A program made the translations under genes and the position numbers. Below, in pieces: positions 1-40,390 of a stretch of 40,390 bases of DNA (positions are counted from its first letter, which is position 1; each line of letters starts with the position of its first letter). The notes below the pieces were generated by a model that worked only from the letters and a program-made list of their open reading frames with translations, was not told the DNA's origin and made no database searches. Origin of the DNA: Candidatus Nanopelagicales bacterium. Lineage in GTDB: Bacteria > Actinomycetota > Actinomycetes > S36-B12. The stretch is taken from the NCBI GenBank assembly GCA_028688835.1, contig JAQTXL010000008.1, positions 1-40,390 on the forward strand. The letters run 5' to 3'.

Positions 1-237
1 GCCGTGCGCGCCAGTCACGATGCCGCGATGGCACTCGCCGGCACCGACATCGGCACGCCGGTGATCGCCGTGCCGGGTGCTGATGGCGAGCAGGTCGGGT
101 TCTTCGGCCCCGTCGTGTCGCCGACGCCTCGCGGCGAGGCCGCTGGCCGGCTCTGGGACGGGCTGCTGCTGCTCGCGGCGACGCCGGGCTTCTACGAACT
201 GAAGAAGGAGCGTCGGGCGAAGGTGTGGTGCGACTGA
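1..237 (+). CDS. DsbA-family / Rv2466c-like (mycothiol-dependent nitroreductase-like) protein, C-terminal fragment cut by window start
   Basis: Frame open from base 1; ...GTPVIAV..GFFGPVVSPTPRGEAAGRLWDG...ELKKERR matches the C-terminus of the next gene and my recollection of the Rv2466c family. Confidence 0.75.
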   Translation, partial: AVRASHDAAMALAGTDIGTPVIAVPGADGEQVGFFGPVVSPTPRGEAAGRLWDGLLLLAATPGFYELKKERRAKVWCD

Positions 238-848
238 TGAAGGTGCAGTTCTGGATCGACCCCATGTGCCCCTGGGCCTGGATCACGTCGCGCTGGGTGC
301 TCGAGGTCGAGCAGGTGCGTGACATCGACGTGACCTGGAACATCATGTCGCTGGCCGTGCTCAACGAGAACAATGATGTGTCCGAGGACTACCGACGCAG
401 GATCCTCGAGCTGTGGCGACCGGCGCGCGTGCTCACGGCAGCGCGCGTGCAGCTGGGTGACCAGATCGTGCTGCCGCTGTTCTCGGCGATGGGCACGCGT
501 CGGCACGTGGAGAAGGTCACCGACATCGATGTGATCATCACCGAGTCCCTCGCCGAGCTCGGGCTCGACCCGGCGCTGGCCCAGGCCGCCGACGATCCGA
601 AGTGGGATGACGCCGTGCGAGCAGGCCACCAGGCCGCCATCGACATGTCGGGCACCGGTGTCGGCACTCCAGTGATCGCCATTGAAGGCCTGGACGGCGA
701 GCCGGTCGGGTTCTTCGGCCCGATCCTCACGCCGATCCCGCGTGGCGAGGCCGCAGGCCGCACCTGGGACGGTTTCGTCCTCGTGGCGCAGGTGCCCGGT
801 GTCGTCGAGATCAAGCGCGGACGCACGGAGCGGCCAGTCGTCGACTGA
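237..848 (+). CDS. DsbA-family / Rv2466c-like thioredoxin-fold protein (CPWAW variant)
   Basis: MKVQFWIDPMCPWAWITSRWVLEVEQVRDIDV...; start overlaps upstream stop by 1 nt (TGATG). Confidence 0.85.
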   Translation: MKVQFWIDPMCPWAWITSRWVLEVEQVRDIDVTWNIMSLAVLNENNDVSEDYRRRILELWRPARVLTAARVQLGDQIVLPLFSAMGTRRHVEKVTDIDVIITESLAELGLDPALAQAADDPKWDDAVRAGHQAAIDMSGTGVGTPVIAIEGLDGEPVGFFGPILTPIPRGEAAGRTWDGFVLVAQVPGVVEIKRGRTERPVVD

Positions 849-852
849 CGCG

Positions 853-1557
853 TCAGGCCCAGATCGTGGGCCCGTCGCCGTGCGCCGGCCATCGCTGGGC
901 GATGCCGCCCTCGATGCGGTGCGCGCCCACCAGTGCGGCCAGGGCGTCGAGGGCGTCGTCGGCCGGCACATCGGCCGGGCACCGCTCGAGCAGCCGCGCC
1001 GATGTCGTGCCGAAGGTCGCCAGCCACGGGTCGAGGGCCTGCATGCGGGCGCCGACACCGGCTGCCGACTTCTTCGACACCAGCACGCTGCCGGCGATGG
1101 CGGCGAACACGAGCTCGGGATGCACTTCGGCGAGCCGCACATCAGGCAGCAGTGCGTCCACCGCAAGCACCCGCTCGGACAGCGCCATCGCCTGGCGTGA
1201 CACGCCCTGGCCCGTGAGGGCGCGGCAGCGCTCCTGCACGAGCTCGTTCGGCGCCGCGAGCCCGAGCTCGACGACGGCGCGCGGCGGCATCATGAACGTG
1301 CGCGAGCCGGCACGACCGAGAGCCGCCTTGGTCTCGACATCGCAGGCGCGCCAGTCGCGCTCTGCGAGAACGATCGGGATGTCGATGGCCACGCGATCGA
1401 GGTCGGCGATCGCGGGCCTGAGGTCGTGGACGCCGCAGGTGCGCCAGGTGATCGCGCGCTCCGAGGCGACGGCGATGACCCAGCCCTTCGGGTAGCCGTC
1501 GATCCCTGCGAGCACACGGTCGGGCATCCGTGGATCCTCGCAGCGCTCGTGGCGCAC
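853..1557 (-). CDS. DUF429-type predicted nuclease-fold protein
   Basis: AGIDGYPKGWVIA ... VAIDIPIVL ... E.HPELVFAAIAG ... DDALDALAAL motifs of the DUF429 family. Confidence 0.75.
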   Translation of the reverse strand: MRHERCEDPRMPDRVLAGIDGYPKGWVIAVASERAITWRTCGVHDLRPAIADLDRVAIDIPIVLAERDWRACDVETKAALGRAGSRTFMMPPRAVVELGLAAPNELVQERCRALTGQGVSRQAMALSERVLAVDALLPDVRLAEVHPELVFAAIAGSVLVSKKSAAGVGARMQALDPWLATFGTTSARLLERCPADVPADDALDALAALVGAHRIEGGIAQRWPAHGDGPTIWA

Positions 1558-1578
1558 GCGCTGCAGGCTCGCCCAGTG

Positions 1579-3189
1579 CTAGTCCAGCGGCAGGATGCCC
1601 TCGGCGTGCTCGTGTCCGACCAGCGGCGAGAGCCTGACCTCGCGCAGGAACCACGTGAGGATGAAGCCGATCACCATCACGGGGAAGGCGACGAGGAAGA
1701 CGTGGCCCATGGCGCTGGCATAGGCGGTCAGCACGATGTCGTGGAGAGCGGCGGGCAGCGAGCTGATCGTCGTCACGGCGTTCGTGATGTGCGCGACGTC
1801 GACGGTCTGCGACTGGTCGGGCGGCAGCGCAGCCTCGATGTTGCGGACGAGCTGGCCGGTCATCACCGCGCCGAAGATGGCCGTGCCGAAGGTGCCGCCG
1901 ATGGAGCGGAAGAAGGTGCTGCCGCTCGTGGCGACACCGACGTCCTTCACGTGCACCGAGTTCTGCACCGAGAGCATGAGGACCTGCATCGTGGACCCCA
2001 TGCCCAGGCCGAGGACGAACAGCCCGATCGCGAGGTACCAGTAGGGAGTGTCGACGGCGATGCGGCTCAGGATGAGCATGCCGGTGGCGGCACTGGCGGT
2101 GCCGAAGATCGGGAACACCTTGTAGCGACCCAGCCTCGAGGTCAGGCGCCCGACCGTGATCGACGCTCCGGCCATGCCCGCCATCATCGGCAGCATCCGC
2201 AGGCCCGCTTCAGTGGGCGTGGCTCCCTGGACGATCTGCAGGAACACCGGCATGAAGATGATCGCGCCGAACATGGCCAGGCCGACGATGAACCCGATGC
2301 TGCTCGACACGGCGAAGATCGGGTTGCGGAACAGCGACATCGGCACCAGCGGCTCCGGCGTCCGCAGCTCGTGCCAGACGAAGGTCGACAGCAGCAGGAT
2401 GCTCGTGGCGATCATGAGCAGGATGGGGGTCGAGTTCCAGGCGTAGTGCGAGCCGCCCCACTCGGCGACCAGCAGCAGGATGGTCACGCCCGACACCATG
2501 AGGGCCGCACCGATGTAGTCGATGGTGTGCTGCACGCGCTTGGTCGGCACCTTGAACACCGCAGCGATGACGAAGAAGGCGGCGATGCCGAAGGGCAGGT
2601 TGATGTAGAAGATCCAGCGCCAGTTCAGCGACTCGACGAAGAACCCGCCGAGCAGCGGGCCGGCGACGCTGGAGAAGGCGAACACTGCCGTGAACAGGCC
2701 GGTGTATCGGCCGCGCTCGCGCGGTGGGATGACGTCGGCGATACTGGCCATCGCCAGCACCATGATGCCGCCGCCGCCCAGGCCCTGGAGCCCCCGCGAG
2801 ATGATGAGCCATTCCATCGACTGTGAGGCGCCCGCGAGGAACGACGCAGCCAGGAACATCACGATCGCGATCTGCAGCATGATCTTGCGGCCGTAGAGAT
2901 CGGAGATCTTGCCCCAGATCGGGGTCGAGGCGGTGGAGGCGAGCAGGTAGGCCGTGACCACCCACGACAGCGAGCTCAGGCCGTTGAGCTCGCTGGTGAT
3001 GCGTGGCAGCGCGACTGAGACGATGGTCTGGTCGATCGCCGCCAGGAACATCGTGAGCATGAGCGAGCCCATGATCCAGCGCAGGCGCCGGCCGGTGATG
3101 CGGTCCTCGGCAGGCGCGCCCTCGGCGATGAGCGCGGCGTCGGGATCGGCGGCCAGTCCCGGATCCAGGTCGCGCGCCGTGCTGCTCAT
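1579..3189 (-). CDS. MFS transporter, DHA2/EmrB-QacA drug efflux type
   Basis: ~14 TM segments; LDQTIVSVALP-like AAIDQTIVSVALPRI, WVVTAYLLASTASTPIWGKISDLYGRK. Confidence 0.92.
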   Translation of the reverse strand: MSSTARDLDPGLAADPDAALIAEGAPAEDRITGRRLRWIMGSLMLTMFLAAIDQTIVSVALPRITSELNGLSSLSWVVTAYLLASTASTPIWGKISDLYGRKIMLQIAIVMFLAASFLAGASQSMEWLIISRGLQGLGGGGIMVLAMASIADVIPPRERGRYTGLFTAVFAFSSVAGPLLGGFFVESLNWRWIFYINLPFGIAAFFVIAAVFKVPTKRVQHTIDYIGAALMVSGVTILLLVAEWGGSHYAWNSTPILLMIATSILLLSTFVWHELRTPEPLVPMSLFRNPIFAVSSSIGFIVGLAMFGAIIFMPVFLQIVQGATPTEAGLRMLPMMAGMAGASITVGRLTSRLGRYKVFPIFGTASAATGMLILSRIAVDTPYWYLAIGLFVLGLGMGSTMQVLMLSVQNSVHVKDVGVATSGSTFFRSIGGTFGTAIFGAVMTGQLVRNIEAALPPDQSQTVDVAHITNAVTTISSLPAALHDIVLTAYASAMGHVFLVAFPVMVIGFILTWFLREVRLSPLVGHEHAEGILPLD

Positions 3190-3686
3190 GCCTGCTCCGT
3201 CTCGGTGATCGTGCGGTCGAAGTCACGGACGAATCGCGCCAGGAGCCGGCCGAACTCGGCGCGGTCATCGTCGGGCCAGTCGTGGATGACCTGCTGGAAC
3301 TGGGTGATGCGCTCGACCATGCGCGCCTGCAGGTGCTGCTTGCCCTGCGGCGAGATCGCCACCCACTGGGCACGGCGGTCGTGCTCGTCGGGGGAGCGGG
3401 TGACGAGCTGGTCGTCGACCATCGAGCAGATGTGCCGGCTGACGGTGGAGGGGTCGAGCATGAGGTACTGCGACAGGGCGGAGGAGCGCATGGGCCCCTC
3501 GATCGCCAGCTTCGAGAGCATCGCGTTCACCGTGGCCTGGTCGCGACGCTGGCCGGGGGCCTGGCGCTTGGCTGTGACGATGAGCTCGATGAGGCTGATG
3601 GCAACCTGGGTGTCAGGGGTGTCGCCCGCGGCGTCGGCCAGGAAGGCGCGGGTGCGCTCGAGGGGCGAGGTACTTGGTTGCGGCAT
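3186..3686 (-). CDS. MarR-family transcriptional regulator
   Basis: MPQPSTSPLERTRAF...; winged-helix LMLDPSTVSRHICSMVDDQLVTRSPDEHDRRAQWVAISPQGK; ATGA overlap with the MFS start. Confidence 0.88.
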   Translation of the reverse strand: MPQPSTSPLERTRAFLADAAGDTPDTQVAISLIELIVTAKRQAPGQRRDQATVNAMLSKLAIEGPMRSSALSQYLMLDPSTVSRHICSMVDDQLVTRSPDEHDRRAQWVAISPQGKQHLQARMVERITQFQQVIHDWPDDDRAEFGRLLARFVRDFDRTITETEQA

Positions 3687-3763
3687 GCAACTATCGTACG
3701 CGACCGCGCGGACCCGGATGACACAGGGGTCGTTGGTCCCTTGCGCCGGTGGGGATCCGGCGG

Positions 3764-4294
3764 TCAGTGCTGGGCCGGCTCGCGGGCGGGGCGGTCCTGG
3801 GTGCGCCCCCAGTCGTAGATCACCGAGCTGCGCAGCACCACGTCCTGGATCGACCGGTTCTGCCGGCTCACGACGGCCCAGAAGAGGCCGATCGGCAGGG
3901 CGACACAGAACAGCGCCCGCAGGAACGCGCCCGACCACCGCATGAGCCGGCCGCGGAAGCTCACGACACGCAGGCCCATGAGTCGGTTGCCGACTGTGCG
4001 GCCGGTCATGGCCCAGGAGGCCCAGAAGTAGAGGAAGAGCAGGGCCCCACACACCAGCACCATCCGGTTGGGGTGCAGCGGCGGGAAGGTGAAGCCCTGG
4101 GGGTCGAGCAGGAAGGCTCCGGCTGCCAGGCCGATGTACCCGCTGAACGCGATGAGCACCACCACCGCGACATCGACGGCATTGGCGATGACGCGACTGA
4201 CGATCCCGGCACGCAGGCCCTGGAACTCGCGCGCGGCATCGGGCACGTGCGGGGCGACCACCGGCACGCGGTCGGGCAGCTCGGCGTCCATCAC
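3764..4294 (-). CDS. RDD family membrane protein
   Basis: GIVSRVIANAVDVAVVVLIAF...TVGNRLMGLRVVSFRGRLMRWSGAFLRALF typical of RDD domains. Confidence 0.85.
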   Translation of the reverse strand: MMDAELPDRVPVVAPHVPDAAREFQGLRAGIVSRVIANAVDVAVVVLIAFSGYIGLAAGAFLLDPQGFTFPPLHPNRMVLVCGALLFLYFWASWAMTGRTVGNRLMGLRVVSFRGRLMRWSGAFLRALFCVALPIGLFWAVVSRQNRSIQDVVLRSSVIYDWGRTQDRPAREPAQH

Positions 4295-5457
4295 TCGTCG
4301 GCCTCGCCGCTCATCGACTCGGGCTCGCCCGGGGCCTGGAGCCGGCGCGCGCGGCGCCGGAAGGTGATGCGGTCGACCAATCGGGCGACGGCGCGGTCGG
4401 CCTCGACGCTGGAGATGCGGGCGCCGTGCACCGCCTCGGTGGCGACCGACCCGGTGGACTCGCGGATCGTGCCTGCGAGGTCGATCTCCTCGATCACCGT
4501 GTTGGCCACCAGCGGCAGGTCGACCCGTTCCATCACGATCGCGGTGATGTCGATGCGGTCCAGCGCTGCGGTGACCAGCGCAGCGAGGTCGACCCGCTCG
4601 ATGACCAGCTCGGTCAGCTCGACCTGGTCGAGGGCTGCGGTGACCAGCGCGCCGAGGTCGACGCGCTGGACGACCAGGGCCGTGAGGTCGACCTGGTCCA
4701 GCGCAGTGGCGATGATCGACTCCATGTCGAGGTGCGTGAGCACCGCGGTCACGAGGCGGTCGGTGGGCAGTTCGTCGAGCACGCGGGTCAGCACGTCGAC
4801 GATGTCGACGCGGGCCACGGCCTGGGTGACCATCGACTCGATCTGGATCTGGTTGACGAGCTCCTCAGCGAGGGCGTCGATGTCGATGTGCCGCAGCGAC
4901 GTCTGCACCGCGCGCGTGAGGTCCATCTGCGCGAGCACCTGCTCGGCGAGCGCATCGACATCGACCTGGCGCACCAGCACCTCGACGGCCCGGTCGATGT
5001 CGACCATGCTCGTCAGGGCCTCCACCACCACAGGGGTGGCCTGCTGGCCGCTCTGCACGGCTGCGCGCGCCAGGGCTCCGCGGTCATCGCGCCAGCGCTG
5101 GGCCAGGGCGTCGAGCAGGGCGGCGGGCTGCAGGGAGGCGGGCACGAGCGGCGGCTCGAGCATGATGCCGATCACCGGGGCCGCCAGCTGCATCGACCGG
5201 TCGATGACGCGCACCCCGAGCTGGGCGCCGGCCCAGGCGGCGCCCATGACGGCATCCCCGGCGGGTGCGCTCACCTGCCGGGTGAGCGCGTCGATCGTCG
5301 GGCGGCCCAGGGCCTGCTCGAGCACCTGGCGCGCGACCTCGATGGCGACGGCCGCGATCCCGAAGCCCAGCCGGACACCGGCATCGAAGGAGTGGGCCGA
5401 GGCGCCGAGCGGGAGTGGCACGAGGCTGTCGGCGGCGGGCAGCGGTGCGTCGGGCAC
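4291..5457 (-). CDS. Uncharacterised actinobacterial protein with tandem VDL/IDI (~15-20 aa) repeats
   Basis: Repeated units VDLTALVVQR VDLGALVTAALDQ VELTELVIER VDLAALVTAALDR IDITAIVMER VDLPLVANTVIEE; ATGA overlap with RDD gene. Confidence 0.7.
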   Translation of the reverse strand: MPDAPLPAADSLVPLPLGASAHSFDAGVRLGFGIAAVAIEVARQVLEQALGRPTIDALTRQVSAPAGDAVMGAAWAGAQLGVRVIDRSMQLAAPVIGIMLEPPLVPASLQPAALLDALAQRWRDDRGALARAAVQSGQQATPVVVEALTSMVDIDRAVEVLVRQVDVDALAEQVLAQMDLTRAVQTSLRHIDIDALAEELVNQIQIESMVTQAVARVDIVDVLTRVLDELPTDRLVTAVLTHLDMESIIATALDQVDLTALVVQRVDLGALVTAALDQVELTELVIERVDLAALVTAALDRIDITAIVMERVDLPLVANTVIEEIDLAGTIRESTGSVATEAVHGARISSVEADRAVARLVDRITFRRRARRLQAPGEPESMSGEADE

Positions 5458-5524
5458 GGCACCTCCTGACGCCAGGGTCGCCCTGCGTGGGCGACGGCGG
5501 CCCGATGGGGCAGGGGCCGCGACG

Positions 5525-5595
5525 AGCGGGTGACCGGGATCGAACCGGCATGGCCAGCTTGGAAGGCTGGGGCTCTACCATTGAGCTACACCCGC
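5525..5595 (-). tRNA. tRNA-Gly (anticodon TCC)
   Basis: Minus strand GCGGGTGTAGCTCAATGGTAGAGCCCCAGCCTTCCAAGCTGGCCATGCCGGTTCGATCCCGGTCACCCGC folds as a cloverleaf; acceptor stem GCGGGTG pairs at 3' end. Confidence 0.95.
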
Positions 5596-5730
5596 GTGCC
5601 GGCTCGCACCGACCCGGACACTCTACCGGCCGTGCATCGGCGCTCCTGAGCGCTCGTCCGCTGTGCGGAGCGCTGCGCCCCGGTTAGGGGATCAGCAGGG
5701 GTGCCCCTAGACTGCATCCTCGGCCGAACG

Positions 5731-5806
5731 CGGGGCGTAGCGTAGTGGCTAGCGCGCCTGCTTTGGGAGCAGGAGACCGCAGGTTCGAGTCCTGTCGCCC
5801 CGACCA
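5731..5806 (+). tRNA. tRNA-Pro (anticodon TGG), CCA encoded
   Basis: CGGGGCGTAGCGTAGTGGCTAGCGCGCCTGCTTTGGGAGCAGGAGACCGCAGGTTCGAGTCCTGTCGCCCCGACCA. Confidence 0.95.
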
Positions 5807-5861
5807 TCGGACCGTGCCTGCGGCACGGAACCCGTGTCCAACCAACCAGGAGTGAACTGCC

Positions 5862-7166
5862 GTGAAGAGCACTGTCGAGACCCTGTCGCCCACCCGAGTC
5901 AAGCTTGCCATCGAGGTCCCCTTCGATGAGCTGAAGCCCGCCTTCGATGAGGCGTACGCCACCATCGGCAAGCAGGTCACCGTGCCCGGCTTCCGCAAGG
6001 GCAAGGTGCCGGCGCGGGTCATCGAGCAGCGCTTCGGCCGCGGCGCCGTGGTCGACGAGGCGGTCAACACCGCCGTGCCCAAGGCCTATGAGGACGCGCT
6101 CCGCGAGAACAACATCGTGCCTGTCGCCCGCCCCGAGATCGAGGTCACCGAGGTCAAGGACGGCGAGCTGCTGTCCTTCACCGCCGAGGTCGACGTGCGT
6201 CCGGAGTTCGACCTGCCGGCCTTCGACTCGATCACGGTCGAGGTCGCCAGCGCCGAGCCCACCGAGGCCGACCTCGAGGAGCACCTGACCTCGCTGCGCA
6301 CGCGCTTCGCCTCCCTCAAGGACGTCGACCGCGAGTCGGTCGACGGCGACGTGCTGCTCGTCGACATCGCCGGTGAGACCCCTGAGGGCGACACGGTCGA
6401 CGACCTCGTCGCCAATGCGATGTCCTATGAGCTCGGCACCGACGGCATGCTGCCCGGCTTCGACGAGGCTGTGCGCGGCGCCAAGAAGGACGGCGAGGTC
6501 ACCTTCACCTTCACGCCGCAGAACGGCGACTGGACCGGCATCGAGCTCGTCGTGCACGTCAAGGTCCAGGCCGTGCGCGAGCGCGAGCTGCCCGAGCTCA
6601 ATGACGACTTCGCCCAACTGGCCTCCGAGTTCGACACCGTCGACGAGCTGCGCGGCGACCTGAACACGCGCCTGGTGCGCATGAAGAAGATCGAGCAGAT
6701 CGGCGAGGCGCGCGAGAAGGCGCATGAGGCACTGCTCGAGCTCATCGACATCCCGCTGCCCGAGGGCGTCATCACCGCCGAGGTCGAGGATCACTTCCAC
6801 GACGGCCACGAGGGCGACGAGGACCACCGCACCGAGGTCGAGGAGCAGGCGCGCACCTCGCTCAAGAGCCAGTTCATCCTCGACAAGATCGCCGAGACCG
6901 AGGAGATCGCCGTCGGCGAGACCGAGCTCTCCGCGTGGCTGGTGCAGAACGCCCCGCGCTACGGCATGGCGCCCGACCAGTTCGCGCAGGCCCTCGTCGA
7001 TGCTGGCCAGGTGCCGATGGCGCTGCAGGACATCCGTCGCGGCAAGGCGCTCGCCGTCGTCGTCAAGCAGGTCAGCGTCGTCGATGCCAACGGCACCGCG
7101 GTCGACCTCGAGGCGCTCGAGGCAGAGCTCAACCCGGTCGGCGACTTCAGCGAGGACGCCGAGTAG
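5862..7166 (+). CDS. tig: Trigger factor (ribosome-associated chaperone/PPIase)
   Basis: GTG start; MKSTVETLSPTRVKLAIEVPFDELKPAFDEAY..VPGFRKGKVPARVIEQRFG; followed by clpP-clpX. Confidence 0.97.
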   Translation: MKSTVETLSPTRVKLAIEVPFDELKPAFDEAYATIGKQVTVPGFRKGKVPARVIEQRFGRGAVVDEAVNTAVPKAYEDALRENNIVPVARPEIEVTEVKDGELLSFTAEVDVRPEFDLPAFDSITVEVASAEPTEADLEEHLTSLRTRFASLKDVDRESVDGDVLLVDIAGETPEGDTVDDLVANAMSYELGTDGMLPGFDEAVRGAKKDGEVTFTFTPQNGDWTGIELVVHVKVQAVRERELPELNDDFAQLASEFDTVDELRGDLNTRLVRMKKIEQIGEAREKAHEALLELIDIPLPEGVITAEVEDHFHDGHEGDEDHRTEVEEQARTSLKSQFILDKIAETEEIAVGETELSAWLVQNAPRYGMAPDQFAQALVDAGQVPMALQDIRRGKALAVVVKQVSVVDANGTAVDLEALEAELNPVGDFSEDAE

Positions 7167-7180
7167 CGCGACCCGACTCG

Positions 7181-7212
7181 ACGCGGGTGCGGCCTTCGGG
7201 TCGCACCCGCGT
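7181..7212 (+). terminator. Strong hairpin with UUCG tetraloop downstream of tig
   Basis: acgcgggtgcggcc-ttcg-ggtcgcacccgcgt: 14-bp stem (one G-U) closed by TTCG. Confidence 0.8.
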
Positions 7213-7333
7213 TGTCATGCGCGGGCAGTGTGCGCCGGCGGGTGTTTGGCTCGCGGCGAACACGGTGCCATCTGGGGAAGGTCCTGCCCGTCCTGCAGGT
7301 TAGGGTCAGAGCAGTTCACTTCAGGAGGTTCGC

Positions 7334-7972
7334 GTGACTCACAGCTTCTCTGCACCGACCGGCCCGTACATGGCGGGTGGCGGCATGACCGGCTTCGGCG
7401 ACATGCTCGATGAGCGACTCCTGCGCGAGCGCATCGTGTGGCTCGAGGGCGAGGTGCGCGACGAGAACTCCAACCGCATCGCCAAGCAGCTGCAGGTCCT
7501 CGCGGCCGAGGATCCGGTCAAGGACATCACGCTCTACATCAACTCGCCCGGCGGCTCGGTCACGGCAGGCATGGTCATCTACGACACCATGCAGTTGATC
7601 CCCAACGACGTGGCCACGATCTCGATGGGCCTGGCGGCCTCGATGGGCCAGTTCCTGCTGTGCGCCGGCGCCCAGGGCAAGCGCTATGCCACGCCGAACA
7701 CGCGCATCATGATGCACCAGCCGCTCGGCGGCATCGGGGGCACGGCCTCGGACATCAAGATCCAGGCCGAGCAGATGCTCCTGCTCAAGAAGCGCCTCGC
7801 GCAGCTCATCGCCGACCACAGCGGCCAGACCGTCGACCAGATCGAGGAGGACTCCGATCGCGACCGCTGGTTCACGCCCGTCGAGGCCCAGGCCTACGGC
7901 CTGATCGACCACGTCTACAGCTCCGCAGCCGATGCACCGCCAGCAGCAAGCGCCAAGGGAGAGACCAAGTGA
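7334..7972 (+). CDS. clpP1: ATP-dependent Clp protease proteolytic subunit 1
   Basis: [47 protein letters not shown] (Ser/His active-site contexts). Confidence 0.96.
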
Positions 7973-8580
7973 ACGTCCTGAACCCGCAGAGCCGCTACAT
8001 CCTCCCGGAGTTCCGCGAGCGTCACGCCAACGGCGAGCGCGTGCACAACCCCTACACCAAGCTCTTCGAGGAGCGCATCATCTTCCTGGGCGTGCAGATC
8101 GACGACGCCTCCGCCGACGACGTCATGGCCCAGCTGCTGTGCCTGGAGTCGATGGACCCTGATCGCGACATCCAGATCTACATCAACTCGCCCGGTGGCT
8201 CGTACACCGCGATGACCGCGATCTACGACACCATGCAGTTCGTCAAGCCGCAGATCCAGACCGTGTGCCTGGGCCAGGCCGCCTCGGCCGCATCGGTGAT
8301 CCTCGCCGCTGGCACGCCGGGCAAGCGCTTCGCGCTGCCCCACGCGCGCATCCTGATCCACCAGCCCTACACCGAGGGCGGCGGCCAGGGCTCCGACATC
8401 GAGATCCAGGCCAACGAGATCCTGCGGATGCGCGCCGAGATGGAGGGCCTGCTGGCCCACCACTGCAACCGCACGCCCGAGCAGGTCGCCAAGGACATCG
8501 ATCGCGACAAGATCCTCACCGCGGCAGATGCCAAGGACTACGGCCTGATCGACCAGGTCATCGCGTCTCGCAAGGCCTGA
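7969..8580 (+). CDS. clpP2: ATP-dependent Clp protease proteolytic subunit 2
   Basis: GTG start overlapping clpP1 stop; [49 protein letters not shown]. Confidence 0.96.
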
Positions 8581-8693
8581 TCCGCGGTCGCAGCCACCTG
8601 CGACGCGGCGCGCCATTCGGTATTTCTGCGTGAAGGGCCTCGGCAGGGTAGCGTCAGGCAGGTCAGCATGACTCTCATACGGAAGGCTTAGGC

Positions 8694-9971
<1,278 letters not shown>

Positions 9972-9989
9972 TCGCCGGCGAGCCTGGGT

Positions 9990-12707
9990 TCAGCCGAGGT
10001 CCGAGGCTCGACTGCTCATCCCTGCAACCACGCCCTGCACGTCCGCGCACGAGTGCTCCGGCTCCATGGTGAGACGGATGCCGTGCCGGTGCAGTTCGCG
10101 CGCATCCGCATGACGATCCACCTGCCCGATGAGCCGAGTCCCGGTGCTCGCGATCGCCGTGACGGTCTGCTGGATGGTCAGCGAGTCCAGGCCGGCAGCG
10201 CCCTGGAGCAGTGACTGCGGGAACACGATCGCCCAGCGCTGCCAGCCGAACAGGTCGCCCGCGTCCGCGCCGGCGGCCGCAGCAGCCGTGACCGCGATGC
10301 TGATCCCTCGGTCGGCGAGCACGCGCAGCGCCTGCCCGGCGCCGAGCGGGATCGTGTCGACGAGCACCACCGTGCGCGAGCACTGCCGCCGATCCAGGCG
10401 CGGGCTCATGAGATTGGGCAGTGACAGGTGCCCGGCATCGGGATGGAGCAGCACCGAGGGCAGTGCGGCCATGATCATCATGTCGTGCATGCCGCACGCG
10501 TCGGCCTCCTCCATCACCGCGACGATGTGGTCGAGGGTGATGTCGGTGGCCGCGGCGGCCAGGTCGGACTGGCGGTTGACGAGCATCGCGAAGGCCTCGG
10601 CACTGCTGAGGTCGACGTTGCCCAGTGTCCGGTTCCACCCGACGCTGCACACGAGGGCCCGTGCCTGCTGCGTGTCGGCGTCGACGACCGGCAGCACCTC
10701 GAGGAGCAGTGACTCGGCGTCGGCGCGCGAGCGCAGCTGGGCGAGCATGTCGACGGTCGTCATCGGCGGCTCCGGTTCGCCGATGATGTCCTCCGGACGG
10801 ATGTTGTACGTGAGCAGCGACTCGACAGCGAAGGGGTTGCGCGCGTCGGTGTCGGCCCCCAGGCGTGCAAGTGCGGTGCTCATGAGCCCGTCCTGGGTGA
10901 AGTCGTCGACCTGGTGCGCTGCATAGCCGAAGGAGACGCTCACGTGCACGTCGATGTCCGCATGCTGGGCCGGCACGGCGCCGTGGTCGTTGATGCGCTG
11001 CTGCAGGCCGCGCAGCAGGCTGATGCCGTTGCGGATCAGGGGCCCGCCGGCCAGCGCCACCCAGATCCGGCCGGGAGCCTCATAGGCCACGAAGACATCG
11101 TGTCCCGTGAAGGCCTCGTGGCCCAGGGCCAGGCGCACGACCTGCGCGACCGCAGCCTGCTCGAACCGCCCGCCCGACAGCGCGCCGAAGTCGTCGATCG
11201 CGAAGACGCCCACGATCAGCGAGTCGCTGTGCGGACTGGCATCCGCGCGGGCGCGCATGCGGTCCATCGCCTTGGCGAAGGCGGCGAGCGTGGGCCAGCG
11301 GTGCACCGGGTCGAACATCGCGTCGAAGGAGGAGAGTTCCCGAGTGTCGCCCACGGCGACCGTCGGCGTGAGCAGCGTGATGGCGGCCAGGCTCGTGAAC
11401 TCCTCGACGAGGGCCGCCGACCGGGTGACGAACCAGCCCGGCCACAGCCATGCGGAGACGGTCACGCCCGTGGAGTTCGACAGCACCGGCGAGGGGATGC
11501 AGTGCAGGTGCAGGTGCAGGTGCGGGGTGATGTCCAGCGCCCCGGCGTCGATCGCCGGTGATCCGTCGTAGCGATCGGCGGTGACCAGGGTGCTCCCGAC
11601 ACTGCCGTGCCCGTCGTCGATGACGGACAGGGCCCGGGTGGCGCCGAAGACCGAGACCGCCATGCGCGCGACCGTCGGCAGTGCGGCCCGGCGGGCGAGG
11701 TCGGGGTGCAGCGAGCCGTCGGCCAGGCGCACGACGATCTGCGCCTGGTGCTGCTGCCACAGGGCCAGCGTGTGCGCAGCATCCCGACGCCACATGACGA
11801 TCGACCCGCAGCACAGGGCCAGCCAGCCGGCGATCAGCACGCCGAGCCCCGCCGCGCCGGCGCCGACGCCCGTCGCATCGCCGAGGGACTCGGCTCGCGC
11901 CGCATCGACCCACGCGACCAGCCAGGCCAGCCCGGCGCAGGTCAGTGCCACGAGCGGGCGACGGGTGTCGGTGAGATCCCGGGTGAGCCCCCAGGGCACC
12001 CGGACGGCACTCACCCAGCGCTGCACTGCATTGAAGGCGACACCGACGAGCATGGCCACGACTCCGGCCAGGACCATGGGCAGCGGTGAGCGGTTGTAGG
12101 ACGCCGAGGGGGCGAGGGGGGCGACGATGACGAAGGCGGAGGTCGCGATCGCGCCGGCGGTGACGATCTCGGTGAGCACGTGGAAGCGAGCATTGGCGTC
12201 GGCGGTGAGCCGGCGCCGGGTCGTGGCGAGCAGGCGCACGACCATCGCCAGGGACATCAGCGTCAGCATGATCCATGGCTCGAACGCCAGGCCCGCGACC
12301 ATGCCGCCGACGAGCACTGCGTCGATCGTGATGGTCGATGCGTGCCACGGCGGGATGGGTGCTGACGGGCTGTTGAGCAGCGCTCGTGTGCGCGCAGCAT
12401 TGCGGGTGCGGAAGATCGCATTCGGTGCGAAGACGCTGACCACGACCAGTGCGATCGCAAGGCCCAGGGCCTGCATCCCCCCGCGCGGATCCATCGCGCC
12501 CAGGTCGTCGGTGTGCGGCAGGACCTGCCACAGGCCCAGTGCAGCAGCAGCGCACCAGGAGGCGATGCACGCGGCGCCGACGACACCGGCGCGGAACTGG
12601 ATCCGTCGCTCCGCCGAGCTGCGGCGCCGGAACGGGGTCTCGGGATACAGCCAGGCGCCGAGCACGTGCACGGCGTCATCGGATCGCTGGCGCAGGCCTG
12701 GGCTCAT
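9990..12707 (-). CDS. Multi-TM membrane protein with C-terminal degenerate GGDEF-like and EAL-like domains (putative non-catalytic c-di-GMP effector)
   Basis: N-terminal hydrophobic helices; VGVFAIDDFGAL...VSVSFGYA resembles the GGDEF fold skeleton but the GGDEF loop reads YEAPGRIWVAL; C-terminus LADRGISIAV...QTVTAIASTGTRLIGQVDRHADARELHRHGI resembles an EAL C-terminal half with no EAL motif. Confidence 0.55.
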   Translation of the reverse strand: MSPGLRQRSDDAVHVLGAWLYPETPFRRRSSAERRIQFRAGVVGAACIASWCAAAALGLWQVLPHTDDLGAMDPRGGMQALGLAIALVVVSVFAPNAIFRTRNAARTRALLNSPSAPIPPWHASTITIDAVLVGGMVAGLAFEPWIMLTLMSLAMVVRLLATTRRRLTADANARFHVLTEIVTAGAIATSAFVIVAPLAPSASYNRSPLPMVLAGVVAMLVGVAFNAVQRWVSAVRVPWGLTRDLTDTRRPLVALTCAGLAWLVAWVDAARAESLGDATGVGAGAAGLGVLIAGWLALCCGSIVMWRRDAAHTLALWQQHQAQIVVRLADGSLHPDLARRAALPTVARMAVSVFGATRALSVIDDGHGSVGSTLVTADRYDGSPAIDAGALDITPHLHLHLHCIPSPVLSNSTGVTVSAWLWPGWFVTRSAALVEEFTSLAAITLLTPTVAVGDTRELSSFDAMFDPVHRWPTLAAFAKAMDRMRARADASPHSDSLIVGVFAIDDFGALSGGRFEQAAVAQVVRLALGHEAFTGHDVFVAYEAPGRIWVALAGGPLIRNGISLLRGLQQRINDHGAVPAQHADIDVHVSVSFGYAAHQVDDFTQDGLMSTALARLGADTDARNPFAVESLLTYNIRPEDIIGEPEPPMTTVDMLAQLRSRADAESLLLEVLPVVDADTQQARALVCSVGWNRTLGNVDLSSAEAFAMLVNRQSDLAAAATDITLDHIVAVMEEADACGMHDMMIMAALPSVLLHPDAGHLSLPNLMSPRLDRRQCSRTVVLVDTIPLGAGQALRVLADRGISIAVTAAAAAGADAGDLFGWQRWAIVFPQSLLQGAAGLDSLTIQQTVTAIASTGTRLIGQVDRHADARELHRHGIRLTMEPEHSCADVQGVVAGMSSRASDLG

Positions 12708-12720
12708 CGGTGGTCCCCTC

Positions 12721-14916
12721 TCATGCGAACTCCACGACCTTGCGGCGCACCTCGACGAAGTCGGTGTGCACGACCTGGTAGGTGACGATGACCAGGCCTG
12801 CGCGGTCCGAGGTGACCGTCGCGCTGGTGCCAGCGGTGGTCATCGACGCCGTACCGCCGAGCGGTGAGGACGCGAGCTGGACGCTGCGCACCGACACGCT
12901 GGTGTCGTCGGGGTCGAGCAGTGCGAGCGTGACCGAGGCTCCGGCCGGCTGCTGCTGGACGTAGAGCTCGGACTGGCGCCCGTTGCCCCAGGGCTCATTG
13001 GAGAGCTTGAGCATGTACGGAGGCGTGCGCGTGGCCAGACGCGTGTCATACGAGTACTTCTTCTGGTAGCCGCTCGAGCTGCCCACGCCCACCGGGCATC
13101 GGTACTTCTGGGCGAGCGAGCCCCAGAGGTGGATGCTCCCGTTGCCTGGGCCCTTGTCGTGGCTCTGCGCACCGAAGCACTCCTGGATCGAGAGCAGGGC
13201 GAAGTCGTAGATGACATGGCTGGCATTGCTCGTCTTCCAGTCGCCGACCCAGGCGGGCGTCGACGCTGCGGTGAGGGGCCGGTAGGCGTAGGCGAACTTC
13301 CCCGCGGCCAGGCCCATGACGCTCTGCGAGGCAGGGTTCGGCTTGCCGTAGAGCGGGTCGGTCGTTGCCGCAGCCGGGCTCTGCAGGTTCGAGTCCTGCA
13401 GGCTGCCGGTGAGCACGATGTTGTTTTCGGTGCTGAGCATGACCTGGCCCTTGTAGGAGCCCTGCACGTACAGGTCGCCGTTGGCGCAGCTCGACCCGTA
13501 CCAGGGTGAGGCGACGTCGGCGAGCTCGGAGGGGAAGCCCTTGTTGGTCGACCCGGAGTTGAACAGGCTGCGATCGGTGACGTCGTTCGGGATGACGTAC
13601 GGGTACTTGCGCGTCCCCTTGAGCGTGCAGGTGGGCTCGGTGCCGCTCACCCACTGGTTGCTGACGTCGTAGGCGTTGTCCGGGTCGTCGACCTCGGTGG
13701 AGCGCCGCACGTTCTGCACGTAGATCACCAGGTCGGTGAAGCCGCTCAGCGGAACCCGCTTGGTGACCTGGCTGCCCGCGGCGCTTCGCAGGGTGGTGCC
13801 GTCCGAGCCGTCGCACCCGGGTCCCGTCTGCGTCGTGTCAGGGCTGGTGACGTACATGTAGCCCTCGCCGGACTCCTCGGAGAACCTGATGCGCGTTGGC
13901 CCGGTGTAGATGCAGCCCGACTCGCTCGCGCGCTGCTTCAGCAGTGCGGGGCTGGCGGGCAGGTCGAGCACCGAGTCATAGCCGGGGTTGCGATTGGTGA
14001 GGTCGGTGCCGGAGGCGGGCCGGTAGGCGTCACCCTGGTAGGCGGTGCTCCCCGACCACGTGCTCGCGCCGCCGCTGACGCTCGTGAGGATGTAGCGGCG
14101 GCTCGTGGGGCAGCCGACCTCGCCGGCGGCCAGGCCCTCGTTGGTCGTGCGGCAGGCCGAGGTGATCGTGCCGGGTGCGAGGGTGGCCGACAGGTCCGCT
14201 CCCTCGAGGCGCCAGATGTCGTTGGTGTGGAAGCGGCCGTTGAGCCGCTCGAAGCTGTAGATGCCGGCCCACTGGCAGAACTTCTGGTTGCGCTGGTTGC
14301 CGTTGCTGATGACACCTGAGCTGTTGACGGAGACCGGGCCGGGCTCGTACCAGCGGCGCGTGCACAGCAGGCGCGCGAGCTCCTGGCCGGTCCTGCCGGT
14401 GCCGCCGCTGTTCGCCGCGGTCGAGTAGGCGCCGGGCAGGTCGGGCGAGGAGGTCTCGATGTCGCTCATGTACGTGTAGTCCAGGGTCGAGCGCTTGGTG
14501 AGCACAGCCTGGATGGTGCGTGCCTGGTCGCCGGACCGACCGGTGACGTAGGCGCGGATCTCGCCCACGGAGCCCGATCGCGTGGCGTCCACGGCATACG
14601 TGAATGAGCCCTCGGACACGCCGCCGGGTACCGCGGTCCAGCCGCGCAACGCCGCGTTGTCGGTGTCGGCGACGAGAGCGGCGATGGTGCCGACCTGGAG
14701 CCGGGCCTGGATGTCGGCGAGGCCGGCCTCGGCTGCCTCCAGCGCCGAGTAGGCGTGCTGGCTGTCGAGCGAGGGCCGGATCTGGTTGATCACCGTCTGC
14801 GAGACGACGAGCACCAGTCCCATCATGACCAGGCCCCACAGGATGATCGCGATCATCGCCGCGCCGCGATCGGCGGGTGCTCCGTGCAGGTCCATCGGCT
14901 CGGGGGTCGTGGTCAT
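12721..14916 (-). CDS. Large PilX-like T4P-associated protein, candidate tip/adhesin subunit (731 aa)
   Basis: DRGAAMIAIILWGLVMMGLVLVVSQTVINQIRPSLDSQHAYSALEAAEAGLADIQARLQ = PilX_N-like N-terminal helix; large Cys-containing C-terminal region; ATGA overlap with upstream prepilin gene. Confidence 0.7.
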   Translation of the reverse strand: MTTTPEPMDLHGAPADRGAAMIAIILWGLVMMGLVLVVSQTVINQIRPSLDSQHAYSALEAAEAGLADIQARLQVGTIAALVADTDNAALRGWTAVPGGVSEGSFTYAVDATRSGSVGEIRAYVTGRSGDQARTIQAVLTKRSTLDYTYMSDIETSSPDLPGAYSTAANSGGTGRTGQELARLLCTRRWYEPGPVSVNSSGVISNGNQRNQKFCQWAGIYSFERLNGRFHTNDIWRLEGADLSATLAPGTITSACRTTNEGLAAGEVGCPTSRRYILTSVSGGASTWSGSTAYQGDAYRPASGTDLTNRNPGYDSVLDLPASPALLKQRASESGCIYTGPTRIRFSEESGEGYMYVTSPDTTQTGPGCDGSDGTTLRSAAGSQVTKRVPLSGFTDLVIYVQNVRRSTEVDDPDNAYDVSNQWVSGTEPTCTLKGTRKYPYVIPNDVTDRSLFNSGSTNKGFPSELADVASPWYGSSCANGDLYVQGSYKGQVMLSTENNIVLTGSLQDSNLQSPAAATTDPLYGKPNPASQSVMGLAAGKFAYAYRPLTAASTPAWVGDWKTSNASHVIYDFALLSIQECFGAQSHDKGPGNGSIHLWGSLAQKYRCPVGVGSSSGYQKKYSYDTRLATRTPPYMLKLSNEPWGNGRQSELYVQQQPAGASVTLALLDPDDTSVSVRSVQLASSPLGGTASMTTAGTSATVTSDRAGLVIVTYQVVHTDFVEVRRKVVEFA

Positions 14917-15572
14917 GCGGAGTTCACCAGCTTCACGCCCTGCGTGACGACACTGGCCGGCGCTGCGGGATCCCCGACGCTGACCTCGATGGACTCCAGG
15001 ACCTCGGGCGCAGTGATCGCGAGTGCTCCGGGGGTCACCGGCGGCGTCACTGCGTGCCGCGTGGCAGTGCAGCTCGTCGTGGGGTCGCAGGCGTAGTACG
15101 CGATCCCCAGGGGTGTGCCGCTCGTGGTGCGGATCTCGAACATGGTGCGACGCGTGGCCGATGCCGACCACGTCCAGCCCGATGCGGTCTTCGTGGGCGC
15201 CCAGATGTCCGAGTACACGTAGCGTCGGCCATCGGCGCGTGATCCGATGCCGATCGTGAACTTGTAGGGAGCGTCGTTCTTGGCACCGGTGCCTGAGTAC
15301 GAGTACGCCGTCAGCGTGCTGGCCGATGCCGACACGACCGGGCTGGCGACGCCCTCTGGCGTGTCGATGTAGCGCGCAAGGCGCGTGATCCAGATCATCG
15401 CGTCCTGGGAGTCCTGCTGCGCCTGCGATCGCGTCGTGGTCTCGCGCACGGCGTTGAAGCCCGCCAGGGTGGCCGTGCCGACGATCACCATGAGGGCGCC
15501 GAAGACGCCGATGGCGACCACGAGCTCGATCAGTCCGAAGCCTTCGTCGGACGCGCGCGGGTCGCGGCTCAT
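14913..15572 (-). CDS. Minor prepilin, PilW-like
   Basis: MSRDPRASDEG/FGLIELVVAIGVFGALMVIVGTATL: class III prepilin signal. Confidence 0.82.
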   Translation of the reverse strand: MSRDPRASDEGFGLIELVVAIGVFGALMVIVGTATLAGFNAVRETTTRSQAQQDSQDAMIWITRLARYIDTPEGVASPVVSASASTLTAYSYSGTGAKNDAPYKFTIGIGSRADGRRYVYSDIWAPTKTASGWTWSASATRRTMFEIRTTSGTPLGIAYYACDPTTSCTATRHAVTPPVTPGALAITAPEVLESIEVSVGDPAAPASVVTQGVKLVNSA

Positions 15573-16918
15573 GGCGTCACCGACGCGGTGGGCGCGGGAG
15601 ACGGGCTGGTCGACGTCGTCGGCGAGGCGGTGGGCGAGGCGGTGGGGGAGGCCGTCGGCGCATCGAGGTCGGCCAGGGTGAAGCTGACGACGGTCGGGGT
15701 CTCGGTCACGCCGGCGGCCGGGGGGACCAGCGGCGTCGCGGTCTGCACCGTCTGCCCGCCTGCGGTGAACGACCAGTCGCCGTTGGGCATCCCGACACGC
15801 AGGATGCCCAGGCTGCTCGTGACGCCGAGGTCGACGCTCGCGGTCGTGCAGCCGGCGCCGGCGTCCAGGTGGCGGGCGAGCACGTGCACCCCGGCGGGGA
15901 GCCCGCGCAGCTTGACCGGCCGCACGTCGAGCCGGGCATCCGTGACGCCTCCTGCGATGAGCGCGAAGGACTGGGGGAGCGCGGCATAGGCCTGCGGATC
16001 GGCGTCGGCGCAGTCGCCCGCCCAGGCATTGAAGCCCGAGGTCTCCGGCCAGAGCCCGGTCACCTGGGTGCCGACGAGCGCCGTCTGGGAGGTGCTGCCG
16101 GTCTGGTTGAGCGCCCACGTCACCGGGATGCCGCTGGCAAGGGGGTAGTCACTGAGGTCCCCGTCGAAGGCGATGCGGGCCTCCGGTGCGTACAGGAACG
16201 TCGGACGCGCGAGGGTGTCCGCGGTGATAGCCACGGTGCGGCTCGTGCCCGTGGGGGTCGGGGCGACGTAGTGCGGTGTCCCGGGATCGCCCAGCGACAC
16301 GACGAGCGATCCCGTCGGCAGCAGCTGCGGCACGTACAGGCAGCCGTCGGCGCCGGTCGTGTACGCGAAGGAGTTCGACGGGTGCGCGGAGTCCAGCCCG
16401 GTCACCACGATCCCGGCCACGGGTGCGCCCAGCTGGTCGGTGATCGCGATGGCTGCTGCGCCGGTGCCCGAGGTCGACGGCGCGGCGTCGGGCTCGATGA
16501 CGGTGTCCGTGGTGCTGGGCGAGCTCAGCCTGGGTCCGGTGACCTCGACGTGCACGCGCATGTACGACTGGCCCGGCTGCGCGCTCGCGCAGGCGCTCGT
16601 CGTCTGGCCCAGGCCCACCCAGCTCGCGGTGGTGGCGATGGTGAAGTCGGCGTTGGCTCCCGTGGGGCTGGTCGTGGTGAGCCCGGGGGTGATGCCGGTC
16701 GTTCCCACGAGCCGCAGGTGCTCCAGCCACGACTGCGCGATGTTGGCGGCGATCACGCGCTGCGAGTTCTCGTGGGTCGTGGTGAGGGACTGCACGAGGA
16801 TCGAGAACACGACGGTGGCCAGGCCGGCGAACACGACCAGTGCGGCCATGACCTCGACCAGGGTGAACCCGCCGTCGCCCTCGGGGCGCGGGTCTGGGCG
16901 ACGGCGCACATCAGCCAT
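15569..16918 (-). CDS. Minor prepilin, PilV-like, with Cna/CarboxypepD_reg-like insert and SPTA-rich tail
   Basis: MADVRRRPDPRPEGDGG/FTLVEVMAALVVFAGLATVVFSILVQ; internal ITDQLGAPVAGIVVTGLD...TGADGCLYVPQLLPTGSLVVSL; C-terminal DAPTASPTASPTASPTTSTSPSPAPTASVTP. Confidence 0.82.
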   Translation of the reverse strand: MADVRRRPDPRPEGDGGFTLVEVMAALVVFAGLATVVFSILVQSLTTTHENSQRVIAANIAQSWLEHLRLVGTTGITPGLTTTSPTGANADFTIATTASWVGLGQTTSACASAQPGQSYMRVHVEVTGPRLSSPSTTDTVIEPDAAPSTSGTGAAAIAITDQLGAPVAGIVVTGLDSAHPSNSFAYTTGADGCLYVPQLLPTGSLVVSLGDPGTPHYVAPTPTGTSRTVAITADTLARPTFLYAPEARIAFDGDLSDYPLASGIPVTWALNQTGSTSQTALVGTQVTGLWPETSGFNAWAGDCADADPQAYAALPQSFALIAGGVTDARLDVRPVKLRGLPAGVHVLARHLDAGAGCTTASVDLGVTSSLGILRVGMPNGDWSFTAGGQTVQTATPLVPPAAGVTETPTVVSFTLADLDAPTASPTASPTASPTTSTSPSPAPTASVTP

Positions 16919-16968
16919 GACCCACCCTCCACGCAGCAGACACGAGTCGCGTTGTCGTCCCCATGGAT

Positions 16969-16997
16969 GTTTCGGACCGATTCGGCGGGCCGGGCAC
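16969..16997 (-). promoter_or_regulatory. Candidate T4P promoter element GTGCCC-N16-CCGAAAC upstream of pilV-W-X-GGDEF/EAL operon
   Basis: Minus strand GTGCCC GGCCCGCCGAATCGGT CCGAAAC; ends 50 nt before the pilV-like ATG; same spacing as at 20595 and 26014. Confidence 0.65.
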
Positions 16998-17034
16998 TGC
17001 TGCCATGATGGGGGCCGACATCGGGAGGACTCGC

Positions 17035-17847
17035 ATGCTGAAGTCCCGCCAGCTCTCGGCTGAGGCGGTCTATGCGCAGTGCCTGCGGCATGCACGGATC
17101 CACGAGCGGGCCTCGCGCCGCGAGGCGCAGGAGGGTCGGGCCCTGCAGGCCCTGGTCTTCGCCTGGGGGGCCGACATCTCGCTCATCCAGACGAGCCTGT
17201 TCGAGCGCGTCGTGATCGCCCGCCGGGCGCCGATCCGCGTGTACTTCACCGAGGCCGAGGCCCTGGTGCGCGCCCTCGGAGGCGTCGAGGTCGACCATGC
17301 AGGCGATGCGAGTGCGGCCGACCTCCAGCTGCGCATCCGCGAGCAGCTGTTCAACGCCCTTCCCCTGGGCGCCGCGGTCGACATCACCGGGCGCTTCCCC
17401 GACGTCACCTACCTCGCGGGCCTGCGCGCGCCGACGGCGCACGAGCTCAGCACCTGCGGGCACGACCGTCTCGAGGGCGCCAAGCCCGAGGACTTCGCGG
17501 CCGCGCGTCACCACGAGTCCGACGCGCTCATGGTGTCGGCGCTGTCCGTCGGTGCTCGTGGGGAGTCGCGGCTGGCCATCGAGCAGGCCTACGCCAGTGA
17601 TTTCAGGGCGCTCGAGGCCTACCTGGTCGACTCTGCGCTGGCCGTGGGCGACCGAGCGCTCCTGACCGTCGAACTGCGCTGGGAGCTCGTCCGCTGCGCC
17701 ATGGCCGACGTGCCCGGCCTGCCGGCCGAGCTGCTGCCTGCGGTCGCCGTGATCCGCGAGGCCATGTGCGCCGGCCTCGGCGAGCCCGACTGCGTGCGGC
17801 TGCTGGCCGGCCTGGCCGACGTCGGACTCACTCCTTCGGAGGCGTGA
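17035..17847 (+). CDS. Hypothetical protein embedded divergently in the T4P locus
   Basis: MLKSRQLSAEAVYAQCLRHARIHERASRREAQEGRALQALVFAWGADISLIQ...; SD gggagga 7 nt before ATG; start at 17035 preferred over 16963 because the latter would overlap the pilV promoter element. Confidence 0.75.
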   Translation: MLKSRQLSAEAVYAQCLRHARIHERASRREAQEGRALQALVFAWGADISLIQTSLFERVVIARRAPIRVYFTEAEALVRALGGVEVDHAGDASAADLQLRIREQLFNALPLGAAVDITGRFPDVTYLAGLRAPTAHELSTCGHDRLEGAKPEDFAAARHHESDALMVSALSVGARGESRLAIEQAYASDFRALEAYLVDSALAVGDRALLTVELRWELVRCAMADVPGLPAELLPAVAVIREAMCAGLGEPDCVRLLAGLADVGLTPSEA

Positions 17848-18556
17848 GCGCGGCCTCCTGCTGGGCCCGGGCGATGATCGACTGGGCGTTGGCGACCAGG
17901 TCGGGCAGCTTGGACTCGAGCACGAACATCGTGCCGTTGACCGTCAGCATGCCCGTGTCCTTGTTCGTGCCGTCGCTGACGGCGTTGTGCGCCGTGATGA
18001 GGAAGCCTCGATCCAGGGACTGCAGTCGGCCCAGGAAGGCCGCGCGCTGCCACGACGTGCCGTTGACCGTGACCTCGAGCGTCATGGTCGCGAGGTTCAC
18101 GCCGATCGTGGTGGCCGCGGCCGCGGCACCGGCGACCGCCTTGCCCGGGCCCTTGGCCCCGCCGGGAGCCGGCGCGGAGCCGTTGGCCTCGGGTGCGGTC
18201 ACGCTCGTGGGGATCGACGTGCTGATGAGCTGGATGTTGCGGGTCGAGATGCCCGAGGCGCGCGCCGCGGCGTTGATCTGCTGCAGCACCTGGGGCAGCT
18301 GGGCGGTCTCGGGCATGCGCGAGAACAGGCGCTGCGCCTCGCGCGCCATCGCCGGGGCCTGCGCGGCCAGGTCGAGGATCTCGCGATGCCGCTTCAGCAG
18401 CGCGAGGTTGGCCTGCTCCACCTGCACGGACTGCTGCTTGACGGACGCAGCAGTGGCGATGCGCGGCTGCAGCAGCACCAGCCACAGTGCGGCCGCCATG
18501 GCGAGCAGTCCCGTGACCGCGGCCAGCCCCACGAGCGACTTCCTGCTCATCCTCAT
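17828..18556 (-). CDS. pilO: PilO-like inner-membrane alignment protein
   Basis: Single N-terminal TM helix, coiled coil, then small mixed domain; position after PilM-PilN; ATGA overlap. Confidence 0.68.
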   Translation of the reverse strand: MRMSRKSLVGLAAVTGLLAMAAALWLVLLQPRIATAASVKQQSVQVEQANLALLKRHREILDLAAQAPAMAREAQRLFSRMPETAQLPQVLQQINAAARASGISTRNIQLISTSIPTSVTAPEANGSAPAPGGAKGPGKAVAGAAAAATTIGVNLATMTLEVTVNGTSWQRAAFLGRLQSLDRGFLITAHNAVSDGTNKDTGMLTVNGTMFVLESKLPDLVANAQSIIARAQQEAALTPPKE

Positions 18557-19389
18557 GATGAGCCTCCCGGTGCTGTCGTGGGCGCAGGTGTCGGCGTCGC
18601 CGGTGCCAGCAGCGTGCGCACCTGCTGGTCGGTCAGCTTGGTCGCCAGGCCGGCAGGCGTGATGCCGACCGTCCCGGTGAACGACACGGAGGCGGGAGCG
18701 CCGCCGGCTCCCTGGGCCGCGAGCATCGAGGAGTTCACGTACGGCCCGACGAACAGCGGATCGCGTGAGAGCGCCACGAGCAGGCGCGAGACCTGGTCGC
18801 GGGCGCCGGCGGTCGCGCTGAAGGTGATGCAGCCGATCGCGACCTGCTCGGCGAACGGATCGGGGTTGGGGCAGGCCGTGACACTGCCGCCGGCGGCCGG
18901 GGCCCCGAGGTAGGTGGCCGACAGCGTCGAGAAGCGCATGGTGGGTGCACCCGTGGAGCGCGCCGCCAACAGCAGGTGGCCGTACAGCGTCGACGCCCGC
19001 GGCTGGGTGGTGAGCGTCGAGGTCACGAGCTGCTCCTGGCCCTTGATCTGCGCCACCATCTGGGCGATCGGCGACAGGGCCTGCACCTGCAGCTGCTCCT
19101 TGGCATTGATGGCCTGGGCGGTGGCCAGTGACTGCTCGGAGGACTGGATGGCGGGCTCCTGCACGAACCACAGCATCCCGGCGATCACCAGCAGGAGCAC
19201 CGCCGCGAGTGCGGCGATGCGGCGGATCCTGGCGATGGCCATGGACTCGCGGACCTGCTGCGGCAGGAGATCGACCTGGGGCAGGGTCGGGACGAACTCC
19301 TCGCGCTCGACATCGTCGTCGATGCCGGGCTGGTCACGACGTGACAGCCGCAGCCCGAAGACGGTGCGCGCATCGGTCGCGGTGCTCAT
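18553..19389 (-). CDS. pilN: PilN-like (fimbrial assembly) protein
   Basis: QVDLLPQQVRESMAIARIRRIAALAAVLLLVIAGMLWFV: PilN NLLP-like motif followed by TM helix; directly after pilM. Confidence 0.78.
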   Translation of the reverse strand: MSTATDARTVFGLRLSRRDQPGIDDDVEREEFVPTLPQVDLLPQQVRESMAIARIRRIAALAAVLLLVIAGMLWFVQEPAIQSSEQSLATAQAINAKEQLQVQALSPIAQMVAQIKGQEQLVTSTLTTQPRASTLYGHLLLAARSTGAPTMRFSTLSATYLGAPAAGGSVTACPNPDPFAEQVAIGCITFSATAGARDQVSRLLVALSRDPLFVGPYVNSSMLAAQGAGGAPASVSFTGTVGITPAGLATKLTDQQVRTLLAPATPTPAPTTAPGGSS

Positions 19390-20525
19390 GGTCGCCTCGC
19401 CATGGCCAGGCCGATCGCCATCGCCAGTGGGGCCTCCACTGCCCGCTGGGCCCGGCTGTGCGCCTCCAGGCCCAGGAACGCGGGGCTGACGGTCACCGGA
19501 TAGCCAAGCTCGGTCGCCATCCGCTCCCGCAGGCCGGTGAGCGCGATCGCACCGCCGACCACGGTGATGGTCGTGATGCGCGCATCGCTGCTCGCGGACA
19601 TGTAATAGTCGAGCGAGTTGCGGATCTCGGCGACGATGCCGGTGGCCCACATGTTGAGCTCGCCCAGAGCGGTTGCCGTGCTCGGCGCCAGCCCGATCGT
19701 CACGGTGCCCGCGACGGCCTGGAAGACGCTCGACTCGGCGACGGGCACCAGGGCCGGAGCCGGGCCGTTGAGGCCGGTCTCGCGCTTGAGCAGCTCGGCC
19801 GCCTCGCGATCGAGGTCGAGGGCATCGGCGATGGCGCTGGTGGCCTGCAGCCCGCCGAGCGGGTTGAGGGTGCGGATGAACCGCGGCTGGCCGCCGGCGT
19901 GCACCGTGACCGTGACCTGCTCAGCACCGATGTCCACGATCGCTCGGGGCTCCTGATCGGTCGGCAGCACGCCCCCGCAGGCGGCTCGGATGTGCGCGAA
20001 GGGCGCGATGTCGGCGACCACGGGCACCAGGCCGGCACTGCGAACGACCCCCGCCAGCTCCAGGGCCTGCGACCGCTCGGTGGCCACGACCAGGATGCGG
20101 TTCTCGTCGACGAGGTGGCCCTTGGCGTCGAGCCGCGTGATCTCGTCGAGCAGGTGGTAGTCGAGCTGCGCCGCGGCCATGTCGATGGGCAGGGACTCCT
20201 GCACCTGGTAGCGCAGGGCCGAGGCGAAGTCCGCCGGCGCCATCCACGGCAGCTCGAGCTGGCGCGTGAGCAGGTTGGCGTCGGTGATGGCGAAGGCCAC
20301 ATGACGCGAACTGAAGCGCCCGGCCTTCCACAGCTGCCTGAGGGCGCGGGCCACGACCTTGGCGTCGATGACTCGCCCGCCCCGCATGGCGCCGTGCGGC
20401 AAGGGGACCGCCGCAGCGCGGTGCACCGTGGTCTGGCCGGTGCGACCGTCGGTGCGCAGCTCGACGGCGCGCACGCCGGTCGTGCCGATGTCCAGCCCGA
20501 CGAGGGTGCCGCGGGACCTGCCCAT
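19386..20525 (-). CDS. pilM: Type IV pilus assembly actin-like ATPase PilM
   Basis: VGLDIGTTGVRAVEL; ALRYQVQESLPIDMAAAQLDYHLL; AIVDIGAEQVTVTV; ITVVGGAIALTGL. Confidence 0.92.
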   Translation of the reverse strand: MGRSRGTLVGLDIGTTGVRAVELRTDGRTGQTTVHRAAAVPLPHGAMRGGRVIDAKVVARALRQLWKAGRFSSRHVAFAITDANLLTRQLELPWMAPADFASALRYQVQESLPIDMAAAQLDYHLLDEITRLDAKGHLVDENRILVVATERSQALELAGVVRSAGLVPVVADIAPFAHIRAACGGVLPTDQEPRAIVDIGAEQVTVTVHAGGQPRFIRTLNPLGGLQATSAIADALDLDREAAELLKRETGLNGPAPALVPVAESSVFQAVAGTVTIGLAPSTATALGELNMWATGIVAEIRNSLDYYMSASSDARITTITVVGGAIALTGLRERMATELGYPVTVSPAFLGLEAHSRAQRAVEAPLAMAIGLAMARRP

Positions 20526-20569
20526 GCCTGCTCCTTCGCTGCTCGGTGCGTGACTCCTGCTCAGGCTGG

Positions 20570-20576
20570 GTATCGG
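20570..20576 (-). promoter_or_regulatory. Weak candidate -10-like CCGATAC upstream of pilM operon
   Basis: Minus strand GGGCCGATACCC, 44 nt before pilM ATG; one mismatch to CCGAAAC, but the GTGCCC half-site is not at N16. Confidence 0.3.
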
Positions 20577-20594
20577 CCCGATCGCGCGCGAGCG

Positions 20595-20623
20595 GTGCCC
20601 GTTCGGCCCGGATGAGCCGAAAC
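20595..20623 (+). promoter_or_regulatory. Candidate T4P promoter element GTGCCC-N16-CCGAAAC upstream of pilT-pilB-pilT-pilC operon
   Basis: GTGCCC GTTCGGCCCGGATGAG CCGAAAC, 7 nt before ATG 20631. Confidence 0.65.
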
Positions 20624-20630
20624 CACCGGT

Positions 20631-21800
20631 ATGGCCCTGCCCGCAGCCCCGATGACCGTGGCGTCGCATGACGCCCTGGGGCAGTCCGGGTCCGACTGCC
20701 CGGTGCTCGCGCCGGCCGAGGCGACGCTGCTGCGTCAGGTGCTCGAGGCTGCCGTCGCGCATGGAGCCTCGGACGTCCACGTGCGCGCTGGTGCGCCGCC
20801 GCTGCTGCGCGTCGAGGGTCGCCTCCTCCCGCTCGACCTCCCGCCGCTCACCGCCGACGACGCCACGGCGCTGGTCCTCGAGGCGATGACGCAGGAGGAG
20901 GACCGTGCCGAGTATGCGCGCGACCACGAGCGCGACTTCGCGGTGACCGAGCCGTTCGTGGGCAGGTTCCGGGTCAACGCCTACCGGATGCGCGGGTCCG
21001 ACGCGATGGTGCTGCGGCACGTGCGGGAGAGCGTGCCGAGCCTGGAGGCGCTGGGCGTCCCGGCGATCGCACGATCCCTCGCCCTGACGCCGAGCGGCAT
21101 CGTGCTCGTGTGCGGCCCGACCGGCTCGGGCAAGTCGACGACCCTTGCGGCCATGATCGATGCGATCAACGACGAGCGGTACTGCCACATCCTCACGATC
21201 GAGGACCCGATCGAGTTCCTGCACGCGAACAGGCGGGCGACGATCAGCCAGCGCGAGCTGCACACCGACACCCTCGAGTTCGCCAGGGCCCTGCGCGCCG
21301 GCCTGCGTCAGGACCCGGACGTCATGGTCATCGGCGAGATCCGCGATCGCGAGACGCTGCGCACGGCACTGCAGGCGGCACAGACCGGGCACCTCGTGCT
21401 GGCGAGCATGCATGCCAGCTCGGTGATCGAGGTCGTGCACCGGATCGTCGACATGTTCCCCGCGGACGAGCACCGCCAGATCCGGGCGACGCTGGCCGAG
21501 TCCCTGCGCGGGATCATCTGCCAGCACCTGGTGGCCGGTGCCCGTGCTGACGGTCGCGTGCTCACCTGCGAGATCGCGGTCTCGACCGCGCGCATCCGCG
21601 ATGCGATCACCGACGCGGAGCGGACCGACCAGCTCCACGAGATCCTGGCCGAGGGCGAGCACTACGGCATGCGCACGAGTGAGCAGGACCTCGTGCGGCT
21701 GGTGCTCGCAGGAGACATCACGCTCAGCGAGGCGCAGACCGTGACCACGCGCCAGTCCGACCTCCTGGTCGCGCTGCGCAGGGCCGGCTTCCGTGGCTAG
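20631..21800 (+). CDS. pilT: PilT/PilU-type T4P retraction ATPase (paralog 1)
   Basis: Walker A CGPTGSGKSTTLAAMIDAIN, TIEDPIEFLH, GEIRDRETLRTALQAAQTGHLVLASMHASS. Confidence 0.92.
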   Translation: MALPAAPMTVASHDALGQSGSDCPVLAPAEATLLRQVLEAAVAHGASDVHVRAGAPPLLRVEGRLLPLDLPPLTADDATALVLEAMTQEEDRAEYARDHERDFAVTEPFVGRFRVNAYRMRGSDAMVLRHVRESVPSLEALGVPAIARSLALTPSGIVLVCGPTGSGKSTTLAAMIDAINDERYCHILTIEDPIEFLHANRRATISQRELHTDTLEFARALRAGLRQDPDVMVIGEIRDRETLRTALQAAQTGHLVLASMHASSVIEVVHRIVDMFPADEHRQIRATLAESLRGIICQHLVAGARADGRVLTCEIAVSTARIRDAITDAERTDQLHEILAEGEHYGMRTSEQDLVRLVLAGDITLSEAQTVTTRQSDLLVALRRAGFRG

Positions 21801-23472
21801 CGCTCCCGGCGCGATCGCCGACCTCCTGGTGACGAACGGGCTCATCAGCGCCCAGCAGCAAGCCCAGGCCCAGGCGCAGGCCGCGCTCACCCAGGAGCCA
21901 GTGCTCAACATCCTGGTGCAGCAGGGCAGCGTCACCCGCAAGGACGTGGTGCGCGCGACCGTGCAGGCTGCCGGCCTGGAGTTCGTGGACATCCTCGCGC
22001 TGACGGTGGACCCGGCTGCAGCGGCGATGATCACCGGCGACCAGGCGCGCAAGTACCAGGTCATCCCCGTCGCCCTCGATCACGACGTGCTCGTCGTCGT
22101 CGGCGACTCGCAGACTGCGGCCAACTGGCAGGTGAGCGAGGACCTGGAGGCCATCACGCGGCATCCGGTGCGCTTCGCCTGCGCGATGCGGTCCGAGATC
22201 GCGATCCGCATCAACCAGCTCTACCGGGCCGAGTCCGAGCTGGGCGAGCTCGTGCGCGGCATGCTCGACGAGGAGCAGGTGATCGACATCCAGGCGCCGG
22301 TCGTGGCGACCACCGACGCCCCGCTGGTGCGCTACGTCAACCTGCTGCTCAAGCAGGCCATCTCCGACAAGGCGTCGGACATCCATGTCGAGCCCAGCGA
22401 GGACCACATCAGGATCCGCTTCCGCATCGACGGGGTGCTCAAGGAGCAGGCGCCCGCGCCCAAGGAGATGCAGTCGGCGCTCATCAGCCGCCTGAAGATC
22501 ATGGCGGACATGGACATCGCCGAGCGCAGGGTGCCGCAGGACGGCCGGCTCTCACTGATCTGGAGCGGGCAGAAGATCGACCTGCGCGTGAGCTGCCTGC
22601 CGACCGTGTGGGGCGAGAAGATCGTCATGCGCATCCTGGACAACTCATCGGCGCAGATGACCCTCGCGCACCTGGGCTTCTCGCCGGAGAACCTCGACCA
22701 TTGGCGCAACGCCTATGAGCGGCCCAATGGGATGCTCATCGTGAGCGGGCCCACGGGCTCGGGCAAGTCGACCACGCTGTACGCGACGCTCAACACCGTC
22801 GCTCGCCCCGAGATCAACATCGTCACTGTGGAGGACCCGGTCGAGTACCGCATCCCCGGCATCAACCAGGTGCAGACCCACGCCAAGGCCGGACTCACGT
22901 TCGCCTCGGCGCTGCGCTCGATCCTGCGTGCGGATCCCGATGTGATCCTCATCGGTGAGATCCGCGACTACGAGACCGCACAGATCGCCGTGGAGTCCGC
23001 GCTCACGGGCCACCTCGTGCTCACGACCCTGCACACGAACAACGCGCCGAGCGTCATCACTCGGCTCATCGAGATGGGCATCGAGCCGTTCCTGGTGAGC
23101 TCAGCCCTGGCCTGCACGACGAGCCAGCGGCTGGCCCGCCGACTGTGCCTGTCGTGCCGGCGCCCGGTGGGCAAGTCGGCGGCCGAGCTCGCTGCGGTCG
23201 GCTTCGAGTACCCCGCGGGGGTGCAGCCGACCTTCTTCGAGCCGGTCGGCTGCTCCAGCTGCGCGCACACCGGGTACCAGGGGCGCATGGGCCTGCACGA
23301 GGTCATGCCCATGAGCGAGGAGATCGGGCGGCTGGCGTTCAGTCGCGCATCCTCGGACGAGGTGCGACGCGTCGCGATCGATGCCGGCATGCGGACGCTG
23401 CGGCAGGACGGCTGGCTCAAGGTCTCGCAGGGCCTGACCACCATCAGCGAGGTGCTTCGGGTGATCGCGTGA
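21793..23472 (+). CDS. pilB: T4P assembly ATPase PilB/GspE
   Basis: N-terminal GspE_N-like domain; SGPTGSGKSTTLYATLN, VEDPVEYRIPGINQVQ, Cys4 zinc site CLSC...CSSC; GTG start overlapping pilT stop. Confidence 0.95.
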   Translation: MASAPGAIADLLVTNGLISAQQQAQAQAQAALTQEPVLNILVQQGSVTRKDVVRATVQAAGLEFVDILALTVDPAAAAMITGDQARKYQVIPVALDHDVLVVVGDSQTAANWQVSEDLEAITRHPVRFACAMRSEIAIRINQLYRAESELGELVRGMLDEEQVIDIQAPVVATTDAPLVRYVNLLLKQAISDKASDIHVEPSEDHIRIRFRIDGVLKEQAPAPKEMQSALISRLKIMADMDIAERRVPQDGRLSLIWSGQKIDLRVSCLPTVWGEKIVMRILDNSSAQMTLAHLGFSPENLDHWRNAYERPNGMLIVSGPTGSGKSTTLYATLNTVARPEINIVTVEDPVEYRIPGINQVQTHAKAGLTFASALRSILRADPDVILIGEIRDYETAQIAVESALTGHLVLTTLHTNNAPSVITRLIEMGIEPFLVSSALACTTSQRLARRLCLSCRRPVGKSAAELAAVGFEYPAGVQPTFFEPVGCSSCAHTGYQGRMGLHEVMPMSEEIGRLAFSRASSDEVRRVAIDAGMRTLRQDGWLKVSQGLTTISEVLRVIA

Positions 23473-23500
23473 CGACCGGACGACGAGTGGAGTGCAGCTG

Positions 23501-24805
23501 ATGGACGACGACGGCTTCGTGCTGCCCCGCATGCCCGGGCTCCCGACCGCGAACGGTGCGATCGGGGTGGTCGACGTGCACGCGCCGTCGGGCCCGCACC
23601 TGCTGCCCGGGCTGCTCCCGGTCGAGGCGATCACGTCGCGCATCGACGCTCCGCAGGCGCCGCCGCCGGTCGCTGATGTGGGCATCCGGATCCTCGAGCC
23701 TGACGCGTCGGCCTCGCAGGGCATCGGCATCCAGCTCGACGACATCCTGCTCGTGCTGCTGGAGCGTGGGGCCTCGGATCTGCACCTGAGCGTCAACGCC
23801 CCGCCCATGATCCGCGTCAACGGCGATCTCGAGGCGCTGCCCGGGCATGCGCCCCTGACGCCCAAGGACATCCGCGAGGCCATGTACGCGATCCTCAGTG
23901 ATCGCCAGAAGCAGGCGTTCGAGGAGACCAAGGAGCTCGACCTCGCCTACGAGCTGCCCGGTGCGGCGAGGTTCCGCGTCAACCTGCTGCAGCAGCAGGG
24001 CTCCATCGGCGCAGTGCTGCGCTCGATCCCGTGGGAGATCCGCAGCCTCGAGGAGCTGAGCATGCCGCCATCGCTCGCGGCACTCACCGCGCTTCCGCGC
24101 GGGCTCGTGCTCGTGACCGGGCCGACCGGCTCGGGCAAGTCGACGACGCTTGCAGCCCTGGTGGATCGCGTGAACCGCACACGCAAGGGGCACATCATCA
24201 CGATCGAGGACCCGATCGAGTTCGTGCACCCGCACAAGGGATGCGTGGTCAACCAGCGCGAGGTCGGCACGGACACGCGGTCCTTCGCCGCGGCGCTGCG
24301 GCACGCACTGCGGCAGGATCCCGACGTCATGCTCGTCGGCGAGATGCGCGACCTGGAGACCATCGCGATCGCACTGACCGCAGCAGAGACCGGGCACCTC
24401 GTGTTCGCGACCCTGCACACGAGCTCGGCGGCCAGCACGATCGACCGCATCATCGATGTGTTCCCGGCCGAGCAGCAGGCGCAGATCCGCACGCAGCTGG
24501 CGTCATCGCTGGAGGCTGTCGTCTGCCAGACCCTGTGCCGCACCAGTGACGGCAGCGGGCGCATCGCTGCGACCGAGGTGCTCATCGCCACACCGGCGAT
24601 CCGCAACCTGGTGCGCGAGGGCAAGCTGCAGTCGATCCCATCGGCCCTCCAGACCGGTTCGCGCCACGGCATGCACACGCTCAATCAGCGCCTCGCCGAG
24701 CTCGTCGCCAGCGGCCGGGTCGCCTACGACGAGGCGCGTGAGCACTGCTCGGACCCGGACGAGCTCGCGCAGCTGCTGGGACGGAGCGCTGATGACGCAG
24801 ACTGA
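23501..24805 (+). CDS. pilT: PilT T4P retraction ATPase (paralog 2, canonical sequence)
   Basis: [97 protein letters not shown]. Confidence 0.95.
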   Translation: MDDDGFVLPRMPGLPTANGAIGVVDVHAPSGPHLLPGLLPVEAITSRIDAPQAPPPVADVGIRILEPDASASQGIGIQLDDILLVLLERGASDLHLSVNAPPMIRVNGDLEALPGHAPLTPKDIREAMYAILSDRQKQAFEETKELDLAYELPGAARFRVNLLQQQGSIGAVLRSIPWEIRSLEELSMPPSLAALTALPRGLVLVTGPTGSGKSTTLAALVDRVNRTRKGHIITIEDPIEFVHPHKGCVVNQREVGTDTRSFAAALRHALRQDPDVMLVGEMRDLETIAIALTAAETGHLVFATLHTSSAASTIDRIIDVFPAEQQAQIRTQLASSLEAVVCQTLCRTSDGSGRIAATEVLIATPAIRNLVREGKLQSIPSALQTGSRHGMHTLNQRLAELVASGRVAYDEAREHCSDPDELAQLLGRSADDAD

Positions 24806-26012
24806 GTACTTCATCCGGGCACGCTCGCGCAAGGGACGCCTGATCGAGCAGCACATCAAGGGCTCGAGCGAGGCGGAGGCGGTCGCGCGCGTGCGCCAGC
24901 TCGGGCTCACGCCCATCTCCGTGGAGATCCAGAACACGGGATGGAACAAGGAGATCCACCTGGTCAAGCCGCGGGTCAAGCCCAAGGACCTGGCGATCAT
25001 GACGCGCCAGTTCGCGACGATGCTCAGTGCCGGCCTGCCGATCCTGCGCTGCCTGGCGATCCTGGGCGACCAGACCGAGAGCGTGCGCCTGGGGGAGCTG
25101 ATCGCACAGGTGCGCGACGATGTCGAGCGCGGCTCGGCCCTGTCGGAGTCACTCGTGCTCTACCCGGAGTTCCCGCCGCTGATGGTGAACATGATCCGTG
25201 CGGGAGAGGTCGGTGGCTTCCTCGACGAGACGATGCTGCAGATCGCCGAGTCCATCGAGGCCGATGTGCGGCTCCGGGGCAAGATCAAGGCCGCCCTCAC
25301 CTACCCGATCGCCGTCGGCGTGATCGCGATCGTCGTGACGACGGCGATGCTGATCTTCGTCGTCCCGGTGTTCTCGGAGATGTTCGCCTCGCTCGGCGGG
25401 CAGCTGCCGACGCCGACGCAGATCCTGGTCAGCATCTCGGATGTCGTGCGCAATCCGCTCTTCCTGGTGCCCGCCATCGTGCTCACTGCCGCCGCGATCA
25501 TCTGGTACCGACGCATGCGCAATGCGCCCGCGGTGCGAGCCTTCGTGGACCCGATGAAGTTCAGGCTGCCGGTGTTCGGCCAGCTCTTCCACAAGATCGC
25601 CATCGCACGCTTCACGCGCAACTTCTCGGCGCTGCTGCGCGCAGGCGTGCCGATCCTGACCGCCCTCGACATCGTCGGCGGGACCTCGGGGAACGTCGTC
25701 ATCGTGCGCGCCGTGACTGCTGTGCAGGAGAGCGTGCGCCAGGGCTCGGGCATGGCCCGACCGCTGAGCGAGCATCCGGTGTTCCCCGACATGGTGGTGC
25801 AGATGATCGCGGTCGGCGAGGACACGGGCGCCCTCGACGAGATGCTCGCGAAGATCGCCGACTTCTACGACGCCGAGGTCGAGGCGACCACCGAGCAGCT
25901 CATGGCGCTCATCGAGCCGATCATGATCATGCTGCTCGGCGGTCTGGTCGGCGGCATGATCGTCGCGATGTACCTGCCGATCTTCAACATCTTCGAACTC
26001 GTCAAGCAGTGA
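24792..26012 (+). CDS. pilC: T4P platform protein PilC
   Basis: LAIMTRQFATMLSAGLPILRCLAIL ... FTRNFSALLRAGVPILTALDIV ... two T2SSF domains. Confidence 0.95.
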   Translation: MTQTEYFIRARSRKGRLIEQHIKGSSEAEAVARVRQLGLTPISVEIQNTGWNKEIHLVKPRVKPKDLAIMTRQFATMLSAGLPILRCLAILGDQTESVRLGELIAQVRDDVERGSALSESLVLYPEFPPLMVNMIRAGEVGGFLDETMLQIAESIEADVRLRGKIKAALTYPIAVGVIAIVVTTAMLIFVVPVFSEMFASLGGQLPTPTQILVSISDVVRNPLFLVPAIVLTAAAIIWYRRMRNAPAVRAFVDPMKFRLPVFGQLFHKIAIARFTRNFSALLRAGVPILTALDIVGGTSGNVVIVRAVTAVQESVRQGSGMARPLSEHPVFPDMVVQMIAVGEDTGALDEMLAKIADFYDAEVEATTEQLMALIEPIMIMLLGGLVGGMIVAMYLPIFNIFELVKQ

Positions 26013-26013
26013 C

Positions 26014-26042
26014 GTGCACTTCGCCCAGGATCGGTCCGAAAC
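26014..26042 (+). promoter_or_regulatory. Candidate T4P promoter element GTGCAC-N16-CCGAAAC upstream of pilA
   Basis: GTGCAC TTCGCCCAGGATCGGT CCGAAAC immediately after the pilC stop; shares a 13-mer ATCGGTCCGAAAC with the pilV promoter element. Confidence 0.65.
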
Positions 26043-26051
26043 CCCTGATGT

Positions 26052-26088
26052 CGACCCACCCTGGGTCGGTACCCCGACGACACGGGGT
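26052..26088 (+). promoter_or_regulatory. Two adjacent perfect hairpins in predicted pilA 5'UTR
   Basis: cgaccca-ccc-tgggtcg (26052-26068) and accccg-acgaca-cggggt (26071-26088). Confidence 0.6.
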
Positions 26089-26109
26089 CGTTCGATCAGG
26101 AGTCAAGAC

Positions 26110-26565
26110 ATGCTCACTCGCCTGACACGGATGCGAGACGAACGCGATTCAGGTTTCACCCTGATCGAGCTGCTCGTCGTCGTCATCATCATCGGCATCC
26201 TCGCCGCCATCGCCATCCCGATCTTCCTCAACCAGCGCAACTCCGCACGCACGGCCTCGGTCGAGTCAGATGTGCGCAACGTGGCCACGCTGATGGAGAC
26301 CGCCTACACGCAGGCCGGCAGCTACCCGGCCAGCGGCACCGACCTGGTGACCGTCGACAACGCCAAGATCTCGGCTGGCAATGCGATCGTCGTCACGGTG
26401 GCTGCCACCGGTGCCTCGTTCACCATCACGGGCTGCAACTCCGAGGCCACGACCTCGAGCCTGACCTACTACGACTCCGCCGGCGGCGGGCTCATCAACC
26501 CAGTGCCGGCAACCGTCACGACCTGCCCGACCTTCGGCGCCTCGCCGACGGCGACGGTCGCGTAG
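26110..26565 (+). CDS. pilA: Major type IV pilin PilA
   Basis: MLTRLTRMRDERDSG/FTLIELLVVVIIIGILAAIAIPIFLNQRNSA; two Cys in the C-terminal half (GCNSE...VTTCP); SD caggag. Confidence 0.95.
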   Translation: MLTRLTRMRDERDSGFTLIELLVVVIIIGILAAIAIPIFLNQRNSARTASVESDVRNVATLMETAYTQAGSYPASGTDLVTVDNAKISAGNAIVVTVAATGASFTITGCNSEATTSSLTYYDSAGGGLINPVPATVTTCPTFGASPTATVA

Positions 26566-26585
26566 CACCACCCGCAGCACGCAGC

Positions 26586-26622
26586 GCAGGGGCCGCCAGT
26601 CATCGCGACTGGCGGCCCCTGC
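26586..26622 (+). terminator. Strong stem-loop terminator/attenuator downstream of pilA
   Basis: gcaggggccgccagt-catcgcg-actggcggcccctgc: perfect 15-bp stem, 7-nt loop; no convincing U-tract. Confidence 0.75.
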
Positions 26623-26729
26623 GGACATTTCCGGCACATTGCGGCCGGGGCGAAGAATTCACGCCGACGACACAGGAATCAGTTGTGTGAGTGGACATGT
26701 CCTGTCATGCTCGGGCCGTGACCAGTCAA

Positions 26730-27188
26730 ATGACCGGACAAAGCACACCCGTGGCCCTTCCCCTGGCGGCCCTGGGTGATGAGTTCGCGGGCATCGAGCG
26801 GTCCCTGGAGATCGGACTGCGACTGGCGCCGGTGCTGCGGGTGGCGCATGACGCCGCCACTGCACTGGCCGCCCTCCTCGCCGAGAGCCCAGCGATCCCC
26901 GTGCGGCTGGCCGGACTGGACTTCACGCAGACCCGCATGCACCTGACGATCACGATCGACCTGGGATCCCTCGACGACATCAAGGTTGCCGCCGAGCGGT
27001 CATGCGCGGCGGTGGCCCTCATCGCGTCCATCGTCGACAGGCTCGCTGCCCACGAGCCGTGCCTGGTGGAGATCCCGCACCCCGACTCCTCCGAGGCGAT
27101 GCGTGCCCGCGGGATCCTCGTGCGCGACCTGCCGGTGCGGACCTGCGCGGCTGCCGAGGCGCCTGCACTGGCGGTGCGCTCATCATGA
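26730..27188 (+). CDS. Hypothetical protein of T4P accessory module
   Basis: MTGQSTPVALPLAALGDEFAGIERSLEIGLRLAPVLRVAHDAATALAAL...; ATGA-coupled to the sigma-like gene; start uncertain (ORF from 26691). Confidence 0.6.
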   Translation: MTGQSTPVALPLAALGDEFAGIERSLEIGLRLAPVLRVAHDAATALAALLAESPAIPVRLAGLDFTQTRMHLTITIDLGSLDDIKVAAERSCAAVALIASIVDRLAAHEPCLVEIPHPDSSEAMRARGILVRDLPVRTCAAAEAPALAVRSS

Positions 27189-28306
27189 CCGGTGCCGAGC
27201 TCGTGCCCGATGCGGAAGTGATCATGACGGCCAACCAGCGGCTGGGCCGCAAGGTTCCCGATCTCATGGTGCGCGGGCTGCACGAGCGCGAGATCCTCGA
27301 CCTCGCGCCGGCGATGACCTGCGATCGCGTGCACTGGGAGACCGTCGAGCCGATCGACATGGCCGCGCTCGTCGCTGCGCTTGGACACGAGGCGCGCACC
27401 CGGCAGTGGAGTGATGGCCAGTCGCGCGTCTGGGTGCCTGAGGGTCGCGGGCACGAGTACCGCGATCGCATCCGCGCCTGGTCGGCCGAGCACGGGGTCG
27501 AGATGGTCAATGCCCGCGTGGAGTCCGGTGTTCCCTTCCGCGACCTCGACTCTGTACCCGATGGGCTTCTGGCCGAGCTGCTGGGCGCCTGCACCGCATG
27601 GCTCTACAGCCGGTCGTACGCCATCCGCCGCAAGCTGGTGACCGAGGTGGAGGGCATCGATGACGACGATGTCTACTCGCTCATGTACCTGTTCGTGCAC
27701 GACCACGCCGACCGGTTCGACACCGGGCGATCGGGTCGCAACGGAACCCTGAACCTGACGGCGTTCATGTACGGCAAGCTGCGCACCTGGCCGCAGGACG
27801 CGGCGCGGTCCGCATACGGGCGCACTGTGGTGAGCGACCGGATCGCGCTGCACCGTGCGCATGAGCAGTCCATGGCCACGACAGGCGGCGCCCCGACCGA
27901 GGCCACCAGGGCCGCAGCCCTCGGTGTGACCGTCACTGAGCTGCGTCGCCGCGAGGACGCGATCGCGACACTGTCGGGGATGCGCAACTACGACGAGCTC
28001 GAGCTCGCCGAGGACCATGGCGGACGTGACGCAGCGATGCACGGTGGCTCCGCTGCGCCCGAGGTCGCTGCTGAGACCTATGCGCGCAGTGCTGCCGTGA
28101 CGCGCGCGCTCGTGTCGGCGGTCGTCGACGTGCGCAAGGGTGCGCGTCGCCGGCATGACCCGCTGGCCCTGAGCGCCGCCTACCTGGCGTTCTGGGAGGG
28201 CCTGGGCCGCGCGCAGATCGCGCGCGAGCTCGATGTGCTGCCGCGCACTGCGGCCGCGGCCCTCAGCCGCGTGCTCGCCGTGCTCGATCCGGCAGAGCTC
28301 ACCTGA
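27185..28306 (+). CDS. Divergent sigma-70-family-like protein (FliA/WhiG-like layout)
   Basis: DDDDVYSLMYLFVHDHADRFDTGRSGRNGTLNLTAFMYGKLRTWPQDAARS (region 2-like), HRAHEQSMATTGGAPTEATRAAALGVTVTELRRRED (region 3-like), LALSAAYLAFWEGLGRAQIARELDVLPRTAAAALSRVLAVL (region 4 HTH-like). Confidence 0.6.
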   Translation: MTGAELVPDAEVIMTANQRLGRKVPDLMVRGLHEREILDLAPAMTCDRVHWETVEPIDMAALVAALGHEARTRQWSDGQSRVWVPEGRGHEYRDRIRAWSAEHGVEMVNARVESGVPFRDLDSVPDGLLAELLGACTAWLYSRSYAIRRKLVTEVEGIDDDDVYSLMYLFVHDHADRFDTGRSGRNGTLNLTAFMYGKLRTWPQDAARSAYGRTVVSDRIALHRAHEQSMATTGGAPTEATRAAALGVTVTELRRREDAIATLSGMRNYDELELAEDHGGRDAAMHGGSAAPEVAAETYARSAAVTRALVSAVVDVRKGARRRHDPLALSAAYLAFWEGLGRAQIARELDVLPRTAAAALSRVLAVLDPAELT

Positions 28307-28309
28307 TCC

Positions 28310-29020
28310 ATGGACGAGGACGTCATCCCGTGGCTGTTCACGGACAGCCCCGGCGTGCTCATGTGGCACTGGGTCACCGAGCACTTCGCCGCGACGATCC
28401 GCGGCCTCGAGCTCGAGGCCGACGGCCTGCAGGACGGCCAGCGCAATGTGCGCTCGTACACGTGGGAGCTGGCCGACCTCATCCGCAGCAACCAGGGCAT
28501 CCCGCGGCTGCTGGTCGAGGGGCGCTCGCGCGAGTTCGACGACGCTGAGCGGCGCATCCGCGAGCATGTGGGCAAGTGCTACGACCCCCAGCTGGGCTAT
28601 CGGGGGTACGCCGGGCCGCACGCCTGGACCTTCGCCCTGGCCAGCGGCGAGGAGGTCGACGTGCGGGAGTACCGCGGCTCGCGATGCTCGGTCACCGTGC
28701 TCATGCCCGACGGCAGCGAGCGCACCGTGGCCGGGGACTTCAGCGTCGACCGCTACCGGTGGACCCTGAGCACGCCTGACGGGCGCATGGAGATCGTGCC
28801 CGAGCACGTGGTGCGGATCACCAATCGCTCCGAGGCGGCCACCCGCGCTACGCAGCTGGCCCGGCACAGCACGTACTCGGGCGTCGGCCGGCTGTACCGC
28901 GAGGAGCCCGGGCCGGGGTGCACGGGCCGGCCCGGCTTCATGGTGGGCACGGTGGACCATGTGACCCCCGAGCGCTGCCCCGTGCACGAAGGTGCTGCGG
29001 TGCCGTTCATCACCGGCTGA
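28310..29020 (+). CDS. Hypothetical protein of T4P accessory module
   Basis: 236-aa ORF, co-directional, 3 nt after preceding stop; no family recognised. Confidence 0.7.
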   Translation: MDEDVIPWLFTDSPGVLMWHWVTEHFAATIRGLELEADGLQDGQRNVRSYTWELADLIRSNQGIPRLLVEGRSREFDDAERRIREHVGKCYDPQLGYRGYAGPHAWTFALASGEEVDVREYRGSRCSVTVLMPDGSERTVAGDFSVDRYRWTLSTPDGRMEIVPEHVVRITNRSEAATRATQLARHSTYSGVGRLYREEPGPGCTGRPGFMVGTVDHVTPERCPVHEGAAVPFITG

Positions 29021-29050
29021 CTGGTCCGATACCTCCTGTGAGGAGGGATC

Positions 29051-30115
29051 ATGCGCATTCGGATCGGCCGGCGACGGCCCACCAGCGACGCCGCGCTTGC
29101 GGTGCCGGTCGCCGTCGCGCTCGAGCGCCTGCGCGACACGCAGGCATCCGGGTGCCTGACGGTGAGCCATGGCCCCTCCGGCAGCAATGCCCGCGTGTTC
29201 GTCCTGGCCGGCGCGGTCTACGCCGTGGCCCTCGAGCACTACGACTTCCCGATCGCCCTGCGACTGTGCTCCAGTGCCCTGCTCGATGAGGATGCCTGCG
29301 CAGCGATCGCCATGACGATCCCCAGGGAGCACCCGGACTTCGGTCGTGTCGCGGTGTCGACCGGCCGCCTCGACGTCGCCGATCTCGGGCGCCTGCACCA
29401 GGAGCTGGTGCTGGCCGCCGCCGGCGCCGTGCTCGCGGTCGACTTCGCGGTGACGTACTTCGAGCCCGACATCGTCACCGGGGACTTCTGCACCATGCCC
29501 ATCGGTGTGGACGCGCTCGTCGAGATGGTCAGCCTGCGCCGCGAGCGCCAGGCCGCCGGCTGGCAGGTGGTGACCGCAGACGCCGATCCCTCGGACTGCA
29601 TCGTGGCCGCCACGGGCCGGGCACTGCCCGATGACGCCTGCGCGCCCGAGCTCACCGCGATGCTGGGGGCGCTGGACGGCGTCCGCACCGTCGATCAGGC
29701 CGCAGCCGCCTGCGGGTTCACCCGGGCCGAGGCCGTGCACCTGGCCTGCGCACTCGTCGCCGGAGGGCACGCGTCCGTCAGTGAAGGCGTGGGCGAGCCG
29801 AGCCGCGGGCTCGACGTCCCCGAGGCCTTCGGGCGTCCGGTGACGGTCGATGAGCCTGCCCACGCGCCGGCACTGGAGCTGGGGGAGCCCGATGCTCCCG
29901 ACGAGCCCACAGCGCAGTGTGCCGTGGTCGACCTCGATGCGCAGGCGCTGACAGCGCTGGTCATCGACGGCACGGTCGTGCTGCATCCGGCGGTCGACAT
30001 CGACGGCGAGATCGAGCTGCTGCGTCGCGAGCTGGCCGATGCGGAGGAGCAGGCCTCGGTGATCCGTGCTCGGCTGCAGCAGGCGCTGGAGAGGCATGAC
30101 GTCCATGTCCACTGA
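29051..30115 (+). CDS. Probable DUF4388 (PATAN)-domain protein with C-terminal coiled coil
   Basis: LERLRDTQASGCLTVSHGPSGSNARVFVLAGAVYAVAL... resembles PATAN/DUF4388 opening; C-terminal IDGEIELLRRELADAEEQASVIRARLQQALERH coiled coil; SD gaggagg. Confidence 0.5.
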   Translation: MRIRIGRRRPTSDAALAVPVAVALERLRDTQASGCLTVSHGPSGSNARVFVLAGAVYAVALEHYDFPIALRLCSSALLDEDACAAIAMTIPREHPDFGRVAVSTGRLDVADLGRLHQELVLAAAGAVLAVDFAVTYFEPDIVTGDFCTMPIGVDALVEMVSLRRERQAAGWQVVTADADPSDCIVAATGRALPDDACAPELTAMLGALDGVRTVDQAAAACGFTRAEAVHLACALVAGGHASVSEGVGEPSRGLDVPEAFGRPVTVDEPAHAPALELGEPDAPDEPTAQCAVVDLDAQALTALVIDGTVVLHPAVDIDGEIELLRRELADAEEQASVIRARLQQALERHDVHVH

Positions 30116-30920
30116 ACCGCGCGTGCTGATCCTGGTCGTGCTGGCCCTCGGGCTGATGGGACTGCTCGTCGGCTCGTTCCTCAATGTCGTCATCGCGCGC
30201 GTCCCGCTCGGTCAGTCGGTGCTCGCACCGGCGTCGGCCTGCCCGGCCTGCGGCTCGGCCATCCGCTGGCGCGACAACGTGCCCGTGGCCTCCTGGCTGA
30301 TCCTTCGTGGTCGATGCCGCGACTGCAGCGCGCCGATCAGCGCCCGCTACCCGATCGTCGAGCTCGGCACGAGCGTGCTGTGGATGGTGCTCGCCGCCTG
30401 GGCGCTGACGACCTCCGACGCATCCGGGCTGCTGCCGCTGCTGCTCGTCCTCGCGAGCGCCGGACTCGCCCTCGCCGTCATCGATGGCCACTATCATCGG
30501 CTCCCTGATGCGCTCGTCCTGCCGCTGATCGGCGTCACCGTGGTCGGGCTGCTCGTCAGCCAGGCAGTGTCCGGCACCGGGCACTGGATCGGCGCCCTCG
30601 CGGGAGCCGCGATCTGGCTCGCGGTCATCGGAGGGCTCTGGCTCGTGACGGGGGGACGTGGCATGGGACTGGGTGACGTGAAGCTCGCGCCGGTGCTCGG
30701 TGCCACCCTGGGCTGGATCAGCGTGGGCTCGGCGGTCATCGGGCTGCTCGCGGCCTTCGTGCTCGGTGCGTGCGTCGGGCTCGCCCTCATCGCCGGTCAT
30801 CGGGTGGAGCGACGCACACGCATCGCGTTCGGGCCCTTCCTGCTCGCCGGTGCGCTCGTCTGCGTCCTGGCCGGAGTGCCGCTGTGGACCATGTACACGC
30901 GCGTGAGCGGGATCAGCTGA
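30096..30920 (+). CDS. pilD: Prepilin leader peptidase/N-methyltransferase
   Basis: GSFLNVVIARVP, CPACGSAIRWRDNVPVASWLILRGRCRDCSAPISARYPIVE, AVIDGHYHRLPD and GLGDVKL catalytic Asp motifs. Start may be 30105. Confidence 0.94.
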   Translation: MTSMSTEPRVLILVVLALGLMGLLVGSFLNVVIARVPLGQSVLAPASACPACGSAIRWRDNVPVASWLILRGRCRDCSAPISARYPIVELGTSVLWMVLAAWALTTSDASGLLPLLLVLASAGLALAVIDGHYHRLPDALVLPLIGVTVVGLLVSQAVSGTGHWIGALAGAAIWLAVIGGLWLVTGGRGMGLGDVKLAPVLGATLGWISVGSAVIGLLAAFVLGACVGLALIAGHRVERRTRIAFGPFLLAGALVCVLAGVPLWTMYTRVSGIS

Positions 30921-30948
30921 TGCGCGTCACCTGCGGCGGGCGGCCGGC

Positions 30949-31386
30949 ATGCTGAGCTGGATCGTCGATGACGACGAGGGCCGGTCGTACATCCTGCGCG
31001 CCGGCACAGGCGCCGTGAGCGCAGTGTCACCAGTGGGGATCGCCGACGAGCGCGGCGACTACGCCTTCCATGCGGTCGAGATCGACATCGACCAGCCCAA
31101 GGGCCGCGCGCGGGCCATCAGGCTCACGACCCATGGCCGCGTGGTCACCGACGATCCGCTCCACGAGGCCGCCGTCGAGCTCCTGCAGGAGCAGGCGCAC
31201 GTGTCCTGGTCCATCGCCTGGCATCGCCACCCGTGGATCCCGGCCGATGTGCCGATCACCTCGCTCAACCTGCGCCACGACGCCGAGAGCTGGCTGGTCT
31301 CGATCGACCACGCCGACGCCGACGATGCGCAGGAGGCGCACGAGTCCGGCAGCTCGGCCTCCGAGGGCGGTGAGCTGCATGGCTGA
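30949..31386 (+). CDS. Hypothetical protein of T4P accessory module
   Basis: MLSWIVDDDEGRSYILRAGTGAVSAVSPVGIADERGDYAFHAVEIDID...; co-directional, overlaps next gene. Confidence 0.65.
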   Translation: MLSWIVDDDEGRSYILRAGTGAVSAVSPVGIADERGDYAFHAVEIDIDQPKGRARAIRLTTHGRVVTDDPLHEAAVELLQEQAHVSWSIAWHRHPWIPADVPITSLNLRHDAESWLVSIDHADADDAQEAHESGSSASEGGELHG

Positions 31387-31735
31387 GCGCCCCTACGACC
31401 GTCCGTCGATCTTCAGCCGGGTCGACCAGGCCGGGATGATCGATCGCCTCGAGCACTCGCCGCTCGATGACGACGAGGTCGGCTACCTCTCCGACCTCGA
31501 CGACGCCGGGCATCGCCAGGTCGCACCGTCGCTCATGGACGGCATCCGCATCTTCTCGGGGGAGCCCGTGCAGCACCGCGACGAGTTCGCAGCAGTGAGC
31601 GCGGTGCCCTCGGCCGATGCCCCCGGTCCTGACAAAGCGCCAGCCGCCCAGGACTTCATCCTGTTCGGGCCGGCCGGCCGCACGCCCGGTGCCGCGGACC
31701 TGCCCACCTCCCTGCCGAACGGGGGCGCATCATGA
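31379..31735 (+). CDS. Small hypothetical protein of T4P accessory module
   Basis: MAERPYDRPSIFSRVDQAGMIDRLEHSPLDDDEVGYLSDLDD...; overlaps both neighbours (ATGA coupling to the ATPase gene). Confidence 0.6.
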   Translation: MAERPYDRPSIFSRVDQAGMIDRLEHSPLDDDEVGYLSDLDDAGHRQVAPSLMDGIRIFSGEPVQHRDEFAAVSAVPSADAPGPDKAPAAQDFILFGPAGRTPGAADLPTSLPNGGAS

Positions 31736-33276
31736 GCGACACCGCACAGGTCTCGGGCCCCGGCGTCATCGTCGTCGGCGATCGCGCGGTCCACACACTG
31801 CTCGTCGCCTCGGGCGCTCCCTGGTGGGTCGAGCCGGCCCAGGCGACGGTCGCGCAGATGTGGGCCGGGCTCTCGTCGGGCACGCTCAGCGCGCGTGCCC
31901 GGATCCTGGTGTTCTCCGACAGCGCTGCCGTCGACGCCGGCCTGCGCGCCGCCGAGGTCGAGCAGACGGCCGCCGCGATCGTGACCATGGTGCAGGCGGG
32001 CGCTCGCGTGTTCATCGCCTCGAGCCAGGCTGGGGCGCAGGCGGCACTCCTGGCGCAGGTCGCTGCCGTCGGCCGCGCGCAGGGCATCGATCCGGTGGCC
32101 CTCGACGTGCCGGTGCTCGAGCTCTCCCTGGGCGGGCGGGCCGTGCTCGATGCGATCGCCGAGCACACGCGCGACCTCGTGCGCTTCCCGGCCGAGCTGC
32201 CACCGGGCATCGACGTCATCCTGGGCCCGATGGCCGCTGCGCCCGCACCCGTCGATTCGCCGCCGCGGATCCGGCTGCTGCCCGACCTGCCGCCGGTCGG
32301 CTCGCCTGGCGCGCCTGCTGCCGTTCCCGCTGCAGTCGACGAGCTGCCGCCGTCGGCCTCACGCGAGCTCCTCGACCGACCCCGTCGCCCCGGGCAGGCG
32401 ACCATCACCGTGACGTCGAGCAAGGGCGGCTCGGGCAAGTCGACCGCCTCGATCATGCTGGCGGCCTCGATCGCCCGCGCGAGCGCGCGTGCGGGGCGCC
32501 CGCTGTCGGTCTGCGTCGTCGACCTGGACACCCGCGACGGCCAGGTCGCCTCGCTCATCGGCCGCTTCATGCCGACCGCGCTCAACATCAGGGTGCAGCC
32601 GGTCTGGGACGAGGAGCGCATCCGGCGCAGCCTCGTGCGCGCCGACAACCTCGGCATCGACTGCCTGCTCGCGCCGATCCGGCCGCGCACGGCCGACACC
32701 GTCGGCCCCGACTTCTACCGTGCGATCGTGCGCAGCCTGCAGCGCATGTTCGACGTGATCGTGATGGACACGAGCGTGCAGTACCTCGAGCCGCTCATCT
32801 CCAAGGTCGCGCTGGTCGAGGCCGATGAGATCCTGTTCGTCACCAATCTCGCCTCGACAGCGGTGCAGGGCATGGCGCGCGCCCTGCGCGAGATCACGGC
32901 GCCGATCGACGAGTCCGGGCTCGGCATCCCTCGCGAGAAGCTCGGCATCATCGTCAACCAGTCGGCCACGAACGTCGGCATGGAGCACGAGCAGGTGCTG
33001 GCCGCTGGCCTGGGCATGCCCGTGGTCGGGGTCATCCCTCTGGCGACGCGCGACGTGCTCACGGCCACCAACCTCAACCGCATGCACGAGCTGCTCGATC
33101 ACCCGCTGATCGGGCCGGCCTACCACGAGCTCGCGGTGAGCTGCCTGCCCGACGCCCTGCTCGCGCCCTGGGAGCCGGCCCCCGAGGCCGTGGCCGACCC
33201 TGAGCCCAGCGCACCAGCCGGGGCCCGGACCTTCGACCCCGAGACCGAGCGCCGCCGCATGTCGTTCCGGCGCTGA
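31732..33276 (+). CDS. CpaE/TadZ-like MinD/ParA-family ATPase with N-terminal receiver-like region
   Basis: Deviant Walker A TSSKGGSGKST, VCVVDLDTRDGQVASLIG, FDVIVMDTS, LFVTNLASTAVQGMARAL. Confidence 0.8.
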   Translation: MSDTAQVSGPGVIVVGDRAVHTLLVASGAPWWVEPAQATVAQMWAGLSSGTLSARARILVFSDSAAVDAGLRAAEVEQTAAAIVTMVQAGARVFIASSQAGAQAALLAQVAAVGRAQGIDPVALDVPVLELSLGGRAVLDAIAEHTRDLVRFPAELPPGIDVILGPMAAAPAPVDSPPRIRLLPDLPPVGSPGAPAAVPAAVDELPPSASRELLDRPRRPGQATITVTSSKGGSGKSTASIMLAASIARASARAGRPLSVCVVDLDTRDGQVASLIGRFMPTALNIRVQPVWDEERIRRSLVRADNLGIDCLLAPIRPRTADTVGPDFYRAIVRSLQRMFDVIVMDTSVQYLEPLISKVALVEADEILFVTNLASTAVQGMARALREITAPIDESGLGIPREKLGIIVNQSATNVGMEHEQVLAAGLGMPVVGVIPLATRDVLTATNLNRMHELLDHPLIGPAYHELAVSCLPDALLAPWEPAPEAVADPEPSAPAGARTFDPETERRRMSFRR

Positions 33277-33308
33277 GTCGACGACGCGCGAGCCTGACAG
33301 GGGAGTCC

Positions 33309-33680
33309 ATGACCGAGTTCCGTGACGCGACCTACGCGTTCTTCGCACTGCAGCAGCCCGTGTCGCTCGAGGAGATGCCCGAGCTGACGCCGGAGCAGCG
33401 GCTGCTCATGGCCACGGCCCGCACGCCCGAGTGGTTCGCGGCCGCAGCCTCGTCGGCCTCGCGCCTGTCGGAGATCGCGCCCGAGCTCCAGGTGCTCGAC
33501 GACGAAGGCGACCACGCCGACGTGTCGGGCATCGACCTCGTGTGGCTGTATGCGCCCGAGCTCCGCGAGATCGAGGGCCTGGCGGCGAGTGCGCCGGAGC
33601 CGGCGGCAGCGCCAGCCGATCACCGGGCTCCCGCAGTCCAGATCAGCCTGCTGCGCGAGCTTTCCGACTTCGACGACTGA
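33309..33680 (+). CDS. Small hypothetical protein, last gene of T4P module
   Basis: MTEFRDATYAFFALQQPVSLEEMPELTPEQRLLMATARTPEWFAAAASSASRL...; co-directional. Confidence 0.6.
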   Translation: MTEFRDATYAFFALQQPVSLEEMPELTPEQRLLMATARTPEWFAAAASSASRLSEIAPELQVLDDEGDHADVSGIDLVWLYAPELREIEGLAASAPEPAAAPADHRAPAVQISLLRELSDFDD

Positions 33681-33687
33681 GCAGCGG

Positions 33688-36252
33688 CTACGCCTGCGGC
33701 ACTGGCGCGAGTGTCACGGCCACCGCGAGGACCTCGCCTGGGGCGAAGGCGAGCTCGGCGATGGAGCCCGCGGCGCGCAGATCGGCTTCAGCGCTGCGCA
33801 GCCGCGCGGACTGGGCGTCGGTGGCGCTTATGGTCGCTGACTCGATGGCCGCGCGCATGCTCACCTTGGCGTCCGACTTCGACTTGCGGATCTGGCTCAG
33901 CGCCTCGGCGACATCGCCGATGAGCGCCACATCGCCGTCGCCGGCCAGGGCTGCGAGCTGCTGCGCATCGGGCCAGGACGAGCGATGGATCGTGCCCTCC
34001 TGCCACCAGCTCCAGACCTCCTCGGTGACGAAGGGCAGGAACGGGGCGAAGAGCTTGAGCAGCGCGTCGAGCGTCGTCGCCAGCGCTGCCTTCGCCGAGG
34101 CCGCCCCGGCGAGGTCGGTCTCGCTGTAGGCACGCAGCTTCACGAGCTCGACGTAGTCGTCGGTGAAGTTCCAGAAGAAGGACTCGGTCAGCTCGAGCGC
34201 ACGTGCGTAGTTGTAGTCCTCGAAGGCATCGGTGGCCTGCTGCACGACGCGCGCCAGGCTTGCGAGCAGGGCGCGATCGACGGGGGCCGTGATCGCCGAG
34301 TCGTCGATGCGCGCATCGAGGCCGAGCACGAACTTGCTCGCATTGAGGATCTTGATCGCGAGCCGACGGCCGATCTTCATCTGGCCGACGTCGAAGGCGG
34401 TGTCGGTGCCCGGGCGGCCGGACGCGGCCCAGTAGCGCACGGCATCGGCGCTGTACTCGTCGAGCAGGCTCATCGGCGTGACGACATTGCCCTTGGACTT
34501 GCTCATCTTCTTGCGGTCGGGGTCCAGGATCCAGCCCGAGATCGCCGCGTGCTTGAACGGCAGCCGGTCGTCCTCGAGGTGGCTGCGCACCACGGTGCTG
34601 AACAGCCAGGTGCGGATGATCTCGTGCGCCTGCGGTCGCACGTCCATCGGCGAGACGCGGGCCCACAGGTCGGGGTCGCGCTCCCAGCCGCCGGCGATCT
34701 GCGGGGTCAGGCTCGAGGTCGCCCAGGTGTCCATGACGTCGGGGTCGCCCATGAAGCCGCCTGGCGCATTGCGCTGCGACTCGGTGAAGCCCTCGGGGGC
34801 ATCGGTGCTCGGATCGATCGGCAGGTCGGACTCCTGCGGCAGCAGCACCTCGTCGTAGCGCGGGTTGCCGTCTGCGTCGAGGCGGTACCACAGGGGGATG
34901 GGCACGCCGAAGAACCGCTGGCGGCTGATGAGCCAGTCGCCGTTGAGGCCCTCGACCCAGTTCTCGTAGCGCACCTTCATGTGGGCCGGATGCCAGGCGA
35001 GCTCGCTGCCGCGCTGCACCAGGCGCTCGCGCAGCTGCGGGTCGCGTCCGCCGTTGGTGATGTACCACTGGCGTGTGGTGACGATCTCGAGCGGCTTGTC
35101 GCCCTTCTCGAAGAACTTGACCGGGTGCGTGATCTCGCGCGGCTCGCCGACGAGGTGCTCGCCCTCGCGCAGCAGCGTGACCACGCGCTCCTTGGCGGTG
35201 TGGCTGGTCGCGCCGGCGATGTGCTCGTAGGCCGCCTGCGCTGTCGTGCTGGTGATCCACTCGGGGACCTCGGCCAGGATGCGACCGTCCCAGCCGATGA
35301 TCGGCCGCGTCGGCAGCTGCAGCTCGCGCCACCAGATGACGTCGGTGAGGTCGCCGAAGGTGCAGATCATCGCGATGCCGGACCCCTTCTCGGGATCGGC
35401 GAGCGTATGGGCCAGCACCGGCACCTCGACGTCGAAGACCGGCGTGGTCACGGTGGTGCCGAACAGGGGCTGGTAGCGCGGGTCATCGGGATGCGCCACG
35501 AGCGCCACGCAGGCCGCGAGCAGCTCGGGGCGCGTGGTCTCGATGAACACCTGCGTCGCGGGGTCGGCCGTGGTGGGGAACCCGATGCGGTGGTAGGCGC
35601 CCGGGCGCTCGCGGTCCTCGAGCTCGGCCTGCGCGACGGCGGTGCGGAAGGTGACGTCCCAGAGCGTGGGCGCCTCGGCCTGGTAGGCCTCACCGCGCTT
35701 GAGGTTGCGCAGGAACGCGAGCTGGCTGGCCATCTGGGCGTTGCTGTCGATGGTCTGGTAGGTCTGCGACCAGTCGATCGACAGCCCGAGGCGGCGCCAC
35801 AGGTGCTCGAAGACGACCTCGTCCTCGACCGTGAGCTGCTCGCAGAGCTGGATGAAGTTGCGCCGGCTGATGGCGACCTGCTGCTTGGCGTCGGGCTGCG
35901 CCGGGGGAGTGAAGTCGGGGTCGTACGGCAGGCTCGGGTCGCAGCGGACGCCGTAGAAGTTCTGCACGCGGCGCTCGGTGGGCAGGCCGTTGTCGTCCCA
36001 GCCCATCGGGTAGAAGACCTCGAAGCCGCGCATGCGCTTGTAGCGGGCCATGCAGTCGGTGTGGGTGTACGAGAAGACGTGCCCGACGTGGAGCGAGCCG
36101 CTCACGGTCGGCGGGGGCGTGTCGATCGAGAAGACCTGCTCACGCGTCTTGGAGCGATCGAAGGTGTAGGTGCCCTGCTGGTCCCAGCTGCCCGCCCAGC
36201 GGTCCTCGATGCCGTCGAGGGTGGGCTTCTCTGGAACGCGGGTGCCGGTCAT
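33688..36252 (-). CDS. valS: Valyl-tRNA synthetase
   Basis: PPPTVSGSLHVGHVFSYTHTDCMARYKRMRGFEVFYPMGWDDNGLPTERRVQN; KMSKSKGNVVTP. Confidence 0.97.
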   Translation of the reverse strand: MTGTRVPEKPTLDGIEDRWAGSWDQQGTYTFDRSKTREQVFSIDTPPPTVSGSLHVGHVFSYTHTDCMARYKRMRGFEVFYPMGWDDNGLPTERRVQNFYGVRCDPSLPYDPDFTPPAQPDAKQQVAISRRNFIQLCEQLTVEDEVVFEHLWRRLGLSIDWSQTYQTIDSNAQMASQLAFLRNLKRGEAYQAEAPTLWDVTFRTAVAQAELEDRERPGAYHRIGFPTTADPATQVFIETTRPELLAACVALVAHPDDPRYQPLFGTTVTTPVFDVEVPVLAHTLADPEKGSGIAMICTFGDLTDVIWWRELQLPTRPIIGWDGRILAEVPEWITSTTAQAAYEHIAGATSHTAKERVVTLLREGEHLVGEPREITHPVKFFEKGDKPLEIVTTRQWYITNGGRDPQLRERLVQRGSELAWHPAHMKVRYENWVEGLNGDWLISRQRFFGVPIPLWYRLDADGNPRYDEVLLPQESDLPIDPSTDAPEGFTESQRNAPGGFMGDPDVMDTWATSSLTPQIAGGWERDPDLWARVSPMDVRPQAHEIIRTWLFSTVVRSHLEDDRLPFKHAAISGWILDPDRKKMSKSKGNVVTPMSLLDEYSADAVRYWAASGRPGTDTAFDVGQMKIGRRLAIKILNASKFVLGLDARIDDSAITAPVDRALLASLARVVQQATDAFEDYNYARALELTESFFWNFTDDYVELVKLRAYSETDLAGAASAKAALATTLDALLKLFAPFLPFVTEEVWSWWQEGTIHRSSWPDAQQLAALAGDGDVALIGDVAEALSQIRKSKSDAKVSMRAAIESATISATDAQSARLRSAEADLRAAGSIAELAFAPGEVLAVAVTLAPVPQA

Positions 36253-36298
36253 GGTCGCCAATCGTATTGCGGCCCGCACCTCCCTAGACTGCTGCACC

Positions 36299-37669
36299 GT
36301 GGCCCCTTCCCCTGCAGAGCAGCATGCCGCCCTCGCCGAGGTGTGGCAGGACCTGCTCGCCCGGTGGCCCGAGAGCCAGCTCGAGCCGTCGCTGGCGCGC
36401 ATCGCGTCCCTGACGACCCTGCTGGGCGACCCGCAGGCCTCGGCGCCGGTCATCCACGTCACCGGCACCAACGGCAAGACCTCGACGGCGCGGATGATCG
36501 AGATCCTGCTGCGGTCCTACGGGCTTCGCACCGGCCTGTTCACGTCGCCGCACCTCATCGACCCGCGCGAGCGGATCTGCCTCGACGGCGAGCCGGTCGA
36601 CGCCGAGCGCTTCCTGCGCGTCTGGGCCGACGTCTCCCCGTACATCGACCTCGTCGACGCCAACTCCCAGGCCGACGGCGGTCCGCGCCTGTCCTTCTTC
36701 GAGGTCATGACGGCGCTGGCCTTCGCGACCTTCGCCGACGCGCCGGTCGATGTCGCCGTCATCGAGGTCGGCATGGGCGGTTCCTGGGACGCCACCAACG
36801 TCGCGCACGGGCAGGTGGCGGTCATCACGCCGATCGACCTCGACCACCAGCACTACCTCGGCGACACCATCGCGCAGATCGCCGCCGAGAAGGCCGGCAT
36901 CATCAAGCCCGACTCCTACGCGGTGCTGGCCGGCCAGGACGAGGACGCGGCCGCAGTGCTCTCGGCCCGCGTGGCCGAGGTCGGGGCGATCGCCTTCCGC
37001 GAGGGCGTCGACTTCGGGCTCATGGACCGCCAGATCGCCGTCGGCGGCCAGATGCTGAGCCTGCAGGGCATCGGCGGGCGCATCGACGAGGTCTTCCTGC
37101 CGCTGTTCGGCGAGCACCAGGCCCGCAATGCGGCCGTGGCCCTGTGCGCGGTCGAGGCCTTCATGGGCGCTGGCCGCCCGCCCGTCGACGACGACGTCAT
37201 CCGGGCCGGCTTCGACCAGGTCACCTCGCCGGGGCGACTGGAGATCGTGCGCCGCACGCCCACCGTCGTGGTCGACGCCGCCCACAACCCCGCGGGAGCC
37301 CGGGCCCTGGCCCATGCCCTCGAGGACTCCTTCGAGTTCGCGACGCTCGTCGGCATCATCGGCGTGCTCGCCGACAAGGACCCGCTCCAGTTCCTCATCG
37401 CCCTCGAGCCGATCCTGTCCACCGTGATCGTCACCGCACCGGCGTCGCCACGAGCCCTGAGCGCCGAGGCCCTGCAGACGATCGCCGTCGAGGTCTTCGG
37501 CGAGGACCGCGTGCTCATCGCCGGCTCGCTCGCGCAGGCCATCGACGAGGCGGTGACCCTGGCGGAGGCCGATGCCGTCTACGGCGGCGGGGGTGTGCTC
37601 GTCACCGGCTCGATCGTGCTCGTCGGCGAGGCCAAGGACCTCCTGCAGTCCGGCCGGAGGCACCTGTGA
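36299..37669 (+). CDS. folC: Bifunctional folylpolyglutamate/dihydrofolate synthase
   Basis: VIHVTGTNGKTSTARMIEILLRSYGLRTGLFTSPHL; EVGMGGSWDATNV; DAAHNPAGARAL; GTG start at 36299. Confidence 0.95.
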   Translation: MAPSPAEQHAALAEVWQDLLARWPESQLEPSLARIASLTTLLGDPQASAPVIHVTGTNGKTSTARMIEILLRSYGLRTGLFTSPHLIDPRERICLDGEPVDAERFLRVWADVSPYIDLVDANSQADGGPRLSFFEVMTALAFATFADAPVDVAVIEVGMGGSWDATNVAHGQVAVITPIDLDHQHYLGDTIAQIAAEKAGIIKPDSYAVLAGQDEDAAAVLSARVAEVGAIAFREGVDFGLMDRQIAVGGQMLSLQGIGGRIDEVFLPLFGEHQARNAAVALCAVEAFMGAGRPPVDDDVIRAGFDQVTSPGRLEIVRRTPTVVVDAAHNPAGARALAHALEDSFEFATLVGIIGVLADKDPLQFLIALEPILSTVIVTAPASPRALSAEALQTIAVEVFGEDRVLIAGSLAQAIDEAVTLAEADAVYGGGGVLVTGSIVLVGEAKDLLQSGRRHL

Positions 37670-38013
37670 AGGTCCTGTGCTCGGCGGTGCTGAGCCTGGA
37701 GGCGATCGTCGTCCTCCTGGCCATCCCCATCGCCACCACCAACGGCTCGGTCGAGAACACGGCCCTGGCCGTGTGGCTCGGCTTCGGCATCGCGCTGCTC
37801 CTCCTGCTGACCGTCGGCCTGCTGCGCCGGCCCTGGGGCATCACGGTCGGCTGGGTGCTGCAGGTCGTCGTCCTGGCCATCGGCTTCTTCGTCCCGGCCA
37901 TGTTCATCGTCGGCGGGATCTTCGCGGCGCTGTGGTTCGTGTCGATCTGGCAGGGGCTGCGCATCGACGCGATCAAGGCCGAGCGGGCGGCGCAGGCGCC
38001 CCCGGTAGTCTGA
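37666..38013 (+). CDS. DUF4233 membrane protein
   Basis: Small multi-TM protein between folC and ndk, standard actinobacterial synteny. Confidence 0.85.
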   Translation: MKVLCSAVLSLEAIVVLLAIPIATTNGSVENTALAVWLGFGIALLLLLTVGLLRRPWGITVGWVLQVVVLAIGFFVPAMFIVGGIFAALWFVSIWQGLRIDAIKAERAAQAPPVV

Positions 38014-38040
38014 ACGTCCCACGATTCATGAAGGAGCAAC

Positions 38041-38448
38041 ATGTCTGAGCGCACCCTGGTCCTGGTCAAGCCCGATGGCGTCGAGCGCGGCCTGGTCGGC
38101 GAGGTGCTCGGTCGCATCGAGCGCAAGGGGTTCAGGGTCGTCGCCCTCGAGCTGCGCACCCTGACCGCCGCCGTCGCCGAGGAGCACTACGGCGAGCACC
38201 GCGGCAAGCCCTTCTTCGACAGCCTGGTCACCTTCATCACCAGCGGCCCGCTCGTCGCCGCCGTCATCGAGGGCGAGGCGGCGATCGTGTCGTGGCGCTC
38301 GATGATGGGTGCGACCAACCCGGCCAGCGCAGCGCCCGGCACGATCCGCGGCGACCTGGCCACGGAGATGCAGATGAACGTCACGCACGGCTCGGACTCC
38401 CCGGAGTCGGCCGCGCGCGAGATCGCGCTCTTCTTCCCGGGCCTGTAG
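38041..38448 (+). CDS. ndk: Nucleoside diphosphate kinase
   Basis: [50 protein letters not shown]. Confidence 0.98.
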
Positions 38449-38451
38449 CCC

Positions 38452-39813
38452 ATGCGCCCCACCGTGCTGGGCCTGGGCCTGGGCACCGCTGTGGGCGGCG
38501 CCGTCGGCCTGAAGGCGCGCGGGGCCACGCTGGTGCCCTGGCCGACGAAGGTGCGCGACGCCTTCCCGGGCGTGCTCGGCGGGCTCACCGGTACGGCAGC
38601 GGGGCTGACGACCGACCTCCTCATCGCCGCGGCGCGGCGTCCGCAGCGGGTGCCGACCGCCCTGCTGGCCACCGCCGGCATCTTCGTCGTCGCCGGCGCG
38701 GCCGGTCGCGTCGCCGCGGGCCGGGTGCTCGGCGGCATGCAGCAGGGCAGCCGCACGCTCGACGCCGGCTTCTCCGCAGCCCCGCAGTCACCGCTCGTCA
38801 CCGGCTCGGCCGCCTCCGCGGTGCCGCTGGCGACGCTGGGGCGTGAGGGCGCGCGCTTCGTCGGTTCCGTCACGAGCGACGACGACGTCCAGTTCGTGCT
38901 CGGCCAGGCCCGCATCGCCGAGCCCGTGCGCGTCTTCATCGGCGTCGACGCCGCTGCCACCATCGCCGAGCGCGTGCAGCTGGCGATGCACGAGCTGCGC
39001 CGCACCGGGGCCTTCGACCGCTCGCACCTGCTCATCCAGGCGCCGGCCGGCACCGGGTACGCCAACACCACGCCGGTCGACGTCCTGGAGATCCTGACCC
39101 GGGGCGACTGCGCCGCGGTGGCCGTGGGCTACGGACTGCTGCCCTCGTTCCTGTCACTGGGCAAGGTGGCCGAGGCGTCGCAGACCCAGCGCGAGCTGCT
39201 CGACGCCATCGCCGCCGAGCTGCGCGACCGGCCCGCACGACCACGCCTGCTGCTCTACGGCGAGAGCCTGGGAGCCCGCGTCCAGGAGGAGGCCATCCCG
39301 GCTGGCCTGGCCGACCTCGACGCCTACGGCATCGACCAGGCCCTGTGGGTGGGCACGCCCGGCGGCGCGACCGCCGACGACTTCCATGCCCGCTGCGCGG
39401 CCTCGTCGATCACCATCGACCGTCCCGAGCAGATCCCGGCCGACCTCACGACCCGGCCGCGGGTGTGGTTCCTCGAGCACGACGGCGACCCGGTCGTGCG
39501 CTTCCGCCCCGAGCTCATCACCGAGCGCCCGGCCTGGCTGGCCCCCGGCGAGCCGCGTGGGCGCAACATCCCCGAGTCGATGCAGTGGCTGCCGGGCATC
39601 ACGTGGGCGCAGGTGCTCGTCGATGTCCTGTTCGCGACGAATGTGAAGCCCGGGGACTTCCAGAGCCTGGGCCACGACTACCGCGCGGATCTGGGCGCGG
39701 CGACCACCAGCGCCTTCGCCCTGGAGGCCACGCCCGACCAGGCCGCCCGGCTCGAGACGCGCCTGCGCGCGCTCGAGATCGCCAGGGCCCAGCGCATCGA
39801 GGTCACCGCCTGA
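38452..39813 (+). CDS. Alpha/beta-hydrolase-fold membrane protein
   Basis: N-terminal hydrophobic segments; LLYGESLGARVQEE (GxSxG), VGTPGGATADDFH. Confidence 0.75.
   Translation: MRPTVLGLGLGTAVGGAVGLKARGATLVPWPTKVRDAFPGVLGGLTGTAAGLTTDLLIAAARRPQRVPTALLATAGIFVVAGAAGRVAAGRVLGGMQQGSRTLDAGFSAAPQSPLVTGSAASAVPLATLGREGARFVGSVTSDDDVQFVLGQARIAEPVRVFIGVDAAATIAERVQLAMHELRRTGAFDRSHLLIQAPAGTGYANTTPVDVLEILTRGDCAAVAVGYGLLPSFLSLGKVAEASQTQRELLDAIAAELRDRPARPRLLLYGESLGARVQEEAIPAGLADLDAYGIDQALWVGTPGGATADDFHARCAASSITIDRPEQIPADLTTRPRVWFLEHDGDPVVRFRPELITERPAWLAPGEPRGRNIPESMQWLPGITWAQVLVDVLFATNVKPGDFQSLGHDYRADLGAATTSAFALEATPDQAARLETRLRALEIARAQRIEVTA

Positions 39814-40390
<577 letters not shown>

Follow-up and report, generated by a model that had tools for sequence, protein, structure and literature searches.

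Genes of the pilus locus

The window analysed here is a stretch of 40,390 nucleotides (positions 1 to 40,390 of contig JAQTXL010000008.1, assembly GCA_028688835.1) from a Candidatus Nanopelagicales bacterium, an uncultured freshwater-type actinobacterium. The genes for PilB, PilT, PilC, PilA, PilD and PilM all lie within one cluster, identifying it as a type IV pilus locus. Its minus strand carries prepilin-like genes, including one for a minor prepilin with an N-methylation motif read in its sequence (15569..16918), together with pilO, pilN and pilM (pilM at 19386..20525). The order on the plus strand is pilT1, pilB, pilT2, pilC (20631..26012 for these four), pilA, which encodes the major pilin (26107..26565, PF07963), P0002, SIG, P0003, P0004 (29051..30115) and the prepilin peptidase gene pilD (30066..30920). 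Further small genes and a ParA/MinD-like ATPase gene follow pilD, and the locus ends at valS.

Several other features of the locus deserve mention. The two genes for PilT-type retraction ATPases (20631-21800 and 23492-24805) flank pilB in a single operon, an arrangement found in all relatives with enough sequence. The ParA/MinD-like ATPase (31732-33276), whose N-terminal part is long, is encoded in the pilus locus of every relative and is possibly a pilus positioning factor. A 905-residue protein encoded beside the prepilin genes (9990-12707, minus strand) matched no Pfam family at E<=0.1, and parts of it read like degenerate GGDEF/EAL domains. The otherwise unnamed protein P0004 begins with a conserved pattern, FTGxLxV...YxFEGxxYAVELDGY, for which Pfam gave only a weak DUF7393 match; we take this opening segment to be DUF4388-like.

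The gene that is the main subject of this work, here called SIG, occupies positions 27185..28306 of the plus strand and encodes 373 amino acids between an ATG start and a TGA stop. An earlier note on this DNA had placed a divergent sigma-70-like protein at this position inside the pilus module, and the peptides quoted there are all present in the open reading frame. SIG is a real, conserved gene: its coordinates were exact, and the gene was present in 20 of 99 related genomes (19 orthologs, all from one family of Ca. Nanopelagicales-type MAGs), with identities of 64-66% inside the genus and 45-59% across the family. Its position in the pilus locus is constant in all orthologs, and the flanking gene order is identical wherever the locus is long enough for comparison. 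Within the family, SIG and PilC were both present in 18 genomes and both absent from 38, with 3 discordant cases (Fisher p=5e-12). In two of these, SIG sits at the end of a contig or on a short one; the third is a genome of 61% completeness.

Upstream, the small conserved protein P0002 is encoded at 26691..27188 on the plus strand (its start may be 26730), and its end overlaps the SIG start codon by 4 bp as ATGA. Downstream, P0003 (28310..29020, plus strand) starts 3 nt after SIG. Because of this overlap and the short gap, P0002-SIG-P0003 probably form one operon, and P0002 is a candidate partner or regulator of SIG. P0003 is a conserved protein (50-61% identity in relatives) for which no family was matched in Pfam or NCBIfam. 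Its C-terminus is invariant and contains Cys and His residues (GCTGRPGF..GTVDHAGAPRCPLHE); the protein is possibly metal-binding.

Sigma resemblance of SIG

Taken as a single sequence, SIG matched Pfam Sigma70_r4_2 with E=0.011 and NCBIfam FliA_WhiG with E=0.13, which is near noise, and had no match in the PDB. Across the family, the resemblance rises well beyond chance: among the 20 orthologs, Sigma70_r4_2 was found in 15 (best 7.9e-6), Sigma70_r3 in 11 (best 3.5e-8) and FliA_WhiG in 16 (best 4.5e-7). None of the curated sigma family cut-offs of Pfam and NCBIfam was reached by SIG; in the case of FliA_WhiG (TIGR02479, cut-off 189.6 bits) it scored 12 bits, and the best family member had an E-value of 4.5e-7. 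When the family profile was compared with all PDB chains, the first six places were taken by sigma factors, aligned in a co-linear register. Streptomyces WhiG (0.0018), SigF (0.011) and FliA (0.017) came first; the six places include both E. coli and Aquifex FliA, and SigA. The profile also aligned, at E=5e-6, with the canonical FliA of a different actinobacterial family.

The AlphaFold model of SIG (mean pLDDT 80) has helices where sigma regions 2, 3 and 4 are expected, with a disordered linker at residues 267-293. A Foldseek search with this model returned FliA, WhiG and SigB chains with probability 1.00 and E-values from 1e-4; the TM-scores were low, as the domains are positioned differently relative to one another. 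At the level of both profile and fold, the three regions stand in the correct order, with the equivalent of region 2 at 27566..27817 (residues ~128-211), of region 3 at 27821..27982 (residues ~213-266) and of region 4, which includes the HTH, at 28064..28294 (residues ~294-370), all on the plus strand. The similarity to sigma factors is strongest in regions 3-4. The most conserved part of SIG is region 2, in or near which D162, D173, D176, R177, D179, W202-P203, D205, R208 and G212-R213 are invariant.

The regions are preceded by an N-terminal extension of roughly residues 1-120, modelled with a pLDDT above 90 over most of residues 30-140. In the AlphaFold model, it forms an alpha/beta domain with a ferredoxin-like sandwich fold (27218..27541, plus strand, residues 12-119). 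A search of the PDB with this domain gave no significant match (best E=0.03), and the domain has no recognised relative. A relationship to P0003 or P0002 was considered as well and dropped, as no similarity was found.

These results agree well with the earlier note, which had read regions 2, 3 and 4 in FliA/WhiG-like order behind an extra N-terminal segment of ~110 residues and had proposed structure prediction as a check for a sigma fold. Ortholog profiles, the PDB profile search and Foldseek concur on the order, the extra segment is a confidently modelled domain of its own, and the predicted structure matches FliA, WhiG and SigB chains. Judged by profiles and the structural model, SIG is very probably a highly diverged FliA/WhiG-type sigma factor with an added N-terminal domain.

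Putative promoter elements of the pilus units

The -10 consensus of flagellar-class sigma factors is quoted as GCCGATAA (PMC8325347). A variant close to this FliA/WhiG-type -10, KCCGAWAC, lies upstream of the pilus units in the window. It was found as CGGTCCGAAAC at 16969..16979 on the minus strand, upstream of the minor prepilin operon (ATG at 16918), as CGGGCCGATAC at 20570..20580 on the minus strand, upstream of pilM, as TGAGCCGAAAC at 20613..20623 on the plus strand, 7 nt before the ATG of pilT1 and with a leaderless mRNA predicted, again as CGGTCCGAAAC at 26032..26042 on the plus strand, upstream of pilA, and as TGGTCCGATAC at 29022..29032 on the plus strand, upstream of P0004-pilD. P0004 has a predicted SIG-type promoter of its own. 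In the relatives, the upstream regions of the pilus units have [A/T]TYGRKCCGAWAC in common.

The extended 11-mer YGRKCCGAWAC, built partly from the very pilus sites that are counted, has exactly five copies in the 2.34-Mb genome (a draft of 96.7% completeness), all within 12 kb of the locus, with a pilus unit starting shortly downstream of every copy. The shared promoter-like element invoked in the earlier note is thus present in the window in five copies, every one in front of pilus genes. This exclusivity is clean only in the genome of the window; in the relatives, the total genome count of the 11-mer did not exceed that of the reversed control. The shorter GNCCGATAC was rejected as a genome marker, since it occurred 25 times versus 28 in the reversed control and only the extended form was specific.

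Among the relatives, the core element was found upstream of pilA in 16/16 cases, of pilM in 12/12 and of the gene o30949 in 15/17, and less regularly upstream of P0004 (8/18) and pilT1 (7/14). It was found in none of 97 cases before genes internal to operons (SIG, P0003, pilD, parA, pilC and pilB), and reversed, complemented and permuted control patterns gave almost no matches. All six strict matches upstream of pilT1 are separated from the ATG by exactly 7 nt, with differing intervening bases, a distance characteristic of the -10 in leaderless transcripts. In the SIG-less pilus loci of related, sister families, which differ in gene order, the core element was absent from pilA (0/11), though it was upstream of pilB in 3/13 and of pilT2 in 2/15 cases. 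No SIG-like open reading frame was found in these loci; a weak tblastn match in one sister-family pilus locus (L086) was discarded as a SIG homolog, as the profile gave it no support.

One might ask whether the element is an RNA leader or a regulator-binding site rather than a promoter, in which case the sigma resemblance would be incidental. The pilA leader past the element (26043-26107) does contain short conserved stretches, TGTC...ACCCC...GGGGT, which are able to form short hairpins. Nevertheless, the 7 nt between the element and the pilT1 ATG leave no room for a leader, no Rfam match was obtained, a result that also led us to reject a riboswitch at pilA, and the consensus fold was weak. 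We regard this explanation as very improbable and treat the element as a putative -10.

Flagellar homologs, proposed pilus control and known systems

A search of 396 genomes of the class with the SIG profile matched only one genome outside the family of SIG, and a search of 398 genomes of the phylum gave no further match. The distant actinobacterial family to which this one genome belongs has a SIG homolog in 106/115 genomes. Region 4 is degenerate in these homologs, which share the N-terminal domain (hhalign E=1e-33) and lay within a flagellar cluster in all 16 loci examined (L114:8677-10376 and L135-L149). The order there is flgN-flgK-flgL-csrA-P0002-like-SIG-like, with csrA not detected in one locus, and fliC and a canonical fliA are nearby. 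Homology of the P0002-like protein with P0002 (E=1.4e-12) shows that the P0002-SIG pair travels together.

In 10 of the 16 loci, the SIG homolog is directly followed by GGGTCCAT or a close variant, ~14 nt, GCCGATAY, exactly 7 nt and a GTG. This GTG starts a reading frame of about 19-47 codons, possibly that of a leaderless leader peptide preceding the following gene. The resulting promoter, GGGTYCAT-N14-GCCGATAY (L114:10487-10526 and equivalents in nine loci of L135-L149), is conserved; the full GGGTCCAT-N14-GCCGATAY pattern occurs about once per sampled genome, adjoining the SIG homolog. Upstream of fliC and flgN, these clusters have different elements (CTTGA or CTCAA with GCCGAWG).

The -35 word GGGTYCAT derived from this promoter was then available for comparison with the pilus sites. 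Across the 58 pilus sites, it scored 4.84 of 8 matches versus 3.95 +/- 0.13 in shuffled sequences, a value reached by 0 of 2000 shuffles, and the match peaks at one spacing. The flagellar -35 TAAA was not present at the pilus promoters, which have the G-rich GGGTYCAT-like word at fixed spacing instead; an unguided EM search for a -35 at the pilus sites gave a weak result. We consider the -35 fit the strongest independent sign that SIG is linked with a GGGTYCAT/KCCGAWAC promoter class.

A further question is which sigma factor reads the pilus promoters. A search of the window's genome restricted to matches of the FliA_WhiG model (TIGR02479) returned only an RpoD-type and a SigB/F-type sigma (the latter on contig C44), labels that reflect our reading of the sequences. 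By this search, SIG is the only FliA/WhiG-like candidate in the genome. If a SigB/F-type, RpoD or ECF sigma read the promoters instead, SIG would have another role in the locus, and the existence of the SigB/F-type sigma, together with the G-rich -35 that is possible for SigB-type factors, would fit such an arrangement. However, the SigB-type -10 is GGGTAT-like (PMC2758279) and not KCCGAWAC, every SIG-bearing locus has the element at pilA whereas pilA of SIG-less loci lacks it, and the same -35/-10 promoter adjoins the SIG homolog of the distant family. Transcription by another sigma hence appears improbable.

Slightly less improbable, though still unlikely, is a role of SIG as a sigma-derived DNA-binding regulator that does not bind core polymerase and activates or represses at KCCGAWAC, while another sigma transcribes. 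Its weak sigma similarity, concentrated in regions 3-4, would suit such a protein, as would the flagellar homologs, whose degenerate region 4 and coexistence with a canonical FliA mean that the SIG family could include non-sigma members. A sigma factor is nevertheless the better match for the conservation of region 2 above all other parts, for an element in the -10 position at 7 nt from a leaderless ATG, and for a -35 kept at a fixed distance.

We therefore favour SIG as a pathway-specific sigma factor of FliA/WhiG ancestry, and put the probability of this explanation as a whole, including the pilus promoters and their control, at roughly 0.8. From the computed homology, synteny, motif distribution and co-occurrence, we infer polymerase binding, promoter recognition and a regulatory role of the N-terminal domain and P0002. 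SIG would bind core RNA polymerase via its region-2-like domain, and its regions 4 and 2 would recognise GGGTYCAT-(~14 nt)-KCCGAWAC promoters. Its predicted targets are the minor prepilins, pilM with pilN and pilO, the operon pilT1-pilB-pilT2-pilC (as leaderless mRNA), pilA, and P0004-pilD. The P0002-SIG-P0003 operon lacks the element and is for this reason probably made from a housekeeping promoter; a consensus scan upstream of P0002 found none, a scan that is uninformative at this G+C. Control of SIG, through sensing of a signal or by keeping it inactive, probably lies with its N-terminal domain or with the co-inherited P0002, and once released from that control SIG would join core polymerase and the five pilus units would be transcribed. 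In this genome, SIG very probably switches on only the surrounding pilus genes.

If this is correct, SIG is an alternative sigma factor with a predicted regulon that, in this genome, does not reach beyond its own pilus locus, and thus a compact unit for studying the joint evolution of sigma specificity and appendage regulation. For uncultured aquatic actinobacteria, it would also supply a specific promoter sequence with which pilus control can be tested. That this module also stands among flagellar genes in another family suggests a transfer of appendage regulators between machines that are unrelated. We see about even odds that P0002 and SIG make up a two-gene transcription module not recognised before, used in the flagellum and the type IV pilus of two families, with a separate sigma class, a fused sensor or lock domain, GGGTYCAT-N14-KCCGAWAY promoters and a co-inherited partner.

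The idea of a self-contained pilus sigma factor and regulon, put forward in the earlier note as apparently undescribed, gains strong support from the matching promoters restricted to the locus; the claim that it is undescribed does not stand, since WhiG and SigF precedents exist. In Rubrobacter, promoter search and TSS mapping reportedly place type IV pili under the control of WhiG, with 3 of 12 TSS-mapped WhiG-type promoters in the pilus cluster (PMC8325347), and that paper cites FliA-family control of Actinoplanes pili. SigF directly drives pilA1 in Synechocystis (PMC2758279), a sigma cascade operates in Nostoc hormogonia (PMC6495340), and Actinoplanes has a sigma factor that carries a fused regulatory domain (PMC10733313).

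The closest parallel is the WhiG-RsiG-(c-di-GMP) system of Rubrobacter radiotolerans, likewise an actinobacterial FliA/WhiG-class sigma with GCCGATAA-type -10 elements upstream of pilus operons. Rubrobacter WhiG is canonical, uses a -35 TAAA, has DGC/PDE genes beyond the pilus cluster among its targets and is paired with the anti-sigma RsiG (PMC8325347), whereas SIG is strongly divergent, carries an added N-terminal domain, has a G-rich -35, and lies inside the pilus locus. The RsiG motif E(X)3S(X)2R(X)3Q(X)3D had no exact match when all six reading frames of the window were scanned; a relaxed match to the RsiG c-di-GMP motif, the only one, lies in P0004 and was set aside as it is not conserved in relatives. 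SIG resembles FliA (sigma-28) in the region order 2-3-4, in similarity from region 2.4 to 3 and in a -10 like GCCGATAA, but differs in scoring below curated cut-offs, in its GGGTYCAT-like -35 and in its N-terminal domain. The cyanobacterial pilus and hormogonium factors SigF and SigJ are also alternative sigmas activating pilA; unlike SIG, they are SigB-related, with a TAGGC...GGTAA promoter and a broader regulon (PMC2758279, PMC6495340). Sigma-SsdA of Actinoplanes missouriensis is likewise a sigma factor with an additional domain, in its case an anti-sigma-antagonist (PMC10733313), a difference from the N-terminal domain of SIG. In the open-licence literature, we did not find the divergent branch, its -35, the in-locus location, the partner gene or the flagellar counterpart. 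Pilus-controlling sigma factors are already known as a general idea; what seems new here is this divergent branch of sigma factors, together with the class of promoter and the partner gene that go with it.
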